A stretch of DNA of 40,595 bases from positions 1 through 40,595 of IMG/VR virus record IMGVR_UViG_3300027365_000029; one strand, 5' to 3'. The notes below the pieces were generated by a model. The model made no database searches. It had not been told where the DNA came from and saw only the letters and a list, made by a program, of their open reading frames with translations. Numbering within the stretch: the stretch's first letter is position 1; every line of letters starts with the position of its first letter. This DNA comes from a virus. Below, in pieces: positions 1-40,595 of this stretch. Both the position numbers and the translations under genes were made by a program.

Positions 1-45
1 GCCTACGGGCGAGCTTGAACACGGTGGAAAACGGTCGAGGCGGAT

Positions 46-1518
46 ATGAACGACGAGTTGAGAAAAGAGCTTTCCGGGCAGCATGATTTTGTCATGCAGT
101 GCCTGGACAGCAACTATCTGGGTGACGGCATCCTGTTTGGCGAGCTGTTCAGGGAGAGTTTCATCAGGAACAACGCCACGCAGGAGTGGCTGATGTGGGA
201 CGGGCACAAATGGACCCTGGATGCATTGTACCGACATTCGATCGGGGTGGAACAAGTCGCCCTGATCTACGCCGACCAGCTGCCCACTCTGGAAAACCAG
301 TTGGCCGAAGCCGAGGACTCCGGGCAGGATGGTTGGGCAAAAGCGATCGAGGCCCGGATCGAGCAGATAAAAAAGCGGATATTGCGGCTCAGGTCTCCGT
401 CCGGAGCGGATGGCTGCATACGCTATGCCTGGCGGCAGATTGAAGACCCCCTGGCGATCACCGGGGATGAACTGGACCAGGATCCGTGGCTGCTCGGCTG
501 CCCGAATGGAGTCATGGACCTGCGCACCGGAGAATTTCGCAACGGCCGGCGCGAAGACTACATTACAAAATGTGTCGGCTGCAACTGGGAAGGGTGGGAC
601 GTGACCTGCCCGACCATTGACCGATTTCTATGGGACATTGTCGAAGACCAGGACATTATCGACTTTTTGTGGAGATGGATCGGGTATTGTCTATCCGGAT
701 CCATCAGGTTTCAAAAGTTTTTATTCCTGGCCGGAGACGGCCGCAACGGCAAGGGCATCTTGACCGAGCTTATTCTGTCCCTGCTGGGTAGATACGGTGG
801 GCCCATCCAGGCGGAAATGCTCCTGGACCAGGGACGGATGCGATCCTCGGCCAGTCACTCAGCTGACCTTATGGAGCTCAAGGGCATGCGCTTCGTCCTG
901 GCCTCGGAGTCGGACGAGGGGCGCAGGTTCTCCGCATCCAGAGTCAAATGGCTGACCGGCGGGGACACGCTCACCGGCCGCAGGCCGAACGCGGCCAGGT
1001 ACGAATCATTTTCACCAACACACAAGGCGGTCATTTCCTCCAACTTTCCACCCCATGCGTCAGGTACGGACAAGGCGTTCTGGGATCGCATGGTCTATCT
1101 GCTTTTCCCATACACATTCACCTACAACCCGCGCAATGAGTACGAAAAACCGCGCGACGATGAACTGCTGCCCAAGCTCAAGGAAGAACTTCCCGGTATG
1201 CTCCGCCGGGCGGTCGAGGGGTGCATGGAAGTGTTTGCCGACGGCCTGCAGATCCCGCGCATCAGCCTGGAGCAAAAGCAGGCTTACCGCAGGGACGAGG
1301 ACGTGCTGCAGGATTTTGTGGACGAGCGCGTGATCCACTCCCCGGGAAATAAGGTTGAGTCCTCGGAGATGTATAAGGAGTTCGTCAAATGGTGGGAGGA
1401 ATACAAGGGCAGCAAAACGCCATCTGACACATGGATGGGACGGCACCTGGGGAAGAAATTAAAGAAACGCCGGGACCGCACGGTAAAATATCTGGATGTG
1501 GCCCTCATGTCGCAATAA
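46..1518 (+). CDS. Phage SF3 (P4/D5-type) replicative helicase
   Basis: Superfamily 3 helicase expected to unwind phage DNA at the origin. The ATPase core is in the second half. The P-loop GDGRNGKG lies at residues 230-237 (SF3 usually has GKS/T, here GKG). A Walker B-like stretch ending ASESDE is at about 284-291. The SF3 motif C VISSN is at 329-333, with a possible arginine finger R348 in AFWDR. The N-terminal half resembles the D5_N region seen in P4-like primase-helicases but has no primase domain; that activity is on the next gene. The start has GAGGCGG just upstream. The 490-aa length fits a helicase-only form. The downstream gap full of CGAGGGTTT repeats could be its binding site. If the window is circular, the gene continues the early operon that ends at 40549. 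Confidence 0.88.
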   Translation: MNDELRKELSGQHDFVMQCLDSNYLGDGILFGELFRESFIRNNATQEWLMWDGHKWTLDALYRHSIGVEQVALIYADQLPTLENQLAEAEDSGQDGWAKAIEARIEQIKKRILRLRSPSGADGCIRYAWRQIEDPLAITGDELDQDPWLLGCPNGVMDLRTGEFRNGRREDYITKCVGCNWEGWDVTCPTIDRFLWDIVEDQDIIDFLWRWIGYCLSGSIRFQKFLFLAGDGRNGKGILTELILSLLGRYGGPIQAEMLLDQGRMRSSASHSADLMELKGMRFVLASESDEGRRFSASRVKWLTGGDTLTGRRPNAARYESFSPTHKAVISSNFPPHASGTDKAFWDRMVYLLFPYTFTYNPRNEYEKPRDDELLPKLKEELPGMLRRAVEGCMEVFADGLQIPRISLEQKQAYRRDEDVLQDFVDERVIHSPGNKVESSEMYKEFVKWWEEYKGSKTPSDTWMGRHLGKKLKKRRDRTVKYLDVALMSQ

Positions 1519-1531
1519 CGGGCCAACTTAA

Positions 1532-1797
1532 CGAGGGTTTCGAGGGTTTGCGAGGGTTTGATTTTTAAAACCCTCGTCAAACAACCCAGCGGAAATAATA
1601 GAAAAATTCATCCGGAAACGAGGGTTTGAAGGTTTTTGGCTGCATGACGGCTCCTAGTATGCTCTTGGCTTAACTACAACCCATAATACTCTTATAACCT
1701 TCTAAACCCTCGTTAAAAAGAAAAAAGAATAAAGAAAAGAGAAGGTTAATTGACGAGGGTTTGGCTTAAAACCTTCGTCAAACCCTCGAAACCCTCG
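1532..1797. repeat. Iteron-like CGAGGGTTT repeats, candidate replication origin
   Basis: This 320-bp gap between helicase and primase holds nine perfect copies of CGAGGGTTT in both orientations. Forward copies start at 1532, 1541, 1551, 1619 and 1754. Inverted copies (AAACCCTCG) start at 1568, 1704, 1780 and 1789. There are also degenerate copies with AAGGTT/AACCTT near 1628, 1697 and 1769. The stretch 1560-1750 is noticeably A+T-rich, for example 1713-1748. Clustered iterons plus an A+T-rich tract next to an SF3 helicase gene is the arrangement of P4-type origins. The origin role is inferred, and an autoregulatory operator is the alternative. Confidence 0.6.
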
Positions 1798-1838
1798 TTT
1801 CTTTGGAACGGTAACAAAGTAAGAAAGGGGCGGTAAAA

Positions 1839-3311
1839 ATGGGCAAGGCCCTGGAATGGCTTGGAGATGAACGATGCGCCCAGATCGCAAGCGAAATGCT
1901 GACCGAACCCCGGCAGCGCGGCGGGGAGATCTGGGCGCATTGTCCGTTCCATTCCGAGGGCTCACCCGGAAACGCATTTTCCTATTCCCCGGAAAAGGAC
2001 AAGGCCTACTGCAACAGCTGCGGGGCCGGCGGGGATCTGATCTCGATCTACGCGGCCATAAACGGCCTGGATCACCGGGCCGCCTTTATCGAGTTCCGGG
2101 ACAAGTACGCCCCGGACCAGGCCGGGACGTATCGCAAGCCAAAACTGCGCACCCCGAAACCTCCGTCGCAGCGCAAGGGGCCGGAGCGGCAGGACAAACC
2201 CGGCAAGCGCATCCAGTCTCCGGCCGAGGTCTGGCAGGAAAAGGCCACGGCCGTACTCCAAAAGTCCCAGGAAGCATTGCTTACAAACAGCGCCCGGCTG
2301 AAATGGCTGGCAGACCGGGGCCTGGACAAACGAAGCGCGGCCCGGTTCGGCCTGGGCTGGATCGACCACGACATTTTCCGACCGCGGGAGTCCTGGGGGC
2401 TGGAGACCATTACCAAGGAAAACGGCCAGGCGAAAAAACTATGGATACCGGCCGGGCTGGTTATTCCCTGTCTGGACGGAGATAAGATCCTTCGCTTGCG
2501 GATCCGGCGCAGCGAGGGCGAGCCAAAATACTATGTCGTCCCCGGTTCGGCCTGGAGTCCGGCCCCGATGCTGACCATTTCCGGACAATGGTCCGGACCG
2601 CATCGGGCGGTGGTGGCCTGCGAGGCGGAGCTGGATGCCATGCTTATTGCCCAGGAAGCCGGGGATCTGGTGGACGTGCTGGCTTCCGGATCGGCTACCG
2701 CCCGCCCCCAGGATGTAAAGTCCCGGGCCATGCTCCGGTCCGCGGCCTGGATCGGGCTGTGGATGGACCGGGATGAGGCCGGAGACAAGGGAGTGGATGC
2801 CTGGACCAGATCCGAGACCCGGGCCCGGGATATTCGCCCGGCAGGATCCGGGAAAATGGATCCGGGTGATTGTCATACATCCGGGCTCGGAGTGCGCGAC
2901 CATATCCTGGAGAGCCTGCCCCCGGCCTGGCGCATTGCACTGCGCGGCAAGGACAAGCGCGAGGAGTCCCAGACCGAGGGACGGACGGTCCTGACTGGGA
3001 GTGAAAAAGGGGCGCGGGTACCTGATGCAGTATTGGAGTTCGGACGGCTGCTGGAGTCGGCCCCGATTGTGTGCGTATCTTCACCGGAGCGCATCGGAAT
3101 AAAAGCGGTTTGTTTTGATCGCGGGCAGTGGGTCGAGGATTATCAATGGACGTTTAACAATCAGTCCATGGCGGACAGGATCTGGCATCTGTTTTGGTAT
3201 GATGATGCGGTGTTCGAGTATATCAGCCGTCACCCGGCCAGTGAAACCGGAGTGAACGGCAATAATTTTTGGGACGGATTAAGCGCGGAGGAAAGAGTTG
3301 CAATACAGTAA
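1839..3311 (+). CDS. DNA primase, CHC2 zinc finger plus TOPRIM
   Basis: Primase that would lay RNA primers for the helicase encoded upstream. An N-terminal zinc finger of the CHC2 type is visible: C35-P-F-H38 and C58-N-S-C61, followed by GAGGDLISI. A TOPRIM fold follows, with VVACEAELDA at 258-267 (metal-binding glutamates E262/E264) and MDRD at 309-312 supplying the acidic pair. The last roughly 110 residues are not recognisable. A strong ribosome site (AGAAAGGGGCGG) precedes ATG 1839. In phage P4 the primase and SF3 helicase are one polypeptide with primase first; here they are split and in the reverse order. The 3' end overlaps the small terminase gene by 14 bp. Confidence 0.88.
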   Translation: MGKALEWLGDERCAQIASEMLTEPRQRGGEIWAHCPFHSEGSPGNAFSYSPEKDKAYCNSCGAGGDLISIYAAINGLDHRAAFIEFRDKYAPDQAGTYRKPKLRTPKPPSQRKGPERQDKPGKRIQSPAEVWQEKATAVLQKSQEALLTNSARLKWLADRGLDKRSAARFGLGWIDHDIFRPRESWGLETITKENGQAKKLWIPAGLVIPCLDGDKILRLRIRRSEGEPKYYVVPGSAWSPAPMLTISGQWSGPHRAVVACEAELDAMLIAQEAGDLVDVLASGSATARPQDVKSRAMLRSAAWIGLWMDRDEAGDKGVDAWTRSETRARDIRPAGSGKMDPGDCHTSGLGVRDHILESLPPAWRIALRGKDKREESQTEGRTVLTGSEKGARVPDAVLEFGRLLESAPIVCVSSPERIGIKAVCFDRGQWVEDYQWTFNNQSMADRIWHLFWYDDAVFEYISRHPASETGVNGNNFWDGLSAEERVAIQ

Positions 3312-3873
3312 CGCACCGGAAATTTTCCGGACGCAAAAGGCAGTGGCCGAGTTTGTCTGCTCCCGGTTCAAGCGCCGGGACGGACGCCCCTTGTCCGAGC
3401 GGACCGTGCGCGGGCACATGCAGGGCCGGGGCAAGCGGGGCAAATTGCTTTTCCCCCTCCCCGAGGGCGGCTATTCCCTGGAGGACGTGCAGAATTATGT
3501 CGGTCGCGAGGGTTATGTGCCGCTGCAGGAGGACGGCTTGGCCGAGGAAAAAGAGGTGTCCGAGCAGCAGGTGGAGCTGGAGCTGCAGGAAAAGCAGCGC
3601 AAGTTGGAAAAGCTGACCCTGGAAGTGGAGACAAAAAACTTTGAGCTGCAGGAAAAGCGTAAGCAGTTTGTGCGCCGCGATGATCTGGAGGCGGAGCTGG
3701 TGGCCCGGGGCATAGCCCTGCGCCATTTTTTACACCAGCAGTTCGCCGAGCGCTGCGAGGAGCTGGCGGCAAAGGAATCAACGGGCCTGGTGGATGCGGC
3801 AATGGATTGCGTGGACAACGCCCTGCACGACTATGTGTCCACAAGTGGATGGCATGTATTGGTGACTGGATAA
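3298..3873 (+). CDS. Terminase small subunit (Nu1-like)
   Basis: DNA-recognition subunit of the packaging motor, by position directly before the gpA-type large subunit and by architecture. An N-terminal winged-HTH-like part (about 1-60, with SERTVRGHM) would bind the packaging site. A long charged coiled coil rich in E, K and Q follows (about 80-125), then a C-terminal helix region. It starts at TTG 3298 with GGAGGAAAG seven bases upstream. That start lies inside the primase reading frame, so translation is probably coupled. Its TAA overlaps the ATG of the large subunit (TAATG). It is 191 aa, close to lambda Nu1 (181 aa). Confidence 0.75.
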   Translation: MQYSNAPEIFRTQKAVAEFVCSRFKRRDGRPLSERTVRGHMQGRGKRGKLLFPLPEGGYSLEDVQNYVGREGYVPLQEDGLAEEKEVSEQQVELELQEKQRKLEKLTLEVETKNFELQEKRKQFVRRDDLEAELVARGIALRHFLHQQFAERCEELAAKESTGLVDAAMDCVDNALHDYVSTSGWHVLVTG

Positions 3874-5741
3874 TGGAATTACGGGCAAGCAGCTTCCTCC
3901 CCTGGATGCCGGCCGGGATCGCCTACCGTCTGGACGGTAGCCGGGAATGGTCGGCCACTCCGGGCGAGTTCAAGGCATTGCGCCGGCGCAAGAAGTTCCG
4001 GCCGAGCAAATGGGCGGCCCGGTATCGGGTGCTTCCGCCCAAGGTCTCCAGCCGCCCGGGACGGTGGCGGAACGAGACAACGCCATATCTGCGCGGGATA
4101 ATGGATGCGGCCGCAGTTAGCTGCCTGCGCCGGATAGTGATCTGCAAGGGGCCGCAAATGGGAGTGACCGAGGCCGTGCACAACTTTGTTGGCTATACTG
4201 TTGACCGTGCACCCGGCCCGGTTTTGTACGTTTTTCCGGATGAGGACATGGCCAGGGAGAACATGCGCGACCGTATCGAGCCCATGGTCACGGCCACCCC
4301 GAGATTGCGCGAGTACCTGACCGGATGCTCGCACGACTCGCAGTCCCTGCGCATAGATCTCCGGCATTGCAATATTTATCTGGCCTGGGCCAGATCCGCC
4401 TCCAAGCTGGGCAATAAGCCGATCCGCTACTTGTCCCTGGATGAGGTGGACAAATATCCGCCCACGGCCGGACGGCGCGAGGCCTCGCCCATAGCTCTGG
4501 CCCTGGCCCGGGTGCGCACCTTCCCGGACCATAAAATTTTCGAGTATTCCACCCCCACTTTGGAAATGGGCAATATCTGGGCCTCGCTGATGGCCTGCCC
4601 CCTGGTGTTTCACTATGAAGCCAGGTGCCCTAGCTGCGGCAAGCATCAAAAGATGCTTTTCAAGCAGATCAAGTGGCCGGGCGGCGGAGATGCCGACCCG
4701 CAAGAAGTGGTGGACAAGGAACTGGCCTACTACGAGTGCGCGCATTGCGGCGCGCATTGGGACGACCGCATGCGGGACCAGGCCGTGCGCGGCGGGGTGT
4801 TCCGGGACAACCGCGGCCGGCAGCTTTTTTATGCCCTGAAGCAGGACAAGCCGCGCCGGATCGGTTTCCACCTGCCCGCCTGGCTGTCCACGTTTGTTTC
4901 CCTGCACGATGTGGCCGCGGCCTGGATCAAGTCGCACAAGAACAAAGTCAAGCTGCGCAATTTTCTGAACAACTTCGCGGCCGAGCCGTGGACGGAATAC
5001 GAAGTCGAGCGCACCGAGGACCGTATCCTTGCCCTGGCTGATGACCGGGAGCCGGGCATGGTCCCGCAGGATGCGGATGTTTTGCTCATGGGCGCGGACA
5101 CCCAGGACGACGGGTGGTGGTATGAGATCCGGGCCTGGCAGACCGGCCCGGAGATGAACAACTGGCAGGTGCGCTCCGGGTTTGTGGATTCCCTGGCCGC
5201 CCTGGAAGAGGTGGCCCTGGGCACGGTCTACGCCAAACCGGACGGGGCGGAAATGCGCGTTCGTTTTGGTTTGGTGGACGCAATGGGCCACCGGACAACA
5301 GAGGTCTACGACTGGTGCCGCCGGGTGCGCGTTATCCTGCCCTGCAGGGGGGAGCGAAGCATCAAGGACCGCCCGGTGCGGCGCAAATGGCTCAAGGAGC
5401 GCGGCGTTTATCTCTGGCATGTGGACACGACCTATTTCAAGGACAATTTGTCCGCCAAGCTGGAGATCAGCGCGGCCGACCCCGGGGCCTGGCTTTTCCA
5501 CTCCGGGCTGCCCCTGGACTATGCCCGGCACTATACCGCGGAATACAAGGACGAGCGCGGCTGGTGGGTATGCCCCGCGCACCGGCCGAACCATCTGTGG
5601 GACTGTTCGGTGTACGGCCTGGCTGCAGCCGAAATATTCGGAGTCCGATTTAAGCAGGACGCGGCCCAGCCGCAACAGGCGAAATCGAGGAAGAAAACCG
5701 AAAACCCGTACACCGGCGGGGTCAACCCGTTAGCGAGGTAG
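3873..5741 (+). CDS. Terminase large subunit, GpA family
   Basis: ATPase-nuclease that pumps DNA into the prohead and cuts concatemers. With the start at 3873 (ATG overlapping the small-subunit stop) the product is 622 aa. It has the deviant Walker A of this family at about 92-99 (KGPQMGVT), Walker B with D190-E191 in YLSLDEVD, and a zinc-binding insertion with C252/C255 and C289/C292. The RNase H-like nuclease begins with an acidic residue at about D409 (MGADTQDD). A longer frame reaches back to TTG 3807 inside the small-subunit gene but lacks a convincing ribosome site. GpA-type terminases usually belong to cos-packaging phages. No cos site could be identified by eye. Confidence 0.95.
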   Translation: MELRASSFLPWMPAGIAYRLDGSREWSATPGEFKALRRRKKFRPSKWAARYRVLPPKVSSRPGRWRNETTPYLRGIMDAAAVSCLRRIVICKGPQMGVTEAVHNFVGYTVDRAPGPVLYVFPDEDMARENMRDRIEPMVTATPRLREYLTGCSHDSQSLRIDLRHCNIYLAWARSASKLGNKPIRYLSLDEVDKYPPTAGRREASPIALALARVRTFPDHKIFEYSTPTLEMGNIWASLMACPLVFHYEARCPSCGKHQKMLFKQIKWPGGGDADPQEVVDKELAYYECAHCGAHWDDRMRDQAVRGGVFRDNRGRQLFYALKQDKPRRIGFHLPAWLSTFVSLHDVAAAWIKSHKNKVKLRNFLNNFAAEPWTEYEVERTEDRILALADDREPGMVPQDADVLLMGADTQDDGWWYEIRAWQTGPEMNNWQVRSGFVDSLAALEEVALGTVYAKPDGAEMRVRFGLVDAMGHRTTEVYDWCRRVRVILPCRGERSIKDRPVRRKWLKERGVYLWHVDTTYFKDNLSAKLEISAADPGAWLFHSGLPLDYARHYTAEYKDERGWWVCPAHRPNHLWDCSVYGLAAAEIFGVRFKQDAAQPQQAKSRKKTENPYTGGVNPLAR

Positions 5742-5742
5742 C

Positions 5743-5973
5743 ATGGAACAGCAGACAGCGTTAAAAATGGCCCTGTCCATCCAGGCCGCGGAGGCCGGGA
5801 TAGATTACGACACAAAAGACGGTGCGCGCTGTCCGTGGTGCGGGGAGAGGCTGCGGGTGGTGGATACCCGCCCGTGGTGCGGCAATTCCAGGATACGCTA
5901 TCAGCGGTGTGTCAATCGCCGATGCCCCATGTGCGTGACGGATCGCATTGTCAAAACGGTGCAAAGTGTTTGA
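5743..5973 (+). CDS. Ogr/Delta-like zinc finger protein
   Basis: A 76-aa protein with a CPWC pair at about 30-33 and a CVNRRCPMC cluster near the C-terminus, joined by a stretch ending in RYQRC. The spacing and the Y-x-x-C-x-N-x-x-C pattern resemble the Ogr/Delta activators of late transcription in P2/P4-type phages. The start has GCGAGGTAGC in front and lies one base after the large terminase stop. It sits just before the duplicated 100-bp block at 6008 and 6610, which could contain its target. That link is an inference. A purely structural zinc protein is possible. Confidence 0.6.
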   Translation: MEQQTALKMALSIQAAEAGIDYDTKDGARCPWCGERLRVVDTRPWCGNSRIRYQRCVNRRCPMCVTDRIVKTVQSV

Positions 5974-6007
5974 CCAAAACCGCCCTGGGGCGACTTTTTT
6001 ACATTTT

Positions 6008-6108
6008 GTCATATTTTGGGGAAAATCATACGACATATCCCGCATTTTGGGGCACGGTCGCCCCATGTCCACCATCGCCGAATCACAAGCAGATATGGGA
6101 AGGTCCAA
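6008..6108 (+). pseudogene. Duplicated promoter-proximal block, truncated copy of the joining-protein gene
   Basis: This block is nearly the same as 6610-6710, roughly 85-90% identical by eye. It holds the whole leader and the first codons of the head-tail joining protein. ATG 6065 opens MSTIAESQAD, matching MSTIAELQAD at 6667, and then diverges, so the gene copy is a fragment. The leader includes TCATATTTTGGG, GCATTTTGGGG and the hairpin GGGGC-ACGGTC-GCCCC (6049-6064) directly before the ATG. Only the downstream copy leads into a full gene. The 602-bp unit between the copies carries the reverse-strand regulator and the GGCNN repeats. Confidence 0.7.
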
Positions 6109-6115
6109 GCCGCCT

Positions 6116-6280
6116 TTAATGGAAAAGATCATCCACCTTGACTTCAAGGGCCCTGGCCACCTTCTGCAGGGTTTCGTACTTGGCATACAGGATGTCCTCG
6201 CGTCGCAGGCGGATGACGGTTTGCTTGGACAGGCCGGTCAGGTCCATCAGCCGATCGACCGTGACCCCCTGCTCTTTCAT
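6116..6280 (-). CDS. Small XRE/Cro-type HTH regulator (reverse-strand cassette)
   Basis: A 54-aa helix-turn-helix protein in the XRE class, with LMDLTGLSKQTVIRLRR as the HTH and TLQKVARALEVKVDDLF as the conserved tail. It reads against the late operon. ATG 6280 is the first in-frame ATG, but the domain seems to begin about ten residues earlier (HKKTSKLPDI). A promoter (TATATT at 6327-6322) would start the mRNA near 6315, where an out-of-frame ATG opens MHTKK. One extra A in the A7 tract (6301-6307) would fuse that start to the HTH frame. The gene may therefore be leaderless with slippage, a phase switch or a sequence error. It is probably a moron expressed in the lysogen. Target unknown. Confidence 0.65.
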   Translation of the reverse strand: MKEQGVTVDRLMDLTGLSKQTVIRLRREDILYAKYETLQKVARALEVKVDDLFH

Positions 6281-6321
6281 AATATCCGGCAGTTTGCTGG
6301 TTTTTTTGTGTGCATGGAGGG

Positions 6322-6350
6322 AATATAGTCTAATGGGGTTGACTTTGCAA
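6322..6350 (-). promoter_or_regulatory. Sigma70-like promoter for the XRE cassette
   Basis: On the minus strand TTGCAA (6350-6345) and TATATT (6327-6322) are separated by 17 bases, with 4/6 and 5/6 agreement to consensus. Initiation would fall at about 6315, on the CAT complement of an ATG, suggesting a leaderless mRNA. Confidence 0.55.
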
Positions 6351-6379
6351 GTATAACGGATTAGACCTTTAGTTATCGC

Positions 6380-6566
6380 GGCGTGGCGAGGCTTGGCCAG
6401 GCCTAGCGAGGCCAGGCGTGGCGAGACAAGGCATGGCGGGGCAAGGCAAGGAATACGCAAGCCCGGGAGTAATTCCGGGCTTGCCCGGAGGCGGGACAGA
6501 CGTCCTGATTCCGGATTACGTGGCGCGGCTGGGCAGGGCATGGCTGGGCGAGGCTTGGCGAGGCAA
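6380..6566. repeat. Two GGCNN pentamer arrays
   Basis: From 6380 to 6449 the sequence runs as fourteen consecutive pentamers, twelve of them GGC plus two variable bases. From 6522 to 6566 there are nine more in the same orientation. The two unit-variable positions are mostly GT, GA, TT, AA, CA or AT. A perfect 8-bp hairpin (6459-6482) lies between the arrays. The region is intergenic, upstream of the reverse-strand HTH gene. No protein frame accounts for it. Confidence 0.75.
6459..6482. other. Perfect hairpin between pentamer arrays
   Basis: AAGCCCGG (6459-6466) and CCGGGCTT (6475-6482) form an 8-bp stem with an 8-base loop. There is no T-run on either side, so it is not an obvious intrinsic terminator. 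Confidence 0.55.
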
Positions 6567-6569
6567 GGG

Positions 6570-6602
6570 AAAATCCCTTCTTTTCGGAGATGGGATTTTT
6601 TT
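6570..6602 (+). terminator. Putative intrinsic terminator before the joining-protein leader
   Basis: AAAATCCC (6570-6577) pairs with GGGATTTT (6592-6599) and the transcript then runs into seven T (6596-6602). The stem is weak because half of it is A-T. It sits just before the second copy of the duplicated block, so transcripts entering the joining-protein gene may start within that block. Confidence 0.4.
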
Positions 6603-6609
6603 ATGACCA

Positions 6610-6710
6610 GTCATATTTTGGGACAAATCACACGACACATTCCGCATTTTGGGGCACGGTCGCCCCATGTCTACCATCGCCGAACTACAAGCAGATCTGG
6701 AAAAGTATAA
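6610..6710 (+). repeat. Duplicated leader block, copy leading into the joining-protein gene
   Basis: This is the second copy of the block at 6008-6108. Conserved features are TCATATTTTGGG, ACGACA, CGCATTTTGGGG and the hairpin 6651-6666 abutting ATG 6667. There is no usual GGAGG before this start. The GGGG of the hairpin is the only candidate pairing site, so the hairpin could limit translation. Confidence 0.65.
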
Positions 6711-6897
6711 GGCGGCCCGGGATCGGATACTGACCGGGGCGCAGGATGTCAGCGACTCCGGCGGCCGGCGCATGACCCATGCCGACCTTAAGGTCCTGGA
6801 ACAGAGCATAGCTGATCTGGAGCGGCGCATATCCATTGCCAGCAACTCCGGCCGTGCTCCGGGTTCCAGCGTGGTGTTCGGAGGCAATCGTGGGTAA
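6667..6897 (+). CDS. Head-tail joining protein (gpW-like)
   Basis: A 76-aa mostly helical protein between terminase and portal, the place of lambda gpW, which fills the head-tail connector after packaging. The pattern ADLEKYKAARDRILTG, then SGGRR, then HADLKVLEQSIADLERRI matches the helix-hairpin-helix plan of gpW-like connectors. ATG 6667 is chosen over TTG 6649 because the protein similarity and the duplicated copy both begin there. Its end overlaps the portal start (GTG 6890). Confidence 0.65.
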   Translation: MSTIAELQADLEKYKAARDRILTGAQDVSDSGGRRMTHADLKVLEQSIADLERRISIASNSGRAPGSSVVFGGNRG

Positions 6898-8377
6898 AAT
6901 GTACGGGGCGATCACCGGCGCTGTCTCGCAGCTAATCGGTACGGTTGCGCCCGGTGCGGCCATGAATTACATCCGCCGCCGCTCCGCCCTGGCCGGTTAC
7001 GCGGCCGCGTCCAGGTCCGGGCCGAACAAGGCTTGGCGGCCATCCAACCAATCCGCGGACCAACTGATAAAAAGCGACCACAAAATGCTCCGCGCCCGGG
7101 CCCGCTCTCTGGCCCGGGACTCCAGCCACGTTTCCGGCGCCCTGCGCAAGATCACCAACAATGTAGTTTTCAAGGGTATCCACCCCCAGGCCAGACTAAA
7201 GACCCAGGCCGGGGATCTCAAGGATACTCAGAACGACCGGGCCGAATACCACTTCCGGCGCTGGGCCGAGGCAGTCGGCCTGCGGGAAAAGGAACAGCTT
7301 GTCCTGCGCCATTTGTGGACGGACGGGGAACTGTTCGCGCACTGGTTTTTTGACCCGGACCTGTTGGAACAGGGCATCATCCCGCTCGGGCTGGAGCTTT
7401 TGGAGTGCGATCATCTGGACACGTCCCGCGGATCTCTGTCCGGCGGCGACGCGAATATCAAGCAAGGCATCGAATACAACGATCGCGGCCGGCCCGTGGC
7501 CTACTGGCTGTATCCGGAGCACCCTGGGGACAGCACCTGGCTGTCCATGTCCGGATCCAAGCGTTACCCGGCCGAGACCATCACCCATATTTTCATTCGC
7601 GAACGCATCTCTCAGAACCGCGGCGTGCCCTGGTTGACATCAATCATTATGGAGATGCGCGATTTTTCCGAGTACCAGAATGCGGAGCGCATCGCCGCCC
7701 GCCTGGCTGCCGCCTTCGGCATTTTCGTGACCATCCCGTATCCGGAGCAGTTCGGGTCCGGGGTCTCCCCCATCGGCGGGGACGGCGAAACCATGAACGC
7801 GGACAACCTGCCCGATTATCTGGAGCCCGGCCGTATCCAGCCCTTACCCCCGGGTATGGATATCAAGGCAGCCAGCTACGAGCGCCCCGGCCAGACCTAT
7901 GAGCCGTTCACCAAGACCACCCTGCGCGGGGCTTCCACTGGCGCGGGCATGAGCTACGAGGCGTATTCCAATGACTACACGGACGCCTCCTATGCCTCGG
8001 CCCGCTCCGCATCCCTGGAAGAGCGCCGCGGCTATCAGGTGCAGCAATCGTTTCTTTTGCGCATGCTGCATCAGCAGGCCTGGGATCGGCTCTTTGAGCT
8101 GAACCAATTGTCGCGCACGGACAGCCTGCCCCGGTTTATACCCGTGGTCTGGCAGGTTCCGGGGTGGCCCTGGGTTGATCCGGACAAGGATTCCAAGGCG
8201 GCGGAGCGCGATATCAAAAACGGGCTGAACTCCAGGCATAAAGTGTGTATGGAGCGCGGCTCGGATTACGAGGAAATCATCCAGGACCTGCAGCGGGAGG
8301 CTGACGACGGCTTCCCCATAGGCGGCGAGGATACACCGGCACAGCAGGAGGAAATACAGAATGACAATGAAGATTAA
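6890..8377 (+). CDS. Portal protein, lambda family
   Basis: Dodecameric ring at the capsid vertex through which DNA enters and leaves. Family features are the early RARSLARDSSHVSGALRKI segment followed by VVFKGIHPQ (lambda portals have N-x-V-G-x-G-I-x-P-Q here). Further on are LLECDHLDT, GIEYNDRGRPVAYWLYPEHPG and the C-terminal WPWVDPDKDSKA. GTG 6890 is preferred because GGAGG ends six bases before it; ATG 6899 is the alternative. The last 17 bases overlap the protease-capsid gene, whose ribosome site GGAGG is inside this frame. Confidence 0.92.
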   Translation: MGKMYGAITGAVSQLIGTVAPGAAMNYIRRRSALAGYAAASRSGPNKAWRPSNQSADQLIKSDHKMLRARARSLARDSSHVSGALRKITNNVVFKGIHPQARLKTQAGDLKDTQNDRAEYHFRRWAEAVGLREKEQLVLRHLWTDGELFAHWFFDPDLLEQGIIPLGLELLECDHLDTSRGSLSGGDANIKQGIEYNDRGRPVAYWLYPEHPGDSTWLSMSGSKRYPAETITHIFIRERISQNRGVPWLTSIIMEMRDFSEYQNAERIAARLAAAFGIFVTIPYPEQFGSGVSPIGGDGETMNADNLPDYLEPGRIQPLPPGMDIKAASYERPGQTYEPFTKTTLRGASTGAGMSYEAYSNDYTDASYASARSASLEERRGYQVQQSFLLRMLHQQAWDRLFELNQLSRTDSLPRFIPVVWQVPGWPWVDPDKDSKAAERDIKNGLNSRHKVCMERGSDYEEIIQDLQREADDGFPIGGEDTPAQQEEIQNDNED

Positions 8378-10568
8378 GGGCGAAGCCCCCAAACGCCTGG
8401 CCCGCTTGCGCGGGTCGGACGCGGACAGCGTGAACTTTCGCCTGGCCGCGGCCGGGGACGCCGTGGACGTCTATATATACGACGTTATCGGCTGGCCGTT
8501 TATCGAGGCCCAGGATCTGCTTTACCAGGTCCCGCAGGCAGCGAAGAAAATAAACGTGCATATCAACAGCCCCGGCGGAGATGTTTTCGAGGGCATGGCC
8601 ATCTACAACTACCTGGTTTCGCACAAGGCCGAGGTCAACGTGACCGTGGACGCCCTGGCCGCGTCCAGCGCATCGCTCATAGCCATGGCCGGAGACAGCA
8701 TCCGCATGGCCGGGGCATCATTTATGATGATCCACAATCCGTGGTCCATGATGGCCGGGGATGCGGACGAGCTGCGCAAAGAAGCGGAGCTGCTGGACAA
8801 GATAAGCGATGTGTTCGCGGACGCGTACAGTGCCAAGACCGGCAGATCCCGGGACGACATACTCGCGTATATGCGCGAGGAAACCTGGTTCACCCCGGAT
8901 GAGGCAGTGTCCGCCCGCCTGGCGGATAAGATTGAGGACGGCGGAGCGCAGCAAAACGCAGCAGCGTTTGACCTGAGCATCTTTGCCAATGTCCCGGAAA
9001 ATTTGAGGCAAAGTTCGGCCTCCAGGCAGGCCCGGACGCAAAATAAATCATTGGAGGAAAACGATATGAATGAGAAAGTAAGAGCCCTTTTGGAACGGCC
9101 GGGCCTGTCAAAAGATGCAACTGACGAACAGGCCTATGCCTTTTTGGCGGAAGTGGATCTGGGTCAGCTCCAGACCAAGGAAGAGCGGGAGCAGGTCCAG
9201 GCCGAACTGGATAAGCAGACCAACCCCCAGGGCCAGAGTGGCGACACCCGGGACCCGGAACAGATCGCCCGGGAGGCGATCAAGGCTGAGCGGCAACGGC
9301 AGAACTCCATCCGGGAATCGGTGCGCATTGCCGGCCTGGATGAGAGTTTCGCCCAAAACTTGATTGACCAGGACGCTTCCGTGGACCAAGCCCGGGAAAA
9401 GATCTTTGCCCAAATGAAAGAGACCAACCCGCCCATTGGCGCCGGGAATATCCAGGTCGGGGAGCACGACCAGGACAAGTTCCGCGCCGCGGTTATTGAT
9501 GGTCTGGGCCTGCGGGCCGGGATCAGGCCGGAGAGCCCCGCCCCCGGGTATGAGAACTTCCGTGCATCCAGCATCGAGAATGTGGCCCGCCGCTGCCTGG
9601 AACGCGCCGGGGTGGATACCCGGAGCATGAGCAGCAAGGATCAGGTTGCCCGGGCTGTTCTGCGCCAGGCTGCATCCGGCGGATTTTCCACCGACGACTT
9701 CACCAGCATCTTTCTGGACGTAGCCAACAAGGCCATGCTTAAAGCCTATCTGGAAGCCCCTAATACCTGGCGCCCGTTTGTGAACGTGGTTTCCGCCAGC
9801 GACTTCAAGACTGTTTACGGCGTGGGCCTTTCCGAAGCCCCGGATTTGGAACTGGTCAACGAAAAGGGCGAATATACGTCCGGCGACATGTCGGATAAGC
9901 AGGAGAGCTATTCCGTGGGTACTTACGGCAAGATCCTGTATTTGACCCGGCAAATGATCGTCAATGACGATCTGCGGGCATTTACCCGTTTGCCGCAGCT
10001 CATGGGCGCGGCCGCTCGCAGGAAGGAAGGTGATCTGGTCTGGGCCAAGATCACCGGCAATCCGACCATGAGCGAGGATTCCACCACCTTGTTCCATGCC
10101 GACCATAGTAATTTGGAAAGCTCTGCAGCCGGGACCGTGGACACTGATAAACTCAGCGCGGCCCGCGCGGCCATGCGCAAGCAGACCGGGCCCGGCGGCG
10201 CAACTTTGGATCTGCAGCCCCGCTTCCTCCTGGTCCCCGTGGCTCAGGAAACAGACGCGGAAGTATTGCTTCGGTCCACTGCCCTGCCGGAGACAAACTA
10301 TTCTCAGGGCGTACACAACCCCTGGGCCAACCGCCTTGTGCCCATTGCCGAGCCCCGGCTGGACAATGATTCGGTCAAGGCCTGGTATTTGGTGGCTGAT
10401 CCCAACCAGATCGACACCATTGAAGTGGCCTATCTGGACGGTCGGGAAGAGCCGTACACCGAGGAGGAAGTCCAGTTCGAGCGCGACGCCGTGGGATACA
10501 AGATTCGGCATGATTTCGGCTGCGGCGTGATGGACTATCGCGGTTTCTTCAAGAACCCCGGCGAATAA
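8361..10568 (+). CDS. Head maturation protease (S49/ClpP-like) fused to major capsid protein
   Basis: A 735-aa fusion. Residues about 20-200 are a ClpP-type serine protease, with INSPGGDVFEGMAIYNYL, then AAS102 (nucleophile) and H125 in MMIHNPW. D180 in FTPDEA is the likely third member. Residues 236-345 are charged and helical, like a scaffold. About 375-735 match the Mu gpT-like/HK97-type major head protein. The protease would process the scaffold during head maturation. A second ATG in the same frame (9066, residue 236) has its own strong ribosome site, so the capsid part can be made separately in excess. Lambda has C/Nu3 nested in a comparable way but keeps the capsid gene apart. Confidence 0.9.
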   Translation: MTMKIKGEAPKRLARLRGSDADSVNFRLAAAGDAVDVYIYDVIGWPFIEAQDLLYQVPQAAKKINVHINSPGGDVFEGMAIYNYLVSHKAEVNVTVDALAASSASLIAMAGDSIRMAGASFMMIHNPWSMMAGDADELRKEAELLDKISDVFADAYSAKTGRSRDDILAYMREETWFTPDEAVSARLADKIEDGGAQQNAAAFDLSIFANVPENLRQSSASRQARTQNKSLEENDMNEKVRALLERPGLSKDATDEQAYAFLAEVDLGQLQTKEEREQVQAELDKQTNPQGQSGDTRDPEQIAREAIKAERQRQNSIRESVRIAGLDESFAQNLIDQDASVDQAREKIFAQMKETNPPIGAGNIQVGEHDQDKFRAAVIDGLGLRAGIRPESPAPGYENFRASSIENVARRCLERAGVDTRSMSSKDQVARAVLRQAASGGFSTDDFTSIFLDVANKAMLKAYLEAPNTWRPFVNVVSASDFKTVYGVGLSEAPDLELVNEKGEYTSGDMSDKQESYSVGTYGKILYLTRQMIVNDDLRAFTRLPQLMGAAARRKEGDLVWAKITGNPTMSEDSTTLFHADHSNLESSAAGTVDTDKLSAARAAMRKQTGPGGATLDLQPRFLLVPVAQETDAEVLLRSTALPETNYSQGVHNPWANRLVPIAEPRLDNDSVKAWYLVADPNQIDTIEVAYLDGREEPYTEEEVQFERDAVGYKIRHDFGCGVMDYRGFFKNPGE
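9053..9068 (+). promoter_or_regulatory. Internal ribosome-binding site and start for scaffold-capsid protein
   Basis: GGAGG at 9053-9057 is followed after eight bases by ATG 9066, in frame with the protease-capsid gene. The product would be 500 aa (9066-10568), beginning MNEKVRALLERPG. This fits the need for several hundred capsid subunits against few protease copies. Confidence 0.7.
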
Positions 10569-10587
10569 ATAACTGAATAAATACAAC

Positions 10588-10610
10588 CAGGGCGGGCGCT
10601 CCCCGCCCTG
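10588..10610. other. Perfect 9-bp hairpin between capsid and cement genes
   Basis: CAGGGCGGG (10588-10596) pairs with CCCGCCCTG (10602-10610) around a five-base loop. AATAATACGGAGG follows, not a T-run. It is more likely an mRNA stability or processing element between two highly expressed genes than a terminator. Confidence 0.5.
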
Positions 10611-10630
10611 AATAATACGGAGGAATAGAT

Positions 10631-10969
10631 ATGGCTACAAATTTTGTTCAACCCGCAGATGTCGTGGAAGTGGCCAGTGCCTCGACCAGCTCCGGAGACG
10701 CGGTTGCCGTGAGTGGTTTGGTGGGCGTGGCCCTGACCGACACGGACGATGACGGCAACATTCGCATGGCGACCGAGGGCGCTTTTGATCTGAGCGTGAC
10801 CGCCAATGACGGCTCCGCAGACACGGCTGTTTCCGTCGGAGATAAGATCTATATAGACGGCTCCGGGGATCTGAGCATTGATTCAAGCGGCACCCTGTTC
10901 GGCAAGGCCCTGGAAGCGATTGCATCCGGCGAGACTGCGACCATACCGGTCAAGATTATACAGGCATAA
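10631..10969 (+). CDS. Capsid cement/decoration protein (DUF2190-like)
   Basis: A 112-aa beta-rich protein with the DUF2190-type plan: an opening ATNFVQPADVVEV, a central GLVGVALTDTDDDG-like stretch, and an ending AIASGETATIPVKI. Members of this family decorate and stabilise capsids, and the position directly after the major capsid gene agrees. GGAGG lies seven bases before ATG 10631. GC-rich hairpins flank the gene on both sides (10588-10610 and 10992-11027), which would protect a separate abundant mRNA. Confidence 0.75.
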   Translation: MATNFVQPADVVEVASASTSSGDAVAVSGLVGVALTDTDDDGNIRMATEGAFDLSVTANDGSADTAVSVGDKIYIDGSGDLSIDSSGTLFGKALEAIASGETATIPVKIIQA

Positions 10970-10991
10970 CCAACCCCATCCCTCACCCTGA

Positions 10992-11027
10992 CCCGCCCCG
11001 GTTTTTCTTTCTCCTTCCCGGGGCGGG
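10992..11027. other. Long GC-rich hairpin between head and lysis genes
   Basis: CCCGCCCCGG (10992-11001) and CCGGGGCGGG (11018-11027) form a 10-bp perfect stem with a pyrimidine-rich loop. No T-run follows on the plus strand. It is directly followed by the GGAGG of the next gene. Confidence 0.5.
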
Positions 11028-11044
11028 AATTGGAGGACGGATTT

Positions 11045-11392
11045 GTGGAACAGGCAAGCACAGGGACAAATTGCATGAGTGATGACCAAGCGGTGCAGCA
11101 GATCTACCGCATCTTGAATGATCAGGGCAAGCAGCTGGCGGACATCCAAAAAACGCTCAAGCAGTTGGCCGTGCAGGATGAGCAGATCCGCTCTTTGCAG
11201 GAGGACATCCGTCAGCAAGGAAACAAAATTGACGAAATTAACGGCCCAAATGGCTGCCTGTCCCAGATCAACAAGTTCCAGGCGTCGTGCCCCAGGCACC
11301 AGATAAAATTTTTGTGGATGACCGTGGTCCCCATGGGTCTGACTCAGATCGGTCTATTGCTGACCGCGCTCAAAATCATGACCGGGGTATGA
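11045..11392 (+). CDS. Coiled-coil protein with C-terminal membrane segment, lysis region
   Basis: About 115 aa. The first two thirds are a heptad-like coiled coil (QIYRILNDQGKQLADIQ, then LQEDIRQQGNKIDEI). The end is hydrophobic (FLWMTVVPMGLTQIGLLLTAL), giving one membrane segment near the C-terminus. This shape recalls XhlA-like and other phage lysis accessory membrane proteins, and the neighbours are lysis genes. It could also be a holin partner. GTG 11045 has GGAGG with eight-base spacing; ATG 11075 is the alternative. No named family can be claimed. Confidence 0.6.
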   Translation: MEQASTGTNCMSDDQAVQQIYRILNDQGKQLADIQKTLKQLAVQDEQIRSLQEDIRQQGNKIDEINGPNGCLSQINKFQASCPRHQIKFLWMTVVPMGLTQIGLLLTALKIMTGV

Positions 11393-11396
11393 TGAC

Positions 11397-11537
11397 ATGC
11401 GCGACCGGCTCATGCACACGCTCAATCCGCTGCACATCTACTGCCGCCTGCGGCGTATGCACATCCCGGCCCGCGCGGCAAAACCTTTGGCTCTGGTCTG
11501 GGAGTGGATTTATCAGAGGTGCCTATGGCGGACATAG
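11397..11537 (+). CDS. Small basic protein of the lysis region
   Basis: A 46-aa protein starting MRDRLMHTLNPLHIYCRLRR and ending in a tryptophan-rich tail (VWEWIYQRCLW). Short basic proteins with the NPLHxYCRLR core recur in lysis regions of tailed phages, as I recall, without a known function. It overlaps the TraR-like gene by 13 bp and begins five bases after the preceding stop, so it is probably translationally coupled. Confidence 0.6.
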   Translation: MRDRLMHTLNPLHIYCRLRRMHIPARAAKPLALVWEWIYQRCLWRT

Positions 11538-11746
11538 CTGACCGGGCGAACAGACACACCGAGATCTGGCTGGCCGAGGCCCTGGCCGCGCGCGAAGAGG
11601 CCGCGGCCCAGACTCCGGGGCACTCCGCTTTGTATTGCCGCGAGTGCGGGGAGCGCATCCCGGCCGCCCGGAGAAACGCTGTCCCCGGATGTCAACTGTG
11701 CATTGAATGTCAGGAGGAGCTGGAGATTTATGGAGACGAACTTTAA
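11525..11746 (+). CDS. TraR/DksA-family zinc finger protein
   Basis: A 73-aa protein with a helical start (TEIWLAEALAAREEAA) and the C4 zinc finger of TraR: C-R-E-C-G near residue 43, then IPAARR, then the PGCQLCIECQ block. TraR-type proteins enter the secondary channel of host RNA polymerase and mimic DksA plus ppGpp. A role in shifting host or phage transcription late in infection is likely. ATG 11525 has AGAGGTG upstream. It sits inside the lysis cassette, as in many lambdoid and P2-like phages. Confidence 0.8.
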   Translation: MADIADRANRHTEIWLAEALAAREEAAAQTPGHSALYCRECGERIPAARRNAVPGCQLCIECQEELEIYGDEL

Positions 11747-12221
11747 GCAAGCGGTTGCCGCGGTCCTGGAGCACGAAGGCGGATATGTGGACGATCCCAA
11801 GGACCCCGGCGGGGAAACTAAATACGGCATCAGCAAGCGCTCGTATCCGCAGGAGGACATTAAAAAGCTGACTAAAAAGCGGGCCCGGGAAATTTACCAC
11901 AGCGACTACTGGCAGGCTTGCTCCTGCGATGACCTGCCCGCCGGCGTGGATATGATGACATTTGACACCGCAGTCAACCAGGGCCCGAGCGTGGCCCGAC
12001 GCCTCTTGCAGCGGGCCTGCGGGGTGACCGTGGACGGGATAATCGGCCCGGTTACTTTGGACGCGATCCGGGACATGCCCGCCCCGGCCCTGCTCTCCGA
12101 GTACGCGGCCCAGCGGGCGGTGCGCTACTGCTTCCTGGACCCTTTCCGGCGCTACGGCCTGGGCTGGATGCGTCGGCTCATGGATATGCACGCCCGGGCC
12201 GTGCAGACAGCGAGGAGGTAA
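11730..12221 (+). CDS. Endolysin, glycoside hydrolase family 108
   Basis: Muramidase that cuts peptidoglycan at lysis. The catalytic glutamate is E16 in the LEHEGGYVDDPKDPGG signature, followed by TKYGIS. The C-terminal half has the peptidoglycan-binding part usually paired with GH108 (GPSVARRLLQRACGV, DGIIGPVTLDAI). The length of 163 aa is normal. There is no signal peptide, so release would need a holin. ATG 11730 (METNFKQ) is chosen because GGAG lies just upstream and the domain starts there. It overlaps the TraR-like gene by 17 bp. Confidence 0.9.
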   Translation: METNFKQAVAAVLEHEGGYVDDPKDPGGETKYGISKRSYPQEDIKKLTKKRAREIYHSDYWQACSCDDLPAGVDMMTFDTAVNQGPSVARRLLQRACGVTVDGIIGPVTLDAIRDMPAPALLSEYAAQRAVRYCFLDPFRRYGLGWMRRLMDMHARAVQTARR

Positions 12222-12224
12222 ATC

Positions 12225-12434
12225 ATGGATATAGGATCGTTTTTACTGGCGAATGTATTGAACGGACTCATAGCCCTGGCACTGCTGCTGGCCGGCTATT
12301 TTGTGTTCGATCGCATGACTCCGAAATGGGATTTTACCGAGGTGTTCAGTGAAAAAGGTATCAGTGGCGGCGCTATCGTTGTTGCTGCTTTTATTCTTGG
12401 CCTGGCCATCGTTGTCGCAGCCGCGGCAGTGTGA
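12225..12434 (+). CDS. Two-span membrane protein, DUF350-like, holin candidate
   Basis: A 69-aa protein with two hydrophobic segments (about 5-28 and 46-69) joined by a short polar linker. The FDRMTPKWDFTEVFSEKGISGGAIVVAAF region resembles the repeat unit of DUF350 inner-membrane proteins. The position directly after the endolysin, the size and the two spans make it the best holin candidate in the window. That role is inferred from place, not sequence. Its second half overlaps the next gene, which starts at GTG 12349. Confidence 0.6.
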   Translation: MDIGSFLLANVLNGLIALALLLAGYFVFDRMTPKWDFTEVFSEKGISGGAIVVAAFILGLAIVVAAAAV

Positions 12435-12831
12435 GGCCGCCTCACACTGCGAGCGGATCCGGGCGGCGTGGGAATCCATGCGCGGTTATCCGTATGTCTG
12501 GGGCGGTGAGTCCGTGGCCGAGGGCGGGTTTGATTGTAGCGGGGCCGTGTATGCGGTGCAAAAACGGATTGGCTCGCCGATCCCTCGCAGCACATCCCGG
12601 AAGTATGCGCTTCTGGCCGGCGGCCCGGATAAACACTGGAGCCGGGCGGATTGCGGGGACTGGATCTGGTGGACGCTCTCCCCGGATCGCCCCCTGGGCC
12701 ATATCGGAATGCACATTGAGCAGCCGCATATTTGGCAATCCGGTAGCAGTACCGGACCAACCCGGAAGACTCTTTTTACCGGGAGTTATTGGGATGAACA
12801 TTTTGAAATGTCTAAAGCGCCGAGGCAATGA
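12349..12831 (+). CDS. Secreted NlpC/P60 peptidase
   Basis: A cysteine peptidase of the NlpC/P60 class, likely cutting peptide cross-links of peptidoglycan. A signal peptide is evident: MKKVSV, then a leucine-rich core, cut after SLS at about 23. The catalytic Cys is C63 in GFDCSGAVYAV and the His is H118 in LGHIGMHI. GTG 12349 has GAGGTG upstream. It lies inside a lysis cassette that also encodes a GH108 muramidase, giving the phage two different wall enzymes. One is cytoplasmic and holin-dependent and one is exported. It could also be a tail component, but the signal peptide argues against this. Confidence 0.75.
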   Translation: MKKVSVAALSLLLLLFLAWPSLSQPRQCEAASHCERIRAAWESMRGYPYVWGGESVAEGGFDCSGAVYAVQKRIGSPIPRSTSRKYALLAGGPDKHWSRADCGDWIWWTLSPDRPLGHIGMHIEQPHIWQSGSSTGPTRKTLFTGSYWDEHFEMSKAPRQ

Positions 12832-13286
12832 TGTTCGCATCAATACTGAGTTGGGCAATGGGGTTTTTGCGGATCCGCTGGAAAGCGGTGCTCATTTTGG
12901 CTGCGGCTGGGGTGCTTATGTTTGTTTTTTGGCAGTGGCGCTCGGATATCCAGGACCGGGTTCGAGCGGTGGTCGGGTACGAGCAGGTAATCCAGGCCCT
13001 GGACGAGCAGAAGCAGGCCTTGAAAGACATGCAGGCGGAAAATGCCCGGGTACGCAGGATCAATGACGAGTATGCGGACCGCTTGGAAACTATCCGCCAA
13101 TCACTGCGAGGACTGGAATATGAAATACGGGATTTGGAAACGGCAAGCGAGGCTGTGGCTGATTGGGCTGACAATCTTCTGCCTGGCTCTGTGCTTGATC
13201 GGCTGCGGGGCGAAAGATCCCCGAATCGTGACCCGGACACAAACAGTACCGATCCTGCCTCCCCGGGCATGGATGCAACCGATTGA
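12828..13286 (+). CDS. Inner-membrane spanin (Rz-like)
   Basis: Has the plan of an i-spanin. An N-terminal membrane anchor (about 19-36, VLILAAAGVLMFVFWQW) is followed by a long periplasmic coiled coil (about 48-105) rich in E, Q and R. With its outer-membrane partner it would fuse the membranes at the last step of lysis. The lipoprotein partner starts inside this frame at 13120 in another phase. It begins ATGATG; ATG 12831 is spaced slightly better from GAGG. The stop of the NlpC/P60 gene overlaps the start. Confidence 0.72.
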   Translation: MMFASILSWAMGFLRIRWKAVLILAAAGVLMFVFWQWRSDIQDRVRAVVGYEQVIQALDEQKQALKDMQAENARVRRINDEYADRLETIRQSLRGLEYEIRDLETASEAVADWADNLLPGSVLDRLRGERSPNRDPDTNSTDPASPGMDATD

Positions 13287-13425
13287 TCACCCACAGATCC
13301 GCGGGGACAAAAATCGGGATTTGTGGCGGTTGGCCGAGGAGCAGCAGCGAGTATTGAAAATTTACCAAATCCGGCTGCAGAAACTGAGGGACTGGAGAGA
13401 AGAACACAGAGATGGCCATGAGTGA
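13120..13425 (+). CDS. Outer-membrane spanin lipoprotein (Rz1-like)
   Basis: A 101-aa lipoprotein with an N-terminal signal and lipobox. Basic MKYGIWKRQAR is followed by a hydrophobic core ending LIGC, where Cys29 would be lipidated, then a PILPPRAW proline stretch typical of Rz1. It would sit in the outer membrane and bind the coiled coil of the Rz-like protein. ATG 13120 has GAGG eight bases upstream and lies 166 bp inside the Rz-like gene in a different frame, the classic overlapping spanin arrangement. It runs past the Rz-like stop and overlaps the next gene by 14 bp. The host is therefore a diderm. Confidence 0.72.
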   Translation: MKYGIWKRQARLWLIGLTIFCLALCLIGCGAKDPRIVTRTQTVPILPPRAWMQPIDHPQIRGDKNRDLWRLAEEQQRVLKIYQIRLQKLRDWREEHRDGHE

Positions 13426-13723
13426 TTTCGCCCAGATTTTTGCCGACGCCCAGGACGCGCTGTACACATATTTCGGGGTGCCCGCGACCTACAATGGCGC
13501 GGATATAACCGTGTGTGTGCGCGGGTTTGATACGCAGGTTGAGCAGTATCCGGAGGTGTGGGTGGCCGCGGCGACAATAGATGTCCGGGCTGCGGATGTG
13601 CCCGCCCCGGCAATCGGAGATGAGGTGGTCATGGATGGGGTAACATATCAGGTCGGGGATATTGTCAGCCGGGATGAACTGGCTGCCACCCTGGCCCTGA
13701 CCACGCAAATGGTGCGGGTATAA
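13412..13723 (+). CDS. Head-tail attachment protein (gpFII-like)
   Basis: A 103-aa protein with an N-terminal FAQIFADAQDALYTYFG and a beta-rich end (VVMDGVTYQVGDIVSRDE). These are features of lambda gpFII-type proteins that join filled heads to tails. It precedes Z- and U-like genes, as in lambda. It starts inside the Rz1-like gene, and its TAA overlaps the ATG of the next gene. The lysis genes are thus inserted between head and tail-joining genes. Confidence 0.72.
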   Translation: MAMSDFAQIFADAQDALYTYFGVPATYNGADITVCVRGFDTQVEQYPEVWVAAATIDVRAADVPAPAIGDEVVMDGVTYQVGDIVSRDELAATLALTTQMVRV

Positions 13724-14373
13724 TGGCCAGGCGATCCGGAGCCATATCCGTGCAGCTGGACGAGATGGACGTCAAGCGCGTGGTCTGGGCCCTGCAGGGA
13801 GTAAAAAACGGCGCGCGCACCGCGATCATGCGCTCGGTGAACAAGTCCTTGACCGGGGTCAAGACGGACATGGCCAAGGAAACGACAAAAGTTTTGAACC
13901 TGACCCAGAAGCGGGTCAAGAAAGACATCTCCGTAAAAAAAGCGAACAAGGCCCGGCTCTCCGGGGTGGTCTCCAGCAGTGGCCGCCAGGTCAACCTGAT
14001 GCAGTACAAGGCCAAGGAGCGCAAGAAAGGCGTGTCCGTCAAGGTGCTCAAGACCGGGGGGCGAAAGATGATCCCCGGGGCGTTTATCTTTGTCGGCCAA
14101 AACCAGAACAAGCTGGTCGGCTGGCGGAAAAAGACAAAACAAAACGCCGGCTACATCGGCACGAAAAGGAAGACCCGCTCCGATGCTGCATACGCGGCCA
14201 TGCCGGACAAATACCGCAAGCCGGTGGAAGCCCTGTACGGCCCGCGCATCCAGGACATCACCGCCCGGCCGGAGATAATGAAAAAGATCGAGAACCAGGC
14301 CGGGGTGCGGCTGCAAAAAGAGCTGGCCCATCAAACGGAGCACTTGCTGCGCAAGCAAAGAGGGGTGTTTTAA
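13723..14373 (+). CDS. Minor tail protein Z
   Basis: A 216-aa basic protein of the lambda gpZ family, which acts at the connector end of the tail and is needed for productive DNA positioning. Recognisable parts are ALQGVKNGARTAIMRSVNKSL near residues 24-44, the lysine-rich TQKRVKKDISVKKANKARLSG, and PGAFIFVGQ in the middle. The order FII, Z, U agrees. It starts at an ATG overlapping the preceding stop. Confidence 0.82.
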   Translation: MARRSGAISVQLDEMDVKRVVWALQGVKNGARTAIMRSVNKSLTGVKTDMAKETTKVLNLTQKRVKKDISVKKANKARLSGVVSSSGRQVNLMQYKAKERKKGVSVKVLKTGGRKMIPGAFIFVGQNQNKLVGWRKKTKQNAGYIGTKRKTRSDAAYAAMPDKYRKPVEALYGPRIQDITARPEIMKKIENQAGVRLQKELAHQTEHLLRKQRGVF

Positions 14374-14817
14374 ATGGCCGCGACCATCCGGGAGCAGATA
14401 ATAGCGGACATCAAGACGCAGATGGAGACACTTACATCCGACGGCTACGGCTACGCCTACCGCGGCCGGACCTGGTTTGCACACAGTGATCTCCCGGCCA
14501 TGGCCCTGTTGCCCGGCATTGAAACCGCCGAGCGCATGTACGGCGAGCAGCGCTGCACCATGCCGCTCACCGTCCACGCCATCCAGGTCAGCGGGGACAA
14601 CGAGCCAAGCGTTTTGGCCGAAACCATCCTGGGCGATCTCATCCACTGCCTGATCGGCGGCCGGGACAATATCGGGAACATCGACGATATCCGCTACATT
14701 GGCGGCGGGGTCGAGGACTGGCCGGCCGAGGACGAGCAGGCCCTGGTCGTGCAGGTCAATCTGGAAGTGGATTACACGACCAATCTGGGTGATCCATATA
14801 ATCAAACCGAACTTTAA
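14374..14817 (+). CDS. Tail terminator protein (gpU-like)
   Basis: A 147-aa protein directly after Z, the place of lambda gpU, which caps the tail tube. The sequence fits phage tail terminators in general: REQIIADIKTQMETL at the start, then PLTVHAIQVSG and LAETILGDLIHCL, ending in a VVQVNLEVDYTT strand. There is no gap from the Z gene. The assignment rests on position plus this weak pattern. Confidence 0.65.
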   Translation: MAATIREQIIADIKTQMETLTSDGYGYAYRGRTWFAHSDLPAMALLPGIETAERMYGEQRCTMPLTVHAIQVSGDNEPSVLAETILGDLIHCLIGGRDNIGNIDDIRYIGGGVEDWPAEDEQALVVQVNLEVDYTTNLGDPYNQTEL

Positions 14818-14837
14818 AATAACTGGAGGAATAAATC

Positions 14838-15845
14838 ATGGCAAACGTGCAGACCGCTGAAAAAGCCAAACTCATGTACGAGGCCGGGCAGGATTTTACC
14901 GATTTCACCGCCCTGACCAACGATGGAGACAACAAGACCTATACCTCGGATGCGGACCTGTTTTCCGCGCGCTCCGGGTATGAGCCGGAGATCCGGCCCA
15001 ACGGGCTGATAACCGGGGGCACGGTCACTCCGGGCTCATCCAACGACACAGCGGATGTGGCCGCCCTGACTTGCTATCTGGCCGGGGATCAGACATCCGT
15101 GTCCGAGGCATCCGGGGAGAGCGTGACCCGGCCAACGGATGACGTGGCCAAGATAGACTCCATCACTGTGACCGCGGCCGGGGCCATTGCCGTGGTCGAG
15201 GGCACCGAGGCCACGTCCGGGACCACGTTTTCATCCGAGCGCGGAGCAGCCGGAGGCCCGCCCTGGATACCCTCGGACTCCATCGAGATCGCCCAGGTGC
15301 GCATGACTTCCATGGCCTCTGCCCCTATTGCCGAGGACGAGATCAAGCAGATCGTGGGCACTCACTGCGAGCGCTTTGATTACCCGGTCTGGGAGGTGTC
15401 CAACCGTGACGCCCAGGTCGAGTTCGTTGCCGCCCTGTCCGAGATCCACTCCGACGACTCCGGGAGCACTACCAGCACCAAGGGCGTGTACGCCAAATAC
15501 TACGAGCCGCAGTTCACCGAGCAGCCTTACGCCTCGGACTTCACCCCGCCGGAAAATTCGCACTCGGTCAATTCCACCCAGGTGTACGGGGCAACCATTG
15601 CTTCCACCTCGGCCAGCCTGGGCCAGGGTTCGTTCACCGCGCTTTTAAAAGACGGGGTCACGGACAACCTGATCGGGCTCAAGGATGAGACCCTGTGGTT
15701 TAAATTCTATCCGGACCGCAACAAATCCCCGTACCTGCTCTGCCAAGGCAAGCTGGGCATCTCCCGCAGTTATCCGGCCGGGGATAATATAAGCGCGTCC
15801 TGCACCATCTCCGCGACCGAGACCGGCAAAGAGGTCAGCAGCTAA
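14838..15845 (+). CDS. Major tail tube protein
   Basis: A 335-aa protein placed between the terminator and the frameshifted chaperone, where the tube protein is expected. A GGAGGAATAAATC site precedes ATG 14838. The beginning (AKLMYEAGQDFTDF) and end (LGISRSYPAGDNISASCTI) bracket a central insertion of about 100 residues (VEGTEATSGTTF onward) that may be a surface Ig-like or decoration part. Its last base is shared with the first base of the next ATG. Confidence 0.75.
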   Translation: MANVQTAEKAKLMYEAGQDFTDFTALTNDGDNKTYTSDADLFSARSGYEPEIRPNGLITGGTVTPGSSNDTADVAALTCYLAGDQTSVSEASGESVTRPTDDVAKIDSITVTAAGAIAVVEGTEATSGTTFSSERGAAGGPPWIPSDSIEIAQVRMTSMASAPIAEDEIKQIVGTHCERFDYPVWEVSNRDAQVEFVAALSEIHSDDSGSTTSTKGVYAKYYEPQFTEQPYASDFTPPENSHSVNSTQVYGATIASTSASLGQGSFTALLKDGVTDNLIGLKDETLWFKFYPDRNKSPYLLCQGKLGISRSYPAGDNISASCTISATETGKEVSS

Positions 15846-16318
15846 TGGGGTTTGACGTAAAGTCATTTAAAAAAGCCAGGTTCGAGGACCGGACCAAGCA
15901 AGTTCCGGTCCCGGACCTGAAAGACTGGTTTGCCGAGGGCGAGGACCCGGTCTTTGTCGTGCGCGGGCTGACAGCCGAGGAACTGGCCCGGTGCAATGAG
16001 GCAGTACGGAAAAACCGGAACATGGACGCGGTGGTCCAGGCCCTGCACAGCCGGAACCAACAGGAAAAGATCCAGGCCATGCGCGAGATGCTCGGAGTGA
16101 CCCAGTCCGTGCCCGATGACCTGGCCAAGCGTCTGGAGCAGTTCGCCCTGGGCACGGTTGACCCGGACATGGACCATGAAACAGCGGTCAAATTCGCCGA
16201 GGCCTATCCGGTGGAGTTCTACCAGATCACAACCCAGATCATGGACCTCACCGGCCAGGGCCGGCAGGTGGCAAAAAAAAAGAGCTCTGGGCCGACCCCG
16301 AAGTCAGGGGAGCCCTAG
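15845..16318 (+). CDS. Tail assembly chaperone (gpG-like)
   Basis: A 157-aa protein in the slot of lambda gpG, between tube and tape measure. It keeps the tape measure protein soluble during tail assembly. The C-terminus runs through AKKKSSGPTPKSG. It ends at 16318 in zero frame. Ribosomes that slip back one base at the A9 run 16273-16281 would instead add the extension ending at 16446, giving a G-T type product of about 200 aa. The start overlaps the tube-protein stop. Confidence 0.78.
   Translation: MGFDVKSFKKARFEDRTKQVPVPDLKDWFAEGEDPVFVVRGLTAEELARCNEAVRKNRNMDAVVQALHSRNQQEKIQAMREMLGVTQSVPDDLAKRLEQFALGTVDPDMDHETAVKFAEAYPVEFYQITTQIMDLTGQGRQVAKKKSSGPTPKSGEP
16273..16282 (+). promoter_or_regulatory. 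Programmed -1 frameshift slippery site
   Basis: Nine A then G, read GCA AAA AAA AAG in zero frame. Both AAA codons can re-pair after a one-base backward slip. The -1 frame stays open for 55 further codons with protein-like content. Tail chaperone genes of most long-tailed phages use this device. Confidence 0.82.
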
Positions 16319-16446
16319 CTCTTTGTTACCACAAGGGCCGGTTTCTGTTCGAAGTCCGGCCCGATATATTTCCCGAAGGCTATCTGACCGTGCTGGAGAT
16401 CGAACTGTGGGACGAATACTACCGCCAGCTCAATCAGCGTCAATGA
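16279..16446 (+). CDS. -1 frameshift extension of the tail chaperone (gpT-like)
   Basis: No own start codon. The frame begins within the A-run and codes KELWADPEVRGALALCYHKG and further to EYYRQLNQRQ, stopping at TGA 16444-16446. It is acidic and aromatic-rich, like other T extensions that contact the tape measure. It overlaps the 3' end of the reverse-strand zinc-ribbon gene by 17 bp, so that gene was inserted right after the end of T without destroying it. Confidence 0.8.
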   Translation, partial: KELWADPEVRGALALCYHKGRFLFEVRPDIFPEGYLTVLEIELWDEYYRQLNQRQ

Positions 16447-16777
16447 TGCGCCGGGCCGCCGGGGAGTTTATGGGCACCAGCTGCTCCCCGCCGCAGTTGG
16501 GGCAGACCTCCCTGGATTTGCTCATGCAGTATCCGAGATACAAGAGTCCGGGGATGATCCAGAGCATTAAAAGCAGGATGAAAATTATGACGCTGAAGGA
16601 AGTCTTTTTTCTGGGCATGACCCGCTCCCCGCATAGTACGCACACCTTTTCCATCTGCCCTTTTTGCCGGGCACTTCGGTTGAGCATTTTTTCATATTTC
16701 AGGTTTTCCCCGCAGGCCGGGCAGACGTCCATTTCCGAAGGGATGTCCGGCGCTCCGCATTTGGGACAGGTAAGCAT
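16430..16777 (-). CDS. Zinc-ribbon membrane protein (reverse-strand moron)
   Basis: A 115-aa protein on the opposite strand between chaperone and tape measure. It opens MLTCPKCGAPDIP and continues with CPACGEN, a classic paired zinc ribbon. A third pair (CVLC at about 46-49), one strong membrane span (FSVIIFILLLMLWIIPGLLYLG) and a last CPNCGG follow. It must be transcribed independently of the tail operon, from a promoter inside the 5' part of the tape measure gene, so it is probably expressed in the lysogen. Function unknown; membrane zinc-ribbon proteins are often regulatory or envelope-associated. Its ribosome site is one half of a palindrome shared with the tape measure gene. Confidence 0.72.
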   Translation of the reverse strand: MLTCPKCGAPDIPSEMDVCPACGENLKYEKMLNRSARQKGQMEKVCVLCGERVMPRKKTSFSVIIFILLLMLWIIPGLLYLGYCMSKSREVCPNCGGEQLVPINSPAARRIIDAD

Positions 16778-16787
16778 GGAGGCCTCC
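16778..16787. promoter_or_regulatory. Palindromic Shine-Dalgarno serving two divergent genes
   Basis: GGAGGCCTCC is its own reverse complement. On the plus strand its GGAGG lies six bases before TTG 16789 (tape measure). On the minus strand the other half gives GGAGG five bases before ATG 16777 (zinc-ribbon protein). Confidence 0.75.
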
Positions 16788-16788
16788 G

Positions 16789-19260
16789 TTGGCTGATTTA
16801 AAGAAAACGATTGATGTTGTCCTCAATGGCGAGGATAGAGCATCGCGCCAGATAAGGCAAGTGGATGATACCCTGGGCGGATTGCGCACCCGCTTCGGCG
16901 GGGTGGCCGCTACCGGGGCCAAGGCGGCCACCGCCATAGCCGCAGTGGGCGCGGCCGTGTCCGCGCTTATCGGGGCCGGGCTGAAGCAGGCCTACGACCA
17001 GGCCGTGCAGTTCGAGACGGCCATGGTCGAGCTGGAGAAAGTCCTGGGCGATCAGCCGGAGCAGCTGGACGCGGCCAAGGTCGCGGCCATGGAGCTGTCC
17101 AACGAGTACGGCATAAGCTCGAAAAAGATCATCGAGTCCATGGCCGGCTGGGTGCAGGCCGGATATGATATTCAGGAGGCCACCAGTCTGGCCGAGGAAT
17201 CCATTGCCCTGATGTACACCTCGGAGCTGGACGCGGCCCAGGCCACGCAAACCCTGACCAAGATCATGAAGGGGTTCGGCCTGGAAGTGGGCGACGCCCG
17301 GGGCAAGCTGGACGTGGCCAACGAGATCTCCAACAACTACGCCTCCAGCGTGGGCCAGCTGACCGAGGCCATGAGCCGGGTGGCGCCCATCGCCTCGGCC
17401 ATGGGCCTGTCTTTCGAGGAGATGTCCTCGTTTCTGGTCCCGGCCATCGAGAAATTCCAGGACGGGCAGCGGGTGGGAACCGCGTTCGCCAAAATCCTGA
17501 ACAACCTGGTCAGCGATACCGGCCGGGTTTCCGAGGGGCTCAAGACCCTGGGTGTGTCCCAGCGGGACGCGAACGGGGATCTGCGCTCCGGCAAGGATAT
17601 TCTTTACGACGTGGCCGGTGCCTTTCAGGACATAAGCCCGGGGCAGAAGACATTTGTCGCCCAGCAACTGGCCGGTGCGGAACACTCGGCCAAATTCCTG
17701 GCCACTATGAATTCATTTGACAAGGTGGGCGCGGTCTATGAAACGGCCATCGGCTCCGCCGGATCGGTCACCGAGGAATTGCAGGCCCAACTGGAAAGCG
17801 CGCAGCGCCAGCTGGACCGCTGGGACACGGCCTGGGAGAATCTGTCCACCACCGTGGGCGACGAGTTCCGTTTGGCCGCGACCGAGGCGGTCCAGGGGGG
17901 CACGGCCATAGTCAACGCCCTGCAGGAGAGCGTGGACGCCGGGGCCATGGACCCGTTCTTCGATCAGCTGCGGGAAATGTTCGGGGAACTCAGCCTGTAT
18001 CTGGAGGAAGTGGCCGAGGTACTGCCCCAGGCCATGGAGCAGGTCAACTGGGACGATCTGGCCGACTCCATCGGCAATGTCGGGGAGGCCTTCGGCGGAC
18101 TGTTCGACGATCTGGACCTGACCACGGCGGAAGGCCTGGCCCGGGCCATCCAGCGCGTGGTGGACGTGGGCGCCAACCTGATAGATTTTTTCGCCAACTT
18201 CGTGAACGTCATCTCCCCGGTCCTGTCCATCATCATGACCCTGATCGAGGAGTTCAACGACCTGTACAACTCCATATCCTTTGTCTGGAACAACGCCCAG
18301 GCCCTGGTCGGTTTGGCCGTATCCACCATCCTGGACTGGCTGCAGAAGCTGTGGGAGGGCCTGGACAACATCCCCCTGGTGGATTTCTCCGGGCAGATCC
18401 AGGCCATGAAAAACATGAAAGACTCGGTGTATGAGAACGTGCAGAAGAGTCTGGACGACGCGGCCGAGGCCTCGGACAACCTGCGCCGGGGCATAGACAG
18501 AATCCCGGAGGAAAAGAGCGTGCGGGTCGATGTCCGGGACGACGGCTCCGGGGAAAAGACGCGGCAGAAGATCGAGGATCTGTTGCCCGAAGGCTACGAC
18601 GTGGGCGTGCGCATCGAGGAGGACGACTCGGTCGAGGAGATCCGGCAAAAACTGAAAAAGCTGGATGAGAACAAGAACGTGGACGTGGAGGTGGACGATC
18701 AGGGCACGGCCGAGGACACAAAGGAAAAAGTGGACCAGATCCCGGCTGAAAAGAAAATGGAGCTGCAGACCGAACTCAAAGAACAGCAGCTGGAAAAAGA
18801 CATAGCCCGGATCGAGTCCCGGGGGGAGCTGGCCCAGAAGGCGTTTAAGTACAAGGCGGACGTGGACATCGCGGACATTGAGGCCGGGGCGGAGAAGATG
18901 AAGGCCCTGGCCGAGAACGCGGCCAAGAGTTTTGAGAGCACCGGGGACGTGATCGGCGATCTCATGGGCTCATATGCGGACATCGGGGACGATATCGGCA
19001 AGGAATGGCGCATCCAGGACTGGATCGATCAGGAGCAGAAGCGCCGGGATGAATTGCTTGATACCCAGCGGGATTTGACCCAGGCGGAGATTGATTACAC
19101 CCGGGCCAAGACGGACGCCCTGCAGAGCGGGGACGGTCAGATCCGGATCGAGGCTTCCGGACTGGAGCCGGAGCTGGAAGCGTTTATGTGGCGCATAATT
19201 GAGCGCGTGCAGATCCGGGCTAATGAAGAGGCCAGCGAGTTCCTTTTGGGGGTGGGCTAG
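16789..19260 (+). CDS. Tail tape measure protein
   Basis: An 823-aa scaffold that sets tail length. After a short start (MADLKKTIDVVLNGEDRASR) the TP901-type conserved core begins near residue 70 with a QFETAMVELEKVLG motif. It includes SKKIIESMAGWVQAGYD, ASSVGQLTEAMSRVAPIASA and FVAQQLAGAEHSAKFL. Hydrophobic segments around 460-540 would serve the channel or membrane step. About 570-660 has three successive VxVxVxDxG-like units (RVDVRDDGSGE, VGVRIEEDDS, VDVEVDDQGTAED). The start is TTG with GGAGG six bases upstream. By lambda scaling the tail would be of medium length. Confidence 0.9.
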   Translation: MADLKKTIDVVLNGEDRASRQIRQVDDTLGGLRTRFGGVAATGAKAATAIAAVGAAVSALIGAGLKQAYDQAVQFETAMVELEKVLGDQPEQLDAAKVAAMELSNEYGISSKKIIESMAGWVQAGYDIQEATSLAEESIALMYTSELDAAQATQTLTKIMKGFGLEVGDARGKLDVANEISNNYASSVGQLTEAMSRVAPIASAMGLSFEEMSSFLVPAIEKFQDGQRVGTAFAKILNNLVSDTGRVSEGLKTLGVSQRDANGDLRSGKDILYDVAGAFQDISPGQKTFVAQQLAGAEHSAKFLATMNSFDKVGAVYETAIGSAGSVTEELQAQLESAQRQLDRWDTAWENLSTTVGDEFRLAATEAVQGGTAIVNALQESVDAGAMDPFFDQLREMFGELSLYLEEVAEVLPQAMEQVNWDDLADSIGNVGEAFGGLFDDLDLTTAEGLARAIQRVVDVGANLIDFFANFVNVISPVLSIIMTLIEEFNDLYNSISFVWNNAQALVGLAVSTILDWLQKLWEGLDNIPLVDFSGQIQAMKNMKDSVYENVQKSLDDAAEASDNLRRGIDRIPEEKSVRVDVRDDGSGEKTRQKIEDLLPEGYDVGVRIEEDDSVEEIRQKLKKLDENKNVDVEVDDQGTAEDTKEKVDQIPAEKKMELQTELKEQQLEKDIARIESRGELAQKAFKYKADVDIADIEAGAEKMKALAENAAKSFESTGDVIGDLMGSYADIGDDIGKEWRIQDWIDQEQKRRDELLDTQRDLTQAEIDYTRAKTDALQSGDGQIRIEASGLEPELEAFMWRIIERVQIRANEEASEFLLGVG

Positions 19261-21735
19261 ATGGGCAAGGCTGTGGTGCTGCAGCATCTGGGCGAGGCTG
19301 AATACAGCGTGGAGCTCAAGTTCAACCGGGACCGGGCCGAGCAAAATATCTCCCGCATGCAGGAGCGCGCGGACAACCTGGAGACCGAGGTCATCCCGGA
19401 TCTGGAGGCTGCCCGAAACTCGGCCCAGACCGACATGAATGAGGCCTCCGCCGATCTGAACGCGGCCATTGACACCGGGACCCGGGAGGAAATCGAGACC
19501 GCGCAGGGTGTGTACCTGTCCGCGCACCAGGCGTATCTGGGCGCGGCCCGGGAGCTGTCCGCGGCCGAGGGGGAAAAGGCAGTTTTGCAGAGGCGCGTGC
19601 AAACCATCCAAAACAATTTGCCCGAGGACAAAACCATCTCCGCCTGGTGCGCGGATTATGTGACCAACCTGGAGGGCGAGGTGGGCACGGTGGAGGTCCC
19701 GGGCGAAAGGCAGCACGTGCAGCTCCGCCCCGGATACGAGGGCCGGGCCGCGTTCGACCCGCCCCGGGACGGGAGGATCACCCCGGTCATGTCCACCACC
19801 CCGGCGGGCGCGTTCTTTAATCTGGCCCTATTGCCCGGCTGGCAGCGGTGGATGCCGCAGTATCGCCTGGGGGTGATTGGCAATATCAATACGGACACGG
19901 ACACCTGCGACGTGACCCTGGACTCCGAGACCAGCTCGGTGCGCGACCTGTCCGTGGATCAGGATCTGGATCTGCAGGGCGTGCCCATCGAGTACATGAA
20001 TTGCCACTCGGCCGCGTTCAGCGACGGGGACCGGGTGCTGGTGGAATTTTTGGACCGCGATTTCACGGACCCGGTGGTGATCGGGTTCGAGAGCTCCCCC
20101 CTGCCCTGCGCCGGGGTGCTTTTGAGCCGGTGTCCGGAGCACCGGGAATACAAGTTCAGCCCCCTGGATTCGGATATAGAATTTTATGTAACCGAGGATG
20201 CCGGGGGGGAACTCGTGGTTTTCGCCGATCCGGACGGCAGCACCCCGGACGGACCGTGCGAGACCGAGCACGATCACTGGGAGTATTTCACCATAGACGG
20301 GTCCGGAGTTTCATCTGTGATCCACGCCGCGCACTCGAAAACCGAGTTTGCCCTGGATATATTCCCCCGGGCCAACCAGATATGGGACTTTTGCTCCAGA
20401 TATCCGGGACATCCCATTTGCGACGGGGGGCGGCCCCGCTCCTATGCCGAATTTTCCGAGGTCCCGTACACGGACTGGGAGGATACCCTGCAGGCCGTGA
20501 ACACTGACGTCAATGAAAACACCACATACCTGGAGGACATCGACGAGACCTGGGATATTATGGCCGTGCCCGGCGGTTCCGGTGACTGCGAGGACTATGC
20601 CCTGACCAAGATGCAGAAACTCGCGGACGCCGGTTTCCCCGCGGACGCCATGGATCTCTTGTACTGCACCCTGGACGGCACCCCGCACGCGGTCATGGTC
20701 GCGAACACGGACCAGGGCATATTCTATCTGGAGCAGACCCCGAACCAGCCCCTGCGCTATTACGAGGAACTGAAGGACAAAAACTGCATGACCAGGCTGC
20801 CCCGGCCGATCAGCATCGAGCCGGAATCCGGAGACGTGGAAATCACCTCCGCAGGCAATGTACTGGTGCACCATACCCCGGCGGAAATCATCACCGGGGT
20901 GGGCGAAAACAGCTGCGGAATCATCCGCATCTATTCCAACTATCTCCTGGCCCTGCAGGTGGAGGCGGTTTTGTCCAACGCGGAGGACCGGGTTTTCGCG
21001 ATCGACGATTACAGCGTGGCCGAAAACTGGATTTATGTCGCCGACTCTTACGCCCGGGTAATCGGGGATCAGGGGGACGAAATAGAGCTCATAAACAGCG
21101 ACGCCAATAACGGCACATACACCATCGCCTCTACGGAATACGGCCCGGACTATCAGACCGCGAAAATATATCTGCAGGAAAACCTGACTACGCCGGGGGA
21201 CGGCGAGGACATCCGCGAGGTGCGGCTTACAAACGTGGTCCTTTTCGGGAATGTGTACAATGTTTTGTATCGGTACGTGCACACCGGGGACCCCGGCACG
21301 GACTACGCGGAGATCGTGAATTATGAGTTCGTGCAGTATTTGCACCAGGACTGGGAGTGGAACGGCTCCGAATGGGTTCCTCCGGAGGATAACGCGATAA
21401 GCATAGGGCCATTTACCGGGGTTATCTGTGATGATCGGGAATCCGGATGTGGTTATGCCCAGCACCACCCGCTGGATTTATACAAGCTGGAAATAGGCGG
21501 GGCAGGCACGGAACCCATGCCCTTTTTTGTCGGCAAGCGAAACCACCAGGCCGGCTATGCGGTTGTAAGCAGAACGCATGGCGCAACAAAATATTCGTCA
21601 AAGCGATACGAGGCGGAGGGCGGAACAGCTTGCCCGTTCAGAGTAGTTTTGGATTATCCGGAAGATGATCAGGACCTGGCCGATTATTTTGAGAATTTGT
21701 CTTTCTATAACGACTTGGCTGCGGAGGATCAGTAG
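19261..21735 (+). CDS. Tail protein with LapG-like transglutaminase-type cysteine peptidase domain
   Basis: An 824-aa protein directly after the tape measure. Residues about 20-125 are a helical coiled coil. From about 400 a domain of the bacterial transglutaminase-like cysteine proteinase type (LapG family) is visible. The nucleophile is C443 in GDCEDYALTKMQKLADAGFP and H476 is in PHAVMVA. The position usually held by Asp seems to be E491 in FYLEQTPNQP. A module with ANNGTYTIAS near 620 also occurs in the next fibre gene. It may be a tail-tip enzyme acting on a host surface protein or on peptidoglycan peptides. The substrate is unknown. A structural transglutaminase-like fold without activity is possible because of the Asp to Glu change. 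Confidence 0.68.
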   Translation: MGKAVVLQHLGEAEYSVELKFNRDRAEQNISRMQERADNLETEVIPDLEAARNSAQTDMNEASADLNAAIDTGTREEIETAQGVYLSAHQAYLGAARELSAAEGEKAVLQRRVQTIQNNLPEDKTISAWCADYVTNLEGEVGTVEVPGERQHVQLRPGYEGRAAFDPPRDGRITPVMSTTPAGAFFNLALLPGWQRWMPQYRLGVIGNINTDTDTCDVTLDSETSSVRDLSVDQDLDLQGVPIEYMNCHSAAFSDGDRVLVEFLDRDFTDPVVIGFESSPLPCAGVLLSRCPEHREYKFSPLDSDIEFYVTEDAGGELVVFADPDGSTPDGPCETEHDHWEYFTIDGSGVSSVIHAAHSKTEFALDIFPRANQIWDFCSRYPGHPICDGGRPRSYAEFSEVPYTDWEDTLQAVNTDVNENTTYLEDIDETWDIMAVPGGSGDCEDYALTKMQKLADAGFPADAMDLLYCTLDGTPHAVMVANTDQGIFYLEQTPNQPLRYYEELKDKNCMTRLPRPISIEPESGDVEITSAGNVLVHHTPAEIITGVGENSCGIIRIYSNYLLALQVEAVLSNAEDRVFAIDDYSVAENWIYVADSYARVIGDQGDEIELINSDANNGTYTIASTEYGPDYQTAKIYLQENLTTPGDGEDIREVRLTNVVLFGNVYNVLYRYVHTGDPGTDYAEIVNYEFVQYLHQDWEWNGSEWVPPEDNAISIGPFTGVICDDRESGCGYAQHHPLDLYKLEIGGAGTEPMPFFVGKRNHQAGYAVVSRTHGATKYSSKRYEAEGGTACPFRVVLDYPEDDQDLADYFENLSFYNDLAAEDQ

Positions 21736-22083
21736 ATGCTGTCCATCACCACTAAAGATTTTGATCTGAACGGGCATGTGCTGCTTCAGCCGGATGTTGA
21801 CTCCAGGTTGCTGGACAACACCCGGCGCGTGTCCCGCACTGCCACTCTGGACGGCGGGTGCAGCATCGACGACCAGGGTTTTTCCCACGGGGACCGCACC
21901 CTGGATATCCGCCAGACCGGGGTTTCCGCGGATACGTTTGCCCGCCTGCAATACATCACCCGCACATATTCAAGCGTGCGCGTCTCCCAGCCGGACGGGG
22001 TGTTTAGCGGGTGCATAAGCAGCGTGAACATGGATAAGGGCACGGCAAAAATTAAAATATTGATCCAGGAAAAAATATCATAG
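21736..22083 (+). CDS. Tail protein, unknown
   Basis: A 115-aa protein starting MLSITTKDFDLNGHVLLQPD and ending VNMDKGTAKIKILIQEKIS, predicted mostly beta. It abuts the preceding gene without a gap and lies between the peptidase-bearing tail protein and the YadA-like fibre, so a tail-tip role is likely. The sequence is not recognised. Confidence 0.6.
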   Translation: MLSITTKDFDLNGHVLLQPDVDSRLLDNTRRVSRTATLDGGCSIDDQGFSHGDRTLDIRQTGVSADTFARLQYITRTYSSVRVSQPDGVFSGCISSVNMDKGTAKIKILIQEKIS

Positions 22084-22091
22084 GGGCGAAA

Positions 22092-24233
22092 ATGTCTGGA
22101 ATAACCGCTACATTTGAAGAGGTCCTGTGGCCCATAGTCGATTTAGACAACGTGAATGACACGTTTTTCATCTCCGGGGACAAGGTGGATCTGATCCTGG
22201 GGGATGAGGTGGATCTGGACGGTGGGGCGGTGCAGATAACCGTGGCCGGCAGCACCGGCAACGACGGGACATATACCGTGTCCTCGCTGGGCTATTACCC
22301 CCCGGACCGGGACGAGACGCAGATAAATGTTCAGGAGAGTGTCTCCGACTCTACTGTGGACGGAGCCATTCCCTGGAATTACAGGTTTTCCGTGACCGGG
22401 GACAGGACCTCGGAATTTTCGGTTTACAGGCGCATCCGGGCCAACTGCGGATCGGACGGTTACAAATACAGCTATGTCCTGTCCGCTGCATATAACTCCG
22501 CGGAAAACAAGACCATAATCAACCTGGGCAGCCCGGTGCTCACGTCCAATCTGATAGAAGTGCATTATGGCCGGATCAGCGTAGGAGAAAGCGGGGCCCT
22601 CCCGGTCAAGGGGGTGCAGGAGAACTTGCCCCGCGATTTGGCCGGACTGGATCATGGTGGTCAAAACGCCCGGGGAAGCAAGGCGCTGAACCTGCAAACA
22701 GGCCGGCCTGCATCGCACCGAGTAGCCTATGGAGATTATTCGGTGGCCATCGGATATGGGCCCTTTGCCCTGGGCAAGGGCGCGGTGGCCATTGGCTGGT
22801 CTGATAATGGCAGCCCCCATGCCGAGAAGTATGCTGTCACGGTCGGGAAAAATGCCAAGGCGGACTATTATTGTGTAAGCATTGGCAAGGATGTGAAGGC
22901 TTATCAGGAGTCAGTATCTATAGGGAAGGGCGCCGAGGCGTTTAATTATAGCGCTGCTGTAGGGCCCGGGGCTGACAGTGGTGGGAGCTATTCCGTAGCT
23001 GTGGGCTACAATGCGTCCGCCGACAACCAGGGGGCCGTGGCCGTGGGCGGCAAAACAACGGCTGGGTACAACGGCGTGGCCGTGGGCCATAATGTTGAAT
23101 CAGGCTGGGGCGGGGTAAGTATAGGATATGGTCTGGCTTATAGTTCCACTCAGCCGGATGACGCCCCTGGAGCGGAAGCTGTTGCTATTGGCTATAACAT
23201 ATATGCCGGAGCGGAATCTGTTGCCATTGGGGACGGACCAAAGGCGGGTGCCGTGGCCGTGGCTATTGGGTATAATGCCCAGGCCAAGGCGGAGACTGTG
23301 GCCATCGGCAATATGAGTTATGCTTCCTACGATGGATTTGCCGGAGGTAGCCATGCTCACGCAAAAGCAGGCAGCACTGCCGTCGGTGCATATACTACAA
23401 CCGAATATTCCTCTGTTTCGGTGGGCTATTCTGCGGAAGCCAAAAATAGCGCCGCCGCAATGGGCTATAAAGCGTATGCAGGCAACGGGGCTGTGGCCGT
23501 GGGATATCAGGCCCACGCCTCGCAATTAGGTCTGGCTGTGGGCTACAAGGCCAAGGGGGCCGCGAGCTATGCCGCGATTATTTCCGGCGGGATCTGCACC
23601 CGCAAGACCGCCAATTCCTCCGGGAAGCACCCCATGCTTGATTTTGCGGCTGCGGAGACCACTGTCATGTCCGGGGTGGTCGATCTAACCGCGGCCGGGG
23701 ACACCGAGATCAGCCTGCCCACCGGGGCCGGGTTTTTCCCCAACGAAGTCGGCGTGCTCATCACCGAGCAGGCAGCGGTTGACTGGGCCATCACCGCCGT
23801 GGACACATCAAATGATTGGCTGGCTGTCTCCGGGGACCAATCCGCGGCCGTGGATACCGGGGACGAGTTCACCGTCAGCGGCAGCACCGGCAACGACGGG
23901 ACATATACCGTGTCCTCGCTTACCTATGACTCCGAAAACGATCAAACCGAGATCCATGTATCCGAGAGTGTGGATGATTCCACGGCGGATGGTTCGATCA
24001 GTTATTTTCGGCAGCCGTCCGTGAGCTTTGGTGAAGGGTCAGCCGACCCGGCCACCCTTTCCGCCTCGGCTCAAACCACCGGACTGGACTCGGCCGGGGC
24101 TCGGGAGCGGCGGCAGGCCCTGGACAAGGATGCCGGGGTGAGCACCTTGTCCGCGACCGTGGATACCGCGGCCACTGCTGATACCCTGTCCGGCCGTGTG
24201 TATTTCCAGGGCCTGTTTGTGGAGGATGAATAA
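22092..24233 (+). CDS. Tail fibre with YadA-like head repeats
   Basis: A 713-aa fibre. Residues about 210-490 consist of many 14-16 residue units of the Hep_Hag/YadA-head type, such as SVAIGYGPFALGKGAVAIGW, ESVAIGDGPKAG and GAVAVGYQAHAS. These fold into a trimeric left-handed beta-roll in bacterial adhesins. Flanking modules at about 45-95 and 585-640 share GSTGNDGTYTVSSL, with a 41-bp perfect DNA repeat (22248-22288 and 23880-23920). The C-terminus has LDSAGARERRQALDKDAGV, common in phage fibres. It probably binds the host surface. The YadA-type head suggests borrowing from an adhesin or convergent repeat growth. Confidence 0.8.
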   Translation: MSGITATFEEVLWPIVDLDNVNDTFFISGDKVDLILGDEVDLDGGAVQITVAGSTGNDGTYTVSSLGYYPPDRDETQINVQESVSDSTVDGAIPWNYRFSVTGDRTSEFSVYRRIRANCGSDGYKYSYVLSAAYNSAENKTIINLGSPVLTSNLIEVHYGRISVGESGALPVKGVQENLPRDLAGLDHGGQNARGSKALNLQTGRPASHRVAYGDYSVAIGYGPFALGKGAVAIGWSDNGSPHAEKYAVTVGKNAKADYYCVSIGKDVKAYQESVSIGKGAEAFNYSAAVGPGADSGGSYSVAVGYNASADNQGAVAVGGKTTAGYNGVAVGHNVESGWGGVSIGYGLAYSSTQPDDAPGAEAVAIGYNIYAGAESVAIGDGPKAGAVAVAIGYNAQAKAETVAIGNMSYASYDGFAGGSHAHAKAGSTAVGAYTTTEYSSVSVGYSAEAKNSAAAMGYKAYAGNGAVAVGYQAHASQLGLAVGYKAKGAASYAAIISGGICTRKTANSSGKHPMLDFAAAETTVMSGVVDLTAAGDTEISLPTGAGFFPNEVGVLITEQAAVDWAITAVDTSNDWLAVSGDQSAAVDTGDEFTVSGSTGNDGTYTVSSLTYDSENDQTEIHVSESVDDSTADGSISYFRQPSVSFGEGSADPATLSASAQTTGLDSAGARERRQALDKDAGVSTLSATVDTAATADTLSGRVYFQGLFVEDE
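22248..22288 (+). repeat. 41-bp direct repeat within the fibre gene, first copy
   Basis: Begins GGCAGCACCGGCAACGACGG and is identical over 41 bases to 23880-23920 of the same gene. It encodes the core of a module flanking the YadA-like repeats at each end. Confidence 0.85.
23880..23920 (+). repeat. 41-bp direct repeat within the fibre gene, second copy
   Basis: Identical to 22248-22288. Recombination between the two copies would delete the whole YadA-like repeat block in frame (separation 1632 bp, a multiple of three). Confidence 0.85.
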
Positions 24234-25051
24234 TGAGCGCGGATAAGGTTGTATTTTTCGGCGGCCTGCCCCGCTCCGGGTCCACCCTGCTGGCCAATGT
24301 CCTGGCCCAGAACCAGCGTTTTGAGGTCACTCCTACCTCCCCGCTCTGCGAATACATTGGAGCCATGACTCAGGCGTTTACCAATTCCCCGCAGCGCCGG
24401 GCCTATCTGGATCAGGATCTGGCCCGGGCCCGGTTTCGCTCTGCTGTGCGCGGGGCCATACTCGGCTATTTCTCCGCCCCGGTCGGGGCGGATAAAGGCC
24501 GGGGCTGGACCGGGCAGTGTGATCTGCTCACCCGAGTATTTGGCGCGGGGCTGAAGATGATTGTTCCGGTGCGGGATTTGCGCGGCTGCGTAGTTAGCCA
24601 GGAAAAGAAATATCGCCATAACCCGGAGTTTGCCTGGGACGGACACATGCTGGACCTGCCCGGACGGGTCGGGCACTGGCTGAACTCCGCCCCGCTCGGC
24701 CCGGCCGCGACCCAGATAAAAGAGGCCCTGCACACCCGGCACGCCGAGGCCATGTGCTTCGTGCGCATGGAGGATTTCTGCGCCGCCCCGGAGCGTGAGC
24801 TGGACCGGCTATATGCGTATATTGACGAGGACCGCTTTGCCCATGACCTGCAAAACATCCCCACCCGGCCCCGGGAGCATGACGGGGTGCACGCCCCGCT
24901 CGGGGATCACCGCCTGACCGATTCCTGCATCCGGCCGGTGGCCGAGGACTGGGATGCGGTGCTGGGGGTGGAGTTGAGCGAGCGCATTGTCCGGGAGAAC
25001 GCCTGGTTTTATCAGACATTTTATCCGGAGCGGATTACATGCAGTGGGTGA
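24233..25051 (+). CDS. Sulfotransferase (PAPS-dependent)
   Basis: A 272-aa enzyme of the sulfotransferase family, expected to move a sulfo group from PAPS to an acceptor. The 5'-phosphosulfate loop is GLPRSGST at 11-18, right after the first beta strand (KVVFFGG). The 3'-phosphate site is R114 and S122 in VRDLRGCVVSQ, with the canonical eight-residue spacing. FVRMEDFCAAPE matches the later conserved strand-helix. The gene overlaps both neighbours (ATG in the fibre stop, stop inside the next gene), so it is an integral late gene, not a loose insertion. Possible acceptors are phage fibre tyrosines or glycans, or host surface polysaccharide. None can be chosen from sequence. Confidence 0.82.
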   Translation: MSADKVVFFGGLPRSGSTLLANVLAQNQRFEVTPTSPLCEYIGAMTQAFTNSPQRRAYLDQDLARARFRSAVRGAILGYFSAPVGADKGRGWTGQCDLLTRVFGAGLKMIVPVRDLRGCVVSQEKKYRHNPEFAWDGHMLDLPGRVGHWLNSAPLGPAATQIKEALHTRHAEAMCFVRMEDFCAAPERELDRLYAYIDEDRFAHDLQNIPTRPREHDGVHAPLGDHRLTDSCIRPVAEDWDAVLGVELSERIVRENAWFYQTFYPERITCSG

Positions 25052-25650
25052 GCAGCGAATCCGAGTGGGTCTCCAGCCCGGGTACGGAGTGGGAAGACGC
25101 GGAGACATTCGTTTTCCCGGTCCGTCAGGACATCCAGACCGTTTACCGCTTTACTCTCACCGGGGACCGGGACGGGATGAGTGATGTCATCATTCCCGTT
25201 TCCAGCTGCCAGATGCGCCGCCGGGACGGCGAGCCATCATATATGAGCGTTGTCGTGCCCGATTATGGATACCTGGATGAAATCTCCGCCCGGCCGAACG
25301 GGGCCATGAAACTGGACCGGGGTGTGTTGTACTCGGACGGGGAGCTGCAGCTTAAAGAAATCGCCGTGGTTGATCTGGAGGACATCCGTCCGGACTGGGG
25401 GGGCAAATCCAGGTCGATCACTTTATCCGGGCATCGCACCGTGAGCACCCCGGATCCGTCCGTGGTCACCCTCACCGGGGCCAGCTACCGCACGGTAAAC
25501 GCGGACGGCAAGCGCCGCTACCGCTGCAACGTGGATCTGTTTCTGCGCCCCGGAGACACGGCGGATATAAACGGCGAGTCGATCACCGTCGGGTTTATCA
25601 GCTACTTTATCGGCCGGGCCCAGGAAACAATGGAAATCGAGGAAAAATAA
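25039..25650 (+). CDS. Tail tip/fibre-associated protein, unknown
   Basis: A 203-aa beta-rich protein starting MQWVSSESEWVSSPGTEWED. A central SSCQMRRRDGEPSYMSVVVP and an EISARPNGAMKL segment are distinctive but not assignable. The start has GGAGCG upstream inside the sulfotransferase gene, which suggests coupled translation. By position it is a minor tail protein. Confidence 0.6.
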   Translation: MQWVSSESEWVSSPGTEWEDAETFVFPVRQDIQTVYRFTLTGDRDGMSDVIIPVSSCQMRRRDGEPSYMSVVVPDYGYLDEISARPNGAMKLDRGVLYSDGELQLKEIAVVDLEDIRPDWGGKSRSITLSGHRTVSTPDPSVVTLTGASYRTVNADGKRRYRCNVDLFLRPGDTADINGESITVGFISYFIGRAQETMEIEEK

Positions 25651-25665
25651 CGAACGGAGGATATC

Positions 25666-26097
25666 ATGCCTACTTACAAGAACGAATCCGATGCGGCCCG
25701 GAATGTGATAAACGCGGAGCACAAGAGTGTCTGGGTCTACCCCGGGGAGACCGTGCAGACCGAGTATCTATTGGCCGGTGCTGACTGGACCGAGACCAGC
25801 CCCGAGCCATACTACAATCCGGTCCTGGCCGTGCACTCGGATATCTCCAGCTCCGGGTCCGGGGACCCGCAGACCATCGACCTGCAGGACGGCTGCGACC
25901 GCCTGGAGATCTACAACCAAAGCACGGCGGACATGACCGTCCTTTTGAACGCGGCCGCAAACACCCCCGGATACATGGTCCCGGCCAACACCCTGCGCAC
26001 CCTGAGCGGCCTGTATTGGTACGTGCACAAACTGGTGCTGCAGTTCGGCGAGGCGGTGGATGCCGGGGATGTGATCCTGCACGAACTGGGGGCGTAA
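25666..26097 (+). CDS. Structural protein of the tail region, unknown
   Basis: A 143-aa protein, MPTYKNESDAARNVINAEHK at the start, with good ribosome site CGGAGGATATC. It is predicted beta-rich with STADMTVLLNAAAN and PANTLRTLSGLYWYVHKL. It ends one base before the variable fibre gene. It could be a collar for the retroelement fibre or a chaperone. No family recognised. Confidence 0.6.
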   Translation: MPTYKNESDAARNVINAEHKSVWVYPGETVQTEYLLAGADWTETSPEPYYNPVLAVHSDISSSGSGDPQTIDLQDGCDRLEIYNQSTADMTVLLNAAANTPGYMVPANTLRTLSGLYWYVHKLVLQFGEAVDAGDVILHELGA

Positions 26098-26098
26098 A

Positions 26099-28408
26099 AT
26101 GAAGACCTATTTACAGATGCTCGGGTTCACCGCCCGGGACGCACGCGAGGCCGCGGTAAACAATTCCATAACCGACGGCAACATTGAGACCGCACCCAGC
26201 GAGGACGCGGTGCATGCCGCATTAAAACAGTTGAGGGATATACATGTCACAGCATACTGGTATTCGGAAGTTACTAGCGGAACAACGGGAACTGTCACGC
26301 CGCCGTCGGGATCTATCGCGCTCGACCGCTGGCCGGATGGGGTTGATGCTGTCGCGAGCCAGATTGGCACGGACGGAGCACCGAATTGGGAAACGCCTCT
26401 CACCTCTGCGGGCAGCCCGGTCACGGTCGCGCTGGATGCTGACGGCAATTATACTCTTAGTGATACTCCAGATAGTTATCCTGTTGCTGTCATATACGCC
26501 TATCGGACTACATTAGCCGAATTTGACGACACCCAGAGCATGGCCGAGGCCGAGCTGGACCAGCTGGCTTCCGGGGTGTTTGACGACTCCGAGGTGGACC
26601 AGGGAGACGTGGCCGCGGCCCTGACCTGGCTCAAGGATAATCGCTATACAGACAGTGAGGCGGTTAGTGCGGTAAACGCCGAAACATCCCTTTCCGTGGA
26701 CATAACCGGCAACGCGGACACGGCTACGGATGCGGACACCCTGGATGGCAGTCACCTGGCCGACATCCAAAGCGAGATAGATGGCGATATTTCCGATCAT
26801 GCTGATATTTCAGATGCCCACCACAGCCGCTACACAGACTCCGAAGCGGTAAGTGCGGTAAATAATGACGCGGATCACGGTGCGACCGCACAGCACGATT
26901 ATTTTTCCGGCTCACATCAAGACCTTACAGATGTTAACTCAGATGACCATCACTCTCGTTATACGGACAGCGAAGCGGTAAGCGCGGCTGAAGGCGCGGC
27001 TGTTGCGGTGCCCGGCGATCAGTCTGCCGGGTTGCTTATTAAGTGGAACGAAAACGGCGAACTCCCGGCTACCATGAGTGCCGGAGTTATCGGCACCCCC
27101 GGACAGGTTGGGTTTGGTGCTGGTATTTGTCCGCCTGAAGTGCTCCTTGACGGCATGACTCCGCTTTCGGGGTACACCGACCCGACCAACGACAACTACG
27201 GCAATTACCAGTTCGAAGACGGCTCGGTCATGGTGTTTGTGCCCAAATTTTATTACCGCATCAATCATTCCGACAACCCGACACATAGCGCCTATGCCCC
27301 AAATGACGTGGACATTAAGGGTGTCGAGACGTTCTCCGGCGAGGCGGCGGCGAATATCGTCGGCTACGCCCTGCACCGGGCGTTTAAAGACGGCGACGGT
27401 GAGGGCAACATGGCCGTGCATCCCGGCGTGTTCGTGGATAAGTACATGTGCTCCAAGAATGCCAAGGGTTCCGGCTATGTCGCTTCCAGTATTAAGGACG
27501 GCTTGCCGATAAGCACACACGCGGACCATAACCCCATAGCCGATCTGACAGCCTGCGATTCCAACAATTACTATCAATGTATTGCCGCGGCTCATGCCCG
27601 GGATGGGGTGGACGGAGCAGTTAACTCGAACTCGCGGTTTTTTGCAAGCTCCCGGTTTGTCCAGTCCGCCCTGGGGCTGCCCTCCCTGGCCCACGGCCAG
27701 GCGGCGACATCAACAACATACTGCGCCTGGTACGGGACCAGCAACAATTACCCCAAGGGCTGCAACGACAATTCCCTGGGCGACACCGACGACGCCGAGG
27801 TGACCTACGTATCGGACGGGTATTCCAACTGCGGCAAGACCGGCTCCGGCACGCCGTTTGCCAAGACCACCCACAACGGCCAAAATTGCGGCATCGCAGA
27901 CGTCAATGGCCTGATGTATGAGGTCAACACCGGGTTTGTACGTGACTCTGGCGATAACGATTTTTATGTTTTGGACGAATCGACCAAAATATCCACGCTC
28001 ACATCCGGCACAGGCGGCGCAGCCACGGACGCCTGGGGCGATGCCACGCACCTGGAAACGCTTTATAGTGTGATAACCCTGGGGCACATCGCGGCGGATG
28101 CGACAAATCGATTTGGCAACCCCGGACACCAGACACTATCCGCAGCCCTGTCCGGCGACGGATACCGCATGACTGGCATTGGGTTGCCCAAGGACTCGGA
28201 CGCCAAATCATCCGGCGGCTCGGACCTATTTGGCGAGGATTATTTGCGCGAGTATCACCGCGCCGACATGTGCGCGCTTTCGTGCTGCGGCTGGAGCAAC
28301 GGTTCGCGGTCCGGTGGGTGGGCGTTCTACTTGGGCGTCAGCCGGGCGGTCTCGAGCGCCTATGGTGGCTTCCGGTGCGCCTGTTACCCTGATCTGGTCG
28401 CGCGATAG
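26099..28408 (+). CDS. Variable tail fibre, target of the diversity-generating retroelement
   Basis: A 769-aa fibre. The N-terminal third has three RYTDSEAVSAV units (about residues 183, 245 and 288) with ADTATDADTLDGSHLADIQ, common in phage tail fibres. From about 335 a large C-type-lectin-like (formylglycine-enzyme-type) domain begins. It ends in the variable patch MCALSC-x-x-WSNGS...GFRC at 724-762. Sites matching adenines in the template are C730, G731, R737, Y744, G746, V747, S748, A750, V751, S753, A754, Y755 and A761. This is the ligand-binding face in known retroelement targets such as Mtd. The stop codon lies in the loop of the hairpin after VR. Likely the receptor-binding tip. Confidence 0.92.
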   Translation: MKTYLQMLGFTARDAREAAVNNSITDGNIETAPSEDAVHAALKQLRDIHVTAYWYSEVTSGTTGTVTPPSGSIALDRWPDGVDAVASQIGTDGAPNWETPLTSAGSPVTVALDADGNYTLSDTPDSYPVAVIYAYRTTLAEFDDTQSMAEAELDQLASGVFDDSEVDQGDVAAALTWLKDNRYTDSEAVSAVNAETSLSVDITGNADTATDADTLDGSHLADIQSEIDGDISDHADISDAHHSRYTDSEAVSAVNNDADHGATAQHDYFSGSHQDLTDVNSDDHHSRYTDSEAVSAAEGAAVAVPGDQSAGLLIKWNENGELPATMSAGVIGTPGQVGFGAGICPPEVLLDGMTPLSGYTDPTNDNYGNYQFEDGSVMVFVPKFYYRINHSDNPTHSAYAPNDVDIKGVETFSGEAAANIVGYALHRAFKDGDGEGNMAVHPGVFVDKYMCSKNAKGSGYVASSIKDGLPISTHADHNPIADLTACDSNNYYQCIAAAHARDGVDGAVNSNSRFFASSRFVQSALGLPSLAHGQAATSTTYCAWYGTSNNYPKGCNDNSLGDTDDAEVTYVSDGYSNCGKTGSGTPFAKTTHNGQNCGIADVNGLMYEVNTGFVRDSGDNDFYVLDESTKISTLTSGTGGAATDAWGDATHLETLYSVITLGHIAADATNRFGNPGHQTLSAALSGDGYRMTGIGLPKDSDAKSSGGSDLFGEDYLREYHRADMCALSCCGWSNGSRSGGWAFYLGVSRAVSSAYGGFRCACYPDLVAR
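28268..28384 (+). repeat. Variable repeat (VR) of the retroelement
   Basis: 117 bp at the 3' end of the fibre gene, aligned without gaps to TR 28857-28973. There are 21 differences. Nineteen are at template adenines, out of 27 adenines in TR. Two are T in TR and G in VR (28317 and 28366). The conserved 3' end GGCTTCCGGTGCG-CTGT would be the initiation-of-homing segment. Confidence 0.95.
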
Positions 28409-28414
28409 CGCGAC
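28397..28414 (+). other. Hairpin/cruciform after VR
   Basis: GTCGCGC (28397-28403), loop GATA, GCGCGAC (28408-28414): a perfect 7-bp stem with a tetraloop, 12 bases after VR. Known retroelements use such a stem-tetraloop next to VR to mark the recipient site. The fibre's TAG stop (28406-28408) lies in the loop and first stem base. Confidence 0.85.
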
Positions 28415-28425
28415 AAGGGCATGGC

Positions 28426-28833
28426 ATGAAACAACGCCCTGACGGCGAAGCATCGTTACACAGGAAATTTTGTGAAATGATTAAGCTCTTGAGCATTTAC
28501 CTGAATCATTTTCCTAAACATGAGCGCTACGCATTGTGCCAGCGTATCCGGGACAACGCCTATGCAATCTATGACTATATATCCGAGGGGCAAAAGCGGT
28601 ATTATAAAAAGACTTCGCTAACCGCTCTGGACCTGGCCCACGAAAAATTGCGCATGCAACTCTATCTGGCCTATGAACTTGGCTATTTTCGGTTCAAAGA
28701 CGGCAAGACCGACACCAAGGCCCCGGAAGAAATGGAGGCCCATCGCTACACCACGATCAGTGTCCTGGTCGATGAGTTGGGTAGGATGATCGGGGCCTGG
28801 ATCAAAAAAGTCAAAGAGGTCAACCAATGGTAA
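28426..28833 (+). CDS. avd: Avd-like accessory variability determinant
   Basis: A 135-aa helical protein between VR and TR, the standard place of Avd. It is basic and predicted as four helices (LHRKFCEMIKLLSIYLNHF, RYALCQRIRDNAYAIYDYI, TALDLAHEKLRMQLYLAYEL, RYTTISVLVDELGRMIGAW), matching the pentameric four-helix-bundle family. Avd binds the reverse transcriptase and TR RNA and is required for mutagenic cDNA synthesis. ATG 28426 has AAGGGC upstream. TR begins 23 bases after its stop. Confidence 0.85.
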   Translation: MKQRPDGEASLHRKFCEMIKLLSIYLNHFPKHERYALCQRIRDNAYAIYDYISEGQKRYYKKTSLTALDLAHEKLRMQLYLAYELGYFRFKDGKTDTKAPEEMEAHRYTTISVLVDELGRMIGAWIKKVKEVNQW

Positions 28834-28856
28834 TAAATATTTGGGCAGGCAACATT

Positions 28857-28973
28857 ATGTGCGCGCTTTCGTGCTACAACTGGAGCAACGGTTCGAAGTC
28901 CGGTGTGTGGGCGTTCAACTTGAACAACAACCGGACGAACTCGAACAACAATGTTGGCTTCCGGTGCGACTGT
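28857..28973 (+). repeat. Template repeat (TR) of the retroelement
   Basis: 117 bp with AAC codons concentrated at the sites that vary in VR (for example 28917-28932 and 28944-28952). It is transcribed and reverse-transcribed with errors at adenines. The open frame that spans it (from 28827) encodes MCALSC-Y-N-WSNGS, but this is a by-product, not a gene. Confidence 0.95.
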
Positions 28974-29049
28974 GCTTTTCACCTCAAATCCCGCAGCGGG
29001 AAAAGTGGAGCACAGGGATTGTCTGTCCAGGCGCAGCCGAACTACGCAA

Positions 29050-29092
29050 GCCCCGCCCCTTCCAGTAGGGCGGCCGACCGTCGGGGCGGGGC
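29050..29092 (+). other. Strong hairpin between TR and reverse transcriptase
   Basis: GCCCCGCCCC (29050-29059) pairs perfectly with GGGGCGGGGC (29083-29092), ending six bases before the RT start codon. The G-rich arm is the only ribosome-site-like sequence, so folding would restrain RT translation. It may also be part of the structured TR RNA needed for priming. Confidence 0.65.
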
Positions 29093-29098
29093 GCTTAT

Positions 29099-30130
29099 AT
29101 GAAACGGTACGGACACATTTTTGAGCAGGCTTTCACCATGGACAATCTTTACCGCGCTTATCTCGATGCACGGCGCGGCAAGCGGAAAAAACACGCCTGC
29201 CATCGGTTTTCCGCTAATCTGGGCGCCAATCTGACTGCTCTGCACCGGGAAGTGCATGCCGGTGAATACGTGCCACAGCCATATTACGAGTTTGACGTGC
29301 ACGAGCCAAAGCATCGCCGAATCTACGCCCCGGCTTTCCGGGACGTGGTTGTCCAGCATGCTATATATCGCCATATCTATCCCATCTGGGACCGGGTGTT
29401 TATTGATACGTCGTTTGCCTGTCGCAAGGGCAAAGGGACCCATCGGGCCAGTGACTATACCCAGCGTGCCCTGCGCGCCTGTCACCCGAATAGTTACACC
29501 CTGAAACTCGACGTGCAAAAGTATTTCTATTCCATCTCCCGCCCGGTCCTGCACGAGCTCAAGATGCGCAAAATCAAGGACACGGCATTATTGCGCCTGC
29601 TGTGGCTGTTTACGAAGATGCCTTCTCAGTTGGGCATCCCTATCGGGTGCCTGCTCTCGCAGCTGGACTCCCTGATTTATCTCAACCCGGTGGATCAATT
29701 CATTAAGCGCCAGCTCAAGGTCAGCCGCTATGCCCGCTACGTGGATGACATGGTGTTGTTTGGCCTCTCCAGACAGCAGGCCATGGAGTACAAGCAGGCC
29801 ATTGAGGAGTTTTTACGGAAGCGGTTACGGCTTTCCCTGTCCAAATTTACACAGGCACGAGCCAAGCGCGGCATAAATTTTGTTGGTTATCGCACCTGGG
29901 CCACACACCGGCTCATTCGCAAATACAGCCTGCACAAATTTCGCCGGGCAGTGCTCAGGGGTAAGTTGGAATCGGTAATCTCGCTGATTGGCCATGCCCA
30001 GCATACTCAGTCGTTGCGTTATATGGCCCAGGTAATCATTTCCGGCAACCCCCTGCTTTTTAATCGGCTCCCCAAATCACACAAACGGAGGCTCGTATGG
30101 ACGAATTTGATATCTACGGCCAGCAGTTAA
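29099..30130 (+). CDS. Retroelement reverse transcriptase
   Basis: A 343-aa reverse transcriptase that copies TR RNA into cDNA with errors at adenines. Motifs present are YAPAFRDVVVQHAIY (77-90), catalytic D138 in LKLDVQKYFYSI, GIPIGCLLSQ at 179-188, YVDD at 214-217, and the later INFVGYRTW. The I/LPxGxxxSQ form of motif 4 is characteristic of this class of RTs, which have no maturase or endonuclease domains. It stands last in the order VR, Avd, TR, RT. The 3' end overlaps the next gene by 34 bp. Confidence 0.93.
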   Translation: MKRYGHIFEQAFTMDNLYRAYLDARRGKRKKHACHRFSANLGANLTALHREVHAGEYVPQPYYEFDVHEPKHRRIYAPAFRDVVVQHAIYRHIYPIWDRVFIDTSFACRKGKGTHRASDYTQRALRACHPNSYTLKLDVQKYFYSISRPVLHELKMRKIKDTALLRLLWLFTKMPSQLGIPIGCLLSQLDSLIYLNPVDQFIKRQLKVSRYARYVDDMVLFGLSRQQAMEYKQAIEEFLRKRLRLSLSKFTQARAKRGINFVGYRTWATHRLIRKYSLHKFRRAVLRGKLESVISLIGHAQHTQSLRYMAQVIISGNPLLFNRLPKSHKRRLVWTNLISTASS

Positions 30131-30552
30131 CCGGCGACGAGACGCAGCTGGAGCGCGAAAAGCTGCGCCGCGTGCAGTATTTGAAAAACAAGATGCGCAC
30201 CCGGCTCACGCTCGAACTGGGCGACGACCAGGACACAATCGCCGACCTGACCCGGGCCGTGGTCCTGGGCCTGGGTATTGCCAAGGGGACGGTCACAGAC
30301 CAGACAGTGATTGACCGCTACAATCTGTACCTGCAGGACATGCTCGATGGCTATGGCGGAGCGGAGGCGATCATGGATGTGCTGGAGGACAAAAAAACAG
30401 CTATAGAGCAGCATGTGGTGATGGGCTACTACCTGGCCAAGCAGGACATCCTGGCCGTGCAGGAATCGGACTATGAAAGCCGGTCCGCGGCCATTGACGC
30501 CGTGCGTTCCATCGACTTGCCCGGCGAGCCGGAAATAGACGGGGAGGAATAG
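30097..30552 (+). CDS. Unknown protein downstream of the reverse transcriptase
   Basis: A 151-aa acidic helical protein. It starts MDEFDIYGQQLTGDETQLER with a clear GGAGG site inside the RT gene and is coupled to it by a 34-bp overlap. It contains LTRAVVLGLGIAKG and two long helices. It could be a fibre chaperone, common at the end of the tail module, or an additional retroelement factor. Sequence alone does not decide. Confidence 0.6.
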   Translation: MDEFDIYGQQLTGDETQLEREKLRRVQYLKNKMRTRLTLELGDDQDTIADLTRAVVLGLGIAKGTVTDQTVIDRYNLYLQDMLDGYGGAEAIMDVLEDKKTAIEQHVVMGYYLAKQDILAVQESDYESRSAAIDAVRSIDLPGEPEIDGEE

Positions 30553-30726
30553 GTGGTGCCGGGCAGAATCAAACGGGCTATAGCCACTGTCCGCGAATTC
30601 TCAACCGACGGCTGTTCAACCACCCCGGCAAGCCTACCGCCCAACACCGCCCCGAATCACCCGGAGCCGGCTGCTCTATTCCCTGTTGACAGGGTGGCCG
30701 CCCGCATGTACAAACCGCCCTGTTGA
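30553..30726 (+). CDS. Small unknown protein, last of the late operon
   Basis: A 57-aa frame starting GTG 30553 (or GTG 30556) directly after the preceding stop, with GGGGAGGA in front. The protein begins MVPGRIKRAIATVREFSTDG and is proline-rich later. Support is only the ribosome site and coupling. It may be non-coding. Confidence 0.35.
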   Translation: MVPGRIKRAIATVREFSTDGCSTTPASLPPNTAPNHPEPAALFPVDRVAARMYKPPC

Positions 30727-30749
30727 CGCGCCGAAAATAGCCAATTTCT

Positions 30750-30790
30750 ATTGGCGATTTCATTGGCGATCTTGTGTAAAAATCGCCAAT
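30750..30790. repeat. Integrase arm-type sites, left of the att core
   Basis: ATTGGCGAT at 30750-30758 and 30762-30770, phased 12 bp apart, plus an inverted copy ATCGCCAAT at 30782-30790. The same sequence recurs right of the core (30979, 30991). The surrounding 30727-30840 carries no gene and is A+T-rich. Confidence 0.65.
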
Positions 30791-30859
30791 TTTCACTAAT
30801 AGAAAATAAAACAAAGTTAAGTTTTACAGGCGTTTAACCCGGTCGGCGGATGTCGGGAA

Positions 30860-30922
<63 letters not shown>

Positions 30923-30933
30923 CATACCTGGAT

Positions 30934-32034
30934 TCAAGCCCCATCATCGGGGCTTTTTTTATTGGCGTTTTCGTTTTCATTGGCGATTCTATTGGCGATT
31001 TTGTTGGAGATTTGCATTACCGTGTCGCCCATCTTGCGGTCCACGGATAGTTCATGCAGGTATATCTGGGTGGTCTTTATATTCTGATGACCAAGTAACT
31101 GCTGCACGGAGCGCAGGTCCTGGCGGTCATCTCCCAGGGCGCTGGCGATGTAGTGCCGGATACTGTGCGCGGTGAACGTAGGCACCCCGGCGGCCGTGCA
31201 CAGATCATGGAATAGATATTTAATATCTCGGGACTGGCGGTCGAATGGCCTGCCCGTGCGCGGATTTGCGAAGACGTGTGAGCGGTGTCGCTCTGGACCT
31301 GCGAAGCGGCGTTGCAATATTTCCCGGGCGGCATCATTCATCGCCTGCTGTCGGGGCTCGGTGTCTCCGCCCCGGCGCTTTGACGTCCAGAGCGTGATCA
31401 GCCCGCGGGCGAAGTCAACATCCTCCCACCTGAGCTTGCGGATCTCGGAAATGCGGGCCGCGGTGTGCATCAGCAGCAGTACGAAATCACGCTGCCAGCC
31501 GTCCGCGACGCGCAGGACCTCGGCCAGATCGTCAGCCGGGGGGATGTACTTGATATTTTTCGTGACCGCGTAGGGAGTCAGTCCAGCCGCCGGATTAGGG
31601 CCGGCGAACAGGCCCTCGCGTACGGCGAAGTTGAAAAGCGCGCTGATCTCTATGCGGTATTTGTTTGCAGCCTTGGCCGAGATATGCCGTTTCGCCCAGG
31701 CCAGGAATTCTTTGATTGATTGGCGGTCCAGTTCGCCAATGGAAATGTTGGGGTTGTCGAGGTGGGCGGTCAGCTTTTTCAGCACCGACCGTTTGTAAAT
31801 GTAGGTGTTGTATTTGAGGCGATCGTGAGCATCAGTCAGGTACGCTTCCGCGACCGCCAAGAAGTCCGTGTCGGTCCTCAAACCAGACTTTATTTGGCTT
31901 TCTTTCTCTCGCAGCCAGATCCTGGCCGCGCTCTTGGTCACGAACCCGCCCCGCTTTGCCACGCGTTTGCCGTCCATCCACAGCGTGGCCAGATACCTGC
32001 GACCCTTTTTGGTCTGATACTCCGTGACTGCCAT
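30934..32034 (-). CDS. int: Tyrosine integrase
   Basis: Site-specific recombinase of the phage integrase family. From ATG 32034 it is 366 aa. An arm-binding N-terminus (EYQTKKGRRYLATLWMDGKR) and a SAM-like core-binding domain precede the catalytic domain. Catalytic residues are R194 (AARISEIRKLRW), K219 (TSKRRGG), H290 and R293 (HSIRH), H316 (LLGHQNIKTTQ) and nucleophile Y325. The 3' end points at the tRNA-Ser core, and its last codons contain arm-type repeats. GTG 32043 is an alternative start. It is the last gene of the leftward operon. Confidence 0.93.
   Translation of the reverse strand: MAVTEYQTKKGRRYLATLWMDGKRVAKRGGFVTKSAARIWLREKESQIKSGLRTDTDFLAVAEAYLTDAHDRLKYNTYIYKRSVLKKLTAHLDNPNISIGELDRQSIKEFLAWAKRHISAKAANKYRIEISALFNFAVREGLFAGPNPAAGLTPYAVTKNIKYIPPADDLAEVLRVADGWQRDFVLLLMHTAARISEIRKLRWEDVDFARGLITLWTSKRRGGDTEPRQQAMNDAAREILQRRFAGPERHRSHVFANPRTGRPFDRQSRDIKYLFHDLCTAAGVPTFTAHSIRHYIASALGDDRQDLRSVQQLLGHQNIKTTQIYLHELSVDRKMGDTVMQISNKIANRIANENENANKKSPDDGA
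30936..30960 (+). terminator. Intrinsic terminator after the tRNA half, overlapping the end of int
   Basis: AAGCCCC (30936-30942), six-base loop, GGGGCTT (30949-30955), then T to 30960. It would end transcripts from the reconstituted host tRNA and from the late operon. The int stop codon is at 30936-30934. Confidence 0.78.
30961..31011. repeat. Integrase arm-type sites, right of the att core
   Basis: ATTGGCGAT at 30979-30987 and 30991-30999, again 12 bp apart. A variant GTTGGAGAT lies at 31003-31011 and a partial copy at 30961-30969. They lie inside the 3' end of int, where they encode the NKIANRIANENENAN tail. Confidence 0.65.
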
Positions 32035-32221
32035 ACCCACCACCGCTGAAATTTTGCTTCAGATACGCCAGCACGTCATCAGTGTCAAACAGGGCGTTCT
32101 TCCCGCAGCGGGAGCCGGTGCGGCTCACCTTAAAGAAGTGCGGATATTGCCGCCAGGTGTGGTAAAGGTTTTTCCGGGTCGTATGCAGGAATTCGGCCAG
32201 GCCGTCTATGTCCACTATCAT
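31832..32221 (-). CDS. Excisionase-like HTH protein overlapping int
   Basis: The first 60 residues (MIVDIDGLAEFLHTTRKNLY onward, with FDTDDVLAYLKQ) fit small AlpA/Xis-type winged-HTH proteins with N-terminal DxxxLAxxLxxxxxxLY. The frame then continues 70 residues through the 5' end of int in another phase, giving 129 aa and about 200 bp of overlap. The tail (YGSHGVSDQKGSQVSG) has no domain character. It starts at ATGA shared with the preceding gene's stop. Likely Xis, directing excision at the att site. Confidence 0.6.
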   Translation of the reverse strand: MIVDIDGLAEFLHTTRKNLYHTWRQYPHFFKVSRTGSRCGKNALFDTDDVLAYLKQNFSGGGYGSHGVSDQKGSQVSGHAVDGRQTRGKAGRVRDQERGQDLAARERKPNKVWFEDRHGLLGGRGSVPD

Positions 32222-32679
32222 GTCAGATCCACCACCATTTTTTCGGGCGGGAACATGTTTTCCTGCAAATGCCGGATATGGCGATCTTCATAATCGCGCT
32301 TTTCCTGCTGCCGCTTTTCGATCTCGTCCGGGTCAAAATATTCGGGACGCTCACGCAGCATATCCCGAAACCCCTGCTCGGCCAGGCCGGGTAGCTTTAG
32401 CTGCTGCTTGAATTTTTTGAGCTTCATTTTCTTGCGCCGTTCGGCCAAGACGGCCCCGATTTTAAAGTTCGTTCTTCTAAACGGATCGAACCACCAGTGC
32501 TGTGAATATCCGGACCCAAGGTCTGTAGGATCGTTCTTTTTTATGATGTTGGACAGCTCCTGCATCTTTTCTCGAGGAGCCCTCCCCCAGATCAGCGCGA
32601 CATCCTGGCCGGCTGGCGGTTTCGTGTAGGGGTTGTTCCAGGCCACAACTATATAGACTGACTTAGAGCTTTTCATCAT
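32218..32679 (-). CDS. Early protein, unknown
   Basis: 153 aa from ATG 32679, where GGAGG lies ten bases upstream. The protein starts MMKSSKSVYIVVAWNNPYTK. A first part of about 75 residues is compact and aromatic (SGYSQHWWFDPFRRTNF). The second part is basic and helical (AERRKKMKLKKFKQQLKLPG, EIEKRQQEKRDYEDRHIRHL). Not recognised. It lies in a tightly overlapping run of small early genes upstream of int. Confidence 0.6.
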   Translation of the reverse strand: MMKSSKSVYIVVAWNNPYTKPPAGQDVALIWGRAPREKMQELSNIIKKNDPTDLGSGYSQHWWFDPFRRTNFKIGAVLAERRKKMKLKKFKQQLKLPGLAEQGFRDMLRERPEYFDPDEIEKRQQEKRDYEDRHIRHLQENMFPPEKMVVDLT

Positions 32680-32812
32680 GCCGAACTCGCCTCCGCTCTT
32701 CAGAAGTGTACCGCTTTCCACTGGGGCGAAACTCCAGGCCGGGCATAAATTCCCAGATTGTGTGCCGGTACTCACGCTTAACAGTTTCCGCGGCATTTCT
32801 ATTCTTATTCAT
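32663..32812 (-). CDS. Small early protein, unknown
   Basis: A 49-aa basic protein, MNKNRNAAETVKREYRHTIW at the start and SEERRRVRHDEKL at the end. The start overlaps the preceding stop (ATGA) and the end overlaps the next gene by 17 bp, so it is coupled on both sides. Its codon pattern and fit in the chain support it; function unknown. Confidence 0.5.
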   Translation of the reverse strand: MNKNRNAAETVKREYRHTIWEFMPGLEFRPSGKRYTSEERRRVRHDEKL

Positions 32813-32973
32813 TTATTCACCCCATCCACCTGCTCCCGCGTCAGACCGGCCAGCCTTTGCAGCCAGTCCGCGGCATCGTAAAGTGCTGCCGCATAAACAA
32901 CATTCCGTTGCGCCAGGGCGATCAAACGCAGTTGCCGGATTAAAGAGTATATACGTTCCTGGTCATCTGACAT
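32809..32973 (-). CDS. Small early protein, unknown
   Basis: A 54-aa helical protein starting MSDDQERIYSLIRQLRLIAL and ending LAGLTREQVDGVNK. It overlaps the stop of the gene before it by 11 bp and the start of the gene after it by 4 bp. Not recognised. Confidence 0.5.
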   Translation of the reverse strand: MSDDQERIYSLIRQLRLIALAQRNVVYAAALYDAADWLQRLAGLTREQVDGVNK

Positions 32974-33295
32974 TGTCGCACCCCCACGCTTTACAAAATT
33001 GCTCCATCATTTCTTTTGTTCGGAAGCCCATCCAGGCCCAGCCGTGGATAGTTGCCCCGCCAATATACCAATCACCGGGCCTGCCATGAATTGGCCATGC
33101 GTCTAAGCCAAACTGTTCCTTGCACCAGCTGATAATCTCCCTATATTTGCTATCTCCCGGACTGCCAGTATAAACATCAATCATCCAAGGAAATTGGCTC
33201 CAAATTTCGTACATCAAAGCATCTTGCTCATTCTCAATTTTGAGCGATGCAATTTGTCGTTGATACAATTCAGTCCCTTTCGTCTTCTTCATCAT
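32963..33295 (-). CDS. Early protein, unknown
   Basis: A 110-aa protein with AGGAG before a double ATG. The C-terminal two thirds are rich in Trp and Gly (WPIHGRPGDWYIGG, TIHGWAWMGFRTKEMMEQF) and look like a small alpha-beta fold. It is the first protein gene after the interrupted tRNA-like gene. Its base composition is more A+T-rich than the late genes. No family recognised. Confidence 0.6.
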   Translation of the reverse strand: MMKKTKGTELYQRQIASLKIENEQDALMYEIWSQFPWMIDVYTGSPGDSKYREIISWCKEQFGLDAWPIHGRPGDWYIGGATIHGWAWMGFRTKEMMEQFCKAWGCDNVR

Positions 33296-33319
33296 TTAGC
33301 TCCTGCTTTTATATTTGAT

Positions 33320-33457
33320 GCAGGGAGGCAGGATTTGAACCTGCAAATACTGGGCCTGTCTAATATCCAGTCTTTCTGCTCCCAAATAGGAAGACCGAAA
33401 TAGTCTTGAGTCCTACGGGAACAAACAGGGGCGTCTACCAATTCCGCCACTCCCTGC
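33320..33457 (-). tRNA. tRNA-like gene with a roughly 58-base insertion in the anticodon loop
   Basis: Read on the minus strand. Acceptor CAGGGAG (33456-33450) pairs with CTCCCTG (33327-33321). A Leu-type D-arm GCGGAATTGGTAGACGC follows. Anticodon stem CCTGT (33429-33425) pairs with ACAGG (33359-33355). T-arm is GCAGG-TTCAAAT-CCTGC (33344-33328). Between the anticodon-stem halves are 65 bases instead of 7. Removing 58 would leave loop TTGTTAG (anticodon GTT) and an RNA of about 80 bases without encoded CCA. The insert folds by itself: TCCC/GGGA, TAGG/CCTA, AAGAC/GTCTT. The D-loop suggests Leu, the inferred anticodon Asn, so identity is unsettled. It may be an intron-bearing tRNA, a degenerate tRNA or a tRNA mimic. 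Confidence 0.6.
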
Positions 33458-33465
33458 ATGATGGA

Positions 33466-33702
33466 TTATTCTGCGATTTCTATAAGCTCATAGTCCACGA
33501 TGTCTGGCGAAAGAATTTTAGCCTTGGATTTCCAAGTCACCACACCACAGCATATGGTTTCTACCTCATCATACCATTCTCCATCTTCTATAGCCTCATC
33601 TCTTTCAGCATCCAAAGCAGCCTGAGCATATTCGATAGCTTCTTCCATTGTGCTGTGCAGTTCAAAACCGTCATGTTCGTCAAAACTAAAATATTTGTCC
33701 AT
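33466..33702 (-). CDS. Small acidic early protein, unknown
   Basis: 78 aa from ATG 33702, which has AAGGAGGATAAA directly in front. The frame extends further upstream only as shadow. The protein is strongly acidic (AALDAERDEAIEDGEWYDE), with a CC pair at about 51-52 in ETICCGVVTW. Such small acidic phage proteins are often DNA mimics or inhibitors, but nothing specific supports this here. It ends nine bases before the tRNA-like gene. Confidence 0.65.
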   Translation of the reverse strand: MDKYFSFDEHDGFELHSTMEEAIEYAQAALDAERDEAIEDGEWYDEVETICCGVVTWKSKAKILSPDIVDYELIEIAE

Positions 33703-33718
33703 TTTATCCTCCTTCCGG

Positions 33719-34087
33719 CTATACCACCGGGCTAAACTGCGCATGCCCGGCCCCGGGGCAGCCGGGGTGGTAGTCAATCTCCTGGAACGGGTCGTGCACC
33801 TGGCCTTGGTTCTGAGGCTTGACCTTTTGCACGCGGTTGGGACCGTACTGCTTACGGCCCTTATCCCACTTGCGCTGGTTTTGCCGCTGCAGCTCTTTTC
33901 TGCACCCGTCCGAGCAAGTGCGCCGGCTCGGCGTCCGGGAGTTATATTCAAAAAACTCCCCGCAGATGCAGCAAAAAATAAATCCATTTTTCCGCATCAG
34001 ATCCCGGCACTTCTTACAGTATTTAACCGCCTCCCCATCTCCAGGGAGCTGCATCCAGGTATTGCACTTTGCGCACTGCTTTTTCAT
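33719..34087 (-). CDS. Multi-zinc-ribbon protein
   Basis: A 122-aa protein with four Cys pairs: CAKC (5-8), CKKC (24-27), CCIC (39-42) and CSDGC (58-62). A basic stretch (RKELQRQNQRKWDKGRKQYG) and a disordered tail follow. The arrangement suggests two zinc sites and nucleic-acid binding. It is coupled to the small membrane protein upstream through ATGA. No precise family named. Confidence 0.68.
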   Translation of the reverse strand: MKKQCAKCNTWMQLPGDGEAVKYCKKCRDLMRKNGFIFCCICGEFFEYNSRTPSRRTCSDGCRKELQRQNQRKWDKGRKQYGPNRVQKVKPQNQGQVHDPFQEIDYHPGCPGAGHAQFSPVV

Positions 34088-34179
34088 GCGAACACCCCCA
34101 GGAGCACGCAGATAACCAGCACCGCGGCCAGGAAAACCGCTCCGCCCAGGACCATGTAGATCTTGTCAATTATGTCCAC
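34084..34179 (-). CDS. Single-span membrane miniprotein
   Basis: 31 aa from GTG 34179 (GGAGGGCGGAC before it): a short polar head MDIIDKIYM and one hydrophobic helix (VLGGAVFLAAVLVICVLLGVF). A longer in-frame start exists at ATG 34257, adding a basic 26-residue extension without a good ribosome site. The stop overlaps the zinc-ribbon protein start. Function unknown. Between 34258 and 34299 I see nothing. Confidence 0.5.
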   Translation of the reverse strand: MDIIDKIYMVLGGAVFLAAVLVICVLLGVFA

Positions 34180-34299
34180 GTCCGCCCTCCATCTGCTAGT
34201 AGCCGGCCGCATCCCATGCGGTTCTTTTCTGGCCGGTGCATTGTCGCGCCAGCTCATGGCCTGTAAGTCCCATCGGCTGCGACCGCCTGGATTGAGTGG

Positions 34300-34560
34300 T
34301 TAGTTTTTGTCCGGCCAATCCAAAGAGTTCGCCCATTCAATAAGCTCGGTTTTTGTTTTAAACGTGTGGACTCTTTGCTTGAAAGCACTAGCAAGGCGGG
34401 ACCACAATGCCAGAAGAGTTATGGTTCCGGTAAAAAACGTCCACCACGTGCTTCCCTGGCTGATCCAAATGCAAAAGATTAAAAACGAAAAGGTAACAAT
34501 ATCTTTAAAAACGCTTTCTGAAACTGATTCTGTCCTATCGATAACTTTAATTTCATCCAT
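34300..34560 (-). CDS. Small membrane protein, unknown
   Basis: 86 aa with a polar start (MDEIKVIDRTESVSE), two hydrophobic stretches at about 22-34 and 41-55 (IVTFSFLIFCIWI, FFTGTITLLALWSRL), and a C-terminal WANSLDWPDKN. GGGGGATCGC precedes ATG 34560. It is A+T-rich relative to the late genes. An exclusion or signalling role is possible but not shown. Confidence 0.62.
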   Translation of the reverse strand: MDEIKVIDRTESVSESVFKDIVTFSFLIFCIWISQGSTWWTFFTGTITLLALWSRLASAFKQRVHTFKTKTELIEWANSLDWPDKN

Positions 34561-34629
34561 GCGATCCCCCCTGAAAACTAACGATTGAAATAACCGGCGC
34601 GGCCTTATCGCGTCCGGTTGATTGATTGG

Positions 34630-35118
34630 TTATACCTTCATAAACACAAGCCAGTGCGTCTTGCCGCTTCGGCCCGACAGATTCCCAAAAAGAGGACTCT
34701 GCGGAGAAAGCCCGAGAACTTCTTTAGTGGACACCTGTATCTCGTTCCATTTAAAAACGAGAACCCCGCCGACTTCCAACACCCGAAAACACTCTTGAAA
34801 GCCTTGCCGCAAATCCTCCCGCCAGTTCTTGCCCAGCTTCCCATACTTAGCGGCCATCCAGCTTTTTTTACCTGCTCTGGTTAAGTGCGGCGGGTCAAAG
34901 GCTATCAACTTAAAAGAGCTGTCAGGAAAAGGCAGATCCCGGAAATCAAGCTGAATATCCGGCTCGATTACAAGCGTCCGCTTGCCATCTGCTTTTCCAT
35001 GAGATCGGTCGGTGACAGTGATAGTTTCCCGGCGCTGGTCTCCAAAAATAACGTTTTCGTTTTCTCGGTCGTCCCACATCATTTTACTGCCACAACATGG
35101 ATCTAATATTTTCAGCAT
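34630..35118 (-). CDS. Class I SAM-dependent methyltransferase (DPPH type)
   Basis: 162 aa from ATG 35118. SAM-binding motif I is ILDPCCGSKMMWDD at the start. The catalytic-type motif is IAFDPPHL, a variant of the DPPY/NPPY motif of amino-methyltransferases. LIFKWNE-like VLVFKWNEIQV follows, with KTHWLVF at the end. Short phage proteins of this kind are common in early regions and may methylate DNA to evade restriction. The target is unknown and no recognition domain is present. ATG 35145, five bases after the ssb stop, is another start. Confidence 0.75.
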   Translation of the reverse strand: MLKILDPCCGSKMMWDDRENENVIFGDQRRETITVTDRSHGKADGKRTLVIEPDIQLDFRDLPFPDSSFKLIAFDPPHLTRAGKKSWMAAKYGKLGKNWREDLRQGFQECFRVLEVGGVLVFKWNEIQVSTKEVLGLSPQSPLFGNLSGRSGKTHWLVFMKV

Positions 35119-35149
35119 GAGGTCTCGCTTTGAAGGTATAACCATAAAA

Positions 35150-35596
35150 TTAGAACGGTGCGTCATCCATTCCTGCGGCATCGTTTGGGAACGCCGGACC
35201 GTTTGGCGGGGTCTCGGGTTGAGTCGCGCCGGAGTTGTTGCCGGGTCCGGAGCTGCGCGTCCCCTTGCTTTCCAGAAATTGCACGCGCTGGGCTTTTATC
35301 TGGGTAGTGTACCTGTCCCGGCCCTCCTTATCCTCCCATTTTTGGGTCTGGATGCGGCCCTCAACCAGGACCAGACTGCCCTTGTTCAGATATTGGGCGC
35401 AGGCCTCGGCCTGCTTATTAAATACAGTTACACGGTGCCATTCTGTCTGCTCAACACGGTTGCCCGCGCGGTCGGTGTATGACTCGTCCGTGGCCACGTT
35501 CAGGTTCGTGACCGGGGTGCCGCTCTTTGCGTAGCGCAATTCCGGGCTTCGTCCCAGGCGGCCGACTATTATTGCCTTATTTAATGATCCGGACAT
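35150..35596 (-). CDS. ssb: Single-stranded DNA-binding protein
   Basis: A 148-aa OB-fold protein: MSGSLNKAIIVGRLGRSPEL, then NLNVATDESYTDRAGN, EWHRVTVFNKQAE, GSLVLVEGRIQTQKW. The C-terminus is disordered, rich in G, P and N, and ends MDDAPF, the acidic tip that recruits replication partners. AAGGAGCGGCAA precedes ATG 35596. It probably covers single strands during phage replication or recombination. Confidence 0.93.
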   Translation of the reverse strand: MSGSLNKAIIVGRLGRSPELRYAKSGTPVTNLNVATDESYTDRAGNRVEQTEWHRVTVFNKQAEACAQYLNKGSLVLVEGRIQTQKWEDKEGRDRYTTQIKAQRVQFLESKGTRSSGPGNNSGATQPETPPNGPAFPNDAAGMDDAPF

Positions 35597-35795
35597 TTGC
35601 CGCTCCTTTTATTGTCTTCAACGCCCGCAGGCGCAGTTTGCGTATCTGTTCCTCTACTTTTATGCGCTCCTTGCGCGTGGGGTTGCTGTCCAGGACCTCG
35701 GCCAGGCCGGTCTCCAGATCACGGCAAATGACCTCGGCCAAATAATCCCGTGCAACTTCTTTCGGCGTCACATATAGCCCTTTTTGTTTCAGCAT
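35577..35795 (-). CDS. Small early protein, unknown
   Basis: A 72-aa helical protein with AGGAGGATAAT before ATG 35795 and a 20-bp overlap with ssb. It starts MLKQKGLYVTPKEVARDYLA and has a basic C-terminal half (EEQIRKLRLRALKTIKG). It is probably co-translated with SSB. Not recognised. The 186 bp upstream (35796-35981) has no credible gene and holds a hairpin. Confidence 0.6.
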   Translation of the reverse strand: MLKQKGLYVTPKEVARDYLAEVICRDLETGLAEVLDSNPTRKERIKVEEQIRKLRLRALKTIKGAANVRIIK

Positions 35796-35816
35796 ATTAT
35801 CCTCCTGTTTTTTTAT

Positions 35817-35840
35817 CCGGCACCCGCGAACGAGTGCCGG
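35817..35840. other. Hairpin in the leader of the ssb gene cluster
   Basis: CCGGCAC (35817-35823) and GTGCCGG (35834-35840) form a 7-bp stem. On the minus strand an A-rich stretch and the AGGAGG of the next gene follow, so it is not a terminator for the operon. It may be an mRNA processing or stability element. Confidence 0.4.
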
Positions 35841-35981
35841 ACCCCCAAGGTGGAAAGGAGTTTTCCCGGGATGCTGCCGGGGCCCGTTTTCTATTACGCG
35901 CAGCTACTACCGACCCGGCCGGGGAGGCCGCCTGCAGGTTTGCCGCGCGCCGCACGGAGCCGGCGCAGTGAGTGAAAAATA

Positions 35982-36440
35982 TTATCCCCCGAATTCCCGC
36001 ATCACTATCTCTCCTAATCGTTGCCCATTCGCCTGCCCTGGATGATCCAGATCCGGGTCGAGATGTCGGGCCAGGGTAAACAGACTCTGGGTGAGCAAAT
36101 CCCACTCCCGGCGCTCGCGGGCCGGGACCCGGCCGGAGACTTCACGGCTGACGTCATCAACCATGAGCAGGCAGGCGCTGACGTACTCGACCGGATTGAT
36201 GTCCGCCTCGTCGTCCGCGTACCTGGCTGTCGCCCGCAGGTATTTGCGGATGACCGCCCGGCGTTCTTTTTCGGTTATCGCATAGGCCGAGAGCATACCG
36301 GACCTGCGGCGCTCGATACGCCGCAGGCAATCAGCCGACTTGCGCGGGACCTGGGGCAGGCACTCGCGGACAAACGGTTCTAACGTCGTCAATGAGTGCA
36401 GGGTTATATACTGGCGCTGTTTTGCGCGTGAGAAGCCCAC
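35982..36440 (-). CDS. Early protein, unknown
   Basis: 152 aa starting at GTG 36440 with GGGAG upstream. It is basic and helical, with SGMLSAYAITEKERRAVIRK and VEYVSACLLMVDDVSREVSG. The end is DLDHPGQANGQRLGEIVMREFGG. It overlaps the preceding gene by 37 bp. No family recognised; an unknown protein of the pL operon. Confidence 0.6.
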   Translation of the reverse strand: MGFSRAKQRQYITLHSLTTLEPFVRECLPQVPRKSADCLRRIERRRSGMLSAYAITEKERRAVIRKYLRATARYADDEADINPVEYVSACLLMVDDVSREVSGRVPARERREWDLLTQSLFTLARHLDPDLDHPGQANGQRLGEIVMREFGG

Positions 36441-36622
36441 TGTTTATCTCCCTGCAATGTTTCCAAACCCCTTCCAGGCCACTTGCCGTTTTGCCGCGGG
36501 CTGTATAAAGCCGGCGTGGTGAGTGGGAATTTGTTTGCCTGACGCATTTGTTCAAACATCGCCTGGCGCAAGATTCGTTCTCGCAGCCCTACGCTGAGAT
36601 TTGCCCATTCTCTGTACTGCAT
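36404..36622 (-). CDS. Small early protein, unknown
   Basis: 72 aa from ATG 36622, preceded by GGAGGTCGGG. The protein starts MQYREWANLSVGLRERILRQ, a helical part, then becomes polar (YSPRQNGKWPGRG). It overlaps both neighbours. Not recognised. Confidence 0.5.
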   Translation of the reverse strand: MQYREWANLSVGLRERILRQAMFEQMRQANKFPLTTPALYSPRQNGKWPGRGLETLQGDKQWASHAQNSASI

Positions 36623-36774
36623 CCCGACCTCCATCGTTTGTACCGGAACCAGGCGGCCTCCGGCCCGGATCTGGCCAACAGCTCAAATAGCCTAGCCTTT
36701 TCCCGGTAAGGCATCTCGCCGCCCCAGATGAGCCGGCGCATCTTTTTCCTGAATCCCGGTGTGTTCATCAGCAT
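36589..36774 (-). CDS. Small basic early protein, unknown
   Basis: 61 aa from ATG 36774: MLMNTPGFRKKMRRLIWGGE then a helical basic part (REKARLFELLARSG, WFRYKRWRSG). TTG 36792 or ATG 36768 are other starts, so the N-terminus is uncertain. Strongly basic. Not recognised. Confidence 0.42.
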   Translation of the reverse strand: MLMNTPGFRKKMRRLIWGGEMPYREKARLFELLARSGPEAAWFRYKRWRSGCSTENGQISA

Positions 36775-36811
36775 TACTCTGGTTTTACTCAAAGCCCCGG
36801 GGGATGGCGGG

Positions 36812-37054
36812 TTAAGGTTTTTGGGCTAGCCTGCCCGCACCCGCCGACCGGTAGTCACTGGGAGAACCGCATCCAGGACCCGGTGCAGATCGGCTTGATC
36901 CTGATCTGCGGCCTGCACCGCCCAGCTCTATCCCCCGGGACTTCGAGAAAAATTTTTTAAAGATCCCCAGCCAACCTCCCCGTTTTCGCCGTTTCCCGGC
37001 TGGCCCAGATTGATCCGGGCCGGGGTGAGCACAAAACGGCTTTTGCACGGTCAC
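36812..37054 (-). CDS. First gene of the pL operon, basic protein
   Basis: 80 aa from GTG 37054 (GCAGGGGC upstream). It has a proline- and glycine-rich start, a basic amphipathic stretch (KRRKRGGWLGIFKKFFSKSR), then a low-complexity tail. It sits where lambda encodes the N antiterminator, also a small basic protein, but there is no sequence similarity I can claim. It may be coincidental frame in G+C-rich DNA. Confidence 0.35.
   Translation of the reverse strand: MTVQKPFCAHPGPDQSGPAGKRRKRGGWLGIFKKFFSKSRGIELGGAGRRSGSSRSAPGPGCGSPSDYRSAGAGRLAQKP
36882..36919. other. Two mutually exclusive hairpins near the start of the pL transcript
   Basis: GCAGATC (36885-36891) can pair with GATCTGC (36903-36909). 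GGTGCAG (36882-36888) can instead pair with CTGCACC (36913-36919). The two pairings share bases, so only one can form. No T-run follows. Confidence 0.35.
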
Positions 37055-37102
37055 GCCCCTGCGGAGAGGTGGTTCCGCCGTTTTCGTGCTGTGTTGAGAC
37101 TG

Positions 37103-37132
37103 ATACTATCCAAATGGTTATTTAATTGTCAA
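37103..37132 (-). promoter_or_regulatory. Promoter pL
   Basis: Minus strand TTGACA (37132-37127, perfect -35) and TAGTAT (37108-37103) with an 18-base spacer. It drives the leftward early operon. Confidence 0.65.
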
Positions 37133-37147
37133 GAAAAATAACCAAAT
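37112..37147. promoter_or_regulatory. Operator oL
   Basis: Inverted repeat GGTTATTT (37116-37123) and AAATAACC (37136-37143), with partial symmetry beyond. The pL -35 lies between the half-sites. The same half-site TGGTTATTT recurs at oR (38983). Confidence 0.6.
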
Positions 37148-37206
37148 TGATATACAAAAAACAAAAAAAAGGAGGGGGCTTGCTGGAAGCAAGACGGAAG
37201 GCGGCG

Positions 37207-38178
37207 CTAAGCTAAATTTTTCAGTATTTGTTTTAGGGTCGGCTTTAATCGCTCTAAGTCTTGGAAAGAAGCAACCGTAAAAAATTCTTTATTACGAGTT
37301 TCAACTTTCGGGTTATGCTTGTGGGGATGATAACGAACTAGCCAGGAGCTTTTTTTGTTTTTCTGATGAAAAACTGTATAAGTTTTAGTTTTATAACTTT
37401 CAACTTCGCATTGATGTTCCTTAAAAAAAGAAAAAATCCATTTTTCGGCATTTTTAACAAAAGCCAACTCTGCTTTCTCTTGCTCGAATGCTTTTATGGT
37501 TTCACTTATTTCTTTTTGGTTGTTGGCTACAAAATATTTAATAGCCTCGTCGAGCCAAAAACTAGTTGGATTTATTTTTTGCCTTAATTTTGTAAATTCA
37601 ATATCGCCATTATTTTGAAAATCGTCACTCAAACCTTCTTCAATAATATTAAATATTTCCTTCTTGTCAACGCACTTGTTTATTTCCCTGCTGAGCGCTG
37701 TATTCTCTTCTAGTAAACGGAAAAGGTTTTTCAGATCATTATTAAACATCTCCAACAGGCATAAATAATAGTTGTTGTTTTCAATTAAATCTACCCGTAA
37801 TCTTTCGGGAAAATTTTCAACAGCCTTTTCTAGCGCATTTCTTACCTGCGTTCTTTTATCACTGTCTATATGCGACTCTACCATATTTATAAATTTTTCT
37901 TCATCATTGTATGTGTCATCCAAGTATGAAGAATTAGCCAGTCTTTCGACAACATCTTTGGGCTTATTAAATTTTTTTGGGTTTGTGCTTGAAAAAGTTG
38001 GCTTGGCAGGTTGGACTGTTCTTTTTCGTCGCTTTGGAGGCTGTTTCTTTTGATGCTGGGGGGGATAAAAACTAGACTCAGTTTGTTTGCCTTTTATTTT
38101 ATTCTTTTTAATTTTAAAGTAAGCATACACAAGATAGGCCAAACTAAAAAACAAAACAATCGCTAAAAGTGCGTCCAT
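37207..38178 (-). CDS. Membrane-anchored protein in the Rex position, unknown
   Basis: 323 aa, A+T-rich and asparagine- and lysine-rich unlike the structural genes. An N-terminal anchor (MDALLAIVLFFSLAYLVYAYF) is followed by a basic, proline-rich linker (about 30-75) and a large helical cytoplasmic part. The end is beta-like (SSWLVRYHPHKHNPKVETRN). GACGAGGATTAC precedes ATG 38178. It lies downstream of the CI-type repressor on the same strand and before pL, exactly where lambda carries rexAB, so it is probably expressed from the repressor promoter in the lysogen. An exclusion or defence role is inferred from place and composition only. A toxin or envelope-modifying protein is possible. Confidence 0.7.
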   Translation of the reverse strand: MDALLAIVLFFSLAYLVYAYFKIKKNKIKGKQTESSFYPPQHQKKQPPKRRKRTVQPAKPTFSSTNPKKFNKPKDVVERLANSSYLDDTYNDEEKFINMVESHIDSDKRTQVRNALEKAVENFPERLRVDLIENNNYYLCLLEMFNNDLKNLFRLLEENTALSREINKCVDKKEIFNIIEEGLSDDFQNNGDIEFTKLRQKINPTSFWLDEAIKYFVANNQKEISETIKAFEQEKAELAFVKNAEKWIFSFFKEHQCEVESYKTKTYTVFHQKNKKSSWLVRYHPHKHNPKVETRNKEFFTVASFQDLERLKPTLKQILKNLA

Positions 38179-38199
38179 GTAATCCTCGTCTTTGCAGTA

Positions 38200-38310
38200 T
38201 TATTTTTTCGTCATGTCGCTCCACGACCAGACAACCCTGCCTTTTATAGCTCGCCTTAAGTCGCCTTCATAGTCTGCATTTAAATCAAATATCTCGGGCA
38301 AGTAATCCAT
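38200..38310 (-). CDS. Small protein between repressor and the Rex-position gene
   Basis: 36 aa from ATG 38310: MDYLPEIFDLNADYEGDLRR, ending VVWSWSDMTKK. It lies between two co-oriented genes, 21 bases from the first and 21 from the second. The ribosome site is poor (AGTGACAAC). Composition is like the neighbours. It could be a partner of the following protein. Confidence 0.4.
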   Translation of the reverse strand: MDYLPEIFDLNADYEGDLRRAIKGRVVWSWSDMTKK

Positions 38311-38331
38311 GTTGTCACTAAAAAAAAACCA

Positions 38332-38967
38332 CTAATTCCTGGTCGTTTTTCTTTGCAAACGGACACGTTTGATTGCCAAACCATCATCATCCGGGCTTTG
38401 TACTAAATAAATATTCCCTGGGGGGTCTTGGGGCAAGGTATCATTTCTGTCGATTAACACCAAGTCGCCTGGGTGCAAGGTAGGCTCCATTGAAAGCTGC
38501 CCTCTTCCAATTTCAATGGCTGCTAGATTTGACCTATGGCGTATTGCTTCCTGTCCAGTCCAAACAAGGACCCAGCTTTTAATACTTTCTTCCGGAATAA
38601 TACCAGGCCCGGCCGCGACCGGCATGCTCGCAAGGGGGACAGCTAGATAATTTTCGTCAATAGGCCCTTCAAGCCCTTCTTTGGCAGATATTATTTTGGG
38701 CTTAACAAAATGAACGGATTTTGAAGTTTCGGGGGGAATGTTATCGTCAAAAACAACGCGCCCCCCAATGTTTTCAACAAAATTAAGAAATTTACGTAAA
38801 TTTGTAGTTCGCGTCCCCTTTAGTATCCTATGGACATACATTTTGTCCACGTTCCCAATCTTGGCAATTTCAGATTGAGAAACCCCATCGGACAACATTT
38901 CGCATAGCTTTGATTTAAAATCTTCGAATAAGCTCATTTTGTAATTTAAAGCACAATTCATATTCAT
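38332..38967 (-). CDS. CI-type repressor with LexA-like (S24) self-cleavage domain
   Basis: 211 aa. The N-terminal HTH (SQSEIAKIGNVDKMYVHRIL at about 30-49) would bind oL and oR. The C-terminal S24 domain has nucleophile S159 in GQLSMEPTLHPGDLVLID, general base K200 in GLAIKRVR, and cleavage site A119-G120 in VAAGPG. RecA-activated cleavage, and therefore SOS induction, is expected. Start ATG 38967 has no clear ribosome site; ATG 38937 is the alternative. It is transcribed away from the Cro-like gene across oR. A run of nine T follows its stop on the coding strand. Confidence 0.9.
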   Translation of the reverse strand: MNMNCALNYKMSLFEDFKSKLCEMLSDGVSQSEIAKIGNVDKMYVHRILKGTRTTNLRKFLNFVENIGGRVVFDDNIPPETSKSVHFVKPKIISAKEGLEGPIDENYLAVPLASMPVAAGPGIIPEESIKSWVLVWTGQEAIRHRSNLAAIEIGRGQLSMEPTLHPGDLVLIDRNDTLPQDPPGNIYLVQSPDDDGLAIKRVRLQRKTTRN

Positions 38968-38982
38968 GTGTCTATCTCACTA

Positions 38983-39025
38983 TGGTTATTTTTTACTTGA
39001 CTACTTGTAACCAGATGGATATGGT
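38983..39025 (+). promoter_or_regulatory. Operator oR and promoter pR
   Basis: Half-sites TGGTTATTT (38983-38991) and TAACCA (39008-39013) enclose the -35 TTGACT (38997-39002), as at oL. The -10 is TATGGT (39020-39025) after 17 bases. Initiation would fall at about 39032, the A of the cro ATG. CCAGATGG (39011-39018) and CCAAATGG (39040-39047) resemble CCAAATGG at oL (37110-37117) and may be a second operator class. Confidence 0.62.
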
Positions 39026-39031
39026 GCTCGC

Positions 39032-39289
39032 ATGAATATCCAAATGGACATTATAAACTTCTTAGCCAAGACAGGGTGGAAGCAAGCCAAGCTGGCAAAA
39101 AAAGCTAATATACACCCAATAATTATAAGTCGAATTGTAAGAGGCCAAAGGTCTGGCGTGCATTCAACAACCCTCGAAAAACTTTGGCCTTTTCTTTATG
39201 GTGACTCGCACAACCCTTTTTCCAGCCATCCTCAGAATACAGACTCAAAAGACAAATACAATATATCAAAAGACCAGGGGGAGACATGA
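39032..39289 (+). CDS. Cro-like HTH protein
   Basis: An 85-aa protein with an XRE-type HTH (KQAKLAKKANIHPIIISRIVRG at about 18-39), a helix (TLEKLWPFL) and a polar tail. Divergent from the repressor and first gene of pR, so functionally a Cro. The promoter spacing suggests that the mRNA begins at or next to the ATG (leaderless). The stop overlaps the start of the next gene by four bases. Confidence 0.78.
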   Translation: MNIQMDIINFLAKTGWKQAKLAKKANIHPIIISRIVRGQRSGVHSTTLEKLWPFLYGDSHNPFSSHPQNTDSKDKYNISKDQGET

Positions 39290-39759
39290 TCGACCTGCGT
39301 ATTCACACGGCCAAGCAAGCCTTGGTCCTGGCAAAAATGATGTCCGGATTCACATGCGAGGAAATCGCGGAGAGGTCCGGGACCTCCTACTCGGTGGTGA
39401 GGCGTTATTTCCAGGAGCACGACACCGATTATGCCCCAAGCATCTATCGCATCCCGGCGCTGTGCCAGGCCCTGGGCAATCGGGTCTTGCTTGATTGGCA
39501 AGAGGCGCAGCTCGAAGAGATGAGTGCCGGGGACATCTGCTCCGGTGCGGAGCTGCAGAGCGAACTCAATCGCTTGACCAGGGAGTTGGGTGAACTGGCC
39601 GGGGTAGTGGATGAAGGCGTCCGAGACGGCACGTTGAGCCGGGCCGAAGCCCGCCGGATTAGCGGGGAGGCGCGGGACGTCGAGCGTCAGGCGAGGCGCA
39701 TTCGGGACGGCCTGCAGCATATGTCCGAAAGCACAACCCCCGGGGCCGAGCTGGAGTAA
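39286..39759 (+). CDS. CII-like regulator
   Basis: 157 aa with an N-terminal HTH (IHTAKQALVLAKMMSGF, then EEIAERSGTSYSVVRRYF), a part typical of phage regulatory proteins (IYRIPALCQALGNRVLLDWQ), and a C-terminal helix-rich coiled coil (NRLTRELGELAGVV onward). GGGGGAGAC precedes ATG 39286. Second gene of the rightward early operon, the place of lambda cII. Probably a DNA-binding regulator of lysogeny. Assignment by fold and place. Confidence 0.65.
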   Translation: MIDLRIHTAKQALVLAKMMSGFTCEEIAERSGTSYSVVRRYFQEHDTDYAPSIYRIPALCQALGNRVLLDWQEAQLEEMSAGDICSGAELQSELNRLTRELGELAGVVDEGVRDGTLSRAEARRISGEARDVERQARRIRDGLQHMSESTTPGAELE

Positions 39760-39761
39760 AC

Positions 39762-39956
39762 ATGAGGTGTACAGATCAGGAATTGGAGAGGCTGGAGCTG
39801 CGTCTGGAGCATTGCCCGGAAGTAATGATTGACCCAGAGGTGGCCAAGCGCCTGGTGGAGACATGCCGCTACTATAAGAGGCAGGCGGAAATCGCAATGA
39901 AGATAGCCGGCAAGGGATCGGAGGAAAATCCGCCCATGACGTGGCGATATTATTAA
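39762..39956 (+). CDS. Small early protein, unknown
   Basis: 64 aa, MRCTDQELERLELRLEHCPE at the start, then VAKRLVETCRYYKRQAEIAM. Helical and charged. GGAG lies upstream, two bases after the previous stop. The order regulator, small protein, kinase suggests co-transcription. Not recognised. Confidence 0.58.
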   Translation: MRCTDQELERLELRLEHCPEVMIDPEVAKRLVETCRYYKRQAEIAMKIAGKGSEENPPMTWRYY

Positions 39957-39970
39957 GTGGAGGATCGGCG

Positions 39971-40549
39971 ATGCTGATTGGCATATCCGGGAAGATCGGT
40001 GTGGGCAAAACTACCCTGGCTAATGAAATTTGCAAGTTGTCCGGATTTACTCGGACAGCGTTCGGGGATGTCTTAAAGCGGGAAGTGAGCGAACGGTTCG
40101 GATTTGATCCGCAGCTTTGCTACTCCGCGACCGGGAAAGAGGCGGTGGTTTTTCACCCCGATTTTCCAAATCCCAATGGGGCCATGACTGTGCGTCAGGT
40201 GTTGCAGTGGTACGGTACTGACGTTTGTCGCAAGCAACACCCAGGTTATTGGGTGAGGCGCATGAACGAGGAGATCCCGGACGGGGATGTAATTATTGAT
40301 GATGTGCGCTTCCCGGATGAGGCGGACTTTGTGCGGGACCGGGGCGGCCTGCTTGTGCGGCTGCTGCCCTACCCCGAGTGGATACCCGGGGAGTTTGCAG
40401 AGCATAAGAGCGAGACGGCCCTGGATGACTACAAGCCTTGGGACTTGTTGCTTGCTCCCGACTTCGGCGGACTTCCGGAGATGGCCGAGTTTGTACTGGC
40501 TGAGGTTTGCGCGTTGCAGTCTTCACCCCGCGCCCCTTTTACTACGTGA
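39971..40549 (+). CDS. Deoxynucleoside monophosphate kinase
   Basis: 192 aa from ATG 39971 with GGAGGATCGGC upstream. P-loop GKIGVGKTT at 7-15 (after MLIGIS). Further features are RTAFGDVLKREVSERFG, VRQVLQWYGTDVCRK, a VIIDDVRFPDEADF strand with the acidic pair, and GLLVRLL. These match phage dNMP kinases that raise dNTP supply for replication. Last complete gene of the window; on a circular genome it would lead into the helicase gene at 46. Confidence 0.85.
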   Translation: MLIGISGKIGVGKTTLANEICKLSGFTRTAFGDVLKREVSERFGFDPQLCYSATGKEAVVFHPDFPNPNGAMTVRQVLQWYGTDVCRKQHPGYWVRRMNEEIPDGDVIIDDVRFPDEADFVRDRGGLLVRLLPYPEWIPGEFAEHKSETALDDYKPWDLLLAPDFGGLPEMAEFVLAEVCALQSSPRAPFTT

Positions 40550-40595
40550 CCGGCCAACTCTCAAAGCGGTCGGGGTATTATGGGTCCTTCTGGAG
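40550..40595. other. Window end, short unassigned stretch
   Basis: 46 bases with no complete feature. If the ends are joined, ATG 40580 opens a 33-codon frame across the junction (MGPSGGLRASLNTVENGRGG and on). It is too short to judge. Confidence 0.3.

Follow-up and report, generated by a model that had tools for sequence, protein, structure and literature searches.

A diversity-generating retroelement of BPP-1 architecture in a tailed phage record, with a clade-wide spacer RNA and a T>G bias among non-adenine TR/VR differences

The 40,595-base window analyzed here makes up an entire IMG/VR virus record (IMGVR_UViG_3300027365_000029), and it almost certainly carries a diversity-generating retroelement (DGR), built like that of phage BPP-1, which acts to vary the receptor-binding end of a tail protein. 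Each defining DGR feature that is testable from sequence was found in it, and the parts are arranged like those of Bordetella phage BPP-1, in the order target-VR-hairpin-avd-TR-RT. The same order, with similar spacing, is shared by about 80 loci whose RTs are 52-62% identical to that of the window. A sequence-only reading of this DNA had described a complete DGR with its parts in order; every coordinate it listed is right and all of its parts are real, but it missed the Sp RNA that lies between TR and RT (Table 1). The window DGR is a fresh example of a well-known type rather than a new type of system.

Table 1. Positions of the DGR features in the window
Feature	Position	Strand	Description
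target gene	26099..28408	+	ORF, 769 aa, tail-fiber-like protein
VR	28268..28384	+	117 bp; target residues 724-762; 13 codons altered via adenines
IMH region	28367..28396	+	VR 3' end plus spacer; base 28380 is C versus A in TR; exact boundary inferred
DNA hairpin/cruciform	28397..28414	+	7-bp GC-rich stem, GATA loop; GTCGCGC-GATA-GCGCGAC; 12 nt after VR
avd (accessory variability determinant)	28426..28833	+	135 aa; curated Avd families
TR	28857..28973	+	117 bp; 27 adenines, mostly within AAC/AAT codons
Sp RNA	28970..29092	+	structured; starts at the 3' edge of TR and stops just short of the RT gene; equivalent of BPP-1 "Sp"
Sp P1 helix	CTGTGCT 28970-28976 with AGCACAG 29009-29015	+	pairs the 3' edge of TR with the segment that follows GTGG
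Sp inner stem	28989-28993 with 28997-29001	+	
Sp terminal helix	29050-29059 with 29083-29092	+	
RT	29099..30130	+	343 aa; YVDD; IPIGCLLSQ

The window ORFs encode a lambda-type portal, a fused head protease/capsid protein, a terminase, a tape measure, and further tail genes. CI-like and CII-like regulators are encoded as well, and by this gene content the window looks like a temperate tailed phage. These regulators speak for the earlier designation of the phage as temperate, although no integrase was found among the window ORFs scanned.

RT matches the phage RT family phrog_1423 at 3e-100. Its best match among solved structures is 8ub7 at 5e-64, an entry named only "Reverse transcriptase" that we take to be the BPP-1 bRT, and the next is a group II RT at 3e-24. 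Generic RT models also match weakly (group II RT at 2.6e-30, along with several DRT models), as would be expected if the RT came from another retroelement (a group II intron, retron, or defense RT) and the repeats were an ordinary duplication. Against this origin, the BPP-1 bRT leads the other solved matches by about 40 orders of magnitude, and the window RT scores below the curated cut-offs for group II RTs (106 bits versus 300), Drt3a (57 versus 200), and retron St85 (42 versus 235). Its motif is IPIGCLLSQ (GxxxSQ), while group II RTs have QGxxxSP. In a phylogeny of 44 RTs with group II intron RTs as outgroup, the DGR RTs, including that of the window, split from the group II intron RTs at 100/99. 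An alignment of the RT to known RTs was the check named beforehand in the sequence-only reading, and it places the RT inside the DGR clade. With an Avd gene adjoining and the TR/VR mismatches directed to adenines, the probability of another retroelement is practically negligible; the tree and the TR/VR pattern already refute it. Among the DGR RTs, the clade of the window RT (17 RTs) and the BPP clade (6 RTs) are separate, each at 100/100, and the window RT does not group with BPP-1 brt.

The ORF upstream of TR had been called Avd-like, and this is confirmed by its matches to bAvd PF22296 (4e-16) and to the Avd family phrog_3206 (7e-22). Its match to NF033474 (4e-21, 75 bits) is slightly below the cut-off of 80 bits.

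Of the 117 aligned TR/VR positions, 21 are mismatched; 19 of the mismatches fall on TR adenines, and the other two are T>G. The adenine changes consist of 12 A>G, 4 A>T, and 3 A>C, and the probability that 19 of 21 differences would fall on the 27 adenines by chance is 1.1e-13. TR matches VR at 96/117 positions and the next best window site at 53/117, and no second VR was found in the window. The 3'-most VR change, at base 28380 (GAC to GCC), is C in the VR of all 65 scorable clade loci and A in TR; it is therefore no random change but a fixed IMH/IMH* marker, a site that is not replaced. The earlier count of 19 changed adenines out of 27 was correct as a tally, but since one of these is the fixed marker, the mutable adenines that have changed number 18 of 26. 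These hit 12 codons, to which the marker codon and the two T>G codons are added, so that of the thirteen codons earlier said to vary all do differ through adenines, but fifteen VR codons differ from TR in all. The AAC template codons had also been described as able to mutate without producing stops, which is true of them; the AAG codon of TR at 28896-28898 could become a stop.

Downstream of VR, the DNA hairpin folds at -12.2 kcal/mol (z -3.5). Guo et al. described a rule for such hairpins, with a stem of 7-10 bp, a GRNA loop, and a location 4-34 bp after VR (PMC3240598), and the window hairpin conforms to it (7 bp, GATA, 12 nt). The target stop codon TAG at 28406-28408 overlaps the hairpin: the first two bases fall in the loop, where the whole codon had been placed before, and the G falls in the stem. 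Since the BPP-1 hairpin contains the mtd stop codon (PMC3240598), a stop within the hairpin is a known trait. In the clade the hairpin loop typically reads GATA or GGTA with G as the next base, which lets one GRTAG act as loop and stop codon at once. A search for the exact stem recovered the VR hairpin in 22 of 73 relatives. We rejected the idea that most relatives lack the hairpin, since most of those remaining carry a variant form, a 2-bp stem with GA/GA mismatches on either side, and the count thus reflects the limit of an exact-stem search.

The Sp RNA contains blocks that are nearly invariant in the clade (CCTC...GTGG, AGGGA, TCC, GCGAA-T, GTAG, and CGA), and in the clade alignment 15 of 21 consensus pairs have changed on both sides. 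The helix that links the TR edge to Sp has a mean pairing score of 9.0 across 45 distinct sequences, compared with 6.4 +/- 0.3 when partners are swapped, and none of 2,000 permutations exceeded 7.64. A covariance model of Sp detects the element in held-out clade loci, and it scores the window Sp at 82.6 bits, among the best clade members, the window being one of the sequences from which the model was built. Folded on its own, the window sequence is ordinary when compared with shuffles (z -1.2). The model found no match in BPP-1, in BPP-clade loci, or in more distant DGRs, and we regard this as evidence of divergence rather than of absent structure. By inspection, the Sp of BPP-1 and that of the window clade have the motif TCCTGC-loop-GGCGAA in common, while the window clade has an extra variable stem. 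A search of Rfam with Sp gave no credible match, the best being RT-15 at 16 bits versus a gathering score of 82, which is at chance level. In BPP-1 the spacer RNA recruits RT-Avd and primes cDNA synthesis from an internal adenine (PMC12875486), and by analogy the window Sp may have a similar role in RT-Avd recruitment and priming.

The sequence-only reading had proposed a fiber with a C-type-lectin-like end, and analysis of the target protein agrees with this. Its residues ~317-765 constitute a conserved DGR target module of the FGE-type C-type-lectin fold, which was found in about 97 loci and mostly spans residues 320-765; the N-terminal part of the protein is absent from most relatives that have the module. 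An AlphaFold model of the module, covering the last ~450 residues, has a mean pLDDT of 82 and is weaker in parts of VR. Its best structural match is TaqVP (PDB 5vf4; Z 24.5 over 300 residues), followed by Mtd variants at Z about 12. A sequence-only PDB search with the target profile gave chance-level matches except for TaqVP 5vf4. By its modeled structure, the target has the C-type-lectin fold known from DGR variable proteins. TaqVP, which belongs to a Thermus aquaticus prophage DGR, resembles the target in its FGE-type fold and its C-terminal VR, but the two are 18% identical over aligned residues, and in the window the module is carried on a longer fiber-like N-terminal part.

Diversification of VR over a constant TR, which had been put forward as support for activity, was observed in related loci. 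These include 19 groups of contigs with identical TR and differing VR, 12 of them from the window RT clade, in which VR varies at 314 adenine columns and 19 non-adenine columns. Four loci from separate metagenomes (L061, L063, L064, and L070) differ pairwise at 12-15 VR positions, all at TR adenines. For the window phage itself, a scan of IMG/VR with RT peptides found no near relative, the nearest RT being about 61% identical, and none was found by a search with a 30-mer common to TR and VR. The window copy is probably active, judging from its intact parts. It is unlikely that the cassette is an inactive DGR whose VR is left over from earlier retrohoming and whose two T>G differences are decay that followed the last homing. 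VR population variation is not observable for the window phage, and two non-adenine TR/VR differences do exist, both of which would fit an inactive copy. However, all of the ORFs are intact, RT retains the catalytic YVDD, TR remains open and undamaged, the hairpin has no flaw, and the Sp score is among the best in a clade whose model includes the window; T>G changes also appear in the VRs of relatives with a constant TR and diverse VR.

An ORF at 28827-29102 crosses TR in the frame of VR and overlaps the avd stop and the RT start, which raises the question of whether TR is itself translated within a frame that bridges avd and RT. We consider this highly improbable. TR is open in this frame because VR must be open, and beyond TR the frame and its extent differ among relatives, with an immediate stop, a run into RT, or a chance end at the ATGA of the RT start. 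A coding role for TR was rejected since the ORF is not conserved in relatives.

The two T>G changes in the window, both Val to Gly (target residues 740 and 756), belong to a wider pattern. When TR/VR pairs from 201 distinct DGRs were pooled, the rare non-adenine differences were found to be mostly T>G in two RT clades, those of the window and of BPP-1. The window clade has 22 T>G, 6 T>C, and 1 T>A, with 18 changes at C and G together, and the BPP-1 clade has 21 T>G, 4 T>C, and no T>A, with 8 at C and G together. Counting events once per TR cluster, T sites change more than C/G sites in both the window clade (Fisher p 1e-5) and the BPP-1 clade (5e-10), and T>G accounts for 20/26 and 20/24 events, respectively. 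When BPP-clade sites were merged at 85% TR identity, support for T>G dropped to 7/11 (p 0.05), so the signal in that clade is partly due to recurrent hotspots. Of the 19 non-adenine VR columns that vary within the identical-TR groups, 12 are T/G.

G>T drift within TR was rejected as the source at 28 of 32 resolvable T>G sites, where T is the state of related TRs; these include both window sites (24/26 and 25/25). Slippage on a neighboring base was rejected as well, since the T sites have varied bases on their 3' side. The simplest reading of T>G is incorporation of dC opposite U, which would parallel the preference of the RT for dC opposite A suggested by A>G being the commonest adenine product in the pooled pairs. 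We lean slightly toward the view that phage DGR RTs make a second type of error, weak but specific, by placing dC opposite U at a few percent of the adenine rate, with selection able to keep the resulting changes. Selection on VR, or an effect of repair, could instead lie behind the bias. A survey of 948 DGRs, which admitted many non-adenine pairs, found thymine replaced mostly by cytosine (PMC6642488). The T>G bias found here disagrees with that survey and may be new.

In comparison with known systems, the window DGR resembles that of BPP-1 (mtd-avd-TR-brt) in its gene order, a receptor-binding C-type-lectin gene with VR at its 3' end, a GRNA-loop hairpin over the stop codon, Avd, TR, a structured Sp RNA, and a bRT-type RT. 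It differs in that its RT is 38% identical and falls in a separate, fully supported clade, and in that its target fold is nearer to TaqVP than to Mtd. The closest annotated phage is Pseudomonas phage Bise (OR683401), which shares the gene order and has an RT at 57% and an Avd at about 66-68% identity. We identified a TR and VR in Bise with 9 adenine differences and no others, in a record that has no DGR annotation. Unlike the window phage, Bise has a contractile tail (sheath gene), infects Pseudomonas aeruginosa, and has a shorter target of 364 aa. More broadly, the window DGR is like the phage DGR lineages of Roux et al. 2021, a broadly active class that is encoded by viruses and has structural targets (PMC8144416). 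That work cataloged more than 30,000 DGRs and sorted their RTs into six numbered clades (PMC8144416). Since DGRs have been cataloged in the tens of thousands, one in the window is unsurprising, and it is the clade-wide RNA element and the T>G bias that deserve attention.

By analogy with BPP-1, the window cassette would begin its cycle with an avd-TR-Sp RNA bound by an RT-Avd complex. Sp would fold beside the 3' edge of TR and prime cDNA synthesis there, and RT would then copy TR, often misincorporating opposite adenines. The altered cDNA would replace VR by way of homology, the GC-rich IMH, and the downstream DNA hairpin. The cycle would thereby present about 12 residues in new combinations on a C-type-lectin scaffold, with TR left unchanged, and switching of host receptors may follow as it does in BPP-1.

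A covarying Sp RNA family that extends across the clade and is absent from Rfam is one testable by-product of this analysis, and the T>G bias is the other. If the dC-opposite-U channel is real, "adenine-specific" diversification samples codons beyond the reach of adenine changes, as with the Val to Gly replacement seen twice here. The cassette belongs to a large clade of phage RTs that has its own RNA scaffold and whose natural populations display diversification, and it would allow the phage to search for new host receptors with the rest of its genome unaltered.

About half of the distinct clade members (26 of 56) carry a variant of the VR hairpin, found in a metagenome contig (L061, 5313-5350) and 25 other relatives, in which a GRTA loop is closed by a 2-bp stem with GA/GA on the flanks (GAGCGATAGCGA). 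Both pairs of this short stem covary (GC, GT, AC). This arrangement differs from the published DGR hairpins, which have uninterrupted stems of 7-10 bp (PMC3240598). The Sp RNA of the clade had no credible match in Rfam, and a covariance model built in the present analysis told it apart from BPP-1-type spacers.

A complete DGR, including the hairpin, was found in Pseudomonas phage Bise (OR683401, 19010-21032), with VR at 19010-19125 and TR at 19724-19839, while the annotation of this region lists just two products, one named "four helix bundle protein" and the other a reverse transcriptase. The ORF passing through TR in the window was not conserved among the relatives compared, and we judged it to be mechanical.

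Among the other genes of the window, the sulfotransferase-family gene lies in the tail region, 5' of the DGR target, and the protein with YadA-head repeats is possibly a second, non-diversified adhesin. The approximately 8 kb from RT to the CI-like repressor (30097-38178) hold few recognisable genes, and none of the ORFs scanned there was an integrase.

Features of the window other than the core DGR genes and repeats
Feature	Position	Strand	Description
824-aa tail protein	19261-21735		bacterial transglutaminase-like cysteine peptidase domain, PF06035, 8e-15
Tail-region protein	22092-24233		YadA-head repeats, trimeric adhesin-like
Sulfotransferase-family gene	24233-25051		Sulfotransfer_3, 9e-10; phrog_27463
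ORF through TR	28827-29102		in VR's frame; overlaps avd stop and RT start
Sp RNA	28970-29092		structured, covarying element of the clade
Methyltransferase-like ORF	34630-35181	minus	between RT and CI-like repressor

In the TR/VR pairs of the phage DGRs compared, T>G (TR base, then VR base) is the main class of non-adenine difference, and this majority holds in two separate RT clades as well as within groups sharing an identical TR. Both non-adenine changes in the window are T>G (codons 28316-28318 and 28364-28366), each replacing Val with Gly. This majority contradicts the T>C preference published for thymine (PMC6642488). The predominance of T>G suggests that the bias arises from misinsertion of dC opposite U.
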